Shown one piece after another: positions 1 to 64,000 of a stretch of DNA of 64,000 nucleotides. The notes under the pieces are model-generated. The model was not told the DNA's origin and made no database searches. It saw only the letters and a program-made list of their open reading frames with translations. Every line of letters begins with the position of its first letter. Within the stretch, counting starts at the first letter, position 1. The DNA comes from Azospirillum thermophilum. GTDB lineage: Bacteria; Pseudomonadota; Alphaproteobacteria; Azospirillales; Azospirillaceae. Both the position numbers and the translations under genes were made by a program. Location: contig NZ_CP029354.1 in the NCBI RefSeq assembly GCF_003130795.1, positions 434,001 through 498,000 of the forward strand, written 5' to 3'.

Positions 1-1
1 G

Positions 2-637
2 CCGCTGCTGCTGGCCTTCCGGCTGCCGCTGCGCACCTATCTGCCCGCACTCAGTTTCCCGAACGCCGGAAACCTTGGGCTGCCGCTCTGCCTGTTCGCT
101 TTCGGGGAGACCGGCCTCGGCCTCGGCGTGCTGTTCTTCGCGGTGTTTTCGGTCGCACAGTTCGCCATCGGCCCGGTCGCCGCGTCCGGACAGCTCGACC
201 TGGGGCGGCTGCTCCGCACGCCGGTGATCTACGCCGTCGCCCTGTCGCTGCTGGTGATGCTGGCCGGCGTGCAGCCGCCGCAGTGGGTGGCGAACACCGC
301 GACCCTGCTCGGCAACTGCGCGGTTCCGATCATGCTGCTGTCCCTCGGAGTCGCCCTGTCCAACCTGCGCATGAACAGCCTGATGCGGGCGGGGGCGCTG
401 TCGGCCCTGCGGCTGGTGCTGGGGTTGGGCGTCGGCCTGGCGGTGGCCCACCTGATGCAGTTGACCGGGACGATGCGGGGGGTCGTCGTCCTGCAGAGCT
501 CCATGCCGGTGGCGGTGTTCAATTATCTCTGGGCCCTGCGCTACAACAACGCGCCCGAAGAGGTCGCCGGAATGGTTCTGGGATCGACCGCCCTGGCGTT
601 CCTCGCGCTGCCGGCGCTGCTGCTGGGCGTCATGTGA
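2..637 (+). CDS. AEC-family (auxin efflux carrier type) permease, C-terminal part
   Basis: The window opens inside this gene: the frame is open from base 2 to a TGA at 635-637, leaving about 211 C-terminal residues. The stretch FPNAGNLGLPL near the start is the Asn-x-Gly-Asn motif typical of the second half of AEC/BASS-fold carriers, and the remainder is a run of hydrophobic helices. AEC proteins are inner-membrane secondary carriers for organic acids or similar anions; the substrate cannot be told from this fragment. The next gene starts about 270 bases downstream behind its own operator-rich region, so this is probably a separate unit. The N-terminal half lies outside the window. Confidence 0.85.
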   Translation, partial: PLLLAFRLPLRTYLPALSFPNAGNLGLPLCLFAFGETGLGLGVLFFAVFSVAQFAIGPVAASGQLDLGRLLRTPVIYAVALSLLVMLAGVQPPQWVANTATLLGNCAVPIMLLSLGVALSNLRMNSLMRAGALSALRLVLGLGVGLAVAHLMQLTGTMRGVVVLQSSMPVAVFNYLWALRYNNAPEEVAGMVLGSTALAFLALPALLLGVM

Positions 638-792
638 GCACGGCGGGGGCGCATATCGAGCAGACCTCCTCGAAGGCGCCACCCGCCGAACGGCCGATCC
701 CGACGAGCGCCGTGTCTCCGACACGCCGGCCATAGCGGCAAGATGCGCTGCTGGCCACTGCCACTCGCCAACAACACGCCATTTTATTCCAA

Positions 793-829
793 TACTAGCG
801 CTAACATTGCAATTTTGTTAGCGCAATTG
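793..829. promoter_or_regulatory. Pair of LacI-type operator-like palindromes
   Basis: GCGCTAACA at 798-806 and TGTTAGCGC at 816-824 form a perfect 9-base inverted repeat with a 9-base spacer. Each arm also lies inside a partial copy of the 14-base palindrome TGTTAGCGCTAACA: 793-806 matches 12 of 14 positions and 816-829 matches 9 of 14. Palindromes with a central CG of this kind are typical of LacI-family regulators. The site lies upstream of the GntR-led sugar-acid operon, in a locally AT-richer promoter stretch. No LacI gene is present in the window. Confidence 0.45.
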
Positions 830-871
830 GCGTTCTCCTCGTCCCGCCGCACTGATATGTTAGATATCTAC

Positions 872-888
872 GGTCCAGTTGTTGGACC
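872..888. promoter_or_regulatory. Palindrome just upstream of the GntR start, possible self-operator
   Basis: GGTCC at 872-876 and GGACC at 884-888 form a short inverted repeat directly upstream of the regulator start at 906. GntR/FadR-type proteins commonly bind short palindromes containing TGGT and ACCA half-sites at their own promoters, so autoregulation is a reasonable inference. The arms are only five bases long, so chance is a real alternative. Confidence 0.3.
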
Positions 889-905
889 AAACTGGTGACG
901 CCTCC

Positions 906-1616
906 ATGACCGGCATTTCGACCGTTAAGGCCATCTTCGAGGAGTTGCGCAAGGAGATCCCGGAGCGCTACCGCCCCGGCGACATGCTCCCCAACGAGCG
1001 GTTGCTGGCCGAGCGCTTCAGCGTCAGTCGCAACACGATCCGGGAAGTCATCATCTTCCTCGAAGCTTACGGCTTGGTGGAGAAGACCAAGCGTGGGTCT
1101 CGGGTCAGCAAGCCGGACATCGAGGCGATGTTCCGGGTCATAGACCAGTGCTTTGACCGCAGCATCAAGACATGCCGCGAGGTTCTTCAGTTCCGGCGCA
1201 TCATCGAGACCGGCATCATGCACGATGTCGTCGACCTGATCACGGATGCCGAAGTCGACAACCTGGAGCGGCTGGCCGACGATCTGGAGCGCCAGTTGAC
1301 CGTGCGTGAGGCCGCCGAAGCCGACTTCCGCTTCCACGCCGCGATCGTCGCCGCGTCGCGCAACACCATGTTGCAGAAGATGTATCAGGCGATGTCCCAG
1401 GCGATGATCTACTACCTGGAAATCGGCAAGAGCAACGTGACCATCGCGCCGGCGACGGTGAACTACCATCGCGAAATCGTCGCGGCTCTGCGCGAGCGCT
1501 CCCATTCCCGGGCCCTCGCCGCGAGCAACGCGCACTATGGCTTCAGCGAGAGCGTGTTCAATCAGGAAACCTATCCTATGCACGCGACCGCCACCGACAG
1601 CAAAGGACATCGATAA
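906..1616 (+). CDS. GntR-family (FadR/FCD) transcriptional regulator of the hexonate operon
   Basis: This is a 236-residue DNA-binding regulator. Residues 1-70 hold a winged helix-turn-helix (NERLLAERFSVSRNTIREVI, then a wing with KTKRGSRVSKPD). The rest is an all-helical FCD effector domain with the usual metal/ligand histidine and acidic positions (RFHAAI). I chose the ATG at 906; an in-frame TTG at 879 would add nine poorly conserved residues. Its stop overlaps the ATG of the dehydrogenase gene by one base (TAATG), so it is the first gene of the operon. By position it should control the dehydrogenase, TRAP and uxa genes, probably by sensing a sugar acid; E. coli LgoR is a comparable regulator. 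Confidence 0.85.
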   Translation: MTGISTVKAIFEELRKEIPERYRPGDMLPNERLLAERFSVSRNTIREVIIFLEAYGLVEKTKRGSRVSKPDIEAMFRVIDQCFDRSIKTCREVLQFRRIIETGIMHDVVDLITDAEVDNLERLADDLERQLTVREAAEADFRFHAAIVAASRNTMLQKMYQAMSQAMIYYLEIGKSNVTIAPATVNYHREIVAALRERSHSRALAASNAHYGFSESVFNQETYPMHATATDSKGHR

Positions 1617-2632
1617 TGAAAGCCTTGATGATTGAAGGCGTGAACGCGTGCGCACTGCATGACGTGGAGGAGCCGTCGCTCCGGCCGGGCGAGGTTCTTC
1701 TGTCCGTACGTCATGTCGCCCTGTGCGGCAGCGACCTCAGCACCTTCAAAGGGCTCAACCCGCTGGTCGCGCTGCCGCGGATTCCCGGCCACGAGATCGG
1801 CGGCGAGATCGCCGCGGTCGGCGAAGGCGTGCCGGCGGACTATGCCGTCGGCCGTCGCGCCATCGTCATCCCCTATACGAGCTGCGGCGTCTGCCCCTCC
1901 TGCCGCAAGGGCCGGGTCAATGCCTGCCGCAGCAACCGCACGCTCGGCGTGCAGCAGAACGGTGGGCTGGCGGAGCGGATCGCCCTTCCCTATGGCAAGC
2001 TGATCCTCAACGACACCCTCGCCCCGCGCCATCTCGCCCTCGTCGAACCGCTGTCGGTCGGCTTCCACGCCGTGGCCCGCGGCCGGGTCGAGGCCGGCGA
2101 CAAGGTGCTGGTGCTGGGGTGCGGCATGATCGGCATGGGGGCGATCGCCGGTGCCGTGCATCGTGGTGCCGAGGTGATCGCCGTCGATGTCGGGGCCGCC
2201 AAGATCGAGTTGGCGCGCCGCTATGGCGCCTCCCACATCATCGACGCCGCGAAGGAGGACGTCGCCAAGCGGGTCGAGGAGCTGACCGGCGGTGACGGCG
2301 TCGACGTGGTCATCGAGGCGGTCGGGCTTCCGGCCACCTTCACGCAGGCCATCGACCTCGTCGCATTCGCCGGGCGCGTCGTCTACATCGGCTACGCGAA
2401 GGAGCCCGTGAGCTACAAGACGCAGTTCTTCAACCTCAAGGAACTTGACATCATGGGGTCGCGGAACGCGACCGCCGAGGACTTCCGGAACGTCATCCGT
2501 TATTTGGAGTCGCTCGAACGGAAGCCTGACGACCTGATCTCCAAGGTGTTCGCGTTCGATGACGCGGACAAGGCGCTGCCCTACTGGGCGGCCGAACGCG
2601 ACACCACGCTCAAGGTGATGATCGAGCGGTAA
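1616..2632 (+). CDS. Zinc-dependent sugar-acid dehydrogenase, L-galactonate 5-dehydrogenase-like
   Basis: A 338-residue medium-chain zinc alcohol dehydrogenase. Visible are the catalytic zinc ligands C37 (CGSD), the H59-E60 pair (PGHE) and E145, four structural-zinc cysteines at 90, 93, 96 and 104, and a Rossmann motif GCGMIGMG near 169-176. The late segment MGSRNATAEDF closely resembles the matching segment of E. coli LgoD, which oxidises L-galactonate to D-tagaturonate with NAD. That product is the substrate of the UxaB-like enzyme encoded downstream, so the context supports an L-galactonate or L-gulonate type substrate. The exact substrate remains an inference; galactitol, idonate or threonine dehydrogenase relatives share the fold. 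Confidence 0.75.
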   Translation: MKALMIEGVNACALHDVEEPSLRPGEVLLSVRHVALCGSDLSTFKGLNPLVALPRIPGHEIGGEIAAVGEGVPADYAVGRRAIVIPYTSCGVCPSCRKGRVNACRSNRTLGVQQNGGLAERIALPYGKLILNDTLAPRHLALVEPLSVGFHAVARGRVEAGDKVLVLGCGMIGMGAIAGAVHRGAEVIAVDVGAAKIELARRYGASHIIDAAKEDVAKRVEELTGGDGVDVVIEAVGLPATFTQAIDLVAFAGRVVYIGYAKEPVSYKTQFFNLKELDIMGSRNATAEDFRNVIRYLESLERKPDDLISKVFAFDDADKALPYWAAERDTTLKVMIER

Positions 2633-2774
2633 CCCCGCGTCATCCCCACCCGGCCAGAGAGACCCCGATCCTCAACCGGAGGCGTGCCGTCCAGTGGACG
2701 GCCGCGCCCCGAATCCCTGTCGGCAAGACAGTGCCGGCAACCTGCTCATTGACGTGCCCAACCCGGAGACAATC

Positions 2775-3749
2775 ATGAAACGCTTGTTGATGTCCGCGCT
2801 GGCGGCGTGCGCCATGACCATCGGTGCCGCCACCGGTGCGGTGGCCAAGACCGAAATCATGGTCGCGTACGAGAACAATCCGGGCGAGCCGCTCGACCGG
2901 GTGATGCATTACTGGGCCGACCTCCTTCAGGAGCGGAGCAAGGGCGAGGTCACCTTCAAGCTGTTCCCCAGCTCGCAGCTCGGCGCCAAGAAGGACGTGA
3001 CCGAGCAGGCGATGATGGGCATGAATGTCATCACCCTGTCCGACGTCGGCTTCCTGCAGGACTATGATCCTGATATCGGCATCCTGTTCGGACCGTACCT
3101 GACCGACGATCCGCAGAAGCTCTTCAAGATCTACGAGAGCGACTGGTTCAAGCAGAAGGACGAGGTCTTGAGGAAGAAGGGCGTGCACATCGTCATGTCC
3201 AACTACCTCTACGGCGTGCGTCACATCCTTGCCAAGAAGCCGATCAACACGCCCGCCGACCTGAAGGGCATGAAGATCCGCGTTCCGAACAACGTGATGC
3301 AGATCAAGACCATCGAGGCGATGGGCGCCACCGCGACGCCGATGCCGCTCGGCGACGTCTATCCTGCGCTGACCACCGGCCTCATCGACGGCGTCGAGAA
3401 CCCGATCTCCGTGCTGTACGGCGCCAAGCTGCACGAGCAGGCCAAGTATCTGAGCCTGGTGGGTTACCTGACCAACACCTCGGTGTGGATCGGCGGCGAG
3501 GCCTACTTCAAGACGCTGCCGCCGGACGTGGTGAAGCTGGTTCATGAGACCGGCTACCAGGCCGGCCTGTACAGCCAGAAGGTCGCGGCCGAGCAGGACG
3601 CCGAGTTCATCGAGAAGATGAAGGCCGCCGGCGTCACCGTGATCCAGCCGGACGTCGCCGCCTTCCGCGAAGCGACCAAGCCTGTCTACAAGCAGTTCCC
3701 GAAGTGGTCTCCTAACCTTTACGAGACGATTCAGAAAGAGCTCAAGTAA
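2775..3749 (+). CDS. dctP: TRAP transporter solute-binding protein, DctP family
   Basis: A 324-residue periplasmic binding protein. It starts at 2775 behind GGAG with a clear signal peptide (MKRLLMSALAACAM, probable cleavage after AVA at residue 24). DctP hallmarks are visible: ELFxSSQLG-like FPSSQLGAKKD near residue 73, and the ligand-carboxylate region with MKIRVPNN near 170 followed by MGATATPMP. An upstream in-frame extension back to 2694 would place the signal peptide internally and is rejected. With the DctQ and DctM proteins encoded next it forms a sodium-driven uptake system. The surrounding catabolic genes suggest a hexonate or hexuronate ligand. Confidence 0.92.
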   Translation: MKRLLMSALAACAMTIGAATGAVAKTEIMVAYENNPGEPLDRVMHYWADLLQERSKGEVTFKLFPSSQLGAKKDVTEQAMMGMNVITLSDVGFLQDYDPDIGILFGPYLTDDPQKLFKIYESDWFKQKDEVLRKKGVHIVMSNYLYGVRHILAKKPINTPADLKGMKIRVPNNVMQIKTIEAMGATATPMPLGDVYPALTTGLIDGVENPISVLYGAKLHEQAKYLSLVGYLTNTSVWIGGEAYFKTLPPDVVKLVHETGYQAGLYSQKVAAEQDAEFIEKMKAAGVTVIQPDVAAFREATKPVYKQFPKWSPNLYETIQKELK

Positions 3750-3805
3750 AGGCGAGCGGGCGCAGGCGACGAATCGAAGTCGCCTGCGCCTGGGAGGACA
3801 ACGTC

Positions 3806-4360
3806 ATGAACATCATTCGACGCCTGCCATCGATCGTCGCAGGAAGCGCACTGGCCATTCTGGTCGTGATGACGATCGCGGCCGTGATCGCGCGTTACGT
3901 CTTCGATGCCCCGCTGCACTGGGGCGAGGAGATATCCGGCCTTCTGATGATCTGGATCATCATGATCGGCGCCATCGTCGCCGAGCGGGACGGACAGCAT
4001 CTGACCATTCCCCTCCTGACCGATCTGCTGCCTGCGCGTCTGAGGGCCGCGGTCGATCTGGCGGTGTCGGCGCTGTCCATCGCGGTGCTCGGCTATGCCG
4101 GCTACCTCGGGTACCGGCTCGCCGAGAGCGCCCAGTACAAGCTGACCGAGATCCTCCAGATCTCCTGGTTCTGGATCGATGTGGCGGTGCCGGTCGGGAC
4201 TGCCGGGGTCATCATCTACCTTCTGCACCGGTGCTTCACCAACCTCATGGTGATCGTCAGGGGGCCGCTTGAGGAGGCCGCGACCGGCCGGGACCAGCAT
4301 CCGGCCGCCCGTTCCCTCCAGGCCAATCCGCAATTCGGCTCGAACGGAGACGCGCTATGA
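3806..4360 (+). CDS. dctQ: TRAP transporter small membrane subunit, DctQ family
   Basis: A 184-residue protein with four hydrophobic segments and the DctQ-type pattern W-x-E-E (HWGEEISGLLMIWI) in the second helix region. A good ribosome site (GGGAGGAC) precedes the ATG at 3806. Its stop overlaps the dctM start by four bases (ATGA), so the two membrane subunits are translationally coupled. The C-terminal tail of about 40 residues is hydrophilic, as in other members. It bridges the periplasmic binding protein and the large permease. Confidence 0.9.
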   Translation: MNIIRRLPSIVAGSALAILVVMTIAAVIARYVFDAPLHWGEEISGLLMIWIIMIGAIVAERDGQHLTIPLLTDLLPARLRAAVDLAVSALSIAVLGYAGYLGYRLAESAQYKLTEILQISWFWIDVAVPVGTAGVIIYLLHRCFTNLMVIVRGPLEEAATGRDQHPAARSLQANPQFGSNGDAL

Positions 4361-5631
4361 GCTGGCCCGTCATCATCCTCATCATGCTGTGCCTGTTCGC
4401 GCTGAACATGCGGCTCTACGTGGCCATCCTGGCCTCGGTCCTGGTCTACTTCGTGTTCTTCAGCCGGGTTCCGGACCAGATCGCCGTGCAGCGGCTGATC
4501 GGCGCGTCGCAGAACCTGTCGCTGCTGGCCATTCCCTTCTTCATCCTGCTCGGCACGCTGATGGACCACACCGGCGTGGCCAAGCGCCTGCTGCGGGTCG
4601 CCGATCTGGTGGTCGGCAAGTTCACCGGCGGCATGGCGCTGACCAACATCATGCTGAGCACGATGCTGGGCGGCGTCAGCGCGTCCAACCTCGCGGACAG
4701 CGCCATGCTCACCCGCATGATGGTCCCGGAGATGGAGCGCAAGGGCTACAACCGGGCCTTCGCCGCGGCCGTCACGGCCTCCGGCGCGCTCGTCACGCCG
4801 ATCATTCCGCCGGGCATCGCGCTGATCATCTACGGCCTGGTGGCGGACGTCTCCATCGGCGCCATGTTCATGGCCGGCATCCTGCCGGGCCTGCTGATGG
4901 CGGCACTGCTGATGGTCGCCGCCTACATCGTGTCCAAGCGCCGCGGCTATCCGCCGTCGCGCAGCTCCTGGCCGACCGCGTCGGAGACGGGAAGCGCGCT
5001 GCTCGGCGCGTGGCCGGTGCTCGTGCTCCTCGTCGCCATCATCGGCGGCATCCGCGCCAACGTCTTCACGCCGACCGAGGCCGGTGCGGTGGCCGTCGCG
5101 CTCGTCCTGCTGATCGGCTTCGTGGTCTACCGCGAGATGCGGGTGTCGCATGTCGTCGACGCGCTGGTGGAGACCTTCAAGTCCACCTCGTCGGTCATGC
5201 TGGTCATCATGGCCTGCTCGGCGCTGGCCTGGATCCTGTCGCTGGAGCAGGCGGCGCAGCAGCTCGCCGTCTATATCACCGCCTTCACCGACGACAAGTA
5301 CGTCTTCCTGCTGGTGCTGAACCTCGTTCTGCTGATGCTCGGCATGCTGATCGAGGGCAACGCCATCCTGATCGTGATGGTGCCGCTGCTCATGCCGACG
5401 GTGCATCAGCTCGGCATCGACCCGGTCCATTTCGGCATCGTCATCATCGTCAACCTGGCGCTCGGCTGCCTGACCCCGCCGGTCGGCACCGTGATGCTGC
5501 TCGTCTGCAATCTGGCCAAGGTGAAGATCTCGGACTTCATCAGCGAGTCGGGGCTCCTGTTCCTGACCCTGTTCATCTCCCTGCTGATCGTCACCTTCGT
5601 GCCCGAACTGTCGCTGCTGCTCGCCCGGTAA
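4357..5631 (+). CDS. dctM: TRAP transporter large permease, DctM family
   Basis: A 424-residue polytopic membrane protein with about twelve hydrophobic segments, the usual DctM length. Family landmarks are AIPFFILLGTLMDHTGVAKR near residue 52, the first re-entrant motif SASNLADSAM near 108-117, TASGALVTPIIPPGIALI near 141-158 and the repeat LGCLTPPVGT near 367-376. It carries out sodium-coupled uptake of the ligand handed over by the DctP protein. The gene lies between the substrate-binding genes and uxaA, 60 bases upstream of the latter. Confidence 0.93.
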   Translation: MSWPVIILIMLCLFALNMRLYVAILASVLVYFVFFSRVPDQIAVQRLIGASQNLSLLAIPFFILLGTLMDHTGVAKRLLRVADLVVGKFTGGMALTNIMLSTMLGGVSASNLADSAMLTRMMVPEMERKGYNRAFAAAVTASGALVTPIIPPGIALIIYGLVADVSIGAMFMAGILPGLLMAALLMVAAYIVSKRRGYPPSRSSWPTASETGSALLGAWPVLVLLVAIIGGIRANVFTPTEAGAVAVALVLLIGFVVYREMRVSHVVDALVETFKSTSSVMLVIMACSALAWILSLEQAAQQLAVYITAFTDDKYVFLLVLNLVLLMLGMLIEGNAILIVMVPLLMPTVHQLGIDPVHFGIVIIVNLALGCLTPPVGTVMLLVCNLAKVKISDFISESGLLFLTLFISLLIVTFVPELSLLLAR

Positions 5632-5691
5632 TCCCCCGGCGGCGTGCCCGCCGCCTCACCGAAGATCCCGAGACCTCGAAGATCCTGAGAC

Positions 5692-7182
5692 ATGGCCAAA
5701 TATCTGAAAATCCACTCGCAAGACACGGTGGCCGTCGCACTGGAGCCGCTGTCCGCCGGCACGGCGATCGAGGCGCTCGGCATCGTTCTGCTCGACGACG
5801 TGCCGCAGGGCCACAAGTTCGCCGTGACGGAGCATCGGCCGGGCGACCGGGTGGTCAAGTACGGCAGCGTGATCGGCATCGCCCGGGACGACATCCCCGC
5901 CGGCCGGCATGTCCACACGCACAACCTCAAGACCGCGCTGGGCGGCGTGCAGGACTACAGCTACGCCGGGCCGGTCCCGGCCGCCGCGGTGCCCGCCCGC
6001 CCGGAGGTGCCGACCATCGAGGCTTACGTCCGCGCCAATGGCGAGATCGGCGTGCGCAACGACCTGTGGATCATCCCGCTGGTCGGCTGCGTCAACGGGC
6101 TCGCCAAGAACGCCGCCCGGCGGTTCGAGAAATCGGGCCTGCTGCCGGACGGCGCGCGGGTCATGGTGCTGGAGCATCCCTACGGCTGCTCGCAGCTCGG
6201 CGACGATCTGGACAACACCCGCAACATCCTGCGCGACCTTGCGGTCCACCCGAATGCGGGCGGCGTCCTCGTCATGGGGCTGGGCTGCGAGAACAACACG
6301 CGCGAGCTGTTCCGCAAGGGGTTCGAGCATCCCGATCCCCGCCGCCTGCGCTACCTGACCACGCAGGAGGTCGAGGACGAGATGGAGGCGGCGCTGGCCG
6401 AGCTGACGGCACTGGCCGAGGTCATGCGTGGCGACCGGCGTCAGCCGGTCGGGGCCGACCGCCTGCGCATCGGCCTGAAGTGCGGCGGCTCGGACGGGTT
6501 CTCCGGCATCACGGCCAACCCGCTGCTGGGGGCCTTCTCGGACTGGCTGTGCGGGATCGGCGGGGCCACGGTGCTGACCGAGGTCCCGGAGATGTTCGGT
6601 GCCGAGCATCTGCTGATGGCGCGCGCCGAGAGCCGCGAGGTGTTCGACAGCGTCGTCACCCTCATCAACGACTTCAAGCAGTATTTCCTGGACCACGACC
6701 AGCCGGTCTACGAGAACCCCTCCCCCGGCAACAAGGCCGGCGGGATCAGCACGCTCGAGGAGAAATCGCTGGGCTGCACCCAGAAGGCCGGCCTGTCCCC
6801 CGTCCGGGACGTCATCCGCTATGCCGAGCGGATCCGCAAGCCGGGACTGACGTTGCTTGAGGCGCCGGGCAACGACGGCGTGGCGGTGACCGCCCTGGCC
6901 GCCGCCGGCTGCCACATCGTTCTGTTCACCACCGGGCGCGGCACGCCGCTGGGCGGCGTCGTTCCGACCATGAAGATCGCCACGAACAGCGACCTCGCCC
7001 GACGGAAGCGCCACTGGATCGACTTCGATGCCGGACCGATCGCCGCCGCCGCCGAAACGGTCGACAGCCTGCTGCCGTCCTTCGTCGACGCCGTGCTGGC
7101 GGTCGCCGGCGGACAGCAGGCGCGCAACGAGGAGAACGACGTCCATGACGTCGTGATCTTCAAGTCCGGCGTCACCCTGTAG
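5692..7182 (+). CDS. uxaA: Altronate dehydratase
   Basis: A 496-residue protein, the same length as E. coli UxaA (495). It has the N-terminal SAF domain (residues 1-95, IHSQDTVAVAL to HVHTHNLKT) and the C-terminal dehydratase domain. Strongly conserved blocks are VGCVNGLAKN, HPYGCSQLGDD, GLGCENN, CGGSDGFSGITANP, ENPSPGNKAGGISTLEEKSL, GRGTPLGG and the terminal FKSGVTL. The enzyme removes water from D-altronate to give 2-keto-3-deoxy-D-gluconate and needs Fe2+ or Mn2+. It acts directly after the UxaB reaction; the kinase and aldolase that finish the route are not in the window. Confidence 0.96.
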   Translation: MAKYLKIHSQDTVAVALEPLSAGTAIEALGIVLLDDVPQGHKFAVTEHRPGDRVVKYGSVIGIARDDIPAGRHVHTHNLKTALGGVQDYSYAGPVPAAAVPARPEVPTIEAYVRANGEIGVRNDLWIIPLVGCVNGLAKNAARRFEKSGLLPDGARVMVLEHPYGCSQLGDDLDNTRNILRDLAVHPNAGGVLVMGLGCENNTRELFRKGFEHPDPRRLRYLTTQEVEDEMEAALAELTALAEVMRGDRRQPVGADRLRIGLKCGGSDGFSGITANPLLGAFSDWLCGIGGATVLTEVPEMFGAEHLLMARAESREVFDSVVTLINDFKQYFLDHDQPVYENPSPGNKAGGISTLEEKSLGCTQKAGLSPVRDVIRYAERIRKPGLTLLEAPGNDGVAVTALAAAGCHIVLFTTGRGTPLGGVVPTMKIATNSDLARRKRHWIDFDAGPIAAAAETVDSLLPSFVDAVLAVAGGQQARNEENDVHDVVIFKSGVTL

Positions 7183-7234
7183 CGCCCCCGGGGCCCATCA
7201 CCATGCGCCCATCATCATGCCGAGGATGCCCATC

Positions 7235-8701
7235 ATGGAGAGACTGAACGCCGCCTTCCTCAAGGGGCGCCCCCGTCCGACGCCGCGGATCGTGCAGTTC
7301 GGCGAAGGCAACTTCCTGCGCGCCTTCTTCGACTGGAAGGTCGACCGCCTGAACGAGACCACGGGCAGCGACTGGGGAATCACCGTGGTCCGGCCGATCG
7401 CCGGCGGCTTCCCCCACAGCCTGGACGAACAGGACGGCGTCTACACCGTCCTCTCGCGTGGTGTTGCCGAAAACGGCGAGAAGATCTCGCAGCCGCGCCT
7501 GATCGCCTGTGTGCGCAACGAGGTTGCGGCGCACGGCGACTGGCCGGGCGTGCTTGCGCTGGCCCGCGACCCCAACATCGTGGTGGTGGTGTCCAACACG
7601 ACCGACGCCGGCATCGCCTATGTTCCGTCCGTCGGATATGCGGATGATCCGCCGGCCTCCTTCCCCGGCAAGATGACCCGCTTCCTGCACGAGCGCTGGA
7701 AGACCTTCGGCGGCGCGCCGGAGATGGGCCTGCAGATGCTGGCCTGCGAGCTGATCGACCACAACGGCGACGAGCTGAAGCGCATCGTCCTCCTGCATGC
7801 CCGGGATTGGGGACTGGAGCCCGAATTCGTGCGTTGGGTCGAAACCGCCAATGCGTTCTACAACACGCTGGTGGATCGCATCGTCCCGGGGTTCCCGCGC
7901 GCCGAGGCGGACGAGCTGCGCCGCGATCTGGGCTATGACGACACCTTCATGGCGGCGGCCGAGCTGTTCCATCTTTTCGTGATCGAGCGCAAGGACGGCA
8001 TGCCCGAGCTGCGCCTGCCGCTCGGCAAGCACGACGAGGGAACGATCGTCACCTCCGACGTCACGCCCTACAAGGCCCGCAAGGTCGCCATCCTGAACGG
8101 CGCCCACACGGGTCTTTGTGCGCTCGCCCTGCTGGCCGGCGTCGAGACGGTGGGCGAGGCGGTGAGCCATCCCGCCGGAGCGCGCTTCCTCGACCGGCTG
8201 CTGAACGAGGAGGTCATTCCCTTCCTCACCCTGCCCAAGCCGGACCTGGAGGAGTTCGCCTCCGCGGTGCTGCGCCGCTTCCGCAATCCCTACATCCGCC
8301 ACCTCTGGCACGACATCAGCCTGAACGGCCTCGTCAAGTACCAGACCCGCAACCTGGACCGCCTGCTGGCGTATCGCGAGCGGTTCGGCAAGCCGGCTCC
8401 CCTGATGACGCTGTCGCTGGCGTCCTGGCTCGCCTTCTATCTCGGCCGCTTCCAGGGCGCCGGCAAGCTCCCGCCGCGCGACGCCCCGGCGATCATCGAG
8501 CGCATCCGCGAGATCGGCGCGCTCGACGACGGCACGGCCAAGGGGCTCGACAGCATGGTCGGCGCCTATCTCGGCGAGGCGGCCTTCTGGGGGCGCAGCA
8601 TCGACGACCCGCAGCTCCGCGCCAAGGTGGCCGAGGACTATCTCTTCCTGACCGAACAGCCGTTTTCGTTCGAACGGCTTGCCGCGATCCTCGCCGCATA
8701 G
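7235..8701 (+). CDS. uxaB: Tagaturonate reductase (altronate oxidoreductase)
   Basis: A 488-residue member of the mannitol dehydrogenase family. The start RIVQFGEGNFLRAFFDWKVD and the block VVRPI...FPHSLDEQDGVYT match E. coli UxaB (483 residues) better than UxuB fructuronate reductase. Later landmarks are VVSNTTDAGI and KARKVAILNGAHTGL, holding the catalytic Lys-Asn-His region. I prefer the ATG at 7235, with AGG nine bases upstream, over the one at 7217. NADH-dependent reduction of D-tagaturonate yields D-altronate for UxaA. The leader repeats the string GCCCATCA three times, which is odd but has no clear role. Confidence 0.9.
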   Translation: MERLNAAFLKGRPRPTPRIVQFGEGNFLRAFFDWKVDRLNETTGSDWGITVVRPIAGGFPHSLDEQDGVYTVLSRGVAENGEKISQPRLIACVRNEVAAHGDWPGVLALARDPNIVVVVSNTTDAGIAYVPSVGYADDPPASFPGKMTRFLHERWKTFGGAPEMGLQMLACELIDHNGDELKRIVLLHARDWGLEPEFVRWVETANAFYNTLVDRIVPGFPRAEADELRRDLGYDDTFMAAAELFHLFVIERKDGMPELRLPLGKHDEGTIVTSDVTPYKARKVAILNGAHTGLCALALLAGVETVGEAVSHPAGARFLDRLLNEEVIPFLTLPKPDLEEFASAVLRRFRNPYIRHLWHDISLNGLVKYQTRNLDRLLAYRERFGKPAPLMTLSLASWLAFYLGRFQGAGKLPPRDAPAIIERIREIGALDDGTAKGLDSMVGAYLGEAAFWGRSIDDPQLRAKVAEDYLFLTEQPFSFERLAAILAA

Positions 8702-8850
8702 CGACCGGACCGGTGAATGAGGGAGGCGGGCGGGACACCGTGCGCCTCCCGAGGCCATCCGATCTCCAGGGTCATTTTCTTCAATACCGCCCCTGGCCCG
8801 TTCCGCGACAGTCCGCCGGCTTGATCCACCGTGAGGAATGGGAGCCGGAC

Positions 8851-9261
8851 GTGACACGCTGCGCCTTCATCATCGATCGATCCTTGCCGCCGGGGCTGAT
8901 CGCCAACACCGCCGCCGCCCTGTCGCTGACGCTGGGGAAGCTGCGTCCCGACCTCGTGGGTGACGACCTGCAGGATGCCGATGGCATCGGTCACCGGGGC
9001 CTCACCACCATCGTGATGCCGATCCTGGTGTCGGACGCCGACGGGCTGCGGGAGCTGCATCACCGGGCCGCGGAACAGGGGCCGGGCGGGCTCGGCGTGA
9101 TCGGCATGACCGACATCGCCCAGCGCGCCAAGACCTACGACGACTATCGCAGCCGCCTGGCGGCGACACCGCAGGCCGCGCTGCGCTATCTCGGCCTCTG
9201 CCTGTACGGGCCGGCGGCGCTGGTGCGCTCGCTGACCGGCAGCCTGCCGCTGCTGAAGTAG
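8851..9261 (+). CDS. DUF2000 family protein
   Basis: A 136-residue protein read from a GTG at 8851 with GGAG six bases upstream; a long upstream extension in the same frame is only a shadow of uxaB. The sequence has the pattern of the small DUF2000 family: CAFIIDRSLPPGLIANTAA at the start, then LRPDLVG, a central hydrophobic strand and IGMTDIAQ. The fold is related to peptidyl-tRNA hydrolase 2 proteins, but no function is established. It lies 150 bases after uxaB and converges with an AraC-family gene; DUF2000 genes are often seen beside AraC regulators. Confidence 0.8.
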   Translation: MTRCAFIIDRSLPPGLIANTAAALSLTLGKLRPDLVGDDLQDADGIGHRGLTTIVMPILVSDADGLRELHHRAAEQGPGGLGVIGMTDIAQRAKTYDDYRSRLAATPQAALRYLGLCLYGPAALVRSLTGSLPLLK

Positions 9262-9286
9262 GACCGGCTGTCGGCCTGCCCGACGC

Positions 9287-10096
9287 CTACGCCAGCGCGT
9301 ATTGGCCGGGAGTGGCGGCGACGTGCCGCTTGAAGGCACGCTGGAAGTGGGCCTGATCGGCGAACCCGGCGTCGAGCGCGACTTCGACGATGGGCCGGCC
9401 GCGCCGCAGCTCCCGCTGGCCGAACTGGATGCGGCGGTTGATCTGGTAGGCATGCGGGGTCATCCCGAACCGGGCCTTGAAGGCCCGCACCAGATAAGAG
9501 GGCGACAGCCCCGAGACCTCCGCGATGTCGGCCAGCCGCAGCGGCTGGGTGCAATGGGCCGAGATGAACTCCGCCGCCCGTTTCAGCGCCGCATGCCCGC
9601 CGCCGCTGTCATCGGCCGGCCGAGCCCCCGGCATCCCGTTCAGATCCGTGAAAAATGCCACGGCCTCCTCCCCTTTCGCCGTGGATGGGAGCGCCGGGTC
9701 GAACAGCCGGACGAACAGCCGGTCCAGCCGCCGCGCCAGGTCCGGATCGCGGCTGACGGCCGGCGCGTAAGGCTTGAAGAACCTTTCCCCCTGCACCCCC
9801 GTGAGCCACGCCACGTCGACATACAGCGTCCGGTAGGACCAGGGGCTCCCCTCCAGCGGGTTGCAGGCGTGCGCCGTCTCCGGGTTCATCAACACGACCG
9901 TGCCGGCCGAAACCCGGTGACAGGCCCCGTCCGTGCGGAACTCGCTGACGCCACCGGTCACCAGCCCGATGGAGAAGGTCGGGTGGCTGTGCCAGCCATA
10001 ACAGACCCTGCGGCCGTCCTCGATCGACCGTGCTTCCAGATGGGGAAGGCCAGGGTCCCGCCAGAAGCGGTGCCTGTTCCTGCCGATGCGCGCCAT
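9287..10096 (-). CDS. AraC-family transcriptional regulator
   Basis: A 269-residue regulator starting at the ATG at 10096 (MARIGRNRHRFW); the frame extends further upstream but the extra 46 residues look non-coding. The N-terminal half is a cupin-type sensor domain (GWHSHPTFSIGLVTGG, then TVVLMNPETAHACNP). The last 100 residues hold two helix-turn-helix motifs (LRLADIAEVSGLSPSYLVRA and VEVALDAGFADQAHFQRAFK). It converges with the DUF2000 gene, which it may regulate. Its inducer is unknown. Confidence 0.88.
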   Translation of the reverse strand: MARIGRNRHRFWRDPGLPHLEARSIEDGRRVCYGWHSHPTFSIGLVTGGVSEFRTDGACHRVSAGTVVLMNPETAHACNPLEGSPWSYRTLYVDVAWLTGVQGERFFKPYAPAVSRDPDLARRLDRLFVRLFDPALPSTAKGEEAVAFFTDLNGMPGARPADDSGGGHAALKRAAEFISAHCTQPLRLADIAEVSGLSPSYLVRAFKARFGMTPHAYQINRRIQFGQRELRRGRPIVEVALDAGFADQAHFQRAFKRHVAATPGQYALA

Positions 10097-10261
10097 GCCC
10101 GTTCCGCTCCGACATCCGTGTGATCCCTGCACGCCGATGATAGCGCCGTTCCCGTCCGGGCTGAACCGGGTCCGGCCCTCTGGTCCGCGGCAACTGATCC
10201 GAAGGGCATCTCCTTTGATGAGACGCCGGCGCAAGGCGGCCGGGCCCCGCGCATCCGCTCG

Positions 10262-11938
10262 TCAGCCGCGCCTCGCCAGTTCCTCGTGGGTGATCCGCTG
10301 GGCGCCCCCTTCATGGGAGACCACATAGACCTCGTCGGCATCGCGGATGGTGGCGAGACGGTGTGCGATGACCAGGGTCGTCCGCCCCTCCGCCAGTTCC
10401 ATCAGGGATTTCTGGATCTCGCGCTCCGTCTCGGTGTCGAGCGCCGAGGTCGCCTCGTCGAGGATCAGGATCGGCGGATTCTTCAGGAACATGCGGGCGA
10501 TGGTCAGGCGCTGCTTCTGGCCGCCGGACAGCTTCACCCCGCGCTCGCCGATGACGGTATCGAGCCCGTCGGGCAGCGCGGCGATCAGCCCGTCGAGATG
10601 CGCCCGCCGCGCCGCCTCCAGGATCTCGGCATCGGACGCGCCGAGCCGGCCGTAGGCGATGTTCTCGCGGATCGTGCCGCCGAACAGGAAGACGTCCTGC
10701 TGGACGATCCCGATCTGCCGGCGCAGCGAGGCGAGCGTCATGTCGCGGATGTCGATGCCGTCGATGGTGATGACGCCCCCCGTTGCCTCGTAGAAGCGCG
10801 GCAGCAGCGAGCAGATCGTCGTCTTGCCGGCGCCGGAGGCCCCGACGAAGGCGACGGTGGATCCCGCCCTGATGGCGAGGTCGATGCCCTTGAGGACCGG
10901 GCGCCCGCCATCGTAGCTGAACGACACGTTGCTGTAGCGGATGTCGCCCCTCAGCGGCGGCGCCGGGATGGCGTGGGGCGTGTCCTCGATGTCCGGCCGG
11001 GTATCGAGCAGGGCGGTGTAGCGGCGGAAGCCGGCGATGCCCCTGGGATAGGTCTCGATGACCGCGTTGATCTTCTCGATCGGGCGGAAGAAGGTGTGGA
11101 CCAGCAGCAGGAAGGCGAAGAAGCCGCCCTGCGTCAGCTCGCCCGTCAGCACGAAGTGCGCGCCGGTCAGCATGACGATGATCAGGATCAGCCGCATGCT
11201 CATGTAGCTCAGCGTCGTCGACGCGGCCATGATCCGGTAGGCCTCGAGCTTGGTCCTGCGATAGCGCTCGTTGTCCGCGGCGAACAGCTTGCGCTCATGG
11301 TCCTCGTTGGTGAAGGCCTGCACGACGCGCATTCCGCCGACATTCTCCTCGATGCGGACGTTGAAGTCCCCGACGCGCGAATAGAGCGACTGCCAGTTGC
11401 GCGTCATCCGCCCGCCGTAGCGGCTCGTCAGCCAGGCGATCAGGGGAACGACCGCCGCGGTGATCAGCGCCAGCGGCAGATGCACCACCGCCATCAGGGC
11501 GAAGGCGCCGACGAAGGTCATGACCGCGATCAGCAGGTCCTCAGGGCCGTGATGCGCGACCTCGCCGATCTCGTCCAGGTCCCGCGTGACCCGGCCGACG
11601 AGATGGCCGGTCTTGTTGTTGTCGTAGAAGCTGAAGGAGAGCTTCTGCAGATGGTCGAAGCTCTTCCGGCGCATCTCCGTCTCGATGTTGACGCCCAGCT
11701 TGTGGCCCCAATAGACCACCACCGCCATCAGCGCGCCGTTCGCCATGTAGATGGCCAGCAGGGCCGCCGTGGCGGCGACGATCAGCGGCCAGTCCTGCGT
11801 CGGCAGCAGCCGGTCCACGAAGGCGCGGACGGCCATCGGGAAGCCCAGCTCCAGCAGCCCCGACAGCACGGCGCAGCAGATGTCGAGGAGCAGCAGGCCC
11901 TTGTAGGGACGGTAGTAGGCGAGGAAGCGACGGAGCAT
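10262..11938 (-). CDS. ABC exporter, fused membrane and ATPase domains, in siderophore operon
   Basis: A 558-residue half-transporter of the MsbA/type IV exporter class. The first 310 residues form six membrane helices. The ATPase domain carries Walker A GASGAGKTT, Q-loop IVQQDVFLFGG, signature LSGGQKQR, Walker B ILILDEATSALD and H-loop IAHR. The start at 11938 is set by MLRRFLAYYRPYKG; reading further upstream runs through the permease gene in another frame. It is the last gene of the fhu-type operon, 41 bases after the permease stop. A role in siderophore export or recycling is inferred from position only. Confidence 0.88.
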   Translation of the reverse strand: MLRRFLAYYRPYKGLLLLDICCAVLSGLLELGFPMAVRAFVDRLLPTQDWPLIVAATAALLAIYMANGALMAVVVYWGHKLGVNIETEMRRKSFDHLQKLSFSFYDNNKTGHLVGRVTRDLDEIGEVAHHGPEDLLIAVMTFVGAFALMAVVHLPLALITAAVVPLIAWLTSRYGGRMTRNWQSLYSRVGDFNVRIEENVGGMRVVQAFTNEDHERKLFAADNERYRRTKLEAYRIMAASTTLSYMSMRLILIIVMLTGAHFVLTGELTQGGFFAFLLLVHTFFRPIEKINAVIETYPRGIAGFRRYTALLDTRPDIEDTPHAIPAPPLRGDIRYSNVSFSYDGGRPVLKGIDLAIRAGSTVAFVGASGAGKTTICSLLPRFYEATGGVITIDGIDIRDMTLASLRRQIGIVQQDVFLFGGTIRENIAYGRLGASDAEILEAARRAHLDGLIAALPDGLDTVIGERGVKLSGGQKQRLTIARMFLKNPPILILDEATSALDTETEREIQKSLMELAEGRTTLVIAHRLATIRDADEVYVVSHEGGAQRITHEELARRG

Positions 11939-11979
11939 GGCTCTTCTCGGTGCAGGTGCGCGAAAGGGGATGGGCCGGG

Positions 11980-13998
11980 CTAGCCGGCGCGGGACCCGGC
12001 CCGGCCGAGCAGCCGGATCAGGTAGGGACCGGCGAGCAGCGCGGCGAACAGGCCAAGGGGAAGCTGGTAGGGAAAGGCGACGGTCCGGGCCAGCCAGTCC
12101 GACACCACCATCAGCACGGCGCCGATCAAGGCGGCGCCGGCTCCATGCTCCAGCGCGCGGCCGAGCCCGACCAGCCGGGCGAGATGCGGGGCGATCAGTC
12201 CGACGAAGCTGAGCGGCCCGACGAAGAGCCCCGCCGTCGCCGTGATCAGGCCGGCGAACAGCACCAGCAGGATCCGGCAGCGCCGCACCGGCAGCCCGAG
12301 CGCGCGCGCCGTCCCGTCGCCGAGCGGCAGGATCTCCAGCCACCGGGCCGCCGGGACCAGGGCGCCCAGCAGCAGGACCGCTGCACCGCCGCAAGCCCAG
12401 GCGTCGGCCGGACCGGCGTCGTTGGTCGACCCGCTCAGCCAGCGCAGCAGCGCGAAGGCCTGGGGCGTGCCGGTGGCGATGACCGCGGTCAGGACGGCGC
12501 TGCACAGGGCGCTCATGGCGATGCCCGCCAGCAGCAGCCGCTCCGGCCCGAAGCCGGCACGCAGCGACAGCACCAGCATGGCCGCCAGCACCAGGACCGC
12601 TCCCGCCGCCGAGGCAGCGACCTGCAGGCCGAAACCGGGTCCGGCGACGAGGAACAGCGCGGCGGTCAGCCCGACGCCCGCCCCGGTCCCGACCCCGAGA
12701 ATCTCCGGGCTGGCGAGAGGATTGGCGGTGACGCGCTGCAGCAGCACGCCGGCCGCCGCCAGCATCGCGCCGGCGGCGGCGGCCACGGCCACGCGCGGTC
12801 CGCGCCAGCCGACCAGCCTGTCGAACTGCCGCCCGGTGGCGAGGGTCCAGCCGTCCGGCCCGTAGCCGACGGTCAGGGCGAGAACCATGGCGGCGGCGAG
12901 CGAAAGGGCGAACAGGCCGATCAGCAGGCCGGGCCGCCGGCTGCGGCGCGGGGACGCCGGCCGGTTGCCGAGCGACGGCCATTCGACCATGCGCAGGCGC
13001 GGCAGCAGCCACAGCAGCAGCGGCGCCCCGAGCAGGGCCGTGGCGGCGCCGGTCGGCACCCGCTCCCCGCCGGCGCCGGCCAGTGCCTGCACCAGCCCGT
13101 CGGTGAGCCAGAGCAGGATGGCGCCGATCAGCGGGGCCGCGACCAGCCTCTGCCGCTCGGTCCGCGCGCCGCTCAGATGCGCCAGCGCCGGGGCGGCCAG
13201 CCCGACGAAGCCGATCACCCCGACCTCCGCGGTCACGCCGGCCGCCAGCCACACTGCGACGCCGATGATGCCGAAGCGCGTCAGGTTGAGGGAGATGCCG
13301 AGGCTGCGGGCGCTCGCATCGTCCAGCCTCAGGATGGACAGCGGCCGCATCATCAGCACGGCGGCGGCGGTGCCGATCAGCAGCCGGACGGTTACGGAGA
13401 GGGTGGGATCCCAGCCTTGCTGCGCCAGTGCCCCGCCGCCCCAGATGAAGAGCGAGAAGAGATACTCTCCATTGGCGAGGATCAGCGCCGCGCTCGCCAT
13501 CGTCGCGGTCAGCGCGACCATCATCCCGGCCAGCACGACGGCGACCGGCTCCAGGCCGCGCCGCCACGTCATGGCGAGGATCAGCCCGACCACCGCCAGC
13601 CCGCCGGAAAGCGCCACGCCCTCGCGCGCCCGCTCCATCAGGGCCGGCGCATGGACCGTCGCCGCCGTCATGGCGAGCTGGGCGCCGGCCGACACGCCGA
13701 GGGTGGAGGGATCGGCCAGCGGGTTGCGCAGGACACGCTGGAGCAGCAGCCCCGACAGCCCGAGGGTGGCCCCGCAGACCAGCGCCACCGCGATGCGCGG
13801 CAGCAGGCTGTGATGGAGGATGACGGCGTCGAGCCATGCCGCGTCGGACGGGACGCTGCCGGCCGGCGGCGGCACGATCGGCGGGGCGGCATACCCGGCG
13901 ATCTGCACCAGGGACAGGCAGGCGGCCACCAGCGCCAGGCCGCCCCACAGCAGGATCCGGTTCATCGGCACCAGGGTCATGGAGACACGCTCAGCCAT
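11980..13998 (-). CDS. fhuB: Ferric-hydroxamate type ABC permease, tandem FecCD fusion
   Basis: A 672-residue protein made of two FecCD permease units in tandem (about residues 1-330 and 345-665), the arrangement diagnostic of FhuB; most ferric-siderophore permeases are two separate 330-residue chains. Both halves carry the conserved stretch after the coupling helix (GFVGLAAPALAHL and SFVGLIAPHLARL) and the LQRVLRNPLADPSTLG / LQRVTANPLASPEILG pair. The ATG at 13998 overlaps the end of the fhuD frame by eight bases, implying coupling. It moves ferric hydroxamates through the inner membrane. Confidence 0.93.
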   Translation of the reverse strand: MAERVSMTLVPMNRILLWGGLALVAACLSLVQIAGYAAPPIVPPPAGSVPSDAAWLDAVILHHSLLPRIAVALVCGATLGLSGLLLQRVLRNPLADPSTLGVSAGAQLAMTAATVHAPALMERAREGVALSGGLAVVGLILAMTWRRGLEPVAVVLAGMMVALTATMASAALILANGEYLFSLFIWGGGALAQQGWDPTLSVTVRLLIGTAAAVLMMRPLSILRLDDASARSLGISLNLTRFGIIGVAVWLAAGVTAEVGVIGFVGLAAPALAHLSGARTERQRLVAAPLIGAILLWLTDGLVQALAGAGGERVPTGAATALLGAPLLLWLLPRLRMVEWPSLGNRPASPRRSRRPGLLIGLFALSLAAAMVLALTVGYGPDGWTLATGRQFDRLVGWRGPRVAVAAAAGAMLAAAGVLLQRVTANPLASPEILGVGTGAGVGLTAALFLVAGPGFGLQVAASAAGAVLVLAAMLVLSLRAGFGPERLLLAGIAMSALCSAVLTAVIATGTPQAFALLRWLSGSTNDAGPADAWACGGAAVLLLGALVPAARWLEILPLGDGTARALGLPVRRCRILLVLFAGLITATAGLFVGPLSFVGLIAPHLARLVGLGRALEHGAGAALIGAVLMVVSDWLARTVAFPYQLPLGLFAALLAGPYLIRLLGRAGSRAG

Positions 13999-14901
13999 GC
14001 CGCGCGCCCTCCTGCCGCAGCAGGGCGGCGGTGACGAGGCGGGCGAAGCGCAGGGCGGTCGGCAGGCCGCCGAAGTGATTGACCGGTTCGATCAGGCTCA
14101 CCCGCCTGTCCCGCACCATCGGCAGCGCTTGCCACAGCGCGCTGTCGACCAGGGCATGGGCCGCGTCGGACGGAAGCGGAGGCACGACGATGACGGTGGC
14201 GTCCGGCAGCCGGGCCAGGGCCTCGATGCCCAGGGGGCCGCCGCGCTGTAACGCGATTCCACCGTCCAGGCGTTCCCGATGCCCAGCCGGCCCAGCACGT
14301 CGCCGAACATGCTGTCGCTGCCGAAGGCACGGACGTGACGGGCGTCGCCGAAGTTGATGACCAGCACCGGCCGCCGGACGATCCCCTGGAGGGAGCCGCG
14401 CAGGCGCGCGATCTCCGCGGCGGCTCCGTCGACCACCTCCTGTGCCTGCACGCCCCGCCCCAGCATCGCGCCGAGAGTGGTCACGGCGGCGGTGGCGGCC
14501 GGATAGGGCGGCAGGCCCGGGCTGTAGATGGACAGGGACAGGGTGTCCGCCACCCGCTCCAGGCTCGGCCGCTGGCCCTCGTAGTAGTTGGAGGTGAGGA
14601 TCAGGTCCGGCTCCGCCAGGATCAGCGCCTCGTAGTTCGGCGATCCGCGCAGCCCGAGGTCGATGACGGAGGCGGGAACGGCCGGCTCGACGGCGACCTT
14701 GCGGAACTGGAGCAGTTCGGTGGCGGCGACCGGCACCACCCCCAGCGCCAGCACCGTCTCCAGCACGGCCCAGTCGATGACGGCGATCCGGCGGTAGTCC
14801 GGCGTCGCCGCGGGGCCGGTGCGGGGCGGCAGGACCAGCCCCGCCGCCAGCGTCATGGCGTAGCCGAGCGCCCGGCGCCGCGACATCGCCCCCGCCGTCA
14901 T
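13991..14901 (-). pseudogene. fhuD: FhuD-like ferric-siderophore binding protein, one frameshift
   Basis: The N-terminal part reads from 14901 with a Tat-like signal (SRRRALGYAMTLAAG) and FhuD features: IAVIDWAVLETVLALGV, then DLILTSNYYEG and GRLGIGNAWTVES. After about 14250 the homology continues in another frame (GPLGIEALARLPDATVIVVP ... LWQALPMV) to a stop at 13991-13993. Adding one base at the GCC-GCC run near 14241-14243 restores a single frame of about 303 residues. The start overlaps the ATPase gene stop (ATGA). All other fhu genes are intact, so a sequencing error is more likely than true loss. Confidence 0.82.
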
Positions 14902-15692
14902 AGCACATAGCCGATCGGTTCACCCGTCGCCGGGTGCGGGACGATGCCCATGGGAAGGCGGTAGATCGCCTCCAGCGTCCTGCCGGTCATGATCGCTCCG
15001 GGCGGGCCCTGGGCGATCAGGGCGCCCCCGCGCATCGCCAGGATCTCGTCGCAGGTCCGGGCGGCCATGTTGATGTCGTGCAGCACGATGACGGCGCCGA
15101 TGCCGCGCGCCCGGCTCAGCCGGCGCACCAGCCCCAGCAGCTCGACCTGGCTGGCGATGTCGAGCGCCGAGGTCGGCTCGTCGAGCAACAGGCAACGGGT
15201 GTCCTGCGCCAGCATCATCGCCAGCCACACGCGCTGCCGCTCGCCGCCGGACAGGCTGTCGACCAGCCGGTCGGCGAAGGCGTCGACGCTGGTCTGCGCC
15301 ATCGCCTCCGCCACCTTGGCGGCGTCCTGCGCCGCGAAACGGCCCAGCGCGCCGTGCCAGGGAAAGCGGCCGAGCGCCACCAGTTCGCGCACCGTCATGC
15401 CGTCGGCCGGCGGGGTGAACTGCGGCATGTAGGCGACGCGGCGGGCGAAGTCGCGCTCGCCGATCGCCGCGATCTCCTCACCCAGGCAGCGGATGCGGCC
15501 ACCATCCGGGGGGTGCTGGCGGGCCAGCAGTCGGACCAGCGTGCTCTTGCCCGAGCCGTTCGGCCCGACCAGCCCATAGAGGCGCCCCTGCTCCAGCCGG
15601 AGCGACAGGCCCGACAGGATGGGCCGGCCGGCGACCGCGACTCCCACCGCGTCGAGCTCGTACAGGGCCGTGTTCCGGTCCGGGCTGCTCAT
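14898..15692 (-). CDS. fhuC: Ferric-siderophore ABC transporter ATPase
   Basis: A 264-residue ABC ATPase with Walker A GPNGSGKST at residues 43-51, Q-loop (AYMPQFTP), signature LSGGERQRVW and Walker B CLLLDEPTSALD followed by an H-loop histidine (VLHDINMAARTCDE). The short HDIN-MA-R-CDEI pattern is usual for FhuC/FecE-type ATPases. It starts 5 bases after the receptor stop and its own stop overlaps the fhuD start, so it belongs to the same transcript. It powers uptake through FhuB. An FecE or HmuV assignment is possible by sequence, but the fused FhuB favours FhuC. Confidence 0.92.
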   Translation of the reverse strand: MSSPDRNTALYELDAVGVAVAGRPILSGLSLRLEQGRLYGLVGPNGSGKSTLVRLLARQHPPDGGRIRCLGEEIAAIGERDFARRVAYMPQFTPPADGMTVRELVALGRFPWHGALGRFAAQDAAKVAEAMAQTSVDAFADRLVDSLSGGERQRVWLAMMLAQDTRCLLLDEPTSALDIASQVELLGLVRRLSRARGIGAVIVLHDINMAARTCDEILAMRGGALIAQGPPGAIMTGRTLEAIYRLPMGIVPHPATGEPIGYVL

Positions 15693-15696
15693 CGGC

Positions 15697-17862
15697 TCAC
15701 CAGGACAGGTTGACGGTCAGCAGCGCCGTCCGTCCCTCGGCGTAGCCGCAGGAGAACTGGGTCTGGCAGCTCGCGACATAGGCCTTGTCGAACAGGTTGG
15801 TGACCGACAGCTTCGCACCCCAGTTGTCGCGCTTGTAGCCGATCCGCGCGTCGAAGACGGTCGCCGCCGGCACCTTCAGCGTGTTCTCGTTGTCGGCCCA
15901 GGACGAGCCGACATAGCGCACGCCGCCCCCGACCGACAGGCCGGCCAGCGCGCTCTCCTGGATCGTGTAGTCGAGGAAGGCCGAGCCCTGGACCTGCGGC
16001 ACGACGTAGGGAGTCTTGCCGACCAGGGCGGGGTTGGCGTCCTTCTTGATGTCGAGGTCGAGGGCGGTGAAGGCGGCGGTCGCCTTCAGCCCCGGGGTGA
16101 TGTTGGCCTTCGCCTCCAGCTCCAGCCCCCGCGAGTTGACCTCGCCCAGCTGGGTTTCGGCATTGAAGGCGCCGGTCACCACGTTGGTGCGGGTCAGGTC
16201 GAACAGGGCCGCGGTGAAGAGGCCGTCCATCCAGGTCGGACGGTACTTGACGCCGACCTCGTACTGCCGCCCGCTCTCCGGCTTGAAGACGCCGGCGACC
16301 GGCGAGGATCCCAGCACCGGATTGAAGAAGGTCGAGGCGCTGACATAGGGCGTCAGACCGTTGGCGAACTCGTAGGCGAGGCCGGCCCGGCCGCTGAGCT
16401 TGCCGGTCCTGCCGTCATAGGCGGGGGTCCCGTCGGCGTCGGTCGAGACGATGTCGTAGCGGCCGTTCAGCGTCACCAGGACGCCGCCGCCGAAGCGCAT
16501 CTGGTCCTGGACATAGACGCCGAGCTGCCGCATCGTCAGTTCCTGGTCGATGTAGGCCGAGCGCAGGTCCTGCGGCGCGCCGTAGACCGGATTGGTGGCG
16601 CTGATCGGCGTCGCGGAGCCGGACATCTGCACCTGGTCCATGGCGAAGTACTTGTAGTCGACGCCCGCCAGGGCGGTGTGCGCGACAGCACCGGTCTGCA
16701 GCCTGCCTTCGAGCTGGTTGTCGATCAGCAGGCTGTTGACCTCGGTCCTGTGCTCGAAGTTGATGCGCGACAGCAGGTTGTTCGGGTCGGTCGGCGCCGC
16801 CGAGAAGCCGCTGTAGCCGTAGGGATAGACCGAGATCTCGTGGACGCGGCTGTAGCCGTAGCGCGCGTTCTGCCGGAAGATCAGGTCGTTGTCGAACCGG
16901 TGCTCGAACTCGTAGCCGACCGACACCTGCCGGCGGCGATAGGTGTCGATCCCCGGTTCGGTGAAGTTGCGGGTGCGGTCGATGCGGCCGAAGGGCGCGT
17001 CCACCACCGTGCCGACATAGGGCAGGAAGGCGCCCCCGTTGTGCGTCTCGTCGATGTCGGTGTAGTTGGTCAGCACCGTCAGGCTGTTGGCGTCGTTCGG
17101 CGACCATTTGAAGCTGGGCGAGACGGTGCCGCGGAAGCCGTCCGCGAAGTCGGTGGAGGTGTTGCCGCCGGCGATGCGGCCGGTCAGCCGGTAGCTCAGC
17201 GTCGGATCGACGGCGCCCCCGACATCGAGGCCGAGATGGGCGTTGCCATGCTCGTTGATGCCGGCTTCGACCGTGCGCACGGTCTCGCCGGGCCGCCTGG
17301 TGACGTAATTCACCAGGCCGCCCGGGTTGCTGCCGCCATAGAGCACGGAGGACGCGCCGCGCAGGACCTCGATCCGTTCGAGCGTGTAGCTGTCGACGAA
17401 CTGGCCGCCGAAGCCGTAGCTGTAGAGCTGCAGCCCGTCCTGATAGACGCCGGACTGCGTCGCCTGGAAGCCGCGGATGAACATCCAGTTGGTGTCGGTG
17501 TCCTGACCGAAGGGCTGGGCGAAGACGCCGGGGGTGTAGCGCAGCGCCTCGTCGACCTTCTGGGCGCCGCGGTCGTCCATCTCCTCCCGGCCGATCACCG
17601 AGACCGACTGCGGAACCTCCTCCAGCGGCGTGTCGGTCTTGGCGCCCGTGGCCGTGCGGCCGGGCACATATCCCCGCAGCGGGCTGGTCGCCGTGTCGGC
17701 AGCCTTGCTGCCCTCCACCGTGATGGGGCCGAGAACGGCCGGCGCGGTCGCCTCCTGGGCAAGCGCATCCCGCGCCTGGGTGACGGCCGGCAGCAGCAGG
17801 GCGGCGAGCGCCGTGCCGTTCAGAAGAATACGGATCAGCGGTTTCCTTGAAATGGCGACCAT
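15697..17862 (-). CDS. TonB-dependent siderophore receptor
   Basis: A 721-residue outer-membrane receptor. I chose the ATG at 17862 because it gives a proper signal peptide (ISRKPLIRILLNGTALAALL) ending near ALAQ. A plug domain follows (EEVPQSVSVIGREEM, then WMFIRGFQA, LERIEVLRGASSVLYG, NPGGLVNYVTRRP), then a beta-barrel ending in the aromatic residue W expected for outer-membrane insertion. There is no N-terminal STN signalling domain. A cysteine pair near the end (CQTQFSCGYAEGR) resembles FhuA/FcuA-type ferrichrome receptors. It is the first gene of the uptake operon; a Fur-like sequence lies about 70 bases upstream. Confidence 0.92.
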   Translation of the reverse strand: MVAISRKPLIRILLNGTALAALLLPAVTQARDALAQEATAPAVLGPITVEGSKAADTATSPLRGYVPGRTATGAKTDTPLEEVPQSVSVIGREEMDDRGAQKVDEALRYTPGVFAQPFGQDTDTNWMFIRGFQATQSGVYQDGLQLYSYGFGGQFVDSYTLERIEVLRGASSVLYGGSNPGGLVNYVTRRPGETVRTVEAGINEHGNAHLGLDVGGAVDPTLSYRLTGRIAGGNTSTDFADGFRGTVSPSFKWSPNDANSLTVLTNYTDIDETHNGGAFLPYVGTVVDAPFGRIDRTRNFTEPGIDTYRRRQVSVGYEFEHRFDNDLIFRQNARYGYSRVHEISVYPYGYSGFSAAPTDPNNLLSRINFEHRTEVNSLLIDNQLEGRLQTGAVAHTALAGVDYKYFAMDQVQMSGSATPISATNPVYGAPQDLRSAYIDQELTMRQLGVYVQDQMRFGGGVLVTLNGRYDIVSTDADGTPAYDGRTGKLSGRAGLAYEFANGLTPYVSASTFFNPVLGSSPVAGVFKPESGRQYEVGVKYRPTWMDGLFTAALFDLTRTNVVTGAFNAETQLGEVNSRGLELEAKANITPGLKATAAFTALDLDIKKDANPALVGKTPYVVPQVQGSAFLDYTIQESALAGLSVGGGVRYVGSSWADNENTLKVPAATVFDARIGYKRDNWGAKLSVTNLFDKAYVASCQTQFSCGYAEGRTALLTVNLSW

Positions 17863-17931
17863 CGCAATCGGCCTCGGACTGTATGCACCACCCGCACAAC
17901 GCCTCCGGACGGGCTGCCCGAAAGTGGGTCG

Positions 17932-17951
17932 GTTGTTGCGAGTGATTAGCA
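17932..17951 (-). promoter_or_regulatory. Fur-like site upstream of the receptor operon
   Basis: The + strand reads GTTGTTGCGAGTGATTAGCA. Its core TGCGAGT-G-ATTAGCA has the 7-1-7 inverted layout of Fur boxes, with five of seven positions symmetrical. The ten bases GTTGTTGCGA recur upstream of the siderophore-interacting protein gene at 19001-19010. Iron control of this operon is expected from its function, but the match is weak. Confidence 0.3.
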
Positions 17952-18037
17952 TATGCACTGAGTCCCGGATTGAACCGTCTTTGGACGGGTTGGACGATCT
18001 TTCGACATTCGCCCGGCCCCGAGGCCGCCGCCGCGGC

Positions 18038-18922
18038 TCACCCGGACTGCTCGCGCAGCCACGCGGCGGGCGTCATGCCGACGATCTGCCGGAACACCCG
18101 CGTCAGGTGCGCCTGATCGGAAAAGCCTGCCGTGACCGCCACCGCCGCCAGTGTCGTCTCGGTGGTGACGAGAAGGGTCTTGGCCCGCTCGATCCGCGCC
18201 CGCATCTGCCACTTGTGCGGCGGAAGGCCGGTCGACGCCTTGAAGGCGGAACAGAAATGCGTGGCGGAGAGGCCGGTCAGATCGGCCAGTTCCTGCAGGC
18301 GGACCACCCGGCCGCAATGCTCCTCGATGTAGTCGATGACCCGCCGCAACTGGCGCGGCGGCAGTTGCCCGCGCTTGCGGTCGGCCGGCGCCTGCCCCTG
18401 CAGCAGGCCGACGAGCAGCGCCGCCATCAGGCTCTCGCCGTAGAGATCCTGCAGGGTGCCGGCCGTCCGGCACTCGACCGCGATCAGCCGCGCCAGGGAG
18501 AGCAGCCGGTCGTCGGAGAACCGCAGCCGCGGCCGGTCCATCGCCGCGGCGTCCAGCCCCTCCAGGAAACGGCCCGCCAGCACCGGCATGTCGAAGTGCA
18601 GGTCGAGGTGGGTGAGGCGGCGGAGGTTCTCCGTACGGGACCAGACGCGCAGGCCGGCCGGCACGAAGCTCAGCGGCTCGCGCCGGCTCACCCGGTGGCC
18701 CTCGCCGCGGCCGGGCGACGACATGACGTGGAGCCCGCCCTCCCCCACCTGATCGAGCACCACCACGAGCCGCGGCGCCTGCGACACATACTCGCCGCGC
18801 GCCTGCCCGTCGCAGGCGACGGTCCAGACATCGGCGATCATGCCGTTCCAGGCCCGCCACTGGAGATCGCCGAGCACGGTGATCCCCTCCGTCCTGCTCT
18901 GCATTCTGGGATGGAACGGCAT
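18038..18922 (-). CDS. AraC-family regulator, probably of siderophore uptake
   Basis: A 294-residue regulator, read from the ATG at 18922 (MPFHPRM); an upstream ATG at 18943 adds seven residues and cannot be excluded. The C-terminal 100 residues hold the double helix-turn-helix (VVRLQELADLTGLSATHFCS and LAAVAVTAGFSDQAHLTRVF). The N-terminal domain resembles the ligand-binding part of PchR-like or acidic-residue AraC sensors. It sits between the receptor operon and the siderophore-interacting protein gene. Siderophore-responsive AraC proteins such as PchR activate their own receptor, so that role is inferred here. Confidence 0.85.
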   Translation of the reverse strand: MPFHPRMQSRTEGITVLGDLQWRAWNGMIADVWTVACDGQARGEYVSQAPRLVVVLDQVGEGGLHVMSSPGRGEGHRVSRREPLSFVPAGLRVWSRTENLRRLTHLDLHFDMPVLAGRFLEGLDAAAMDRPRLRFSDDRLLSLARLIAVECRTAGTLQDLYGESLMAALLVGLLQGQAPADRKRGQLPPRQLRRVIDYIEEHCGRVVRLQELADLTGLSATHFCSAFKASTGLPPHKWQMRARIERAKTLLVTTETTLAAVAVTAGFSDQAHLTRVFRQIVGMTPAAWLREQSG

Positions 18923-19003
18923 TGAATGGACTTCCCCGGCCACCGGATCGCGCTACCCCTGAAATCCGTGCTTCACCGACGCACCCTGATAGGATAAAGC
19001 GTT

Positions 19004-19025
19004 GTTGCGAACAAGTCTCATTCTT
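19004..19025 (+). promoter_or_regulatory. Weak Fur-like sequence upstream of the SIP gene
   Basis: TTGCGAACAAGTCTCATTCT lies about 80 bases upstream of the SIP start and between divergent genes for the AraC regulator and the SIP. It shares GTTGTTGCGA with the receptor promoter region. The TCTCATT end resembles known Fur sites, but the inverted symmetry is poor. Just downstream the string GGTGGGCYTAT is repeated near 19029-19050. Confidence 0.25.
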
Positions 19026-19100
19026 ACTTGGGTGGGCTTATCTAGGTGGGCCTATTTGGGCGGGCATCCCCGGCGGGAGGCCACGCCGTGGGTGGAAACG

Positions 19101-19844
19101 ATGAGCAGCAATCCCTCTGACGGCCTCCGCTGGGTGGAGGTGGCCGCGGTCTCCAGCCCGACGCCCCGGACGCGGAGCATCCTCTTCGGCGGGCCGGAGC
19201 TTGCCGGCTTCACGCTCAAGCCCGACGTGCTGGCCCCCCATGTCGGCCTCGTCGTTCCCTCGCCGTACGGCTCGGGCATGGCGCCGCCGCGCATCTATTC
19301 GGTGCGGCGCTTCGATGCCGCCGCCCCGACCTTGGAAGTGACCATCGCACTGCACGGCGGGGCGGGCATCGCGTCGGCCTGGGCGGCGCGCGCCCGGCCG
19401 GGCGACCGGGTCGGCATCTCGGTGGCGGGCGGCCTGCCGATGAAGCCGGCATCCCGCTATGTCGTCGCCGGCGACCACACCGCCGTGGGAGCCATCGCCC
19501 ACCTGCTCGACCGCCTGCCGGGCACCGCCTCGGCGGAGGTGTTCATCGAGGTCCCCGACCCGGCCGAGCGGCAGGACCTGCCATCGGCCGCCGCCACCGC
19601 CATCACCTGGTTCCATCGGGACGAGACCTCCCCGCCGGAGGCGTCGCGCCTGCCGGAGGCCGTCATGGCGGCCACCGCGGCGACGCCGGACGGTCTGGCC
19701 CTGTGGGCCGGCGCGGAGCACCACATCGCGACCCGCATCAGGACCCACGTCCGCCGGACGCTGCGCCTGCCGCGCGAGGCCCACTCGGTCGTGGCCTACT
19801 GGAAGGCCAGCGCCAGCCAGGGCAGCTACCGGCATTACGACTGA
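19101..19844 (+). CDS. Siderophore-interacting protein (SIP), NAD(P)H-dependent ferric-siderophore reductase
   Basis: A 247-residue flavin-containing cytoplasmic reductase. The ATG at 19101 gives the normal SIP length. Visible features are an FAD-binding barrel with RIYSVRRFD (an R-x-Y-S/T motif that contacts FAD) near residue 68, a NAD-binding half (GDHTAVGAIAHLLDRLP) and the C-terminal signature of the family YWKASASQGSYRHYD. It releases iron from imported ferric siderophores by reduction. It stands outside the uptake operon but on the other side of the shared AraC gene, so co-control is likely. Confidence 0.9.
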   Translation: MSSNPSDGLRWVEVAAVSSPTPRTRSILFGGPELAGFTLKPDVLAPHVGLVVPSPYGSGMAPPRIYSVRRFDAAAPTLEVTIALHGGAGIASAWAARARPGDRVGISVAGGLPMKPASRYVVAGDHTAVGAIAHLLDRLPGTASAEVFIEVPDPAERQDLPSAAATAITWFHRDETSPPEASRLPEAVMAATAATPDGLALWAGAEHHIATRIRTHVRRTLRLPREAHSVVAYWKASASQGSYRHYD

Positions 19845-20410
19845 GGCGGCGGTCCCGGCTCCGCCCGCCTCCGGCAGCCCGGCGTCGCGCAGGCCGGGCA
19901 GGACTGGGCGCACTGTGCAGCGCACGGATCGCGCACAATGGAGTCTCTCGCCGTTTTTCCTTACGGATCAGGCGGTTGCCGGATCCTTTCGCATGCGGAC
20001 ATCGTGCATCGCCTGCACAATGGCGCGGTCCCATCGGGGTCGCAGGCGCGAGGAGCCGCCGGCGCGGGCTGCGGGCGCACCTCGCCCACCGTCCGGCCCC
20101 AGACTATCCGGCCGGCGGCGGGGCGGCAACAGCGGCGGGCAAAACCCCATGCCGGTCCGGGGCAAGCGGGAGAGCATGCGTCTGGCTCCTCCCGCGGCAC
20201 GTGTGCTATGCTGCCGCCGCCGTGCGAGCGGTCCGGTACACGCAAAACCCCAGGACCCGCTCGCATCGGACGGGGCGTTGATTTCGCTGGATTCTTGGAC
20301 ATTGTCGGGAACGAAACGGAACCAATTTTCCTGACCAGCCGGTCAGGATCCGGAACCGCTCGAGTCCGCCGCCGATTCGGGCCTGTTTTCAGCAGGGTAG
20401 AGGGTACCCT

Positions 20411-20449
20411 GTCTTCCTGGGCAGTAATGCCCAGGCCTCATTGAAGCAT
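20411..20449 (+). repeat. Hairpin repeat, copy 1
   Basis: A 39-base unit beginning GTCTTCC and ending TTGAAGCAT. Inside it CCTGGGCA-GTAA-TGCCCAGG forms a perfect 8-base stem closed by a GNRA-type tetraloop when read as + strand RNA. The second copy is at 20487-20525, 76 bases further on, with 35 of 39 positions identical. Confidence 0.8.
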
Positions 20450-20486
20450 CATCTTGTGCCGCGTGCCGTCCTCCAGGCAGAAGATC

Positions 20487-20525
20487 GTCTTCCCGGGCAG
20501 CAATGCCCGGGCCTCGTTGAAGCAT
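20487..20525 (+). repeat. Hairpin repeat, copy 2 with compensatory base changes
   Basis: Same 39-base unit as copy 1. The stem here is CCCGGGCA-GCAA-TGCCCGGG. The T to C change on the left arm is matched by A to G on the right arm, and the loop changes from GTAA to GCAA, so both pairing and the GNRA loop are kept. The 3' flank GGCCTC(A/G)TTGAAGCAT is also conserved. The five bases GAAGA just upstream can pair with the TCTTC of the unit. This points to a transcribed RNA structure, not just a DNA repeat. Confidence 0.75.
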
Positions 20526-20619
20526 GACGGAGATCACCTCCGGGGCGATCTCGTCCCGTGTCGCCGGCAGCGCTGCCGGGGGCGGCGGCATGCGCTTGCC
20601 CGGTCCGTTCCGCTCCCGA

Positions 20620-21102
20620 TCAAGGGCCCGCCGCGGCCGGTGCCGGCTGGCGGCCGGCGTCGCAGGAGCATTCGTTGGTGACGGGATCGCGGTGGGGACA
20701 GTAGGCGAGCTTGGAGAAGACCTCGTGCTTGATCAGCTTCGCCGGGGCCGGCTTGTGCAGCACCGTGCAGCCGGCGCTCTCCATCTTCGCCCGCGTCTCC
20801 GCACTGGTGTCGCCGGTCAGCACGACGCATTTGGTGTGCGGCGAGCGGTTCTGGAGGGCGACGACGCAGTCCTCGCCGGAAACCCCGCGTTCCATCCGGT
20901 AGTCGATGAAGGCGACGCAGGGCCGGTCGTTGGCGACGGCGGAAAGATCGGACGGGGTCAGGCTGGCATAGGTCGAAACGCGCACCCCGAAACTCTCCAG
21001 CAGGGCCCGGAAACCGCTGAGGCACGCCTCGTTGTCGTCGATCACGACGATGTGCGGCGCTTTCTTCAGGGTCGTCTGCGACACCCCGTCAGAGGAATGC
21101 AT
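20620..21102 (-). CDS. Stand-alone response-regulator receiver with cysteine-rich tail
   Basis: A 160-residue protein starting at 21102 behind GGAGGAC. Residues 15-130 form a receiver domain with acidic pair D22-D23, phospho-acceptor D67 (FIDYRM), T96 and K117 (LHKPAP). The tail of about 30 residues, after KLAY, has C135-x9-C145-x-C147 with a histidine at 137, then a Pro/Ala-rich end. There is no DNA-binding output domain and no kinase gene nearby. The tail could bind a metal or form a disulfide, but that is a guess. Confidence 0.8.
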   Translation of the reverse strand: MHSSDGVSQTTLKKAPHIVVIDDNEACLSGFRALLESFGVRVSTYASLTPSDLSAVANDRPCVAFIDYRMERGVSGEDCVVALQNRSPHTKCVVLTGDTSAETRAKMESAGCTVLHKPAPAKLIKHEVFSKLAYCPHRDPVTNECSCDAGRQPAPAAAGP

Positions 21103-21513
21103 GGAAGGTCCTCCCCGGACTCCGTCTGCTGCTCTGGGCAATGATCATGCGTATGCAACACGACATAGTCAATTGTCGACTGACCGGGTCGGCAAGATTG
21201 GAATTTTTTTACTTGTAACCTACTTGCCCGGCCAGCCGGCCGTCCGCTGCCGCCGGGCCGGAGGCGCCCGGATAGTCTTGTCCGAAGTCAGTGGGACGAA
21301 CCGATAGTCGCCACGCCCGGACCGCCGCCCGCCATTACTTGAACCTGTCCATCTGCGCCACCCATGCCACCAAGGCGTGTCCCGCGCCGGGGCGCGGGCG
21401 GGGCTATCCTGCCGTCATCCGCAGGGTCCGGACGCCGGCATGGGCGCGCACCGGGACCGGCTGCCGCGCCATCGGCGACCGCAAGCGACCGGCGACAGCA
21501 AGAGGAGGATGGC
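21103..21513. other. Divergent intergenic region between receiver and aquaporin genes
   Basis: About 410 bases between two divergent genes. The left third is AT-richer and holds the promoter candidate for the receiver gene. The middle has an inverted repeat around CCCGCGCCGGGGCGCGGG near 21380-21400. I see no gene, repeat family or riboswitch in the remainder. Confidence 0.5.
21144..21172 (-). promoter_or_regulatory. Sigma-70-like promoter for the receiver gene
   Basis: On the minus strand TTGACT (21167-21172) and CATGAT (21144-21149) are separated by 17 bases, the optimal spacing. The -35 matches five of six consensus positions and the -10 four of six. The expected start of transcription lies about 35 bases before the receiver ATG. 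Confidence 0.4.
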
Positions 21514-22257
21514 ATGACCATGTTCCAACGGACATCGGCCGAGTTCCTGGGGACATTCTGGCTGGTTCTGGGCGGCTGCGGCAGCGCGGTGTTCGCGGCG
21601 GCCTTCCCGCAGCTCGGCATCGGGCTGCTGGGCGTCTCGCTCGCCTTCGGGCTGACCGTCCTGACCATGGCCTATTCGATCGGACACATCTCGGGCTGCC
21701 ACCTGAATCCGGCGGTCACCGTCGGGCTGTGGGCCGGGGGCCGCTTCCCGGCGAAGGACATCCTCCCCTATGTGCTGGCCCAGCTCGTCGGCGCCTTCGC
21801 CGCCGCGCTGGTGATCTACGCCATCGCGGTGGGCAAGGCCGATTACAGCCTGGCGCAGAACGGGCTGGCGGCGAACGGCTATGGCGAGCATTCGCCGGGC
21901 CGCTATGCCCTGGCGTCCGGCCTCGTCGCCGAGGCGGTGCTGACCTTCTTCTTCGTGATGGTCATCCTGGGCTCCACCGACCGGCGGGCGCCGGCCGGCT
22001 TCGCCCCGCTCGCCATCGGGCTGGCCCTGACGCTGATCCACCTGATCAGCATCCCGATCACCAACACCTCGGTGAACCCGGCGCGCAGCAGCGGCCCGGC
22101 GCTGGTCGTCGGCGGCTGGGCGCTGCAGCAGCTCTGGCTGTTCTGGGTGGCGCCGCTGCTCGGCGGGCTGGCCGGCGGCCTCGCCTACCGGCTGGTCGCC
22201 GCCGAGGGAGCCCCGGCCAAGCCCGCCATCACCGGAGAGCCGCGGCCCTCGGTGTGA
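21514..22257 (+). CDS. aqpZ: Aquaporin Z
   Basis: A 247-residue water channel with six membrane helices and both half-helix motifs, NPA at residues 65-67 ([11 protein letters not shown]) and NPA in [13 protein letters not shown]. The His in LALTLIHLI and the Arg after the second NPA fit the narrow selectivity filter of water-specific aquaporins rather than glycerol facilitators. The ATG at 21514 has an excellent ribosome site (AGAGGAGG). A longer upstream frame is out of keeping with the family. It stands alone; no osmotic genes are adjacent. Confidence 0.96.
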
Positions 22258-22285
22258 GCCGCGGCCCCTCACGCTCCCGGCCGGT

Positions 22286-23278
22286 TCAGCGCAGCGGGCC
22301 GAACTCCACCGGGACCCAGGCATAGCCCTGCTGCTCCGCCCGGACATGGCCCAGCCCCGGGAAGGGCAGATGGGCGCCGGCCACCCACAGCTTCTGCGCC
22401 GCCGCCTCGGCGAACAGGCGCTGCCGGGTGGCGACCGCCCGGCTCTGGTCGCTGTCGAACTCGATGGCGACCTCCGGCCGGGGGAACTGGACCGCGTGGT
22501 TGTGCACCACGTCGCCCCAGACCAGCAGGCTGCGCCCCTGCGAGGCGAACAGGAAGCCGCTGTGGCCCGGCGTGTGGCCGGCGGCGGCGACGGAGGCGAT
22601 GCCCGGCAGCAGCTCGCCGCCCGGAACGAAGGTCTTGAAGCGGCCGGCCCGGTCATAGGCGGCGACCACCTCGCGGGCCATGGCGAAGAAGGGCTGGACC
22701 TCCTTCGGCGCCTGCGCCGCCGCCTGCTCGTCCAGCCAGAAGCCGGCCTCCTCCTGAGCGGTCCAGACGGTGGCGTTAGGGAAGGCGACGGCGCCCCCGG
22801 CGGTCATCAGGCCGGCGGCATGGTCGGGGTGCAGATGGGTGAGCAGGACGGTGTCCACCGCCGCCGGGTCGTAGCCGGCCGCCCGGATGTTGGCGGGGAT
22901 GGCGCCCAGCGTCGGCCCGAACCTGCCGGCCGCCCCGGTATCGACCAGGACGAGATTCCGGCCGGTATGCACCAGGAAGGCGTTGACCGCGGTCTGCATG
23001 CCGGGGGTGCTCTCGACGAACATGCGGGCCAGCAGGCCCTGGATGTCCTCGGCGCTCGCCCGCGTCAGGATCCCGGGGTCGAGGTCGATGTAGCCGTCAT
23101 AGAGCGCCGTGACCTCGAACTCGCCGAGCGCCATGCGGTAATAGCCCGGCACCTGGGTGCGCTGCTGCTGCGGCGGTTCGGCCGCGGCGGGGCCGGACGG
23201 CAGGACGGTGGCGGCAAGGCCGGCGAAGGCGAGGGCAAACGCGGTCCTCGCCAGGGAAACGGGCAGGAGTCGGGACAT
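22286..23278 (-). CDS. Exported metallo-beta-lactamase-fold hydrolase
   Basis: A 330-residue protein starting at 23278 with a signal peptide (SLARTAFALAFAGLAATVLP, cleavage near AAAEP). The metal-binding motif THLHPDHAAG lies near residue 145 and further ligands follow in AAGHTPGHSG and WGDVVHNHAV. This set matches the periplasmic MBL-fold subgroup related to AHL lactonases and quorum-quenching-like enzymes, but the substrate is not known. It lies directly upstream of, and on the same strand as, nothing obvious; the TetR gene starts 60 bases further on and reads the same way, so the two may form a unit tetR-mbl. Confidence 0.85.
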   Translation of the reverse strand: MSRLLPVSLARTAFALAFAGLAATVLPSGPAAAEPPQQQRTQVPGYYRMALGEFEVTALYDGYIDLDPGILTRASAEDIQGLLARMFVESTPGMQTAVNAFLVHTGRNLVLVDTGAAGRFGPTLGAIPANIRAAGYDPAAVDTVLLTHLHPDHAAGLMTAGGAVAFPNATVWTAQEEAGFWLDEQAAAQAPKEVQPFFAMAREVVAAYDRAGRFKTFVPGGELLPGIASVAAAGHTPGHSGFLFASQGRSLLVWGDVVHNHAVQFPRPEVAIEFDSDQSRAVATRQRLFAEAAAQKLWVAGAHLPFPGLGHVRAEQQGYAWVPVEFGPLR

Positions 23279-23336
23279 CGGGGGCCTTCCTCTTCGATGG
23301 TCTCGGGACTGTGGGGAGTGCGGGATCGCGGCGGTC

Positions 23337-24017
23337 TCAGGACGATGACGAGGCCGGCGATGATGGGGACGGCGATGATGGGGACGGCGGCGGCCAGGCC
23401 GCCATGGCCTGTTCGGCGATGGCGGCCAGCGCGTCCGGGCCGGCGCCGTCGCGCGCCTGGACCGACATGCCCTGGATAACCGCCCCGTAGAAACGCGCGA
23501 GAGCGGTGGCGTCGGTACCGGCCGGCAGTTCCCCGGCCGCGATGCCCCGGGCGATGCGCCCGGCGATGGCCGCGACGGCGCCGCTGCGCATCTCCGCCAC
23601 GCTGCGGGCGACCGGGCCATGCTCCGGCGCGCAGGCCAGCACGGCGCCGGCGATCATGCAGCCGCCGGGCAGGCTGCGGTCGCAATAGGCCGCGGCGGCC
23701 TCGCGCAGGATGCGGGCGACGGCGGCGCGGGCGGTCGGCTCCTCCTCCAGGGCGCGGAAGGCGAAGCGGCCGGGGCCGGCGCGGTAGAGCGCGAGCGTCT
23801 CGCGGTACAGCGCCTCCTTGGAGCCGAAGGCGGTGTAGAGGCTGGGCGGCGTGATGCCCATCGCCGCGACGAGATCGGCGACGGAGGTGCCCTCGTACCC
23901 CCGCTCCCAGAACAGGCGCAGCGCCCGCTCCAGCGCCGCGTCCCGGTCGAAGCCGAGGCGGCGCCCGCGGCGTGCCGCGGCCTGCCGCGGATCGGGGGAC
24001 GGAGCCGTTTTTTCCAT
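23337..24017 (-). CDS. TetR/AcrR-family transcriptional regulator
   Basis: A regulator of 226 residues. Residues 25-70 form the helix-turn-helix (ALRLFWERGYEGTSVADLVA, then MGITPPSLYTAFGSKEALY). The remainder is an all-helical ligand domain. The last 18 residues are only Pro and Ser, coded by a short tandem repeat near 23352-23385, which is unusual. Its ATG at 24017 sits inside an operator-like element in the gap to the divergent hydrolase gene. It probably represses itself, the MBL gene and the hydrolase. An upstream ATG at 24026 is possible. Confidence 0.87.
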   Translation of the reverse strand: MEKTAPSPDPRQAAARRGRRLGFDRDAALERALRLFWERGYEGTSVADLVAAMGITPPSLYTAFGSKEALYRETLALYRAGPGRFAFRALEEEPTARAAVARILREAAAAYCDRSLPGGCMIAGAVLACAPEHGPVARSVAEMRSGAVAAIAGRIARGIAAGELPAGTDATALARFYGAVIQGMSVQARDGAGPDALAAIAEQAMAAWPPPSPSSPSPSSPASSSS

Positions 24018-24077
24018 AGCGGTCACTATGAATGCGCTTGACCGCCACCGTCAAGCGGTGTTGGCTAGCGATCACTA
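24016..24077. promoter_or_regulatory. Two operator-like repeats between tetR and the hydrolase gene
   Basis: TAGCGGTCACTA at 24017-24028 and TAGCGATCACTA at 24066-24077 are direct copies differing at one base, and each is partly palindromic (TAGYGATCRCTA). Between them CTTGAC and GTCAAG form another inverted repeat. The first copy overlaps the tetR start codon, as expected for an autoregulated TetR repressor controlling both divergent genes. Confidence 0.55.
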
Positions 24078-24123
24078 CGGAATTCATCCCGCGACACCCG
24101 CCTTCCGGAGCAGGAGAGCACCC

Positions 24124-25347
24124 ATGCGAGCGACTGCGACCGCCTTGATGATGGCCATGACGATGGCTGCGACGATGGCCGCCCCGACCCCCGCCTTTTC
24201 CGCCGATCCCGGCCTTGCCGCCCGTCTCGACTCGGTCGTCGACCGGGCGGTGGCGGAGCAGCGGATCGTCGGGACCGTGGTGCTGGTGGCGGAGGACGGC
24301 CGGATCGTCTACCGGCGCGCCGCCGGCCTTGCCGACCGCGAATCGCGGCGGCCGATGCGGGAGGATGCGGTGTTCCGCCTCGCCTCCGTCAGCAAGCCCT
24401 TCGTGACCGTGGCCGCCCTGGCGCTGGCGGAGCGCGGGGCGCTGCGGCTGGACGATCCGGTGACGCGCTTCCTGCCGGACTTCCGCCCCGCCCTGCCCGA
24501 CGGGCGGCGGCCGGAGATCACGGTGCGCCACCTGCTGACCCACAGCGCCGGGCTGACCTACAGCTTCTTCGAACCGCCGGGCGGCCCCTATCACCAGGCC
24601 GGCGTGTCGGACGGCATCGACCTGCCGGGCTTCGGGCTGGAGGAGAATCTGCGGCGGATCGCGTCGGCCCCGCTGCTCTACGAGCCGGGGCGGGGGTGGA
24701 GCTATTCCGTCGCCACCGACGTGCTGGGGGCGGTGGTCGAAAGGGCCGGCGGCGCCCCCCTGCCCGACATGGTGGAGCGGCTGGTGACCGGGCCGCTGGG
24801 GCTGAGGGATGCCGGCTTCACCGCGCGGGAGCCCGACCGGCTGGCCGTTCCCTATGCCGACGGCTCGCCGCGCCCGGTCCGCATGACGACGCTGCAGGAG
24901 ATGCCCTTCGCGGCGAGCACCATCCTCTATTCCCCGCCACGGGCGCTCGACCCGACCGCCTTCCCGTCCGGCGGCGCCGGCATGGTCGGCACGGCCGGCG
25001 ACGTGCTGGCCCTGCTGGAGGCGCTGCGCACCGGCGGCGGCCCGGTGCTGTCGCGGGACGGCGTCCGGGCGCTGGTCGCTAACGCCGTCGGCGACCGCGA
25101 GTTGGGGCTGATCCCGCCGGGCTGGCGCTGGGGTCTCGGCTTCCCCGTCCTGCAGGACCCGGCGGCGGCGGGAACGCCGCAATCGGCCGGGACATGGCAA
25201 TGGGGCGGGGTCTACGGCCATAGCTGGTTCGTCGATCCCGCCCGGCGGCTGACGGTGGTGGCGCTGACCAACACCGCCGTGGCCGGGATGGCCGGCGCCT
25301 TCCCCGACGGCATCCGCGACGCCGTCTACGGCACCGGTGCGCGGTGA
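24124..25347 (+). CDS. Exported serine beta-lactamase-like hydrolase (class C / EstB type)
   Basis: A 407-residue secreted protein. The ATG at 24124 follows AGGAGAG and begins a signal peptide (MRATATALMMAMTMAATMAA, cleavage near AFSADP). The catalytic SxxK motif is SVSK in FRLASVSKPFVTVAALAL near residue 88. A tyrosine in WSYSVATD is the likely general base (YxN has become YSV), and GHSWFVDP takes the place of the KTG box. This pattern fits EstB-like esterases or D-aminopeptidases more than a true beta-lactamase. Divergent from a TetR gene that probably controls it. Confidence 0.85.
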   Translation: MRATATALMMAMTMAATMAAPTPAFSADPGLAARLDSVVDRAVAEQRIVGTVVLVAEDGRIVYRRAAGLADRESRRPMREDAVFRLASVSKPFVTVAALALAERGALRLDDPVTRFLPDFRPALPDGRRPEITVRHLLTHSAGLTYSFFEPPGGPYHQAGVSDGIDLPGFGLEENLRRIASAPLLYEPGRGWSYSVATDVLGAVVERAGGAPLPDMVERLVTGPLGLRDAGFTAREPDRLAVPYADGSPRPVRMTTLQEMPFAASTILYSPPRALDPTAFPSGGAGMVGTAGDVLALLEALRTGGGPVLSRDGVRALVANAVGDRELGLIPPGWRWGLGFPVLQDPAAAGTPQSAGTWQWGGVYGHSWFVDPARRLTVVALTNTAVAGMAGAFPDGIRDAVYGTGAR

Positions 25348-25354
25348 AGCGCGC

Positions 25355-26596
25355 TCAGCCCTTCAGCAGCGGGCACTGGGACTCGGAGACGGGACGGTAG
25401 GCATCCTCGCCCTTCACCGTCTTGACGATCTCCAGATAGTCCCAGGGCTCCTTCGACTCCTCGGGCTTCTTGACGCGGGCGAGATACATGTCCCGCACCA
25501 CCCGGCCGTCGGCGCGCAGCGTGGCGTTCTTCACGAAGATGTCGTCGATCGGCGTGCGGCGCATCTCGGCCATCACCGCCTGCGCGTCGTCGCTGCCGGT
25601 CGCCTTCACCGCCTTCAGGTAATGCATCACCGCGCTGTAGCCGCCGGACTGGATCATCGTCGGCATGGTCCGGGTCCGCTCGTGGAAGCGCTTCGACCAG
25701 GCCCGCGTCTCCGGCGTCATGTTCCAGTAGGAGGCGGTGACCATGTAGGCGCCCTGCGCCCCCTTCAGCCCCACGGCATGGACGTCGGTGATGAACATCA
25801 GCAGGGCGGCCATGCGCTGCCCGCCCTCGGTCAGGCCGAACTCGTTGGCCTGCTTCAGCGCCGTGTCGGTGTCGGCCCCGGCATTGGCGAAGGCGACCAC
25901 GTCGGCCTGCGAGGCCTGGGCCTGCAGCAGGAAGGAGGAGAAGTCGAAGGTGCCGGTCGGATGCCTGACCGAACCCTTCACGGTGCCGCCGGCCTCCTGC
26001 ACGAAGCGGGTGGCGTCCTGCTGGAGCTGGTGCCCGAAGGCATAGTCGGCGGTGACGAAGAACCACGACTTGCCGCCGCCCTTCACGATCTCCGATCCCG
26101 CCACCTTGGCGAGCGCGTAGGTGTCGTAGGTGAAGTGGACGGTGTTCGGGCTGCAGATCCGGTCGGTGATGGTGCTGGAGCCCGGCGCGGTCAGCAGCAC
26201 CACCTTGTTCTTCTCGCGCACCAGATTGTGGACCGCGATGGCGATGGCCGAGTTCTGCACGTCGACGATCGCGTCCACCTTGCCGTTGTCCAGCCATTCC
26301 CGCGCGATCTCCAGCGCGAGGTCGGGCTTTTCCTGGTGGTCGGCGACCAGCAGATCGATCCTGCTGCCGGCGACGGTGGGGCCGAACTCCTCCAGCGCCA
26401 TCTTCACCGCTTCGACCGAGCCGGGACCGGCATTGTCGCGCCCCCAGGAGCTGATGTCGGTCAGCACCCCGATGCGCACCACGCCGTCGGAGATCGTACC
26501 CTGTCCCTGTGCCGTCCCCTGCCCCGCCCCCTGCGCCATCACCGGGGCGGCGCACAGCGCCGTCGCCACCGCGCAGGCGGCCGCCGTCATCCTCAT
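25355..26596 (-). CDS. ABC-type branched-chain amino acid / amide binding protein (LivK family)
   Basis: A 413-residue periplasmic binding protein. The start at 26596 gives a signal peptide (MRMTAAACAVATALCAAPVM, cleavage near VMAQ). The mature protein begins VRIGVLTDISSWGRDNAGPG, the usual type I binding-fold opening, and continues with DVQNSAIAIAVHNLV and TADYAFGHQLQQDA. No permease or ATPase gene is nearby, so it is an orphan that must share membrane parts or serve sensing. It follows hmgA on the same strand with 66 bases between them, so an aromatic ligand is possible but unproven. Confidence 0.87.
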   Translation of the reverse strand: MRMTAAACAVATALCAAPVMAQGAGQGTAQGQGTISDGVVRIGVLTDISSWGRDNAGPGSVEAVKMALEEFGPTVAGSRIDLLVADHQEKPDLALEIAREWLDNGKVDAIVDVQNSAIAIAVHNLVREKNKVVLLTAPGSSTITDRICSPNTVHFTYDTYALAKVAGSEIVKGGGKSWFFVTADYAFGHQLQQDATRFVQEAGGTVKGSVRHPTGTFDFSSFLLQAQASQADVVAFANAGADTDTALKQANEFGLTEGGQRMAALLMFITDVHAVGLKGAQGAYMVTASYWNMTPETRAWSKRFHERTRTMPTMIQSGGYSAVMHYLKAVKATGSDDAQAVMAEMRRTPIDDIFVKNATLRADGRVVRDMYLARVKKPEESKEPWDYLEIVKTVKGEDAYRPVSESQCPLLKG

Positions 26597-26662
26597 GATG
26601 TCCCTCCCGTTTCTTGTCCTTTCCGCGGCGGGCGAAACCGTCACGGATGAAACATTTCTATC

Positions 26663-27976
26663 TTAAAATTTCGGCGGAGCGAAGTGTTTCTTCAGCCCCT
26701 GCCAGCAGCGGTAATAGTCATGCTGGAGTTGCGCCGTCTCCAGCGCGTGGCGGGTCGGGCGGATCGGGGCGCGCGTCTCGACCATGAAGGCCATGGTGTC
26801 GGCGATCTTCTGCGGTGTGCGGGTGTCGGCGGCGGTCGCCCTGGCGAAGGTGTCGGCGTCCGGGCCGTGGCCGCTCATGCAGGTGTGCAGGGACGCGCCG
26901 CCGGGCAGGAAGCCTTCCTCCTTGGCGTCGTAGACGCCGTGGATCAGCCCCATGAACTCGCTGGCGACGTTGCGGTGGAACCAGGGCGGCCGGAAGCTGT
27001 CCTCCATCGCCAGCCAGCGCGGCGGGAAGATGACGAAGTCGATGTTGTCCACCCCCGGCGTGTCGCTCGGCGACTGCAGGACCAGGAAGATCGACGGATC
27101 GGGGTGGTCGTAGCTGATCGAGCCGATGGTGTTGAAGCGGCGCAGGTCGTACTTGTAGGGGGCGTAGTTGCCGTGCCACGCCACCACGTCCAGCGGCGAG
27201 TGATCGATGCGCGCCGACCACAGGCCGCCGCCGAACTTGGCGAGCAGCTCGAACTCGCCCTCCTCGTCCTCGTAGCGGGCTTCGGGCGTCAGGAAGTCGC
27301 GCGGGTTGGCAAGCCCGTTGGAGCCGATCGGCCCCAGGTCGGGCAGGCGGAACAGCGCGCCGTAATTCTCGCAGACATAGCCGCGGGCGGTGCCGTCCGG
27401 CAGCTCCACCCGGAAGCGGACGCCGCGCGGGATGACGGCGATCTCCTGCGGCTCGACCTCCAGCAGGCCGAGCTCGGTCAGCAGGCGCAGGCGGCCGGCC
27501 TGCGGGACGATCAGCAGCTCGCCGTCGGCGTCGTGGAAGAAGCGGCGCTCCATCGGCCGGTTGGCGGCATAGAGATGGATGCCGCAGCCGGTCTGGGCGT
27601 CGGGCGAGCCGTTGCCGGCCATGGTCACCAGCCCCTCGACAAAGTCGGTCGGCGCGTCGGGCATCGGCAGCGGATCCCAGCGGAGCTGGTTGGGCGGCGG
27701 CGGCACCTCGTCGAAGCGGCTGAGCAGCCGGCCCGGCGCCACCGGGCGGAAGGGCTCGTGCATCACCGCCGGGCGGATGCGGTAGAGCCAGGAGCGGCGG
27801 TTGTGCGCCCGCGGGGCGGTGAAGGCGGTCCCGGACAACTGCTCGGCATAGAGGCCGTAGGGCGGACGCTGCGGCGAATTGCGGCCGACCGGCAGCGCGC
27901 CGGGAATCGCCTCGGTCGCGAACTCGTTGCCGAAACCCGACTGGTAGCGGGCCTCGCCCTGGATGACGCTGTTCAC
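26663..27976 (-). CDS. hmgA: Homogentisate 1,2-dioxygenase
   Basis: A 437-residue enzyme of normal family length. It opens with the family hallmark [13 protein letters not shown] and has the iron-ligand region [13 protein letters not shown] (His and Glu) followed by the third ligand His in CMSGHGPD. It opens the ring of homogentisate to maleylacetoacetate in tyrosine and phenylalanine breakdown. Neither fumarylacetoacetase nor the isomerase is next to it, which differs from many proteobacterial clusters. A TetR regulator is divergent, with an AT-rich promoter stretch around 28060-28100 between them. Confidence 0.97.
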
Positions 27977-28191
27977 TGTGACCCTCCTGGTATCGTTGCC
28001 GGCCTGAGGCCTTGTCGGCCGGGCGCCTTGCCCGGCGCCTTGTCGGGTGGCGCGCCTTGTTGATTGGTGAATTATACCATTTCATCTGAAACCATCTACA
28101 GCCAAGAGGGGGGAACGGTTCCCGCGGCTCGGGAGGGACGGGGAACCAAAGGGCGCTTCTGGAACGGCGTGCGATGCGCTAAGAGAGGGCC

Positions 28192-28923
28192 ATGGCGAGC
28201 TTGCGCGAGTTCCAGGACCGTTACGACCTGTCGATGGAGGCGCTGTGCCGGCGCATCCTCGACCGTCATCAGGCGACCATCCGCGTCAGGAAGCCGGCCG
28301 TGGCCGTCGCCAACCTCGCCCGCATCATCGAGACGACGCTGACGCTGGCCAACCGCAAGGGCTTCCATTCGACCAGCCTGCGCGATCTCGCCGAGCAGTC
28401 GGGCCTCAGCATGGGCGCGCTCTACGCCTATTTCGACAGCAAGGACACGCTGCTGCTGATGATCCTGGGGCAGGTGGTCGGCGCGGTGGAGGAGGTGCTG
28501 GAGCGCCCGCCGGCCGGGTCCGCGCCCGATCCGGCGGCCGACCCGGTGACCCGGCTGCGCTGGCTGGTGGAGACGCACGTCTACCTGACCGAGACGATGC
28601 ACCCCTGGTTCGTCTTCGCCTACATGGAGGCCAAGGCCTTCCCGCGGGAAGGGCGCGATCTCGCCGTGGCGAGCGAGCTGGCGACCGAGCGGCTGATCGC
28701 CGACACGCTGGCCGCGGGCGTGCGCGCCGGGCGGTTCCGCGTCGACGACGCGACGATGACCGCGGCGCTGATCAAGCCGCTGCTGCAGGACTGGTACGTC
28801 AAGCGCGCCAAGCACCGCCGCCGCGGCCTGACGCCCGAACGCTACGCCCGCGCCGTCACCGCATTCGTCGAGACGGCGGTCGGGCTGCAGCCGGCCTCCC
28901 CCTCCCTCACCCCCGCCCCCTGA
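28192..28923 (+). CDS. TetR/AcrR-family transcriptional regulator
   Basis: A 243-residue regulator whose helix-turn-helix lies unusually far in (residues 42-88: RIIETTLTLANRKGFHSTSL then AEQSGLSMGALYAYFDSKDT), after a 40-residue N-terminal extension. The rest is a helical ligand domain ending in a Pro/Ser-rich tail. AGAGAGG precedes the ATG. It is divergent from hmgA and 13 bases upstream of the nitroreductase gene, with which it probably forms an operon. The N-terminal extension is a point of interest; I see no domain in it. Confidence 0.87.
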   Translation: MASLREFQDRYDLSMEALCRRILDRHQATIRVRKPAVAVANLARIIETTLTLANRKGFHSTSLRDLAEQSGLSMGALYAYFDSKDTLLLMILGQVVGAVEEVLERPPAGSAPDPAADPVTRLRWLVETHVYLTETMHPWFVFAYMEAKAFPREGRDLAVASELATERLIADTLAAGVRAGRFRVDDATMTAALIKPLLQDWYVKRAKHRRRGLTPERYARAVTAFVETAVGLQPASPSLTPAP

Positions 28924-28936
28924 CGAAGAGGATCCC

Positions 28937-29626
28937 ATGGACCCGCAGATGAGCGTCGACGAGGCCGTGGCGACCCGCCGCTCCGTCCGCGCCTTCCTCG
29001 ACCGCCCGGTGCCGCCGGAACTGCTGCGCGAGGTGCTGGAGCGGGCGGGGCGCGCGCCGTCCGGCGGCAACCTGCAGCCCTGGCATCTGCATGTGGTCTC
29101 CGGCCGGCGGCTCGCCGACCTCAAGGCGCTGATGGCGGCCCGCGTGCTGCAGACCAACGCCGAAGAGCCGCTGGAGTACCAGGTCTACCCCTACCCGATG
29201 CCGGAGCCCTACAACGCCCGCCGCATCAAGTGCGGCGAGGACATGTACGGCCTGCTGGGCATCGCGCGCAGCGACAAGGCGCGCCGCTGGGACCGCTTCC
29301 GCGACAATTTCCAGCTCTTCGGCGCGCCGCTCGGCCTGTTCTGCTGCGTCGACCGCCGGATGGGGGCGGCGCAGTGGGCCGACATCGGCATGTACATGCA
29401 GACGGTGATGCTGCTGCTGAAGGCGCGCGGCGTCGACAGCTGCGCGCAGGAGGCCTGGCACCTCTACCACCGCACGATGGCGCAGTTCCTCGGCCTGCCG
29501 GAGGAGCAGATGCTGTTCTGCGGCATCGCCGCCGGCTATGCCGACCACGGGGCGCCGGTCAACCGGCTGGTCACCGACCGCGCCCCGCTGGAGGAGTATG
29601 TCCGCTTCCACACCGACGAGGCGTAG
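28937..29626 (+). CDS. Nitroreductase-family FMN oxidoreductase
   Basis: A 229-residue flavoprotein of the NfsB/PnbA-type fold. FMN-binding residues are visible in the opening TRRSVRAFLDRPVP and in RAPSGGNLQPWHLHV, with the later conserved GxxxQ-like helix ADIGMYMQTVMLLL and the final FCGIAAGYAD. It transfers electrons from NAD(P)H to nitroaromatics or quinones; the physiological substrate is unknown. It follows the TetR gene after 13 bases with GAAGAGG as ribosome site, so the regulator probably controls it. Confidence 0.9.
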   Translation: MDPQMSVDEAVATRRSVRAFLDRPVPPELLREVLERAGRAPSGGNLQPWHLHVVSGRRLADLKALMAARVLQTNAEEPLEYQVYPYPMPEPYNARRIKCGEDMYGLLGIARSDKARRWDRFRDNFQLFGAPLGLFCCVDRRMGAAQWADIGMYMQTVMLLLKARGVDSCAQEAWHLYHRTMAQFLGLPEEQMLFCGIAAGYADHGAPVNRLVTDRAPLEEYVRFHTDEA

Positions 29627-29649
29627 GAGCGGAGGCTTCCCCCGCGGCC

Positions 29650-31938
29650 TCACCCCCGGCGCACCTGCGCCACCACAAGGCGCAGGCGGTTGGGGTCGAT
29701 CGGCTTGGTGAGGTAGCCGTCGAGGCCGGCGGTCATGTGGGCGGCCACCGTCTCGGCGATGGCGTCGGCCGACAGGCCCCAGACCGGCACGCCGGCGGCG
29801 GGACCCTCCAGCTCGCGGATCAGGCGGGTCGCCTCGTCGCCGTTCATCCGCGGCATGCGCATGTCCATCAGCACGAGGTCGAAGCCGCCGGGGTTGCCGG
29901 GCGACCGGCGGCCGCGGGCGCGCACCGCCTCCACCGCGGCGACGCCGTCCCCGACGCAGGCGATGCGGTGGCCGTCGCGGCGCAGGATCGCCATGATCAG
30001 CTCGCGGTTGATCCGGTTGTCCTCGACCAGCAGGATATTGGCGCCGGGCTGGCCGGACGGCAGCTCCGCCGGCGCCTCGCGCTCCGCCGGGGCCGGCATC
30101 GCCGGGCGGGCGGGCAGCCGGACGAGGAAGCTGGAGCCCACCCCCGGTTGCGAGCGCAGCGAGATGGTGCCGCCCATCAGCCCGACGATCCGGCTGGCGA
30201 TGGCAAGCCCCAGGCCGGTGCCGCCGAAGCGGCGCGACACCGATTCGTCGGCCTGCCGGAAGGCTTCGAAGACGTGGGCGGCCTGCTCCCCGGTCATGCC
30301 GATGCCGGTGTCGGTCACCTCGAAGCTGACGGTCCCCGCCCCGTCGCCGGACGCCGTCAGGGTGACGCGCCCGTTCTCGGTGAACTTGCAGGCGTTGCTG
30401 ACGAGGTTGGCGATGACCTGCCGCAGCCGCCCCGGGTCGCCGGCCATGGTGACGGGGGTGCGCGGCTCCACCCGCACCGTCAGGCTGTTGCCGCGCTCGG
30501 CCGCGCGCGGGGCGAACAGGTCGGCCACCTGATAGACCAGTTCGCCCGGCACCACGCAGCCCTGCTCCAGCGTCATGCAGCCGGCCTCGATCTTGGAGAA
30601 GTCGAGGATGTCGTCCAGCACCCGCAGCAGATCCTTGGACGCCGTGGTGATGGTGTTGGCCCAGGCGCGATGCTCCTCCGAGGCGACATGCTCGGACAGC
30701 AGCGAGGCGAAGCCGACCACCGCGTTCATCGGGGTGCGGATCTCGTGGCTCATCATGGCGAGGAACTGGCTCTTCGCCCGCTCGCCGGCCTCCGCCCGCT
30801 CCTTGGCGAGCTTGAGGTCGGTGATGTCCACCGCGGTGCCCAGCACGTAGGCGGCGCCGCTGGCCCGGCGGAAGGGCCGCTTGGAGACGCGGTAGTGGCG
30901 CGCCCTGCCCTCCACCTCCAGCGTCTGTTCGATCAGCAGTTCCCGCCCGGCCTCGATGACCTGCCGGTTGTCCCTCATCCAGAGGGCGACCACCTCGGGC
31001 GGAATGAAGTCGCAGAGGCTGGCGCCCTCGACCTCCTGCGTGGAACGGCCGATCTGCGCGGCGAGCGCCTGGTTGACCAGGACATAGCGGCCATCGGCGT
31101 CATGGACGAAGATCTGGTCCGGCACGAGGTCGACCACGGCGCGCAGGAAGCTGCGCTGCTCCTCCAGCTCGATCTCCATGCGGCGGCGGTCGGTGATGTC
31201 GCGCTCGTTGATCAGGACGGTGGGCGCGCCGGTGACCGGGTCGATGGCCGGCCGCGCATCCAGCCCGTGCCAGGCCTCGCCATGGACCGTCCGCACCGCC
31301 AGCTCGCGGCTGAAGACGCGCCCGCCGGCGATGGCGGACAGCAGGTCGCGGCGGTCGCGCTCGTCGATCAGATGGGCGCCGATCCGGTTGCCCTGCTCCT
31401 CCGGATCGATGGGGCCGAAGGCGCGCATCGCCGCCGGATTGCGCATCAGGGGCCGCCCCTCGGCGGAATGGAGGGAGATCATCACGTTGGTGTGATGCAG
31501 CGCCTCCACCCCGCGCAGGGTTGCCGGATCGGTCGGCTGGTCGAGGGGCTGCGCCTCGTGCAGCATGGCGCGGCGGCCGTCGGGAAGGGCGATGGCGGTC
31601 CGCCGCACCCGCACCGTCACCGGCCGGCCGCGCGGATAGAAGGTCCATTGGTCGACCGGCTGCTCCCCGGCCGACAGCCGCTCGATCAGCGCCGAAAGCC
31701 GGGTGCGCGTCGCCTCGGACATGTCGCTGAAGTCCCGGCGCAGGAAATCCTCCAGCGTCGGCGCGTCCCACAGCTCCAGCGCGGCGCGGTTGGCCCAGGC
31801 CATGCGCGCCCGCTCGCTGTCGAACACCCAGATGGGCATCCACAGCCGTTCCAGCGCCGGAAGCTGGTCGAACGTGATCAGCCCGCCGCCGTCGGCAGGC
31901 GGCGCGGCGGGCGGCCGGGACGCAACATCCAGTATCAT
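29650..31938 (-). CDS. PAS-containing hybrid sensor histidine kinase with receiver
   Basis: A 762-residue cytoplasmic kinase without membrane helices. From the N-terminus there are about three PAS modules (residues 20-350), a HisKA domain with the phospho-accepting His in MMSHEIRTPMNAVVG, a HATPase domain with NLVSNACKF, TGIGM and GGTGLGLAI motifs, and a C-terminal receiver (LLVEDNRINRELI, phospho-acceptor in LVLMDMRMPRMNG, Lys in YLTKPI). The start at 31938 (MILDVASRPP) is preferred to an ATG at 32064 that would reach into the divergent promoter region. It is divergent from the nap operon; a role in nitrate or redox control is only suggested by position. Confidence 0.9.
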   Translation of the reverse strand: MILDVASRPPAAPPADGGGLITFDQLPALERLWMPIWVFDSERARMAWANRAALELWDAPTLEDFLRRDFSDMSEATRTRLSALIERLSAGEQPVDQWTFYPRGRPVTVRVRRTAIALPDGRRAMLHEAQPLDQPTDPATLRGVEALHHTNVMISLHSAEGRPLMRNPAAMRAFGPIDPEEQGNRIGAHLIDERDRRDLLSAIAGGRVFSRELAVRTVHGEAWHGLDARPAIDPVTGAPTVLINERDITDRRRMEIELEEQRSFLRAVVDLVPDQIFVHDADGRYVLVNQALAAQIGRSTQEVEGASLCDFIPPEVVALWMRDNRQVIEAGRELLIEQTLEVEGRARHYRVSKRPFRRASGAAYVLGTAVDITDLKLAKERAEAGERAKSQFLAMMSHEIRTPMNAVVGFASLLSEHVASEEHRAWANTITTASKDLLRVLDDILDFSKIEAGCMTLEQGCVVPGELVYQVADLFAPRAAERGNSLTVRVEPRTPVTMAGDPGRLRQVIANLVSNACKFTENGRVTLTASGDGAGTVSFEVTDTGIGMTGEQAAHVFEAFRQADESVSRRFGGTGLGLAIASRIVGLMGGTISLRSQPGVGSSFLVRLPARPAMPAPAEREAPAELPSGQPGANILLVEDNRINRELIMAILRRDGHRIACVGDGVAAVEAVRARGRRSPGNPGGFDLVLMDMRMPRMNGDEATRLIRELEGPAAGVPVWGLSADAIAETVAAHMTAGLDGYLTKPIDPNRLRLVVAQVRRG

Positions 31939-32350
31939 TCTGCGATCGCCGCTCAACGTATGACTGGGTGACGGGATTACTTTTAGCCCACGAACCGTTA
32001 AGATTTTCTTCCAGAGCAACAATAGATCATACCCGGATACGAGGGAAGTTCTCCTGCGCTCCATGATTCAATTGGTCACATCTGCAAGTTCGTTCGTTTC
32101 CTTATTATCGAAACGACCTTTCCCGGCTTCGCCCGCATCATCCGCACGGCAAATCGGTCGGTACGCCAGCAGCTTTCGCAGGGACCTGCCCGCTTCGTTT
32201 GCCGGACTTGACCTAGGTCAAGTTCTTCCCGCCCGAAAGAACCGATACTTAAGCATGAGCGGTTGGGCCGTTCGTGCCAGCTCCTGCTGGCCGACAGCCG
32301 CAACCGGCTCGATGCCACAGACCTTTCGCCGCCGAACGAGAGCGCTTCCC
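31939..32350. other. Divergent regulatory region between the hybrid kinase and the nap operon
   Basis: About 410 bases, clearly less GC-rich than its surroundings from 31960 to 32260. It carries the FNR/FixK-type palindrome at 32206-32223. An open frame starting TTG at 32263 runs into napE, but that start would sit almost at the expected transcription start, so I treat the region as leader. No other feature is visible. Confidence 0.55.
32206..32223 (+). promoter_or_regulatory. FNR/FixK-type binding site of the nap promoter
   Basis: ACTTGACCTAGGTCAAGT is a perfect 18-base palindrome containing TTGAC-N4-GTCAA, a close variant of the FNR/FixK consensus TTGAT-N4-ATCAA. If it works as a class II activator site, transcription would start near 32256. 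It lies upstream of napEDABC, which in many proteobacteria is induced at low oxygen by this family. Confidence 0.75.
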
Positions 32351-32583
32351 ATGACCCAGACGTCCATGCCCCGGCGTCCATCGCCCCGCAGTCCGCGCAG
32401 CAGCCCCGGGGTTCCGCACGCGCGGCCGAGCTTCCGGGCCAGCCGCCGAGCCGCCGGGCAGAGGCGCTGATGTTCCTGGCGCTGGCCATCCTGGTCTGGC
32501 CGGTGGTCTCGGTCGGGATCGTCGGGGCCTACGGCTTCTCCATCTGGATGTCGCAGCTCCTCTTCCACAGCCCGCTGCATTGA
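32351..32583 (+). CDS. napE: NapE, small membrane protein of nitrate reductase operon (probable one-base loss)
   Basis: The C-terminal 40 residues (RRAEALMFLALAILVWPVVS then GAYGFSIWMSQLLF) are a clear NapE single membrane segment. In its frame the only upstream start is a TTG at 32263, too close to the predicted transcription start. The ATG at 32351 is in another frame, but adding one C to the CCCC run at 32369-32372 joins it to NapE and gives about 77 residues, close to normal. I therefore place the start at 32351 and suspect a sequencing error. The function of NapE is not established. Confidence 0.65.
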
Positions 32584-32606
32584 TCCGGATCGCGAGGAGC
32601 CCCGCC

Positions 32607-32924
32607 ATGGCCGAAGTCCACATCTCCAGCCTGATCGTCCGGCACCTGCCCGAGCAGGCCGCCGCCGTCCGCGCCGCCGCCGGGGCGCTGTCCGGGCTCG
32701 ACTGGCATGCCGACCAGGACGGCAAGGCGGTCGTCACGCTGGTGACCGACAGCGCGCGCCGCATCCTGGACTATATCGACGCGCTGAACCTGCTGCCGGG
32801 CGTGCTCGGCACGACGCTGGTCTACCACCATTACGAGGATGCCGAGGCCATCGACGGCCCGGCGCCGGACGCGGCCCTGGGGCCGGCGCCCGACGCCGCG
32901 ACGGCACCCGCCCTGTCCCGCTGA
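32607..32924 (+). CDS. napD: NapD, chaperone for NapA maturation
   Basis: A 105-residue cytoplasmic protein, starting at 32607 behind GAGGAG. The opening [14 protein letters not shown], then the pattern [20 protein letters not shown] and the end [10 protein letters not shown], match the NapD ferredoxin-like fold. NapD binds the Tat signal of NapA and delays export until the molybdenum cofactor is in place. An Ala/Pro-rich tail of about 25 residues follows the core. It lies between napE and napA in the same transcript. Confidence 0.92.
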
Positions 32925-32997
32925 CGATACCGACACCGCACGTCCAACGAAGCAGGCCGGCCGGAAGCCCATCCGGAGACGGCCCCAGGAGATCCGC

Positions 32998-35499
32998 ATG
33001 CTGCAGTTGTCCCGCCGCGACTATCTAAAGGCCCAGGCCGCCCTCACCGCCGCAGCGGCGGCCGGCGTCAGCCTGCCCGCCGCCGCCGGCAATCTGGTTG
33101 CCGGGGCCGATGCCAAGCTCACCTGGTCCAAGGCGCCCTGCCGCTTCTGCGGCACCGGCTGCGGCGTCATGGTCGGGGTCAAGGACGGCCGCGTCGTCGC
33201 CACCCACGGCGACGTCAAGGCGGAGGTCAACCGCGGCCTGAACTGCGTGAAGGGCTATTTCCTGTCGAAGATCATGTACGGCGAGGACCGGCTGACCCAG
33301 CCGATGCTGCGCATGAAGAACGGCAAGTACGACAAGGACGGCGACTTCACCCCGATCACCTGGGACCAGGCCTTCGACACCATGGCCGCCAAGTGGAAGG
33401 AGGTCCTGAAGAAGAAGGGCCCGACCGCGGTCGGCATGTTCGGCTCCGGCCAGTGGACGATCTACGAGGGCTATGCCGCGTCGAAGCTGATGAAGGCCGG
33501 CCTGCGCTCCAACAACCTCGACCCGAACGCGCGCCACTGCATGGCCTCGGCGGTGATGGGCTTCATGCGCACCTTCGGCATGGACGAGCCGATGGGCTGC
33601 TACGACGACATCGAGGCGGCCGACGCCTTCGTGCTGTGGGGCTCCAACATGGCGGAGATGCACCCCATCCTGTGGACGCGCATCACCGACCGCCGCCTGA
33701 GCCACGCCACCGCCAAGGTCGCCGTCCTCTCCACCTTCGAGCACCGCAGCTTCGACCTCGCCGACATCGGCATGGTGTTCACGCCGGGCTCCGACCTGGC
33801 GATCCTGAACTACATCGCCAACCACATCATCAAGTCCGGCAAGGTCGACAAGGCGTTCGTCGAGAAGCACTGCGCCTTCAAGCGCGGGCGCGACGACATC
33901 GGCTATGGCCTGCGCCCGGAACATGCGCTGGAGCAGAAGGCGAAGAACGCCGCCAAGGCCACCGAGTCCGACCCGATCAGCTTCGAGGAGTTCGCGAAGT
34001 TCGTCGAGCCCTACACGCTGGACAAGGCGCATGAGCTGTCCGGCGTGCCGAAGAACCGGCTGGAGGCGCTGGCCGAGCTCTATGCCGACCCGTCGGTGAA
34101 GGTCGTGTCCTTCTGGACGATGGGCTTCAACCAGCATGTCCGCGGCGTGTGGGCCAACAACCTCGTCTACAACATCCATCTGCTGACCGGGAAGATCAGC
34201 CAGCCGGGCTGCGGCCCCTTCTCGCTGACCGGCCAGCCGTCCGCCTGCGGCACGGCGCGCGAGGTCGGCACCTTCGCCCACCGCCTGCCCGCCGACATGG
34301 TGGTGACCAACCCCGAGCACCGCAAGCACGCCGAGGAGATCTGGAAGCTGCCGGAGGGCACCATCCCCGACAAGGTGGGCTTCCACGCCGTGCTGCAGGA
34401 CCGGATGCTGAAGGACGGCAAGCTCAACGCCTATTGGGTGATGTGCAACAACAACATGCAGACGGCGCCCAACACGTCGAAGGAGACCTATCCCGGCTAC
34501 CGCAATCCGGAGAACTTCATCGTCGTCTCCGACCCCTACCCGACCGTGACGGCGCTGGCCGCCGACCTGATCCTGCCCACTGCCATGTGGGTGGAGAAGG
34601 AGGGCGGCTACGGCAACGCCGAGCGGCGCACCCAGCTCTGGCGCCAGCTCGTCGCCGCGCCGGGCGAGGCGCGCTCCGACCTCTGGCAGCTCATGGAGTT
34701 CGCCAAGCGCTTCACCACCGACGAGGTGTGGCCGGACGAGCTTCTCAACAAGAAGCCGGAGTACCGCGGCAAGACCCTCTACGACGTGCTGTTCCGCAAC
34801 GGGCAGGTCGACCGCTTCCCGCTGACCGACTGCGACCCGGCCTATGAGAACACCGAGGCCAGGCAGGCCGGCTTCTACGTGCAGAAGGGGCTGTTCGAGG
34901 AATATGCCTCCTTCGGCCGCGGCCACGGCCACGACCTCGCCCCCTTCGACATGTACCACCAGGAGCGCGGCATGCGCTGGCCGGTGGTCGACGGCAAGGA
35001 GACGAAGTGGCGCTACCGCGAGGGCTTCGACCCCTACGTCAAGGCCGGCGAGGGCGTGAAGTTCTACGGCAACAAGGACGGCCGGGCCAACGTCTTCGCC
35101 CTGCCCTACGAGCCGCCGGCCGAGGCGCCGGATGCCGAATATCCGTTCTGGCTGTCCACCGGCCGCGTATTGGAGCACTGGCACAGCGGGTCGATGACGC
35201 TGCGCGTGCCGGAGCTGCGCAAGGCGGTGCCGAGTGCCGTCGTCTTCATGCATCCCGACGACGCCAGGGAGCTGAACGTCCGGCGCGGCCAGGAGGTGCG
35301 CGTGACCTCGCGCCGCGGCGAGGTGCGGGTGCGCGTCGAGACCCGCGGCCGCAACAAGCCGCCGCGCGGCCTCGTCTTCGTGCCCTTCTTCGACCACACG
35401 ATCCTGATCAACAAGGTGACGATGGACGCCACCGACCCGATCAGCAAGCAGACCGACTTCAAGAAGTGCGCGGTCAAGATCACCCCCGTCAGCGCCTGA
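32998..35499 (+). CDS. napA: Periplasmic nitrate reductase catalytic subunit
   Basis: An 833-residue molybdoenzyme. It starts at 32998 behind AGGAG with a Tat signal ([12 protein letters not shown]). The 4Fe-4S cluster ligands are C48, C51, C55 and C83, and the molybdenum-binding cysteine is C181 (NARHCMASA). Further landmarks are [19 protein letters not shown] and the C-terminal dinucleotide-binding barrel ending [19 protein letters not shown]. It reduces nitrate to nitrite in the periplasm with electrons from the NapB and NapC proteins. A longer upstream frame is only a shadow over napD. Confidence 0.97.
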
Positions 35500-35510
35500 G
35501 GACGACCACC

Positions 35511-35999
35511 ATGAAGACCCGCTTCCTCCTCGCCATGCTGGCCGCGCTGGCGGCGACCCCGGCGCTGGTCACCGGGGTGACCGCCGCCGATCCCCAGACC
35601 GCCAGCGGCGGCCTGAAGCTGCCCGCCGGCCCCCACCCGATCACGCAGGACATGCCGGCGGAGCCCACGGCGCACGAGATCACCGACGACCAGAAGCGCG
35701 TGCGCAACTACGCCGACCAGCCGCCGCTGATCCCGCATGCCGTCCGCGACTACCAGATCGACCTGAACGTCAACAAATGCCTGACCTGCCACGACCGGCG
35801 CAACACCGCCGGGTCGCAGGCGCCGATGATCTCCGTCACGCATTTCCAGGACCGTGACGGACAGGCGCTGGGACAGGTGGCGCCGCGCCGCTACTTCTGC
35901 ACCCAGTGCCATGTGCCGCAGACCGATGCCAAGCCGATCGTCGGCAGCAGCTTCCGCGACATCGACAGCGTGCTGAGCGGCAAGGACGGCCCGAAATGA
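35511..35999 (+). CDS. napB: NapB, diheme cytochrome c subunit of periplasmic nitrate reductase
   Basis: A 162-residue exported cytochrome. The signal peptide runs to about residue 26 (VTAADP), and two heme c motifs are present, CLTCH at 90-94 and CTQCH at 130-134. The block [10 protein letters not shown] and the stretch [20 protein letters not shown] are typical for NapB. It passes electrons from NapC to NapA. It starts 11 bases after the napA stop, and its own stop overlaps the napC start (ATGA). Confidence 0.95.
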
Positions 36000-36616
36000 G
36001 CATCCGCAGCATCCTGATCCGGCTCTGGCAGCTCTTCGCCCGGCCGAGCGTGCATTTCGGGCTGGGCTTCCTGACGCTGGGCGGCTTCATCGCCGGCGTC
36101 ATGTTCTGGGGCGGCTTCAACACCGCGCTGGAGGCGACCAACAAGGAGGCCTTCTGCATCTCCTGCCACGAGATGAAGGACAATCCCTACGAGGAGCTGA
36201 AGCAGACCATCCACTTCACCAACCGGTCGGGCGTGCGGGCGACCTGCCCGGACTGCCACGTCCCGCACGAATGGACCGACAAGATCGCCCGCAAGATGCA
36301 GGCCTCCAAGGAGGTCTGGGGCAAGCTCTTCGGCACCATCGACACGCGGGAGAAGTTCCTCGACAAGCGGCGGGAGCTGGCCGAGCACGAGTGGTCGCGG
36401 CTGAAGGCCAACAACTCGCTGGAATGCCGCAACTGCCACAGTGCCGAGTCCATGGACATCACCCGGCAGAACCCGCGCGCCGCCAAGATGCACGAGACCT
36501 ACCTGTTCACCGGCGAGCGCACCTGCATCGACTGCCACAAGGGCATCGCCCACCGCCTGCCCGACATGCACGGGGTCGAGCCGGGCTGGACGGAGAAGAC
36601 CAGCGCGCTGCGCTGA
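35996..36616 (+). CDS. napC: NapC, tetraheme membrane-anchored quinol dehydrogenase
   Basis: A 206-residue protein with one N-terminal membrane anchor ([20 protein letters not shown]) and four heme c motifs, CISCH 54-58, CPDCH 84-88, CRNCH 144-148 and CIDCH 177-181. It takes electrons from membrane quinol and gives them to NapB. It is the last gene of napEDABC. No napF, napG, napH or napK lies in the operon, so electron supply depends only on NapC. A strong terminator follows about 30 bases later. Confidence 0.96.
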
Positions 36617-36648
36617 TCCCTTTCCCCGACAGGCTCCCCGTGTATGGA

Positions 36649-36684
36649 AGACGCCCCGTTCCGGCCCGTACGGGGCGTCTTTTC
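36649..36684 (+). terminator. Rho-independent terminator of the nap operon
   Basis: AGACGCCCCGT (36649-36659) pairs perfectly with ACGGGGCGTCT (36670-36680) over eleven bases, followed by TTTT up to 36684. It lies 33 bases after napC and directly before the converging urtE stop codon. Confidence 0.9.
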
Positions 36685-37380
36685 TCACACCGTCAGGTAC
36701 TTGCGCACCTCGCTCTCCTCCAGCCCGTCGCGCGGGCCGGCCAGCATCACCTCGCCGCGCTCCATCACCGCCCAGTCGTCGGCGAGGTCGCGGGCGAACT
36801 CGAAATACTGCTCGACCAGCAGGATCGCCATGTCGCCCCTGTCGCGCAGGTAGCGGATGGCGCGCCCGATGTCCTTGATGATCGAGGGCTGGATGCCCTC
36901 CGTCGGCTCGTCCAGCACCAGCAGGCGCGGCCGGGTGACCAGCGCGCGGCCGATGGCGAGCTGCTGCTGCTGCCCGCCCGACAGGTCGCCGCCGCGGCGC
37001 TCCAGCATGCTCTTCAGCACCGGGAACAGCTCGAACACCTCGTCGGGGATCGAGCGTTTGGCGCGCGGCAGCGGCGCATAGCCGGTCAGCAGATTCTCGC
37101 GCACCGTCAGCAGGGGGAAGATCTCGCGCCCCTGCGGCACATAGGCGATGCCGCGCCGCGCCCGGTCGGCGGGGGCGAGCCTCGTGATGTCCGCCCCGTC
37201 CCAGCCGATCGAGCCGCCCGACACCGGCTTCAGCCCGATGACGGCGCGCAGCAGGCTGGATTTGCCGACCCCGTTGCGGCCCAGCAGGCAGGTGACCTTG
37301 CCGACCTCCGCCCGCAGCGACACCCCGCGCAGGGCCTGGGCGGCGCCGTAATGCAGATCGACCGATTTGACGTCCAGCAT
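36685..37380 (-). CDS. urtE: Urea ABC transporter ATPase UrtE
   Basis: A 231-residue LivF-type ATPase. Walker A is GRNGVGKSS, the signature LSGGQQQQLAIGRAL, and Walker B LLVLDEPTEGIQPSIIKDIG; the phrase EPTEGIQPSI separates UrtE from amino acid LivF proteins. The start MLDVKSVDLHYGAAQALRGV is typical for the family. It is the last gene of the urt operon and its stop lies just past the nap terminator. Together with UrtD it powers high-affinity urea uptake. Confidence 0.93.
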   Translation of the reverse strand: MLDVKSVDLHYGAAQALRGVSLRAEVGKVTCLLGRNGVGKSSLLRAVIGLKPVSGGSIGWDGADITRLAPADRARRGIAYVPQGREIFPLLTVRENLLTGYAPLPRAKRSIPDEVFELFPVLKSMLERRGGDLSGGQQQQLAIGRALVTRPRLLVLDEPTEGIQPSIIKDIGRAIRYLRDRGDMAILLVEQYFEFARDLADDWAVMERGEVMLAGPRDGLEESEVRKYLTV

Positions 37381-37398
37381 GGTTTTGCTCCGGATTCC

Positions 37399-38144
37399 CT
37401 ACCGCCCGAGATACACGTCGATGACCTGCTGGTTGCCGCTGACCGAATCCAGCGAGCCCTCGGCCAGCACCGAGCCTTCGTGCAGCACCGTCACCTTCAC
37501 CCCAGCGCGCGGACGAAGGCCATGTCGTGCTCGACGACGATGACCGAGTGGCGGCCGGCGATGTCGACCAGGAGTTCGGCCGTCTGTTCGGTCTCCGCGT
37601 CGGTCATGCCGGCCACCGGCTCGTCCACCAGCAGCAGCTTGGGGTCCTGGGCCAGCAGCATGCCGATCTCCAGCCACTGCTTCTGGCCGTGCGACAGGCT
37701 GCCGGCCTGGCGGTCGCGCAGGGCCGACAGGCGGGTGATGTCGAGGATCTCCTCGATCCGGGCGCGGTCGTCGCGGCCGACCGAGTAGGTCAGCGTGTCG
37801 ATCGGCCGGCGCGGCGCCTTCAGGGCCAGCTCCAGATTGTCCCAGACGCTGTGCGGCTCGAACACGGTCGGGCGCTGGAACTTGCGGCCGATGCCGAGCG
37901 AGGCGATGCGGGACTCGCGCAGCTTCGTCAGGTCGGTCCTGCCCTCGAACAGGATGGTCCCGGTGTCGGGCCGGGTCTTGCCGGTGATGACGTCCATCAT
38001 GGTCGTCTTGCCGGCGCCGTTCGGGCCGATGATCGCCCGCATCTCCCCCGGCGCGATCACCAGCGAGAGGCTGTTCAGCGCCCGGAAGCCGTCGAAGGTG
38101 ACGGAGACGCCGTCGAGATAGAGCAGGGTGTCTTCCGCGGACAT
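37399..38144 (-). pseudogene. urtD: Urea ABC transporter ATPase UrtD, one frameshift near the C-terminus
   Basis: From the ATG at 38144 the LivG-type ATPase reads normally: Walker A GPNGAGKTT, IGRKFQRPTVFE, signature LSHGQKQWLEIGML, Walker B LLLVDEPVAGM. It meets a TGA right after AFVRALG. The expected ending VKVTVLHEGSVLAEGSLDSV to IDVYLGR is intact in the next frame down to a stop at 37399. Adding one G to the run at 37500-37503 (CCCC on the + strand) joins both parts into about 248 residues. Only one base is missing and the operon is otherwise intact, so an assembly or sequencing error is likely. Confidence 0.88.
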
Positions 38145-38148
38145 GGTG

Positions 38149-39297
38149 TCAGGCTCCCTTCCGCTCGGCGGTTGCGTCGGGTGCGGCGGCGAGGCGCTCG
38201 CGCCTGGGCAGGCGGGCGGCGACCTGCCCGGCAAGGCCGAGCAGCCCCTTCGGCAGGAACAGGGTGACCAGCACGAACAGGCCGCCGAGCGCGAACAGCC
38301 ACAGCTCCGGCAGGGCGGCGGTGAAGTAGCTCTTGCCGAAATTCACCAGCACCGCGCCGATGACCGCGCCGGCCAGCGTGCCGCGCCCGCCGACCGCCAC
38401 CCAGATCACCGCCTCGATCGAGGCGGCCGGCGCGAACTCCGACGGGTTGATGATGCCGACCTGCGGGACGTAGAGCGCCCCGGCCACCCCCGCCATGCAG
38501 GCGGACAGCACCCAGGCGAACAGCTTGTAGCTTTCGGTGCTGTAGCCGAGGAAGCGCACGCGGCTCTCGGCGTCGCGCAGCGCGATCAGCACCTTGCCGA
38601 GCTTGGAGGCGACGACCGCCGAGGCGATCAGGTAGCCGAGCGCCAGGGCGAGGACCGTGGCGACGAACAGCGCGATGCGGGTCGCCGGGGCCTGGATGTC
38701 GGCACCCAGGATCTCCTTGAAGTCGGTCAGGCCGTTGTTGCCGCCGAAGCCCATGTCGTTGCGGAAGAAGGCCAGCATCAGCGCGAAGGTCAGCGCCTGG
38801 GTGATGATCGAGAGATAGACGCCCGTCACCCGGCTGCGGAAGGCGAACCAGCCGAAGGCGAAGGCCAGCAGGCCGGGCACCAGCACCACCATCAGGGCGG
38901 CGATCCAGAACTGGTCGAAACCCAGCCAGTACCAGGGCAGCTCCGTCCAGTTCAGGAAGACCATGAAGTCGGGCAGCACCGGATGGCCGTAGACGCCGCG
39001 CGGGCCGATCTGCCGCATCAGGTACATGCCCATGGCGTAGCCGCCGAGCGTGAAGAAGGCGGCATGCCCGAGCGAGAGGATGCCGCAATAGCCCCACACG
39101 AGGTCGAGCGACAGCGCCAGCAGGGCGAAGCACAGGTATTTGCCGAGCAGCGACACGGTGTGGATGGAGAGGTGCCAGGGCGACCCCTCCGGCACCCAGA
39201 GCGTCATCGCCGGCACCGCGACCGCGAGGAGGGCGAGCACCGCCAGCATCACGCCGGCGCGGCGGTCGAGGCCCATCAGGAGAAAGCGCGTCAGCAT
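38149..39297 (-). CDS. urtC: Urea ABC transporter permease UrtC
   Basis: A 382-residue LivM-type permease with about ten membrane helices. The blocks DLVWGYCGILSLGHAAFFTL, FRSRVTGVYLSIITQALTFA and GFGGNNGLTDFKEILG are typical for UrtC, the last being a good distinction from amino acid permeases. It starts four bases before the urtB stop region ends and five bases separate it from urtD, so all are on one transcript. With UrtB it forms the channel for urea. Confidence 0.95.
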   Translation of the reverse strand: MLTRFLLMGLDRRAGVMLAVLALLAVAVPAMTLWVPEGSPWHLSIHTVSLLGKYLCFALLALSLDLVWGYCGILSLGHAAFFTLGGYAMGMYLMRQIGPRGVYGHPVLPDFMVFLNWTELPWYWLGFDQFWIAALMVVLVPGLLAFAFGWFAFRSRVTGVYLSIITQALTFALMLAFFRNDMGFGGNNGLTDFKEILGADIQAPATRIALFVATVLALALGYLIASAVVASKLGKVLIALRDAESRVRFLGYSTESYKLFAWVLSACMAGVAGALYVPQVGIINPSEFAPAASIEAVIWVAVGGRGTLAGAVIGAVLVNFGKSYFTAALPELWLFALGGLFVLVTLFLPKGLLGLAGQVAARLPRRERLAAAPDATAERKGA

Positions 39298-39301
39298 GGG
39301 A

Positions 39302-40930
39302 TCAGGCCTCCACCGCCCGGCCCTTCAGCGCGAAGAGACCGCGCGGACGCCGCTGGATGAACAGGATGATGAAGATCAGCACCAGGATCTTGCCGAGCAC
39401 GGCGCCGGCATAGGGCTCCAGGAACTTGTTGACCGAGCCCAGCGCCAGCGCGCCGACCAGCGTCCCCCACAGGTTGCCGACGCCGCCGAACACCACGACC
39501 ATGAAGCTGTCGATGATGTAGCTCTGGCCCAGGTTGGGGCTGACGTTGTCGATCTGGCTGAGCGCCACCCCGGCCAGCCCGGCGATGCCGGACCCCAGCC
39601 CGAAGGTCAGCGCGTCCACCCGCGCGGTGCGGATGCCCATGGCGTTGGCCATGGCGCGGTTCTGCGTCACCGCCCGGATCGACAGGCCGAACCAGGTCTT
39701 CTTCAGCGCCACCAGCAGGGCGGCGAAGACGGCGAAGGCGAAGACGACGATCCACAGCCGGCCGTAGGTGATGGTCAGCCCGCCGAGCTCGAAGGCGCCG
39801 GACATCCAGGAGGGCGCGCCGACCTCGCGGTTGGTCGGCCCGAAGAGCGAGCGGACCGCCTGCTGCAGCGCCAGCGACAGGCCCCAGGTGGCGAGCAGCG
39901 TTTCCAGCGGCCGGCCGTAGAGCCAGCGGATCACGCTGCGCTCGATGGCGATGCCGACGCCGCCGGCGACCAGGAAGGCGACCGGCAGCGCCACCAGGAT
40001 CGACCAGTCGAACAGGCCGGGGGCATAGGCGCGGAAGGCCTCCTGCACCAGGAAGGTGGCATAGGCGCCGATCATCACCATCTCGCCATGCGCCATGTTG
40101 ATGACGCCCATCACGCCGAAGGTGACGGCGAGCCCGATGGCGGCGAGCAGCAGGACCGAGCCCAGCGACAGCCCGTACCACAGGTTCTGCGCCGCGGCCC
40201 ACATGGCGAGCGTCTGCTCCACCGTCGCGGCGGCGGCGCGGGCGGCGGTCCTGGCCGCGTCCGACGCGTCGGAACCGGCGACCATGGTCAGCAGCGCCAG
40301 CGCGTCGCGGTCGCCGCGGTCGGCCAGCGTGGCGACGGCGGCCTGGACATCGGCATCCGGCGCGCCGCCGGCGGTCAGCAGGATGGCGGCGCGGGCCTGC
40401 TCCATGGCGCGGCGGACGCCGGCATCGGTTTCCTTGGCGATGGCGGCGGCGAGCGTCTCCAGCGCGGCGGCGTCGCGGCTCTTGAACACCGCGTCGGCGG
40501 CGGAGCGGCGCGTGGCGGCGTCGGGGCTCATCAGCGTCAGCGCGCCGAGCGTCGCGCTGATGGCGCGGCGCAGGCTGTTGTTGATCCTGATCTTCTCGAC
40601 GGCCGCGGCGGGCGCCTCGCCGAGGTCGGCCCTGGTCAGCGGGTCGGAGAGGGCGTAGCCGCCGCCGGCCTTGCGGGCGATGACGACCGCGCCGTCGGCC
40701 TTGCGGACATGGAGGTCGCCCGCCTGCAGCGCCTCGATCACCGGAACGGCCGCCGGGTCGCCGGCTTCGGCGAGCCGGCCGAGCGCCTTCTCCGTCCCCG
40801 CATAGCCGCCGCTGCCGAGCGCCTGGACAAAGGGCTTCAGGTCGGCCGGCGTCACGTCTGCGGCGAGCGCCGCGTGGGAGCAGAGGACCGCCACGCACAG
40901 GGCGAGGCACCAGCGAACTGCGCGTCGCAT
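39302..40930 (-). CDS. urtB: Urea ABC transporter permease UrtB
   Basis: A 542-residue protein. After a signal-like segment (WCLALCVAVLCSHAALAADV) comes the Ala-rich periplasmic domain of about 230 residues that is special to UrtB, then a LivH-type permease of eight helices (GVMGVINMAHGEMVMIGAYA, then SYIIDSFMVVVFGGVGNLWG). The start at 40930 (MRRAVRW) removes a poorly conserved upstream extension. It partners UrtC. The role of the N-terminal domain is not known. Confidence 0.94.
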   Translation of the reverse strand: MRRAVRWCLALCVAVLCSHAALAADVTPADLKPFVQALGSGGYAGTEKALGRLAEAGDPAAVPVIEALQAGDLHVRKADGAVVIARKAGGGYALSDPLTRADLGEAPAAAVEKIRINNSLRRAISATLGALTLMSPDAATRRSAADAVFKSRDAAALETLAAAIAKETDAGVRRAMEQARAAILLTAGGAPDADVQAAVATLADRGDRDALALLTMVAGSDASDAARTAARAAAATVEQTLAMWAAAQNLWYGLSLGSVLLLAAIGLAVTFGVMGVINMAHGEMVMIGAYATFLVQEAFRAYAPGLFDWSILVALPVAFLVAGGVGIAIERSVIRWLYGRPLETLLATWGLSLALQQAVRSLFGPTNREVGAPSWMSGAFELGGLTITYGRLWIVVFAFAVFAALLVALKKTWFGLSIRAVTQNRAMANAMGIRTARVDALTFGLGSGIAGLAGVALSQIDNVSPNLGQSYIIDSFMVVVFGGVGNLWGTLVGALALGSVNKFLEPYAGAVLGKILVLIFIILFIQRRPRGLFALKGRAVEA

Positions 40931-41030
40931 CTCATGGGTCCTTGGTTCGGGGGAGATACAGGCCCTGCCCCCCGCCGCCCGCGTCCGAACCGTCGGTCGC
41001 ACGCGGGCGGCGGGGGAGACGGTCACGTCG

Positions 41031-42332
41031 TCACGAGCCCTTGCCGCCGCACTTGCCGGTCTTCACGTTGAAGTTCCCGCAGGACAGCGGCTTGCGCCAG
41101 TCGGCGATCAGGTCCTTGCTGTCCGGCAGGAAGTCCGACCACTCGTCGCCGGGCACCAGGCCGGGGGTCTTGGAGACGATCTCGAACTGGCCGTTCTCCT
41201 GCACCTCGCCGATCAGGACCGGCTTGGTGATGTGGTGGTTCGGCAGCATGGCCGAATAGCCGCCGGACAGGTTCGGCACCGCGACGCCGACCATGGCGTC
41301 GATCACCGCGTCGGAGCTGGTGGTGCCCGCCGCCGCGACCGCCTTGACCCACATGTTGAAGCCGATGTAGTGGGCCTCCATCGGGTCGTTGGTCACGCGC
41401 TTGTCGTTCTTGGTGAAGGTCTTCCAGGCCCTGATGAACTCGGCGTTCACCGGGGTCTCGACCGACTGGAAGTAGTTCCAGGCGGCGAGATGGCCGAGCA
41501 GCGGCTTGGTGTCGATGCCCGCCAGCTCCTCCTCGCCGACCGAGAAGGCGACGACCGGGATGTCCTCGGCCTTGATGCCCTGGTTGCCCAGCTCCTTGTA
41601 GAAGGGCACGTTGGCGTCGCCGTTGATGGTGGACACCACCGCCGTCTTCTTGCCGGCCGAGCCGAACTTCTTGATGTCGGCGACGATCGACTGCCAGTCG
41701 GAATGGCCGAACGGCGTGTAGTTGATCTTGATGTCCTCGTCCTTGACGCCCTTGGACTTCAGGTAGGCTTCGAGGATCTTGTTGGTGGTGCGCGGATAGA
41801 CGTAGTCGGTGCCGGCCAGCACCCAGCGCTGCACCTTCTCCTTCTGCATCAGGTAGTCGACGGCCGGGATCGCCTGCTGGTTCGGGGCGGCGCCGGTGTA
41901 GAAGACGTTGCGGGACGACTCCTCGCCCTCATACTGCACGGGGTAGAAGAGGATGCTGTTCAGCTCCTCGAACACCGGCAGGACCGACTTGCGGCTGACC
42001 GAGGTCCAGCAGCCGAACACCGCGGCGACCTTGTCCTTGGTGATCAGCTCGCGCGCCTTCTCGGCGAACAGCGGCCAGTTGGAGGCGGGGTCGACGACCA
42101 CGGGCTCCAGCTTCTTGCCGAGAACGCCGCCCTTCTTGTTCTGCTCCTCGATCAGCATCAGCATGACGTCCTTCAGCGTCGTCTCGCTGATCGCCATGGT
42201 GCCGGAGAGCGAATGCAGGATGCCCACCTTGATGGTGTCCTGCGCAAGCGCCGGGCCGGCGCCCGCCGCCGCATAGAGAGCCAGGCCGGCAAGCGCGCCG
42301 AGCGAATAGTTGGTCGCCTTCAGAGTCCGCAT
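41031..42332 (-). CDS. urtA: Urea ABC transporter substrate-binding protein UrtA
   Basis: A 433-residue periplasmic protein with a signal peptide ending near PALAQD. Family signatures are IKVGILHSLSGTMAISE, FGCWTSVSRKSVLPVFE, LFYPVQYEGEESSRNVFY and PMEAHYIGFNMW, all typical of UrtA rather than amide-binding FmdD. The end contains two cysteines in CGNFNVKTGKCGG. It is the first gene of urtABCDE, facing away from the permease-kinase gene. The start at 42332 is set by the signal peptide; 25 further residues upstream look non-coding. Confidence 0.95.
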   Translation of the reverse strand: MRTLKATNYSLGALAGLALYAAAGAGPALAQDTIKVGILHSLSGTMAISETTLKDVMLMLIEEQNKKGGVLGKKLEPVVVDPASNWPLFAEKARELITKDKVAAVFGCWTSVSRKSVLPVFEELNSILFYPVQYEGEESSRNVFYTGAAPNQQAIPAVDYLMQKEKVQRWVLAGTDYVYPRTTNKILEAYLKSKGVKDEDIKINYTPFGHSDWQSIVADIKKFGSAGKKTAVVSTINGDANVPFYKELGNQGIKAEDIPVVAFSVGEEELAGIDTKPLLGHLAAWNYFQSVETPVNAEFIRAWKTFTKNDKRVTNDPMEAHYIGFNMWVKAVAAAGTTSSDAVIDAMVGVAVPNLSGGYSAMLPNHHITKPVLIGEVQENGQFEIVSKTPGLVPGDEWSDFLPDSKDLIADWRKPLSCGNFNVKTGKCGGKGS

Positions 42333-42352
42333 TCGTAAGCCCCCTTGTTCGT

Positions 42353-42387
42353 CAGACGTGGTCGTCCGCGTTGTTCTCTGACGTCTG
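42353..42387. promoter_or_regulatory. Inverted repeat in the urtA / permease-kinase promoter region
   Basis: CAGACGT (42353-42359) and ACGTCTG (42381-42387) are perfect 7-base arms separated by 21 bases, 20 to 55 bases upstream of the urtA ATG. It lies in the shared control region of urtABCDE and the two-component genes, so it is a candidate binding site for the neighbouring LuxR-type regulator. I found no convincing sigma-54 promoter here. Confidence 0.35.
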
Positions 42388-42606
42388 GCCGGCGGTCTTG
42401 ACGCCACCGGTGTGGTCGGCCGGAATGCTAGCGCGGGGGTCGGGGCGCGTATCTACGTCAAACGCCCCATATGGCGGTGCAGCATCGGCATGCGGAATGG
42501 CCGTCCGCGACCGGAGCCCCGCCTGCGGGCGGCGTGCCCCGGCCGCATGGATCCGTTGCCGATGGGGAGCATCCCGCCCTTGCCAACCGCGCGCAAAGCC
42601 CTGACG

Positions 42607-45600
42607 ATGCCGCACGGCGCATCGCCACAGGACCGGACAGGGGGCGGCCGGACGGCCGAACAGATGGGCGCTCGGCAGAGGATCGTTCGGGAACGGCGGC
42701 AGTACAACCAGCTCGCCGCCGACCAGACGCTGGAAGACTATGCGCTGCGCTACACGGCGGAGCGGGCGCGGCGCTGGTCCGCCTGGCGGGTGGTCCATAC
42801 GGCGCTCGGCGCCATCTCCTTCCTCGCCTGCGAGGCCATCGGCGCGGCGGTGACGCTGGCCTACGGGTTCGAGAACGCCATCGCCGCCATCCTGGCGGTG
42901 GGGGTGCTGAACATCCTGGTCGGGCTGCCGATCACCTATCACGCGGCGAAGGCCGGCGTGGACATCGACCTGCTGGCCCGCGGGGCCGGCTTCGGCTATC
43001 TGGGCTCCACCGTCACCTCGCTGGTCTACGCCTCCTTCACCTTCATCCTGTTCTCGATCGAGGCCAGCATCATGTCGGCCGGGCTGACGCTGGTGCTGGG
43101 CATCCCGGATTCGCTCGCCCACGTCATCAGCGCGCTCGGCGTCATCCCGATCGCGGTCTACGGCATCCGCGTCATCAGCCGCATGCAGGTGGCGACCCAG
43201 CCGGTCTGGATCCTGCTGCAATGCGTGCCGCTCGCCTATTTCGTCCTGCTCGACCGCTCGGTCTTCGCGGAGTGGACGGGCTTTCCGGGGCTGCAGGGAA
43301 CCGGCGGCTTCGCCCTGCTGCCCTTCGGCATGGCAGCCTCCATGCTGCTGTCGCTGCTGCCGCAGATCGGCGAGCAGGTGGACTATCTGCGCTTCCTGCC
43401 TTCGCCGGCGCGGATGGGGCGGGGCCGCTGGTGGGCGGCGATGCTGGCGGGCGGGCCCGGCTGGTCGGTGATCGGCAGCCTGAAGCTGGCGCTGGGCTCG
43501 CTGCTGGCCTTCCTGGCGCTGAAGCACGGGCTGCCGCCGGCCGACGCCATGCAGCCGACGGTGATGTACCACATGGCCTTCTCCGACCTGTTCGGCTGGC
43601 CGGCGCTGGCGCTGGCGCTGACCGGGATCTTCGTCGTGGTCTGCCAGATGAAGATCAACGTGACCAACGCCTATGCCGGTTCCATCGCCTGGTCCAACTT
43701 CTTCTCGCGCCTGACGCGCAGCCATCCGGGCCGCGTGGTCTGGCTGGTCTTCAACGGGTTGCTCGCCCTGCTGCTGATGGAGATCGGCATCCTCGGCGTG
43801 ATCGAGAGCATCCTGGCGCTCTACGCCAACGTGGCGGTGGCTGGCTGGGGGCGGTGGCGGCCGACCTCACCATCAACAAGCCGCTGGGCTTCAGCCCGCG
43901 GGGATCGAGTTCAAGCGCGCCCACCTCTACGACATCAACCCGGTCGGCGTCGGGGCGATGGGGCTGTCGGTGCTGTCCTCCACCGCCGCCTTCTTCGGGC
44001 TGGCGGGGCCGGTGCCGCAGGCGCTGGCGCCCTTCATCGGGCTGGTGGTGGCCATCGCCGCCGCCCCGGTCATCGCCTGGGCGACGCGGGGGCGCTATTA
44101 CCTCGCCCGCCCGGCCGCCGGCCTGCCGGAGGGGGCGGCGGAGATCCGCTGCTCGATCTGCGAGAACAGCTTCGAGCGGGCGGACATGGCCTTCTGCCCG
44201 GCCTACGACGCGCCGATCTGCTCGCTCTGCTGCACGCTGGAGGCGCGCTGCCACGACCTGTGCAAGACGAGGAGCCGCTTCGCCGACCAGATCGCCGGGG
44301 CGCTGCGCGCCGTGCTGCCGCCGCGGCTGGCGGCGGGGGTGCACACGCGCATCGGCCATTTCATCGGGGTGATGGCGCTGTTCACCCTGCTGCTGGGCGG
44401 GGTGCTGATCGTCATCGACTTCCACTTCGCCAGCGCAGCACCGGAGGAGCTGACGGCGATCCGCGCCGCGCTGACCGCGGTGTTCTTCTGCCTGCTGATC
44501 CTGTCGGGGGTCGCCGCCTGGCTGCTGGTGCTGGCGCATGAGAGCCGCCACAAGGCGGAGCAGGAGACCGCCCGCCAGACCGCCATGCTGATGGACGAGA
44601 TCGCCGCGCACGAGCGCACCGACGCCGCCCTGCAGAAGGCCAAGGAGGCGGCGGAGGCGGCCAACGCCGCGAAGAGCCGCTACATCATCGGCGTCAGCCA
44701 CGAGATCCGCGCGCCGCTGAACGCCATCTCCGGCTATGCCCAGCTTCTGGAGCGCGGCGCCACCGAACGGCCGCAGGACGCGGTGCGGGTGATCCGGCGC
44801 AGCGCCGAGCATCTGTCGAACCTGATCGACGGGCTGCTCGACATCTCCAAGATCGAATCCGGCCTGCGCAAGCTCAGCCGCGACAAGGTGAAGCTGCCGG
44901 ACTTCCTCGACCAGCTCGCCGACATGTTCCGCATCCAGGCGGAGGCCAAGGGGCTGGAGTTCCGCTATGAACGCGCCCCGCGCCTGCCGGGCTGGGTCCA
45001 CACCGACAGCCGCATCCTGCGCCAGATCCTGATCAACCTGCTGTCCAACGCGGTGAAGTACACCGAGACGGGATTCGTCGCGCTGACCGTGCGCTACCGC
45101 AGCCAGATCGCCGAGATCGAGGTCGCCGACAGCGGCATCGGCATCCGGCCGGAGGATCTGGAGCGGGTGTTCGAGCCGTTCGAGCGCGGGCGCGGCGCCG
45201 CCGTGCGGGCGGTGGCGGGCACCGGGCTCGGCCTGACCATCACGCGGCTGCTGACCCAGATCATGGGCGGCGACATCGCGGTGCGCAGCGCCGCCGGCTC
45301 CGGCAGCGCCTTCACCGTGCGGCTGCTGCTGTCCGAGGCCGCCCCCGGCGAGGAGGCGGAGCGGCGGCCGGTCGCCGGCTATGCCGGGCCGCGGCTGAAG
45401 GTCCTGCTGGTCGACGACGATCCCGAGCAGCTCGGCCTGATGCAGGAGATCCTGCGGCCGCTGGGCTTCCTGCTGTTCACCGCCTCCGACGCCGCGGGCA
45501 GCCTCGATCTGGCGGCCCAGTGCCGGCCGGACCTGGCATTGCTCGACATCTCGCTGCCCGGCGAGAGCGGCTGGGACATCGCCGAGGCGCTGCGCGGCCG

Positions 45601-46093
45601 GTTCGGACCGGCGATCCGCATCGTCATGGTCTCGGCCAACGCCTACGAGGCGGCGGGGCCCGGCGACGGGCGCAGGCCGCACGACGCCTTCGTGGCGAAG
45701 CCGATCGACATCGCCCAGCTCCTCGACCGCATCCAGGCGCTGACCGGGCTGGAGTGGCTGCAGGCCGGCGGGCAGGGAGGCGGCGAGCCGGCAGGCGGCG
45801 GACCGGGAGCGGGCGAGGCCCCGGCGCCCCCGGCAGCCACGCCGGCGCCCCCACCGCCACCCGGACCGGCAGCCGCGCCGGCGCCGGCCGCCCTGCGTCA
45901 CCTCGACGACCTGCACCGGCTGGGCAGGATCGGCTATGTTCGGGGGATCGAGGCCAAGCTGCGGGAGATGGAGGCGGAAGACCCCGCGCTGGCCCCCTTC
46001 GTCGAGCGGCTGCGCAGTCTGGTGCGTGCATTCGACCTGAAAGGGTATATGAAGGTGGTGGATTTGGCGCGGAGCGATGGGGTCGGGGGATGA
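42607..46093 (+). pseudogene. NCS1 permease / Cys-rich / hybrid histidine kinase fusion, two frameshifts
   Basis: One long gene of about 1160 codons. Residues up to about 44130 form an NCS1-type (cytosine/purine/allantoin) permease: QYNQLAADQTLEDYALRYTA, FENAIAAILAVGVLNILVGL, MKINVTNAYAGSIAWSNFFS. Then come an eight-cysteine segment (44150-44263), two membrane helices, a HisKA domain (GVSHEIRAPLNAISGY), an HATPase domain (NLLSNAVKYTE, GTGLGLTI), a receiver (LLVDDDPEQLG, LALLDISLPG) and a Pro/Ala linker with a helical tail. Single bases are missing near 43841 and 43900-43903; restoring both gives NVAVAWLGAVAADLTINKPL and GFSPRGIEFKRAHLYDINPV. The start is uncertain (42547, 42607 or 42664). It overlaps the next regulator by ATGA. 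Confidence 0.82.
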
Positions 46094-47013
46094 AGCGTCG
46101 GGACATGATCCTGGTGGTCGACGACACGCCCGAGACCCTGGGATTCCTGACCGACGCGATCGAGGACGCCGGCCTGACCGCGCTGGTCGCCACCGACGGG
46201 GACGGCGCGCTGGAACTCGTGGCCCAGATCACCCCCGACCTGATCCTGATGGACGCCATGATGCCGGGGCTCGACGGGTTCGAGACCTGCCGCCGGCTGA
46301 AGCAGAGGGCCGAGGTCTCCCACGTTCCCGTCATCTTCATGACCGGCCTGACCGACACCGAGCATGTGGTGCGCGGGCTGGAGGCCGGCGGCGTCGACTA
46401 CGTCACCAAGCCCATCGTGGTCGACGAGCTGATCGCCCGCATCCGCGTCCACCTCGCCAACGCCCGGGTGTCCTATGCCGCGCGCATGGCGCTGGACGCC
46501 ACCGGCCGCTTCCTGCTGGCCGCCGACGCCGAGGGCCGCATCCTGTGGTGCACGCCGCAGGCCGAGCGGCTGATGCAGGGCCTGCTGCCGGGACCGGACG
46601 GCGCGCCGGCGGCGCAGGCGGACGCGCTGGCCGCCGGGCTGGCCCGGCTGCGGCAGGCGCCGTCCGGCGACGGCCTGGCGCTGACGCTGCCCGACGGCGA
46701 GGGCGGCACGCGGCGGCTGGAGTTCTCCTACCTCAGCCCGGCCAATCCGGGGGAGTACCTGTTCCGCCTCAGCGAGCCGGCGGCCGGCCGGCAGGAGGCG
46801 ATCCTGCGCGACGCGCTGGGGCTGACGGCGCGCGAGGCCGACGTGCTGCTGTGGCTCGCCAACGGCAAGTCCAACCGCGACATCGGCGAGATCCTCGGCA
46901 TCAGCCCGCGCACGGTGAACAAGCATCTGGAGCAGGTCTTCGCCAAGCTCGGCGTCGAGAACCGCGCCTCCGCCGCCGCACTGGCCATCCGGATGCTGGC
47001 GGCCAAGAGCTGA
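46090..47013 (+). CDS. LuxR/NarL-type response regulator, partner of the permease-kinase
   Basis: A 307-residue protein overlapping the kinase gene by four bases (ATGA). Residues 5-125 are a receiver with D11-D12, phospho-acceptor D55 (LILMDAMMPG) and K107 (YVTKPI). A middle part around 130-220 resembles a PAS-like module (ATGRFLLAADAEGRILWCTP). The end is a LuxR helix-turn-helix (LTAREADVLLWLANGKSNRD, then ISPRTVNKHLEQVFAKLGVE). The coupling makes it the cognate output of the kinase; likely targets are urtABCDE and genes for nitrogen use. The extra middle domain is unusual for NarL-type regulators. Confidence 0.9.
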   Translation: MKRRDMILVVDDTPETLGFLTDAIEDAGLTALVATDGDGALELVAQITPDLILMDAMMPGLDGFETCRRLKQRAEVSHVPVIFMTGLTDTEHVVRGLEAGGVDYVTKPIVVDELIARIRVHLANARVSYAARMALDATGRFLLAADAEGRILWCTPQAERLMQGLLPGPDGAPAAQADALAAGLARLRQAPSGDGLALTLPDGEGGTRRLEFSYLSPANPGEYLFRLSEPAAGRQEAILRDALGLTAREADVLLWLANGKSNRDIGEILGISPRTVNKHLEQVFAKLGVENRASAAALAIRMLAAKS

Positions 47014-47031
47014 TCCTTCCCCCTGCGGCCC

Positions 47032-47496
47032 TCACCCCCGGCGGCGGGCGGCCAGCACCGCCTCGATCCGGCTGCGCAGCAGGTCGGGCTTGATCGGCTT
47101 GACCAGGAAGGCGGTGGCGCCGGCGCCATGCGCCCGGGTGACGATGTCCGCCTCGGTATGGGCGGTCAGCATGATGACGGGGGTCTTCGGGTCGATGGCG
47201 TCGGGCGGCACCGGCTGCGCACCCTCCTCCGGCGGCGGGGGCTGGCCGGCGCGCAGCCGGCGCAGGAAGGTGATGCCATCCATCGGCTTCATCCCGATGT
47301 CGCACAGGATGACGTCCACCGGGGCGATGCCCAGGATGCGGAAGGCCGCCGGACCGCTCGCCGCCTCGCGGACCGAGCCGACCCCGATCTTGCGCAGGAC
47401 CGACAGGATCAGATTGCGGGTGAAGTCGTGATCCTCGACCACGAGGACGGAGGCGGCGGCCAGATCGATCGCCATCGTACCAATGCTCCGGGACAT
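47032..47496 (-). CDS. Single-domain CheY-like response regulator
   Basis: A 154-residue receiver without output domain: VLVVEDHDFTRNLILSVLRK at the start, phospho-acceptor in VILCDIGMKPMDG, conserved Thr in VIMLTAHTE and Lys in FLVKPIKPD. An insertion of about 20 Pro/Glu-rich residues (PPPPEEGAQPVPPDAIDPKT) sits between beta-4 and the preceding helix. It converges with the LuxR-type regulator. It may take phosphate from the permease-kinase or another hybrid kinase. The start could be the second ATG at 47475. Confidence 0.85.
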   Translation of the reverse strand: MSRSIGTMAIDLAAASVLVVEDHDFTRNLILSVLRKIGVGSVREAASGPAAFRILGIAPVDVILCDIGMKPMDGITFLRRLRAGQPPPPEEGAQPVPPDAIDPKTPVIMLTAHTEADIVTRAHGAGATAFLVKPIKPDLLRSRIEAVLAARRRG

Positions 47497-47810
47497 GTCC
47501 TGCCGACCCCTCTGCCGCGTCTCCGGGAGAATAATTGAAGTAAATTTTCCCTAAAATGCTTTCATGGCCGTGCGGCGAAAGGCCCCATCATTTCCGGTAT
47601 CCGGCAAAGGACATGGTCGGGCGGTCCCCCGTCAGCCATGCATAACCACGCATGCCAACTTTCCACCAAAACATAAGTGCTCGGCCGAATTCATAACCAT
47701 TAGGTAATACCCTGGGTGCCAGTATATCAGCACACAGCCGGCCCTTTCGGTTGAGAAGAGCGGCCAGACATGACTGGACCCGACTCCCGGCTTTCGCGTG
47801 GGGATCAGCT
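47497..47810. other. AT-rich intergenic region
   Basis: About 310 bases, markedly AT-richer than average around 47530-47740, as expected for divergent promoters of the receiver gene and the small downstream gene. A 79-codon frame on the minus strand covers it, but it has no ribosome site or recognisable domain and I do not call it. No repeats or structured RNA were seen. Confidence 0.5.
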
Positions 47811-48020
47811 ATGACGATCACCGTCACAATCGCACCTTGCGCGGCAGAACACCGCCCGAAGGTCTATACCGCCACCCGCTCGCCGCTGCTGGACATCGCC
47901 CAGGCGATGTCGGACGCCTGCGACGGGCTGCCGATCCGCGTGCTGGACGGCAGCGGCCACCTCGCGGCCGTCATCGGTGACGCGTCGGAAGAGGATTCGG
48001 GGGATGTGGAGCTGTTCTGA
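47811..48020 (+). CDS. Small hypothetical protein
   Basis: A 69-residue acidic protein (MTITVTIAPCAAEHRP ... EEDSGDVELF) read from an ATG ten bases after GGGGATC. An in-frame start 20 codons upstream at 47751 is less likely. I do not recognise the family. The middle SPLLDIAQAMSDACDGLPIR could form one helix, and there is no signal peptide. It is followed by a 17-base tandem repeat. Codon pattern fits a real gene, but support is thin. Confidence 0.45.
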   Translation: MTITVTIAPCAAEHRPKVYTATRSPLLDIAQAMSDACDGLPIRVLDGSGHLAAVIGDASEEDSGDVELF

Positions 48021-48067
48021 CGAACGGCAGGGGGGCGCCCGCCGCCCTCGGCGGCGCCCGTCCCGGG

Positions 48068-48118
48068 ATGATGTCCGGCCCGGTATGATGTCCGGCCCGG
48101 GATGATGTCCGGCCCGGC
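48068..48118. repeat. 17-base tandem repeat, three copies
   Basis: ATGATGTCCGGCCCGG plus one variable base is repeated three times without gaps (48068, 48085, 48102), ending in GGCCGG. It lies between two converging small genes. Such short arrays often vary between strains by slippage. Confidence 0.85.
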
Positions 48119-48147
48119 CGGATGACCGGGATTCGGCCCAAGCCCGC

Positions 48148-48636
48148 TCAGCGCGTGCGGGAGATGCGGCCGTCGCGGTAGGTCCAGCTCGCGGCGGGGC
48201 CGCCGGCCGGGTTGGGCATGGACACGGTCAGCACGCCGTCGGCGGTCGCCACCTCCGGCTCCTTGCTGCAGGTGCCGAAGGGCAGCGACATGCGCGGCGC
48301 CGGCCCGGACAGATCCAGCACCCGGTAGCGCGCCGGGCAGTCCTTGGCGTCGCCCTCGTGCTGGAACAGGACCATCCAGCGGCCCTGCACCTGATAGGCG
48401 TTGTAGAAGGCGACGGTGTGGCTCTCGCGGTCCTCGAACACCGTCTTCTCGTTGACGACGATGCGGGTGACCTTGGGCTGGTCCTCGATGAGTTGCAGCA
48501 CCTCGTCGCCCAGCGCCGCCGTCAGGATGGTATCGGATGCCATCGCCCGGCCGCCGGCCAGCGCAACCACCATCGCGCCGGCCACCACCGCGGCGGTCCG
48601 TACCGGCATGCTCTTCGTCAGCCCCTTCACGATCAC
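48148..48636 (-). CDS. Hypothetical exported protein
   Basis: A 162-residue protein with a signal peptide (TAAVVAGAMVVALAGGRAMA, cleavage before SDTIL). The mature part of about 125 residues has two cysteines (KDCPARY and GTCSKEP) that may form a disulfide, and ends TYRDGRISRTR. I do not recognise a family. The start could be the ATG at 48609. It likely acts in the periplasm. The next gene upstream on this strand also encodes an exported protein but is separated by 123 bases. Confidence 0.65.
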   Translation of the reverse strand: MIVKGLTKSMPVRTAAVVAGAMVVALAGGRAMASDTILTAALGDEVLQLIEDQPKVTRIVVNEKTVFEDRESHTVAFYNAYQVQGRWMVLFQHEGDAKDCPARYRVLDLSGPAPRMSLPFGTCSKEPEVATADGVLTVSMPNPAGGPAASWTYRDGRISRTR

Positions 48637-48759
48637 CCTGTCCCTCGCCTCGCGTCACGGCCGCGCCACCGGCATGCGGCCACCATCCCTGATGAGGACG
48701 CCACCATAATCGCGATGGCGTCACATCGGAAGCGCGGCGACGGGTCCGGCACGATTCGG

Positions 48760-49146
48760 TTACCGGAAGGGGATGTTCACCCCGAAGCTGACGCTCGGCG
48801 GCGGCGGGGGCGCATAGACCACCGGAGGCGGCGGCACATAGACCGCCCGCGGCCGCGGATAATAGACGACCGGCGGCGGCGGCGCGTAGATCACGGCCGG
48901 CGGCGGGGCGCCATAGATCACCCGCGGCCCCTGCCAGCCCCAGTCGCCCCGGTGGTGGCGGTGATGCTTCCAGTCGCCGCGGTCCCACTCCCCGCGGCCC
49001 CAGCCGCCCCGGTCCCAGTCATGGGCCGAGGCCGGCGCGGCGAAGCCCGCGGCCAGCGATCCGGCCAGCAGCGCGCCGAGTGCCGCGCCTTTCAGCCCGC
49101 GCCATGCCGTGGCGCCAAACCCCTGCCTGTTCTTCCCGGCGACCAT
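48760..49146 (-). CDS. Exported Pro/Tyr-rich protein
   Basis: A 128-residue protein starting at 49146 behind CAGGAGG. A signal peptide (GLKGAALGALLAGSLAAGFA) ends near ASAHD. The mature part begins with a His/Trp/Asp/Arg-rich segment (WDRGGWGRGEWDRGDWKHHR) and then repeats of the type VxYxPPPPV (VIYAPPPPVVYYPRP, AVYVPPPPVVYAPPPPP). It ends in SVSFGVNIPFR, possibly a beta-strand with a C-terminal aromatic. Similar low-complexity cell-envelope proteins are common in alphaproteobacteria; no function is known. Confidence 0.75.
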   Translation of the reverse strand: MVAGKNRQGFGATAWRGLKGAALGALLAGSLAAGFAAPASAHDWDRGGWGRGEWDRGDWKHHRHHRGDWGWQGPRVIYGAPPPAVIYAPPPPVVYYPRPRAVYVPPPPVVYAPPPPPSVSFGVNIPFR

Positions 49147-49316
49147 TTCCGGATCCTCCTGCGTCAGAGGACGCTGCGTCCTCACACCAGCACGAACGCG
49201 GCGCCGCACCGATTCATTCCACGGCCTTCCCGCGCAAAGGAGGTAGCTGCTTCGGCGTAGCCGGCCTTCCCCGACCCGGCGGGGCGGATGGGCGCAAAGG
49301 CGGTCTTGTGCCGCCC

Positions 49317-49339
49317 GTCCAAACATCGGATGTTTGGAC
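49317..49339. promoter_or_regulatory. Perfect 23-base palindrome over the GntR ribosome-site region
   Basis: GTCCAAACAT at 49317-49326 and ATGTTTGGAC at 49330-49339 are perfect 10-base arms around CGG. The right arm ends one base before the regulator's ATG at 49341, so binding would block its own expression. This is the likely self-operator of the GntR protein. Confidence 0.75.
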
Positions 49340-49340
49340 C

Positions 49341-50087
49341 ATGTCGATCGTCCCCCCGCCCCCCGCCCCTTCTCCGTCCGGAGCCTGCAGCCTCGCCGCC
49401 GTCCCCCGCCGCTCGCTGGTCGAGACCGCCATCGGCATGATGCGCGCCGAGCTGGAGCGCGGCGGCTGGCCGGTCGGCAGCCGCATCCCGCCGGAGGCGG
49501 AGCTCGCCGCCGCCCTGCAAGTCAGCCGCAACACGGTGCGCGAGGCGATCCGCGTGCTGTCCCATGCCGGGATGCTGGAGGTGCGGCAGGGCAACGGCAC
49601 CTATGTCCGCTCCCCCGTCGATCCGGCGGAGACCATGCGGCGCATCGCCCGCACCACGCTGCGCGATCATCTGGAGCTGCGCTGCACGCTGGAGGTCCAG
49701 GCGGCCGGCCTGGCGGCGCTGCGCCGCACCGACTCCGACCTGGAGCGGATCCGGGGGGCGCTGGAGGCGCGCGGCGACACCGCCGCCAAAGAACCGGGCG
49801 ACGCGGCGCTGGAAGCCTTCATCGACCGCGACATCGCCTTCCACATGGCGGTGGCGGAGGCCGCCCACAACGTGGCGCTGGCGGAGCTCTACCGCTATTT
49901 CACCGGAACGATGCGCGGCCAGCTCCGCGCCGCGCTGCGCGACAGCGCCCTGCCGGAACCCGACCTGCCGGCCCATCATGCCGTGGCCGACGCGATCGCC
50001 GCCCGCGACCGTGCGGCGGCGGAGGAGGCCGCCCGCGCCATCGTCGCCCCGTCGCTGGCGGCGCTGGATGCCCTGCTCGCCCCCTGA
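49341..50087 (+). CDS. GntR-family (FadR/FCD) transcriptional regulator
   Basis: A 248-residue regulator. After a Pro/Ser-rich start of 20 residues comes the winged helix (IPPEAELAAALQVSRNTVRE, then VLSHAGMLEVRQGNGTYV) and the helical FCD domain with metal-site residues in DIAFHMAVAEAAHN and AHHAVADAI. It is followed after 76 bases by an MFS permease gene on the same strand, which it probably controls. Its start codon lies directly behind a perfect palindrome. Confidence 0.9.
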   Translation: MSIVPPPPAPSPSGACSLAAVPRRSLVETAIGMMRAELERGGWPVGSRIPPEAELAAALQVSRNTVREAIRVLSHAGMLEVRQGNGTYVRSPVDPAETMRRIARTTLRDHLELRCTLEVQAAGLAALRRTDSDLERIRGALEARGDTAAKEPGDAALEAFIDRDIAFHMAVAEAAHNVALAELYRYFTGTMRGQLRAALRDSALPEPDLPAHHAVADAIAARDRAAAEEAARAIVAPSLAALDALLAP

Positions 50088-50163
50088 CCGGCAGTCGCCG
50101 GCCTTCGACCGCCGCCCCCCGATCCGCCGCCTTCCGTCCCTCCTTCGATCCGGACCCTCCGCG

Positions 50164-51498
50164 ATGACCGCCAGCCCGTCCGCCGCCCGCGGCCAACCGC
50201 TTCCCCACCGCGCCGCCGATCCGGCGCAGCCCGATCACGCCGCCGCCTCCATCCTGGCCGACGACCTGCTGGTCGGGGTGGACGAGGATCCGCCGCCGCC
50301 GGCCCGGCGGCCGCGCCACCCCCTGCTGGTGGCGGGCGCCATCGTGCTGGTCGCGCTGAACCTGCGCCCCGCCCTGTCGAGCGTCGGGCCGGTGCTGCAG
50401 GAGATGGTGGGGGAGCTGGCGATCTCCGCCACTCTGGCCAGCGTGCTGACCACGCTGCCGGTGCTCTGCCTCGGCCTGTTCGGGCTGAGCGCGCCGGGGC
50501 TGGCGCGGCGCTTCGGCAGCGAGCGGGTGATCCTGGCGATCCTGCTGGTGCTCGCCGCCGGGATCGGGCTGCGCGCCGTGCCGTCCTTCCCGGCGCAGAT
50601 GGTCGCCGCGGTGCTGGCCGGCGCCGGCATCGGCATCATCGGCGCCCTGCTGCCCGGCCTGGTGAAGCGCGACTTCCCCGACCGCGCCGCCCTGATGACC
50701 GGCGTCTACACCATGGCGCTGTGCGCCGGGGCGGCGGTGGCGGCCGGCGCCGCCGTGCCGCTGGAGGTGGCCTTCGGCGACCGCTGGAACCTGTCGCTGG
50801 CGGTCTGGCTGCTGCCGGCGGTGGTCGCCGCCGCCGTCTGGTTCCCCCTGCTGCCGCCCCGCCTGCCGGCCGGCACGCCGCCCGCCCCGCGGGTGCGCGG
50901 GCTGTGGGGCGACGGGCTGGCCTGGCAGGTCACCCTGTTCATGGGGCTGCAGTCCTCGCTGGCCTACATCCTGTTCGCCTGGCTGCCGGTGATCCTGCGC
51001 GACCGCGGGGTGGCGCCGGTCGATGCCGGCTTCGTCATGTCGGTGCAGATCCTGGTGCAGGTCGGGGCCGCGCTGGTGGCGCCGCTGCTGGCGGCCCGCT
51101 TCCGCAACCAGAGCCTGATCGCCGCCGCCACCCAGGCGATCTCGCTCGCCGGCTTCCTCGGCTGCGTCTATGGGCCGCTCGACCAGCTCTGGGGCTGGGC
51201 GGTCCTGCTCGGCATCGGGCAGGGGGCCTCCTTCGCCGTGGCGCTGACGCTGATCGTGATGCGGGCGGGCGACCCGCATGTGGCGGCGCAGCTCTCCGGC
51301 ATGGCGCAGAGCGTCGGCTACACGCTGGCCGCGATGGGGCCGCTGGCCGCCGGGCTGCTGCACGACCGCACCGGGGCCTGGCACGCCAGCACCGGCCTGT
51401 TCGTCTGCGCCGGCCTGTCGGCCGCCCTGTTCGGCCTCGCCGCCGGACGGGCCCGGCTGGTGCTGGAGGGCGGCCAGGGGGAGGGCCGCCGGGGATAG
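50164..51498 (+). CDS. MFS permease, CynX/NimT-like
   Basis: A 444-residue inner-membrane carrier with twelve predicted helices after a 45-residue soluble N-terminus. ALNLRPALSSVGPVLQEM near the first helix is a typical CynX/NimT opening, and GAGIGIIGALLPGLVKRDFP marks the fourth to fifth helix region. CynX relatives move cyanate, nitroimidazole-like or other small compounds; the substrate here is unknown. The gene follows the GntR regulator after 76 bases, and the ATG at 50164 is preferred because the open frame further upstream overlaps that regulator. Confidence 0.85.
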   Translation: MTASPSAARGQPLPHRAADPAQPDHAAASILADDLLVGVDEDPPPPARRPRHPLLVAGAIVLVALNLRPALSSVGPVLQEMVGELAISATLASVLTTLPVLCLGLFGLSAPGLARRFGSERVILAILLVLAAGIGLRAVPSFPAQMVAAVLAGAGIGIIGALLPGLVKRDFPDRAALMTGVYTMALCAGAAVAAGAAVPLEVAFGDRWNLSLAVWLLPAVVAAAVWFPLLPPRLPAGTPPAPRVRGLWGDGLAWQVTLFMGLQSSLAYILFAWLPVILRDRGVAPVDAGFVMSVQILVQVGAALVAPLLAARFRNQSLIAAATQAISLAGFLGCVYGPLDQLWGWAVLLGIGQGASFAVALTLIVMRAGDPHVAAQLSGMAQSVGYTLAAMGPLAAGLLHDRTGAWHASTGLFVCAGLSAALFGLAAGRARLVLEGGQGEGRRG

Positions 51499-51609
51499 CC
51501 GCCCGCCGCGGCGCCGGGCGGCCCGCCGATCCGGCGAAAGTGCGATTTCTCTGGCCTTCGCGCGATAATCGCCCCATGCTGCGGCAAGGACAGCGGGGGG
51601 AGGAACGCC

Positions 51610-52449
51610 ATGACCGCGAGGAAGCCGGCCGGTGCGGACGTGACCGGGGAGATCGCCGACGAGGTCTCCGGCGAACAGCCGAACGACCCCAACTTCATGA
51701 CGTCGCTGGCGCGGGGGCTGGCGGTGATCCGCGCCTTCACGGAGCGCGAGCCCAACCTGACCATCGCCGACATCGCCAGGATCACCGGCCTGCCGCGGGC
51801 TGCCGCCCGGCGCTGCCTGCTGACGCTGATGCAGCTCGGCTATGCCGGGACGGACGGGCGGACCTTCTTCCTGCGGCCGAAGATCCTGGCGCTGGGCTAT
51901 TCCTTCCTGTCCTCCGCCCCGCTTGCCAGCATCCTCGACCCGCTGATCGAGCGGGTGAGCGGGGCCGTGCAGGAATCCTGCTCCGCCGCCGTGCTGGACG
52001 AGGACGAGGTGGTCTACATCGCCCGCGCCGCGACCAAGCGGATCATGTCGGTCGGGCTGAATGTCGGCAGCCGCCTGCCGGCCTACTGCACCTCGATGGG
52101 CCGCGTCCTGCTCGCCGCCCTGCCGGAGGGGGAGCTGGAGGCCTATCTGCGGCGGGCCGCGCTGAAGCCCTTCACCGAACGCACGATCACCGCGCCCGAC
52201 GCGCTGCGCCGCGAGCTGGAGCGGGTGCGCGAGCGCGGCTTCGCCCTGGTCGACCAGGAGCTGGAGCTCGGCCTGCGTTCGATCGCCGTGCCGGTGCGCA
52301 CCGCGGCAGGCGCGGTGGTCGCCGCGATGAACGTCAGCGCCCAGGCCGCGCGCGTCACCTGCCCGGAGATGGAGGTGCAGTTCCTCCCCCACCTGACCCG
52401 TGCCGCGGAGGAGGCCCGCGTGCTGCTGGTGCGCACGCGGGGGGTGTGA
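51610..52449 (+). CDS. IclR-family regulator, PcaR/PobR type
   Basis: A 279-residue regulator with a ribosome site GGGGGGAGGAA. The helix-turn-helix lies at residues 30-85 (SLARGLAVIRAFTEREPNLT, IADIARITGLPRAAARRC). The ligand domain includes LPAYCTSMGRVLLAALP and RGFALVDQELELGLRSIAVP, both typical for IclR proteins of protocatechuate and related aromatic routes. A short palindrome GCGATAATCGC (51562-51572) upstream may be its operator. No aromatic catabolic genes are next to it, so its targets are probably elsewhere. Confidence 0.9.
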   Translation: MTARKPAGADVTGEIADEVSGEQPNDPNFMTSLARGLAVIRAFTEREPNLTIADIARITGLPRAAARRCLLTLMQLGYAGTDGRTFFLRPKILALGYSFLSSAPLASILDPLIERVSGAVQESCSAAVLDEDEVVYIARAATKRIMSVGLNVGSRLPAYCTSMGRVLLAALPEGELEAYLRRAALKPFTERTITAPDALRRELERVRERGFALVDQELELGLRSIAVPVRTAAGAVVAAMNVSAQAARVTCPEMEVQFLPHLTRAAEEARVLLVRTRGV

Positions 52450-52450
52450 C

Positions 52451-53065
52451 CTACTCCAGCGGGCAGGAGGCGAATTCCGGCAGCGCCTCCGCCCGTGCGG
52501 AGAAGCGCGTCAGCGCCGGGTGGCCGCCCTCCTCCACGATGTCGGGCAGGGCGAAGCGGGAGAAGCGCCAGGCGACCGCCACGGTGACGTCCGCCTGCAG
52601 CGGCCGGTCGCCGATCAGCCAGCCCTTGGCCGGCGCCACCTCCTTCTCCAGCACCTGCCAGGCGGCGAGGAGCTGGCCGCGCACCCGGTCGACCCAGGGC
52701 TCGTGCTGCTTCTCGCCGGGGCGCAGGTTGCGCTCGTAGACGATCTGCACCGCCTTCTCGCAGGCGGCGAGCGCCAGGCCGGTCAGGCGCTGGCAGCGCA
52801 GGAAGTCCGGCAGCGCCACCGGGTTCAGCCGCCGCCCGGTCGGCGCCAGCCGGTCGAGATATTCGAGGATCAGGGTCGAATCGAGCAGGACCGTCCCGTC
52901 GTCCGCCACCAGGGTCGGCGCCTTGACCACCGGGTTGATCGCCGCGAAGGCCTCGAAATTGCGGAAGACGGAGAGCGGCGACTGCTCGAAGGGCAGCCCC
53001 ATCAGCTTCAGCGAAACCGCGACGCGCCGCACATAGGGCGAGTCCATCATGCCGATCAGACGCAT
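52451..53065 (-). CDS. Glutathione S-transferase family protein
   Basis: A 204-residue protein. The thioredoxin-like N-domain reads RLIGMMDSPYVRRVAVSLKL with the glutathione cis-proline in VKAPTLV and a DSTLILEYLD contact region; the rest is the all-helical C-domain. The ATG at 53065 gives normal length. It converges with the IclR gene with only one base between the stops. The substrate is unknown. Stress or aromatic-compound metabolism are usual roles for such enzymes. Confidence 0.9.
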   Translation of the reverse strand: MRLIGMMDSPYVRRVAVSLKLMGLPFEQSPLSVFRNFEAFAAINPVVKAPTLVADDGTVLLDSTLILEYLDRLAPTGRRLNPVALPDFLRCQRLTGLALAACEKAVQIVYERNLRPGEKQHEPWVDRVRGQLLAAWQVLEKEVAPAKGWLIGDRPLQADVTVAVAWRFSRFALPDIVEEGGHPALTRFSARAEALPEFASCPLE

Positions 53066-53183
53066 CGGAATCCTTCCTTGCAATGGCGGCCGGACCATCG
53101 TCGGGCCATGGACTGAACGCGCCACAGCATGATCCGGCTTCGGCCAGGGTGAAAGGGCGCGGATCCCGCCGGCCGGATGCCGG

Positions 53184-54107
53184 CTACAGCATCGCGTCGG
53201 GCGAGATGGCGTCGAGCGAGGCGCGGATGCGCGGCACCAGATAGTCGGCGAAGGCCCGCACCTTGGCCGGCACCAGGGCGCGGTGGGGATAGAGGACGGC
53301 CAGCGTCACCGGCTCCGGCCGGAAGTCGGGCAGCACCAGTTCCAGCGCGCCGCGGGCCAGCGGCTCCGCCACCTCCCACAGCGGCTTCAGCGCGATGCCC
53401 TGCCCGGCCAGCACCCAGCCGGTCAGCACGTCGCCGTCGTCGGCGTCGTAGCGGCCCGCCACCGGCAGCTTCACCGCCTCGCCGGCCCGGTCGATCAGCG
53501 TCCACTGGTGCTGCTGCGTGCCGGGAAAGCGCAGCAGCAGGCAGTTGTGCGCGGCGAGGTCGGCCGGCTCGCGCGGGCGGCCGCGCGCCTCCAGATAGGC
53601 GGGGGAGGCCACGAGAACCCGGCGCAGGTCGGCGATCTTGCGCACGACGAAGCTGGAGTCCTTCAGGTCCGCCATGCGCAGCGCCACGTCCACCCCCTCC
53701 CGCAGCAGGTCGAGCAGATGGTCGGACAGGCGCAGCCGCACCTCCACCAGCGGATAGGTGGCGCAGAACTCCGGCACCAGCGGGGCGAGCAGGCTGCGGC
53801 CGAAGCCCAGCGGGGCGGTGACGCGGAGGCTGCCCGAAGGCACGCCCGATTCGGCGGCGATGCTGGACCGGGCGCGCTCCACCGCCTCCAGCACCTCCAG
53901 GCAGCCCTGGTAGAAGGTGAGGCCGGTCTCGGTCGGCTGGAGCTGGCGGGTCGTCCGGTTCAGCAGCCGCACGCCGAGATGGGTCTCGAGCTGCTGGATG
54001 CGGTGGCTGACCATCGCCGGCGACATGCGCAGGTTCCGCCCGGCCGCCGACAGGCTGCCGAGATCGACCACCCGCACGAAGATGCGCATGTTCTCCAGCA
54101 GGGCCAT
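53184..54107 (-). CDS. LysR-family transcriptional regulator
   Basis: A 307-residue regulator with an N-terminal helix-turn-helix (VDLGSLSAAGRNLRMSPAMV then LNRTTRQLQPTETG) and a periplasmic-binding-like effector domain (APLGFGRSLLAPLVPEF, VDVALRMADL). It belongs to the CrgA-like subgroup. It starts nine bases after the uraH stop, so it forms an operon with uraH and most likely regulates the ureide genes, including the divergent puuE-uraD unit. The inducer could be a ureide, but that is inference. Confidence 0.9.
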   Translation of the reverse strand: MALLENMRIFVRVVDLGSLSAAGRNLRMSPAMVSHRIQQLETHLGVRLLNRTTRQLQPTETGLTFYQGCLEVLEAVERARSSIAAESGVPSGSLRVTAPLGFGRSLLAPLVPEFCATYPLVEVRLRLSDHLLDLLREGVDVALRMADLKDSSFVVRKIADLRRVLVASPAYLEARGRPREPADLAAHNCLLLRFPGTQQHQWTLIDRAGEAVKLPVAGRYDADDGDVLTGWVLAGQGIALKPLWEVAEPLARGALELVLPDFRPEPVTLAVLYPHRALVPAKVRAFADYLVPRIRASLDAISPDAML

Positions 54108-54116
54108 GACGGCGGC

Positions 54117-54464
54117 TCAGCTTCCCCGGTAGGTCGAGAAGGCCCAGGGGGAGACCAGCAGGGGCACGTGGTAGTGCTGGGCGGGGTCGGCGATGCCGAA
54201 GCGGATCGGCACCTCCTCCAGGAAGGCGATGCCGTCGCCGGTGACGCCGCGGGCGCGGAAGTAGTCGCCGACGGCGAACAGCAGCTCATAGCGCCCGGCC
54301 GCGAAGGCCTCGCCCTCCAGGGCCGGCGCGTCGAGCCGCCCGTCCGCGTTGGTGACGAAGCGGCCGAGCACGGCGCCGCCGTCGAGCGAGGTCAGGGTGA
54401 TGCGCAGGCCGGCGGCGGGACGGCCGGCGGCGATGTCGAGAACGTGGGTCGTCAGGCGGCCCAT
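54117..54464 (-). CDS. uraH: 5-Hydroxyisourate hydrolase (transthyretin-like)
   Basis: A 115-residue enzyme, the typical size. Catalytic residues are in RLTTHVLD (His) and the C-terminal signature HYHVPLLVSPWAFSTYRGS, where His and the YRGS end define HIU hydrolases against transthyretins. It splits 5-hydroxyisourate, the product of urate oxidation, to OHCU. The product goes to UraD, encoded divergently. The ATG at 54464 is chosen because the upstream frame has no homology. The urate oxidase gene is not in the window. Confidence 0.96.
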   Translation of the reverse strand: MGRLTTHVLDIAAGRPAAGLRITLTSLDGGAVLGRFVTNADGRLDAPALEGEAFAAGRYELLFAVGDYFRARGVTGDGIAFLEEVPIRFGIADPAQHYHVPLLVSPWAFSTYRGS

Positions 54465-54679
54465 GATGCATGCCCCATGGCGGAATTCCCCTTCGGGCCG
54501 GATTTCCTCTTGCGGCCAAAGGCTTGGCCTCGGGAAACCGGGAGCGTACCCCGTCCGCGCCAGGATGGCGACCCCTGAAAAACCGGAAACTGTCTGAACC
54601 GCCCGGCCCGTTGATGCCAAGGCACGCTTTGGCTAGCGTTGCGCAAGGCAGTCCGGCCCCGGCCCTGGGAGATTCCTCG

Positions 54680-55594
54680 ATGACCGCATCCTACCCGCGC
54701 GACATGATCGGCTATGGCGCCACCCCGCCGCAGGCCAACTGGCCGGGGGGCGCGCGGGTGGCGGTGCAGTTCGTCATCAACTACGAGGAGGGCGGCGAGA
54801 ACTGCGTCCTGCACGGCGACGCCGCCTCGGAAGCCTTCCTGTCGGAGATCGTCGGCGCCCAGCCGATCCCCGGCGCCCGCCACATGAACATGGAGTCGAT
54901 CTACGAGTACGGCTCGCGCGTCGGCTTCTGGCGGCTGCACCGGATGTTCACCGAGCGGCAGATGCCGGTGACCGTCTACGGCGTCGCCATGGCGCTGGAG
55001 CGCAACCCGGCGGCGGTCGAGGCGATGCTGGCCGCCGGCTGGGAGATCGCCACCCACGGCTGGCGCTGGATCGACTACCAGCACCTGCCGGCGGAGGTGG
55101 AGCGCGAGCACATGATGCGCGCCATCGAGGTCCACACCGCCGTCACCGGCAGCCGGCCGCTCGGCTGGTATCTCGGCCGCTGCAGCCCCAACACCTGGCG
55201 GCTGGTCGCCGAGGAGGGCGGCTTCGTCTACAACGCCGACTCCTACGCCGACGAGCTGCCCTACTGGGACCTCAGCCACGGCCGCCCGCAGCTCATCGTG
55301 CCCTACACGCTGGACGCCAACGACATGCGCTTCGCCACGTCGCAGGGCTTCAACTCCGGCGACCAGTTCTTCGCCTACCTGAAGGACAGCTTCGACCTGC
55401 TCTATGCGGAGGGGGCGACGCAGCCCCGGATGCTGTCGGTCGGGCTGCATTGCCGGCTGGTCGGGCGTCCGGGACGCGCCGCGGCGCTGGCCCGCTTCCT
55501 CGACTATGTGCGCGGCCACGACAAGGTGTGGGTGGCCACCCGCCTCGACATCGCCCGCCACTGGATCGCCAGCCACCCGGCCCCGGCCGCCTGA
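54680..55594 (+). CDS. puuE: Allantoinase, PuuE type (polysaccharide-deacetylase fold)
   Basis: A 304-residue protein of the NodB/polysaccharide deacetylase superfamily. It opens YPRDMIGYGATPPQANWPGG and has VQFVINYEEGGENCVLHGD, THGWRWIDYQHLP and GLHCRLVGRPGRAAALARFL, the signature of PuuE allantoinases rather than chitin deacetylases. It opens the hydantoin ring of allantoin to allantoate. It is divergent from uraH and followed by uraD after 12 bases. A longer upstream frame would cover the uraH promoter and is not used. Confidence 0.95.
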   Translation: MTASYPRDMIGYGATPPQANWPGGARVAVQFVINYEEGGENCVLHGDAASEAFLSEIVGAQPIPGARHMNMESIYEYGSRVGFWRLHRMFTERQMPVTVYGVAMALERNPAAVEAMLAAGWEIATHGWRWIDYQHLPAEVEREHMMRAIEVHTAVTGSRPLGWYLGRCSPNTWRLVAEEGGFVYNADSYADELPYWDLSHGRPQLIVPYTLDANDMRFATSQGFNSGDQFFAYLKDSFDLLYAEGATQPRMLSVGLHCRLVGRPGRAAALARFLDYVRGHDKVWVATRLDIARHWIASHPAPAA

Positions 55595-55606
55595 GGAGCC
55601 CCGCCC

Positions 55607-56131
55607 ATGCCCGACCGCCCCGCCCACGGCCTCGACGCCGTCAACGCGATGGACCGCGCCGCCTTCGTCGCCGCCTTCGGCGCGGTCTACGAGGACAGCC
55701 CCTGGGTGGCGGAGGCGGCCTGGGAGGCCCGACCCTTCGCCGACGCCGCGGCCCTGCGGGCGGCGCTGGCCGGGGCGGTGCGGACGGCGGGACGGGAGCG
55801 GCAGCGCGCCCTGATCCTCGCCCATCCCGACCTGGCCGACCGCAAGGCGCGGGCGGCCAACCTGACCGCCTTCTCGCAGACCGAGCAGGCCCGCGCCGGG
55901 CTGGACGAGCTGACCGGGGCGGAGGCGGAGGAGCAGCGCGCCCTGAACCGCGCCTATCGGGCGCGCTTCGGCTTCCCCTTCATCATGGCGGTGCGCCACA
56001 GCACCAAGCAGCAGATCCTGCAGGCGATGCGCGAGCGCGTCGCCAACGAGCCGGAGGCGGAGTTCGCCCGCGCCCTGCAGGAGATCGACCGCATCGCCGG
56101 CTACCGGCTGGAGGAGCTGGTCGCGGGGTGA
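55607..56131 (+). CDS. uraD: OHCU decarboxylase
   Basis: A 174-residue helical enzyme. Conserved blocks are EDSPWVAEAAW near the start, ILAHPDLADRKA (the active-site HPDLA) and RFGFPFIMAVRHSTKQQIL, with the ending EIDRIAGYRLEELV. It decarboxylates OHCU to S-allantoin, which PuuE then hydrolyses. Gene order puuE-uraD with divergent uraH keeps the three steps together. It is the last gene of the unit and meets the unknown gene at 56141 head to tail with nine bases between. Confidence 0.95.
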   Translation: MPDRPAHGLDAVNAMDRAAFVAAFGAVYEDSPWVAEAAWEARPFADAAALRAALAGAVRTAGRERQRALILAHPDLADRKARAANLTAFSQTEQARAGLDELTGAEAEEQRALNRAYRARFGFPFIMAVRHSTKQQILQAMRERVANEPEAEFARALQEIDRIAGYRLEELVAG

Positions 56132-56140
56132 GCGGCGCCC

Positions 56141-57520
56141 CTACTCCTCCATGTCCATCTCGCCGATGGTGGCGAGGATGGCCTGGCGGAGCTGCTCCGC
56201 CTTGGCCGGGCCGGCGACCAGCTCCAGCAGGCGCAGCGCGTAGAACAGGTTCAGCTCCGCCGCGTCCGCCGCGTCGCGGCTGCCGGCACTGCGGGGATAG
56301 TCGTCCAGCAGGGCCTGGGCGCGCCGGGCGAGGTCGCCGGTCATCGCCTTGACCGTGTCGTCCAGCGGCTTCTGCAGCCCCAGCGACTCCGCCAGCGCCT
56401 CGCAGCGGCGAAGCGCGCGGGCGTGGTCCTCGGCGGCGGACTGCGCCTCCTCGTCCACCACGGGGACGCCCGCCCCGGCCGGCGGCGGCACGGCGGCGAG
56501 GATGCCGCCGGGGGCGGTGTCGAGCACGGAGGCCGAGACCATGTCGCGCACCGCCGCCTTCACGGCGTCCAGCCGCTCGCGGTACATCGGCTCGGCCAGC
56601 AGGTCCATGACGGCGTTGGTGGTGTCGACGCTGGCGATCAGCCGCTCGGCGATGGCGATGGCCGCCTCCGGCGAGGCCACGGCGTCCGACGTGCCGGGGT
56701 CGAAGCGGGCGGTGCGCTCCTCCAGATTGCTCACCACCAGACCGCTCAGTTGCGCGAACAGCACCGGCTGCTCCTTCCTTGCCCGCCCGAGGTCGAGGTC
56801 GTGCAGCACCGTCAGCAGGTCGGCCGGGGTGGCGAGACGGGAGGCCGCGACCAGCAGCACGTAATAGACCGCGCTCGTCGCCTGCCGCGCCGCCGCCTGG
56901 GCGGCCTGCTCGATCGCCGCGATGTGCGGCGGCTCCAGCACCGGCACCAGCTTGGGCGACAGGTCGGCCTTCAGCGATTCCAGGACCGGCCCGACCTCCA
57001 GGAAGGCGGCGACGTCCAGCGCCTGCCGCCACAGCGCCTCGTCGCCCTGGAAGCGGCGCCACATCAACTGGCGGCCGGCGTCCCGCTGCAGGGCGCCGCG
57101 CAGCGCCTCGGCGGCCATCGGCCACAGCTTGCGCCCGACATTGGCCGCCCCGTTGCGGCTGCCGGGCGGCATCTCGCGCACCTGGCGGTCGAACTGGTCG
57201 AAGGCGTGGGGGTCCATCGCCTCCCTGACGGTGTCCCAGACCGGCTCGATCACCCGCCGCTCGATCCGGCCGAGCGGCACGTCCACCCCGCCGAAGGTCT
57301 CCAGCACGTCCTCGAAGGGCATGCACAGCACGCGTTTCAGCGTCAGGCGGCGGTCCGGGCGGACCTGGACCAGCCGCGGCCGGATGCGGTCGAGCGTCTG
57401 GCGGATGTCCGGATGGTCGCGCACCCGCTCCAGCAGCCGCACCACCTCGGCGAACTTCTCGTCCGGAATGTCGAACAGCCGGCCCTCCAGCCCGGGGAGG
57501 AGATCGTCCGGCCGGCTCAT
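56141..57520 (-). CDS. Uncharacterised helical protein, second gene of a two-gene unit
   Basis: A 459-residue cytoplasmic protein without membrane segments. I do not recognise its family. It opens SRPDDLLPGLEGRLFDIPDE and has a striking block RPRLVQVRPDRRLTLKRVLC followed by MPFEDVLETFGGVDVPLGRI. The rest is rich in Ala, Leu, Asp and Glu and is probably all helix, with a Pro/Gly-rich stretch (APGGILAAVPPPAGAGVP) near residue 345. The ATG at 57520 overlaps the stop of the upstream gene by four bases, so the two proteins probably work together. Further upstream reading in the same frame is a shadow. Confidence 0.75.
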   Translation of the reverse strand: MSRPDDLLPGLEGRLFDIPDEKFAEVVRLLERVRDHPDIRQTLDRIRPRLVQVRPDRRLTLKRVLCMPFEDVLETFGGVDVPLGRIERRVIEPVWDTVREAMDPHAFDQFDRQVREMPPGSRNGAANVGRKLWPMAAEALRGALQRDAGRQLMWRRFQGDEALWRQALDVAAFLEVGPVLESLKADLSPKLVPVLEPPHIAAIEQAAQAAARQATSAVYYVLLVAASRLATPADLLTVLHDLDLGRARKEQPVLFAQLSGLVVSNLEERTARFDPGTSDAVASPEAAIAIAERLIASVDTTNAVMDLLAEPMYRERLDAVKAAVRDMVSASVLDTAPGGILAAVPPPAGAGVPVVDEEAQSAAEDHARALRRCEALAESLGLQKPLDDTVKAMTGDLARRAQALLDDYPRSAGSRDAADAAELNLFYALRLLELVAGPAKAEQLRQAILATIGEMDMEE

Positions 57521-58623
57521 GCGGCGCGCGCCTTGACCGTCTCGATCCGCCGGATCGCCTCCAGATCCATGCGGCCGGTGCGCCAGTCCTCCAGCATGCG
57601 GACGGAGCGGCGGTGGACGGCCTGCAGCTTCTGCGCCTCGCCGTTCAGGTCGCGGCTGGATTCCTCGCGCGGGACCAGCGGGATGATGCGGAACAGCTCG
57701 TGCACCGTCAGGGTCTGCTGCTGGCGGTCCTGCGCCAGCGAGGCGTCCCAGGCGTTGATCACATAGTCCCAGCCGTCGAGCAGCCAGGACATGCGGATGG
57801 CGTGGCTCCGCACCTCCGCCAGCTCGCCGTCCCAGTGCCGCATCAGACGGCCCATGGCGTCGATGCGGCCGTGGAACGCCTTCAGCACGCCGTCGCCGAT
57901 GTCGATGGTGTGCTGCGCCACCTCCGCGCAGAAGCTGGCGACCGGCGAGGCGTCGCTGTAGGTCTCCTTCGCCCACTCGTCGACCGAATCGCGGAAGCCC
58001 TTCAGCTCGTTGAACACGCGCAGCAGCCGGCCCGGCTTGGGCGACTGGTAGAGCCCGACCGGGGCCACCACCTCCGCCAGCTCCGACAGACGGGCGTACA
58101 GCACCGACGGCGCCAGCCGCAGGCTGGTCGCGGCGCGCGTCATCAGGTCGCGCGTGCGCCGCTGCCCCTCGTCGGTGTCGAGGTCGGTGGCCAGCATGTC
58201 GGGCGAGGTCATGCCCGCCGCCTTCAGGATGGCGAGGATCAGCAGGTAGTTGGTCAGGGTCCGCTGCTCGTCGTCCTCCTCCAGCGCCGCGCGGGCGGCC
58301 TGGGCGGCCTTCGGCCCGGCGAGGCCGCGGCGGGCGACCTTCATCGTCACCCGGCGGATCTCGTGCGGCGAGCAGGCGTCCTCCTTCACGATCAGCTCGT
58401 GCAGGTAGCGGTCGTGCATGGTCATCGGCACCATGTCCGGCACCGCCTTCCACGGCACGACATAGATGCCGAGCCCCTCGGACAGGCTGGGGATCAGCAC
58501 CTCCAGCCGGGAGCGCTCGCCCTTGCGGACCCGCGTCTGCGACAGCAGAGGGGTGGTGAAGGCCACGGCGGCCCCCCGCTCCTCGAAGGTCGACGGCGCG
58601 TATTCGATGGTCCCCTTCAACAT
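57517..58623 (-). CDS. Uncharacterised protein, first gene of a two-gene unit
   Basis: A 368-residue soluble protein. The first 85 residues (LKGTIEYAPSTFEERGAAVA, then LEVLIPSLSEGLGIYVVPW) look like a small mixed alpha/beta domain; from about residue 90 on it is helical (ALEEDDEQRTLTNYLLILAI, WDGELAEVRSHAIRMSWLLD). I know no domain for it. Codon use and length match real genes around it. It overlaps the next gene by ATGA. The start at 58623 follows a GGACGG; no better site is seen. The strict overlap suggests a complex of both products. Confidence 0.75.
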   Translation of the reverse strand: MLKGTIEYAPSTFEERGAAVAFTTPLLSQTRVRKGERSRLEVLIPSLSEGLGIYVVPWKAVPDMVPMTMHDRYLHELIVKEDACSPHEIRRVTMKVARRGLAGPKAAQAARAALEEDDEQRTLTNYLLILAILKAAGMTSPDMLATDLDTDEGQRRTRDLMTRAATSLRLAPSVLYARLSELAEVVAPVGLYQSPKPGRLLRVFNELKGFRDSVDEWAKETYSDASPVASFCAEVAQHTIDIGDGVLKAFHGRIDAMGRLMRHWDGELAEVRSHAIRMSWLLDGWDYVINAWDASLAQDRQQQTLTVHELFRIIPLVPREESSRDLNGEAQKLQAVHRRSVRMLEDWRTGRMDLEAIRRIETVKARAA

Positions 58624-59105
58624 CCGTCCGGTCCTGGCACGGTCCTGGCCCGCCCCCGGCAGCGGGACCGGCCGACAGCCGCAGTTTGTTTAGACATGGA
58701 TTATCCAACAGGCGCGGCAAGACCGGTTGCATGAAATTGTTCCAAATTGCATCAAGCTGAGACAGGGCGACGCGGCGTGTTCCCTCCCGCGTCCCGCCGG
58801 CGATAGACGCCGCACCTTCCTGGCGATACCGCCACTGCCGCCTCCCTTCCGGTTTCTAGGACTGGTAATGCCCATCCGGCAGGCAAGCCGATACGAAATC
58901 ATGCAGAAGCCGGGCGGCAGCTCTTGAACCTTTGATTTCTTCTATAGGTGCGCGAAGTATCGATTTTCCGGCGCCGCGCGAACTTTCCGTCCGCCGTCCG
59001 CCTTGCCCCTTGCGCTTTGCCGCCGGGGGCGACACCCTGTGCGCCGCCGGACGTTCCGGCAGGCAAACAGGGCCAACCGGTTCCAGATCGAGGGAGTGGC
59101 AGAGG
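58624..59105. other. Intergenic region before the lumazine-synthase-like gene
   Basis: About 480 bases between divergent genes. The left part (58685-58760) is AT-rich and contains the direct repeat TTGCAT spaced by 19 bases, fitting a promoter of the unknown two-gene unit. Small open frames exist (for example 58727-58927) but none has support. I looked for a riboflavin riboswitch because of the downstream gene and saw no match to its conserved core. Confidence 0.5.
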
Positions 59106-59510
59106 GTGAACACCATCGGCATCGTGCTCGGGCGCTTTCATCGGCGCGAGGTGGAGGAGATGCTGGACGAGGCCCGCGCCGTCGCGGCGCGCCGCCAGAT
59201 CGGCATCGTGGCCGAGGTGTGGGTCCCCGGCTCCATGGAAAAGCCGCTGGCGATCAAGCGGCTGCTGCAGCGCCCGGACGTCGGCGGCGCGGTGGCGCTG
59301 GGCATCATCGAGCGCGGCGAGACCGAGCACGGCAACGTCATGGGCCATGCCGTGATCGGCAGCCTGATCAACCTGCAGCTCGAATTCATGAAGCCGGTCG
59401 GCGTCGGCATCCTCGGCCCGGGGATCAATCCGTCGCAGATCCCGCCGCGCATCCGCCCCTATGCCGCCGCCGCGGTCGAGGCGGTGGCCGAAATGTTCGC
59501 CACGGCATAA
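59106..59510 (+). CDS. Lumazine synthase (RibH)-like protein, archaeal-type sequence
   Basis: A 134-residue protein starting at a GTG at 59106. It opens NTIGIVLGRFHRREVEEMLD and has VAEVWVPGSMEKPLAIKRLL, then VALGIIERGETEH at 65-75 and VGVGILGPGINPSQ, ending in a helix PYAAAAVEAVAEMF. GETEH corresponds to the catalytic-His strand of 6,7-dimethyl-8-ribityllumazine synthases. The combination of PGSxxxPLAxKxLL, EGETEH-like and GILGPG-like blocks resembles methanogen RibH more than the usual bacterial enzyme. It would make lumazine from ribulose-derived butanone phosphate and ribityl-aminouracil. No other rib gene is nearby. Confidence 0.75.
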   Translation: MNTIGIVLGRFHRREVEEMLDEARAVAARRQIGIVAEVWVPGSMEKPLAIKRLLQRPDVGGAVALGIIERGETEHGNVMGHAVIGSLINLQLEFMKPVGVGILGPGINPSQIPPRIRPYAAAAVEAVAEMFATA

Positions 59511-59591
59511 CGACCCCTCACCACGCGTTGCGGTGTGAAGCAGTTCACTGCGCGCAAGCCTCCGCATGCACATCCTGATGTGCAGCAAGCG

Positions 59592-59906
59592 ATGGAGGCA
59601 GCCTTGGAATTCCGCAACGTGAGGGTCAATGGCCGGCGCACCAGCATGCGTCTGGAGACGCAGATCTGGGACGCGCTCGAGGATATCGCCCGCCGCGAGG
59701 GAACGGATCTCAACGGCCTGCTGACGCACCTCGACATGCGTCGCGGCAAGTCGTCCCTGGCCAGCGCGGCGCGGCTCTACACGCTGGCCTATTACCGCGC
59801 GGCGGCGGAGCAGTCCTTCCCGACCGACTTCGAGCGGCCGGCCCCGATCTTCCGGCCCCAGGGCGCCGGCCACCCCCACCCCCACCCCCATGTCCACGCC
59901 GCGTAG
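59592..59906 (+). CDS. Ribbon-helix-helix domain protein (RHH_4 type)
   Basis: A 104-residue small protein. After VRVNGRRTSMRLETQIWDAL comes EDIARREGTDLNGLLTHLDM and SSLASAARLYTLAYYRAA, the pattern of the alphaproteobacterial ribbon-helix-helix family that may bind DNA. It ends in a His/Pro tail (GHPHPHPHVHAA) that could bind metal. I prefer the ATG at 59592; a GTG at 59535 would add 19 residues. It lies 81 bases after the RibH-like gene on the same strand. Confidence 0.8.
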   Translation: MEAALEFRNVRVNGRRTSMRLETQIWDALEDIARREGTDLNGLLTHLDMRRGKSSLASAARLYTLAYYRAAAEQSFPTDFERPAPIFRPQGAGHPHPHPHVHAA

Positions 59907-60182
59907 GCGGGCACGGATGGTCGGGCGGCCGGGAGCGTCCGCGAGCGGCAGTGGCCGGCCTGCCGCTTTTGCGCGTGCCTCCTTGTCATCACGCCGTCAT
60001 CTGCGCACCCTACAGTAGGTCCGGGAACATTACCGGCAAGCCCCGCAAATGGGCGGCGAACCAGAACAGCACCCGGAGACGCCCCGGCAAGTCATGCCCA
60101 GGACGATCCGGCGACGGCGAGGCCGGTCCCGCCGGTCATACATCCGTATGACGCGGCAATTCCTTGACGGGAGGGGGCGACC

Positions 60183-61118
60183 ATGCCGTTCCGGGTCATC
60201 GCAGGGACATTCCAGGCCGTGAACTACTCGCCGGACGGGGATTCCCTCCGGTTCCGCCCCAACGACCCGGAGCTGCTCGGCAGCCTGTCCGGACCGCGCG
60301 CCCGGATCAACCGCCGCGGCGACGTCCAGCTCCGCATCGAGGCGATCGACACGCTGGAGACCCACTATTCCGCGGCCGGCGGCGGGACCTTCGGCCAGCC
60401 GAAGGACCTCGCCAGGGCCGCCCGTGCCCGTCTGCTGGAGTTCGCCGGCATCACCGACGTCCGGTGGGACCGCAGCGACATGAACGTCGTCGCGGCCCGC
60501 GACGGGACCGCAGGCCACATCGTCAGCCGCGCCGTCGACAAGTTCGGCCGCCCCATCGCCTTCGTCTTCGCCGGCGACCCGCCGGAGCAGGACGGCAGCG
60601 ACCTCTTCCTGGACGTCGCCCGGCTGCGCGAGAGCTACAACCATCTGGCCCTGGCCGAGGGGCTGGCCTACCCGACCTTCTACACGGGCCTGTTCGCCGA
60701 CCTGCGCGACGCGCTGACCGCGGCGACGCGGCAGGCGCGGGCGGCGCGTCTCGGCATCCATGACCGGGACGTCACCACGGCGGGGTTCGATGCGACCTCC
60801 CTGTCGGCGGTGACGGACGAGGCGGTCATCATGCCCAAGCTGTTCCGCCGCATCGTCGAGCATATGGTCGGCCTGGGCACCGCCGTGGGCTTCAAGGACA
60901 GCCTGGAAGCCTCGCACGAGCCGGTCCTCGACCTCGCGACGTCCAACTTCACGCATTTCGACAGCTTCGTCGAGCAGGAGCCGGGATCGACCCGGATCCG
61001 CCTGACCCGCGAGCCGGAACAGCTCGTCTTCGACGCCATGCCGCAGCGTCCGGCCAACCACTTCGCCGCCCTGCTGTCGGATACCCCGCTCCTGGACGGC
61101 GAGCCGCTGCCGGCCTGA
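60183..61118 (+). CDS. Staphylococcal-nuclease-fold-like protein of unknown role
   Basis: A 311-residue protein starting behind GGGAGGGGG at 60183. The first 180 residues follow the SNase layout: DGDSLRFRPND, a strand with VQLRIEAIDTLETHY in place of RLxGIDTPE, and later GRPIAFVFAGDPPEQDG then LRESYNHLALAEGLAYPTFY. The C-terminal 120 residues have no domain I know. There is no signal peptide. It may cut nucleic acid or have lost this activity: the Arg and Glu of the SNase active site are not both certain. It stands alone, convergent with a GNAT gene; a 12-base GACCGCCCGTCC repeat follows. Confidence 0.65.
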   Translation: MPFRVIAGTFQAVNYSPDGDSLRFRPNDPELLGSLSGPRARINRRGDVQLRIEAIDTLETHYSAAGGGTFGQPKDLARAARARLLEFAGITDVRWDRSDMNVVAARDGTAGHIVSRAVDKFGRPIAFVFAGDPPEQDGSDLFLDVARLRESYNHLALAEGLAYPTFYTGLFADLRDALTAATRQARAARLGIHDRDVTTAGFDATSLSAVTDEAVIMPKLFRRIVEHMVGLGTAVGFKDSLEASHEPVLDLATSNFTHFDSFVEQEPGSTRIRLTREPEQLVFDAMPQRPANHFAALLSDTPLLDGEPLPA

Positions 61119-61157
61119 CCGCCCGTCCGACCGCCCGTCCGACCGGACCAAGCGCCG

Positions 61158-61799
61158 CTACTGCAGCGGCGGCCCGGCCGTCGCCAGGGCCTCCGCCCGG
61201 CGTCGTCCGGGGAAATGGCGCGTCGGCGCCCCACGGCCGTCGTGATGGCCGAGGCTGCGGCCGGTCCGGTGGGCGAGCGACAGCAGGCTGCCGGCCTCGT
61301 CCCCGGCGATCCAGCCCGTGCCGGCGTCCAGCGCCAGTTCCAGGATGTCGTCGCCGTCGCCGGCGACCAGGCCGGTCTCGTCGAAGCCGGCACGCAGATA
61401 GAGCGCGCGGGCCTTGTCGTTGCCCGGCGTCACCTGCAGCCGGATGCGGCGGCAGCCCTCGCGGTTGGCGAGATGGGTCAGGATGGCGCGGAAGGCGGCC
61501 TTGCCGTAGCCGCGGCCCTGCCGGCGGCGGTCCAGCAGGAAATAGCTGAGCCACCAGCAGCTGCGGTCCCGCAGGTCGCGGGTCACCACGAAGAAGCCGA
61601 CCTTCTCGCCGCCGGCCTGCAGGACGAAGCCCAGCCGGTCGCGGTGCGCGGCCAGCTCGTCGGCGATGTCCGGCAGCGGAACGAACCAGTCGAGCTGGTG
61701 CTCCTCGATTTCGAACTGAAGCAGGTCGGACGGGGACTGGAGTTTCGCGAAGACGAGATCCGGGGTTTTGTCGGCCCCCGGGGCCGTGACGGTAGGCAT
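61158..61799 (-). CDS. GNAT-family N-acetyltransferase
   Basis: A 213-residue protein with a GNAT domain at residues 25-150: the acetyl-CoA pyrophosphate loop RRQGRGYGKAAFRAIL and the following NREGCRRIRLQVTPGNDKAR, YLRAGF block are typical. The last 60 residues (after IAGDEAGSLLSLAHRTGRSL) are basic and unrelated to the domain. The acceptor is not known. It converges with the nuclease-like gene; about 380 bases separate it from the BenE-type gene upstream on the same strand. Confidence 0.88.
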   Translation of the reverse strand: MPTVTAPGADKTPDLVFAKLQSPSDLLQFEIEEHQLDWFVPLPDIADELAAHRDRLGFVLQAGGEKVGFFVVTRDLRDRSCWWLSYFLLDRRRQGRGYGKAAFRAILTHLANREGCRRIRLQVTPGNDKARALYLRAGFDETGLVAGDGDDILELALDAGTGWIAGDEAGSLLSLAHRTGRSLGHHDGRGAPTRHFPGRRRAEALATAGPPLQ

Positions 61800-62179
61800 G
61801 GGACTCCGCTTGGGAGGACAGGACAGGAGAGGAACCGTTGGCCGCGCGGCATCGCGTCGCGGGGCCGATCCGCCGTCAGGGGCGGACGCGCGGGTTCATC
61901 TGCCGGAACCGGACCGATCCGGGCGGAAGGCCCTCCGGGGGGACGATGACGGGCTCATGGGCAGGCGAAGGGCGGCAGGGTCGATCCTGTGCCGCAGCGA
62001 TGTGAGGGGGTCGCCAGCCGGACGGAAACCTCCGGCACCCTTGTCGGTCCTATCGGCGCCGCCGACCGGGAGGATCGCGGCGCTGCCTCTGCTGAGGCGG
62101 GTGGGCATGAAGCACGCTGTGCAGTTTCACCTTCCCGGAAGATGGGGCGGCGGGCGGCGGGCGAAAAGAGGGGGGCGGC
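61800..62179. other. Intergenic region upstream of the GNAT gene
   Basis: About 380 GC-rich bases with several short inverted repeats, for example GCCGGA/TCCGGC around 62018-62038. I checked for cobalamin, FMN, molybdenum-cofactor and c-di-GMP riboswitch cores by eye on both strands and found none. No convincing open frame is present. Confidence 0.45.
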
Positions 62180-63433
62180 TCAATTCGCCGCCGCGGCGGG
62201 CCGCAGAGCGAAGCTCCGGCTATGCAGAAAATGCATGACTCCGCCGAGCACCAGCCCCCAGAACGCAGAGCCGATGCCGAAGAAGGACAGGCCCGACGCG
62301 GTGACCAGCAGCGTCACCATGGCCGGTCCCCGCGCCTCCTCCTGCTGGACGGCGCCCATCAGCGCACCGCCGAAGGCGCCGATCAGGGCAAGGCCGGCGA
62401 CCGCCTCGATCAGGACGGGGGGCGAGTGGATGACCAGCGTCGCCGTCACCCCGGCCAGCCCCGCCAGCAGCACGTAACCGACCCCCGCGGTGGCCGCCGC
62501 CTGCCAGCGCCGCTCCGGCCGCGGATCGGCGTCGGCACCGGCGCACAGCGCCGCGGTGATGGCCGCCAGATTGATGGTCGGCGCGCCGAAGGGGGCGGCC
62601 AGCGCCGACACCGCCCCGGTCAGCAGGAAGATGCCGCGCACCGGCGGCTCGTAGCCGTAGGTCGCCAGCACCGTCAGGCCGGGGATGTTCTGCGAGGCCA
62701 TGGTGACGATGAACAGCGGCAGCGCGATGCCGACCACCGCCTCCCAGGTGAAGACGGGGGTGACGACCGCGAGGTCCGGCAGCGCCATGCCGGAGACGGC
62801 CGCGCCGCCGCTGCCGTCCAGCGCCATGGCGGCGAGCGCCACCACGACCGCCGCCGGCACGGCGTAGAGCTTGGCGACGCGCCCGACCAGCACCCAGGTG
62901 GCCAGCAGAAGAAGAAGCACCCCCGGCGCCTTGCCCATGGCGAGGAAGGGGGCGAGGCACAGCTTCATCAGGATGCCCGCCAGCATGGCGCTCGCCAGCG
63001 GCTTGGGGATCGCCATCACCCAGCGGCCGAGCGGGGTCCACAGCCCCGCCACCATGATCAGCAGCCCGACCAGGACGAAGGCGCCGACCGCCGCCGGGAA
63101 GCCCCCGGCGACCGGCCCGGTGGCGGCGAGCAGGGCGAGGCCCGGCGTCGTCCACACGATGCTGACCGGCATCCGCGTGCGCCAGGACAGCCAGAGCGCC
63201 GGCAGCCCCATCGCCACCCCCAGCGCCAGCAGCCCGGAGGCGAGCTGCCGCGGATCGGCCCCGACCCCGGCCAGCCCCTGCACCACCACGGCGACGGAGC
63301 TGGCATAGCCGACGAGGGCGGCGATCACGCCGGTGGACATCGCCTGGACCGACAGGCCGCCGGCCGGCGGCGCGGACGAGGGAGGGATGGAGCTGCTCAT
63401 GGGCGCGACCCTGCTGCGCGGGGTGATGGACAT
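62180..63433 (-). CDS. benE: BenE-family benzoate/H+ symporter-like permease
   Basis: A 417-residue membrane protein with about twelve helices. It has the BenE landmarks ALVGYASSVAVVVQGLAGVG near the start, ALWLSWRTRMPVSIVWTTPG and FGAPTINLAAITAALCAGAD, the last being the re-entrant loop shared with nucleobase permeases. BenE members import benzoate or related acids, but the substrate is not proven. It is divergent from a GntR/FCD regulator with a 16-base palindrome between them. The start could also be the ATG at 63400. Confidence 0.88.
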   Translation of the reverse strand: MSITPRSRVAPMSSSIPPSSAPPAGGLSVQAMSTGVIAALVGYASSVAVVVQGLAGVGADPRQLASGLLALGVAMGLPALWLSWRTRMPVSIVWTTPGLALLAATGPVAGGFPAAVGAFVLVGLLIMVAGLWTPLGRWVMAIPKPLASAMLAGILMKLCLAPFLAMGKAPGVLLLLLATWVLVGRVAKLYAVPAAVVVALAAMALDGSGGAAVSGMALPDLAVVTPVFTWEAVVGIALPLFIVTMASQNIPGLTVLATYGYEPPVRGIFLLTGAVSALAAPFGAPTINLAAITAALCAGADADPRPERRWQAAATAGVGYVLLAGLAGVTATLVIHSPPVLIEAVAGLALIGAFGGALMGAVQQEEARGPAMVTLLVTASGLSFFGIGSAFWGLVLGGVMHFLHSRSFALRPAAAAN

Positions 63434-63450
63434 TGTTCGTCCACCCTCTT

Positions 63451-63466
63451 ATATTGGATCCAATAT
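63451..63466. promoter_or_regulatory. Perfect 16-base palindrome in the benE / gntR divergent promoter
   Basis: ATATTGGATCCAATAT is a perfect palindrome in a locally AT-rich patch, 18 bases upstream of the BenE start. Its TTGGATCCAA core is a typical GntR/FCD-type operator. It is the likely binding site of the divergent regulator at 63530. Confidence 0.7.
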
Positions 63467-63529
63467 CCGCGCAACCCTTCAGTGAACACCCCTGCCCAGG
63501 GAACACGTCCTGCAGCGAGGCCCTTTCCG

Positions 63530-64000
63530 GTGAAGCCAGCCGTGCCGACGACCAAGCCCTTCGACCTCGCCCCGGTGATCGAGCGGGTGCGCCCGCGCTT
63601 CCGCACGGCCACCGAGTTCGTCGAGGCGGTGCTGCGCGAGGCGATCCTCAACGGCACCATCCCGGCCGGCGCGCCGCTGCGGCAGGAGGATCTGGCCGCC
63701 CTGTTCGGCATGAGCCGGATGCCGGTCCGCGAGGCGCTGCGCCAGTTGGAGGCGCGGGCGCTGGTCGAGTTCCATCCCCACCGCGGCGCGGTGGCGGCGG
63801 AGATCTCGGCGGAGGATTCGGCCGACATCGGCGCCATCCGCGCGGCGCTGGAGCCGGCGGCGCTGCGCCTGTCCCTGCCCCATCTCGGCGCGGAGGATTT
63901 CGCGCTGGCCGGGGAGCTGCTGGCCGAGATGGACAGCGTCGACGATCCCGGCCGGCTGGGGGAGCTGAACCGCCGCTTCCACATGACGCTCTACGCGCGG
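63530..64000 (+). CDS. GntR-family (FCD) transcriptional regulator, N-terminal part
   Basis: The frame is open from a GTG at 63530 (with CGAGG nine bases upstream; a second in-frame GTG is at 63542) to the end of the window, giving 157 residues of the protein. The winged helix is clear: PAGAPLRQEDLAALFGMSRM then PVREALRQLEARALVEFHPH. The following FCD domain begins EISAEDSADIGAIRAALEPA and includes NRRFHMTLY with a metal-site histidine. The rest lies beyond the window. It is divergent from the BenE-type gene and probably its regulator. Confidence 0.88.
   Translation, partial: MKPAVPTTKPFDLAPVIERVRPRFRTATEFVEAVLREAILNGTIPAGAPLRQEDLAALFGMSRMPVREALRQLEARALVEFHPHRGAVAAEISAEDSADIGAIRAALEPAALRLSLPHLGAEDFALAGELLAEMDSVDDPGRLGELNRRFHMTLYAR

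Follow-up and report, generated by a model that had tools for sequence, protein, structure and literature searches.

A family of carrier-fused hybrid histidine kinases with an eight-cysteine module, linked to urea and amide genes in Pseudomonadota

Among the sources of nitrogen present in soil and water, urea and amides are common. In Azospirillum thermophilum, the gene of a hybrid histidine kinase whose product begins with a carrier domain lies next to the genes of the urea ABC transporter UrtABCDE, and this arrangement raises the question of what such a kinase senses and which genes it controls, in this strain and in the family to which it belongs. The locus was analyzed in a stretch of 64,000 nucleotides (contig NZ_CP029354.1, positions 434,001 to 498,000), hereafter called the window.

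Some kinases fused to carriers have been described. In the accessible part of the literature, CbrA from Pseudomonas is presented as a histidine transceptor with the architecture SLC5-STAC-PAS-kinase, in which the carrier is thought to act as the sensor, and it is called a rare transceptor (PMC13022988). CrbS/CrbR and RpuS/RpuR are formed by SLC5/STAC kinases and LuxR regulators, and are related to acetate and pyruvate (PMC5715377, PMC9100948); CrbR, the LuxR-type regulator of one of these carrier-fused kinases, requires an inverted repeat (PMC5715377). The carrier-fused kinases in these papers are SLC5-based; the family studied here would add a second carrier fold.

The kinase-regulator locus and its split frame

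The urt genes and the kinase-regulator pair are arranged in the window as follows; where a counterpart is mentioned, it is that of Azospirillum ramasamyi.

36685..37380, minus strand: urtE (89% to urtE of A. ramasamyi over the full length; Pfam ABC_tran)
37402..38144, minus strand: urtD by its counterpart, split in two frames near 37500 (counterpart residues 1-215 map to 38144-37500, and residues 215-248 to 37503-37402 in the other frame)
38149..39297, minus strand: urtC (TIGR03408, 446.7 bits; counterpart present)
39302..41026, minus strand: urtB (TIGR03409, 425.7 bits; open reading frame as listed, the start of the counterpart corresponding to 40930)
41031..42332, minus strand: urtA, urea ABC transporter binding protein (TIGR03407, 564.7 bits, cut-off 492.75; 92% to its counterpart; start set at an internal ATG)
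42333..42663, no strand: intergenic region between urtA and the kinase gene, with no clear family dyad
42664..43848, plus strand: first open piece of the kinase gene, NCS1-like carrier domain (frame 1, start ATG 42664)
43839..43904, plus strand: break, with two frame changes of one base each against the seven aligned relatives (7/7), bridged in frame 3
43895..46093, plus strand: second open piece of the kinase gene (frame 2, first internal ATG 43958)
44150..44263, plus strand: eight-cysteine segment, CxxC..C..CxxCC..C..C, read from the sequence and invariant in 36/36 relatives
46090..47013, plus strand: LuxR/NarL-type response regulator, with a receiver, a middle module (PAS-like by eye) and a GerE HTH

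Most of the initial annotation agrees with this arrangement. The kinase gene diverges from the urea transporter, given that urtA adjoins it on the opposite strand, and the eight cysteines are placed exactly where they had been reported. In the second open piece, the last part of the carrier is followed by the eight-cysteine segment, by two helices (predicted), by the domains HisKA, HATPase_c and receiver, and by a helical tail; HisKA (62.9 bits), HATPase_c (90.3 bits) and receiver (56.5 bits) score above their Pfam cut-offs, and the protein is a hybrid histidine kinase, as had been claimed. The regulator, also foreseen, has an intact frame, its ATG (46090) overlaps the stop codon of the kinase gene, and its receiver (98.2 bits) and GerE HTH (67.8 bits) place it in the LuxR/NarL type; the PAS-like middle module was not recognized by Pfam. 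Regulators of one single cluster are found on the kinase strand in 75 of 80 loci. The ureide genes mentioned at about 7 kb are also present, i.e. the allantoinase gene puuE (54470-55591) and the adjoining counterparts of uraH and uraD. These genes are part of a purine/ureide group (51610-56122) that includes as well an IclR-type and a LysR-type regulator. Another hybrid histidine kinase, which has PAS domains, is encoded at 29650-32064 (minus strand) and is the next-best match in the window to the carrier-fused kinase, and a stand-alone receiver protein is encoded at 47032-47496 (minus strand), convergent with the LuxR-type regulator.

The single continuous fusion protein that had been proposed did not stand, since the gene as sequenced is split over frames 1, 3 and 2. 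In comparison with the seven Azospirillum relatives that were aligned (7/7), one base is absent at 43839-43841 and another at 43899-43904. In a set of 41 genomes (that of the window, 24 of its genus and 16 of its class) the kinase was found in 16, all within the genus Azospirillum. A programmed frameshift was set aside as the cause of the split given that the 21 Azospirillum matches outside the window (21/21) are open across the split region. When the window genes were compared with those of A. ramasamyi, 3 of 19 were split between frames (the kinase gene twice, urtD, and the gene of a siderophore binding protein); the 19 genes are those with an annotated A. ramasamyi counterpart in three stretches of the window together with the kinase-regulator pair, hits below 55% identity were dropped, and gcl and one PAS protein were left out. 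The siderophore ABC binding protein gene (14006-14901, minus strand) is split near 14235, far from the kinase. Since one of the three split genes belongs to an unrelated siderophore operon, an indel-prone assembly is favoured over decay of the kinase gene, and sequencing error is the probable cause of the split. It is rather unlikely that this copy is a true pseudogene, with urt outside its control in the source strain. In favour of that reading, the two single-base differences are not compensated, a search of the genome for another copy of the carrier part gave none at E ≤ 1e-50, urtD is also split, the intergenic region has no clear dyad and the subtype of the window kinase is not linked to urt in the genus, as described below; against it, the distribution of the split genes matches an indel-prone assembly, and the remaining frame of the kinase and the regulator are open.

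The carrier domain and the eight-cysteine module

The first domain had been assigned to the NCS1 carriers. On the window carrier, Pfam gave no family at E ≤ 0.1 and PF02133 was not matched; in 12 further genomes, no listed PF02133 match (E ≤ 1e-5) falls at a kinase place. A sequence search of the PDB with a 36-row profile gave nothing at E ≤ 1, therefore the fold was compared, using a relative of the window protein. NCS1 carriers are at the top of the structural ranking and SLC5 carriers are lower; the nearest matches are a cytosine carrier and a hydantoin carrier, and the match to Mhp1 and CodB spans 396-435 residues. Profile-profile alignment to NCS1 gave an hhalign probability of 98.8. The assignment is thus sustained by the fold (CodB/Mhp1) of the relative and by profile alignment, but not by Pfam, and for this reason we call the domain NCS1-like and do not file it as PF02133.

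The family carrier resembles Mhp1 and CodB in its fold and in the Asn pair of TM8, which is kept as N330 and N333 in 36/36 relatives (numbering of the relative L007). It differs from them in that it falls below PF02133, in its fusion to a kinase, and in the TM8 positions of Mhp1 Ser312 and Thr313, which we take to be Na+ ligands; according to the sequence alignment on which this correspondence rests, these positions are occupied by Lys328 and Ile329, both of them invariant. Since the lysine replaces a sodium ligand, we propose that the carrier could be Na+-independent.

The eight cysteines are all invariant (36/36 sequences). A profile of the module detected 75 places in 69 of 396 genomes, the same genomes that carry the kinase, and nothing further at E ≤ 1e-4, with at most 14 candidates scored per genome and the coincidence of the 75 places with 75 kinases judged by eye. 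When modelled by itself, the module is predicted to form two hairpins and one short helix that bears CxxCC (pLDDT 75). Its best structural matches, none of them significant, are prominently RING, FYVE and LIM domains and the ribosomal protein eS26; the searches gave weak zinc-finger-like matches alone, with no significant match to a zinc-binding treble-clef fold. The predicted hairpin-helix fold and the eight invariant cysteines fit zinc, which the module probably binds, and the site might be binuclear. The metal or redox input that the initial annotation assigned to the cysteines is a putative role of the segment.

CbrA and similar carrier-fused kinases had been named for comparison, and rightly so: in both cases a LeuT-fold carrier precedes a histidine kinase, with a linker domain between the two. 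CbrA uses an SLC5 carrier and a STAC linker, whereas in the family the carrier is NCS1-like, the linking part is formed by the eight-cysteine module and two helices, and the protein contains a receiver as well. As described in the papers cited above, CrbS/CrbR and RpuS/RpuR also combine a carrier-fused kinase, a LuxR-type regulator and a repeat upstream of targets that include a symporter, and CrbS is a hybrid kinase like those of the family; in contrast, the carrier family, the linker, the ligand class and the DNA site are different. Pfam showed no STAC linker in the window kinase. Given that carrier, linker and gene context appear to differ from those of CbrA, CrbS and RpuS, we consider the family a variant of the carrier-fused kinases and not a member of the SLC5/STAC group.

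Distribution and gene linkage of the family

The region from the cysteines to the helices was matched by 7,619 of 8,000 scored candidates (E ≤ 1e-3), and most of the best 120 listed of these 7,619 are encoded as one protein, some 1,115-1,170 residues long. When the phylum was sampled evenly, the kinase was present in 69 of 396 genomes and 44 of 231 genera, with 75 genes when the two pieces of the window are taken as one; that is, in about one of every six sampled Pseudomonadota genomes. Among the urtA matches listed above the family cut-off (those below were dropped), 72 of the 75 kinases (69 genomes) are at 15 kb or less from urtA, fmdA or ureC, and 49 of 75 have a divergent urtA within 2 kb. 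On the same matches, the 75 kinases are accompanied by urtA and fmdA (40), urtA and ureC (16), urtA (6), ureC (5), fmdA (3), all three genes (2) or none (3). By our own arithmetic, with about four marker genes per genome of about 5 Mb and 15 kb on each side, chance linkage would be about 2% per kinase. The three unlinked kinases are at a contig end (G147), on a contig of 4.8 kb (G154), and in an Azospirillum in which urtA is 60 kb away (G385). The formamidase gene fmdA was detected in 46 of 396 genomes, and 45 of these 46 carry the kinase, as compared with 69/396 overall; the only fmdA genome without the kinase is G149. The linked operons were confirmed by NCBIfam, and also by the annotation of the records for A. 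oryzae and for Methylosinus trichosporium OB3b, the latter of the type with urt and urease. Linkage of the family to urt genes, accompanied by those of urease or of formamidase, is near-obligate, and the initial annotation, which would have been contradicted by homologues unlinked to urea genes, is upheld on this point.

The carrier subtypes follow the linked enzyme, urease or formamidase. A tree was obtained with 46 of 93 carriers retained after thinning, the window copy being left out, in which 9 of the 46 rows had no label and a urtA below 50% identity was counted as amide type; it has 8 label changes by linked enzyme, against a mean of 19.7 in shuffled labels, and a value as low was observed in 0 of 200 shuffles. 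One side of the tree is urea/urease-linked and includes the window-subtype relatives from Azospirillum, and the other is mainly amide-linked with an inner urease-linked group. In one genome (G130, locus L108) the carrier and the cysteine module are found on a different kinase, without receiver and of a type judged by eye, adjoining fmdA, which implies that the sensor half has been shuffled between kinase types.

The gene context of these operons (urtABCDE with urease; urt-like genes with fmdA) is shared by a urt-like operon of Bradyrhizobium located beside a formamidase gene, for which amide transport was proposed; the main text of that SIMBAL paper makes no mention of a histidine kinase (PMC3098086).

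Because the kinase is nearly always beside urea/formamide genes, it probably senses these nitrogen sources. As a role for the family, the control of urea/amide genes appears well supported by linkage, although linkage cannot separate urea, amides or nitrogen status as the signal. The linked chemistry is that of urea, which the initial annotation named together with ureides, and also that of short amides, through the formamidase.

The situation in Azospirillum is different for the two subtypes. The amide-subtype kinases are beside urtA in 10 of 10 cases, whereas in none of the 11 relatives with the window's subtype is the kinase within 2 kb of urtA, and hence the adjacency of the window pair to urt is exceptional in its genus; outside Azospirillum, the subtype of the window copy does accompany urt and urease. 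In A. ramasamyi and A. lipoferum (L101, L102), the window-subtype pair is intact; a DUF1636 gene lies on one side of it and genes of the xanthine dehydrogenase family on the downstream side, and no urt gene is present within 12 kb. Given the lack of linkage of the subtype in the genus, the setting of the pair in these two species and the lack of a clear dyad in the window, urt control by this pair in the source strain is weakly supported; the control of urea uptake claimed in the initial annotation is sustained for the family by its linkage, and much less so for the window pair.

Classical NCS1 carriers handle nucleobases, hydantoins or ureides. It could be argued that the carrier senses one of these compounds, and that urea/amide genes are induced as a downstream breakdown step. 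The nearest fold matches (a cytosine and a hydantoin carrier) and the ureide genes puuE, uraH and uraD in the window agree with this idea, and the xanthine-dehydrogenase-family genes that directly follow the pair in the two Azospirillum records would suit a purine link, although this family name spans many enzymes; nevertheless, the presence of the kinase in nearly all fmdA genomes and its proximity to urea/amide genes, counted on the listed urtA matches, make it improbable.

Proposed signalling and the candidate control site

We consider it likely that the family consists of a carrier-fused hybrid kinase and a LuxR/NarL regulator that sense urea or short amides and activate the genes for their uptake and hydrolysis. 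According to this model, urea or a short amide (formamide, acetamide) would bind in or pass through the carrier; the resulting change would be relayed to the kinase by the cysteine module, probably with bound zinc, and the two helices; phosphate would then pass by the receiver to the regulator, which would bind a dyad and switch on the uptake and hydrolysis genes.

A candidate for this site is the 18-bp dyad ATACG-N8-CGTAT, which is conserved in the control region of the urtA and fmdA subtype. It was found in 18 of 33 intergenic regions of our choice (30 from the 80 loci, the window and two plasmid records), while in each of 20 shuffles the best count was 2-3. With a matrix trained on these 18 sites, 46 of the 73 upstream regions from the phylum sample scored at least 12, as did 2 of 365 shuffles, which preserve single-base content only, and 2 of 247 other stretches; the test regions share genera with the training regions. 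The highest control scores were 15.3 (shuffle) and 20.1 (other stretch). The test regions derive from 74 that were fetched, of which L182, with 21 bases, was left out; L123 is 396 bases long, and the genome of the window is not among them. By class, scores of at least 12 correspond to 39 of 42 urtA and fmdA regions and to 7 of 31 elsewhere. In the window, the best score of the intergenic region was 4.1 at 42450, against 6.5 for its best shuffle, and the strict dyad occurs at two places in the genome, neither of them near urt.

It is quite improbable that the main input of the kinase is metal, redox or general nitrogen status, perceived by the cysteine module, with the carrier serving only as an anchor: the invariance of the eight cysteines and the weak likeness to RING/FYVE-type zinc folds would suit it, but the carrier is highly conserved too (61% mean column identity across carrier, module and helices) and its subtypes track the linkage to urease or formamidase.

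Starting from the reading of the family as a urea/amide sensor, a more specific proposal, offered tentatively as somewhat short of an even chance, is that of an undescribed class of transceptor kinases, in which an NCS1-like carrier independent of Na+ would receive urea and short amides, a novel zinc module with eight cysteines would couple the movement of the carrier to the kinase, and the subtypes would be tuned to urea (urease loci) or to amides (formamidase loci). Among the matches listed for titles and abstract openings of the openly licensed literature, there was no NCS1-kinase or urea/formamide sensor kinase. If correct, the proposal would bring to the carrier-fused kinases a novel module for coupling, and a specific class of ligands as well.

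The amide-type loci of Azospirillum show an additional feature. In one of them (L201:11759-14281), the gene just before fmdA encodes a protein of 840 residues in which an MCP signalling domain is combined with a UrtA-like binding domain at the C-terminus (Peripla_BP_5, 424.6 bits), and this combination of domains inside the operon suggests a probable urea/amide chemoreceptor. DNA close to the L201 chemoreceptor region is found in A. brasilense, whose record NZ_CP032346 matches the kinase region and, some 6 kb from there, the gene of the amide-type chemoreceptor. A second UrtA hit with the same spacing as in L201, in a long frame (823-1108 aa), is present in 8 of the 10 amide-type Azospirillum loci.
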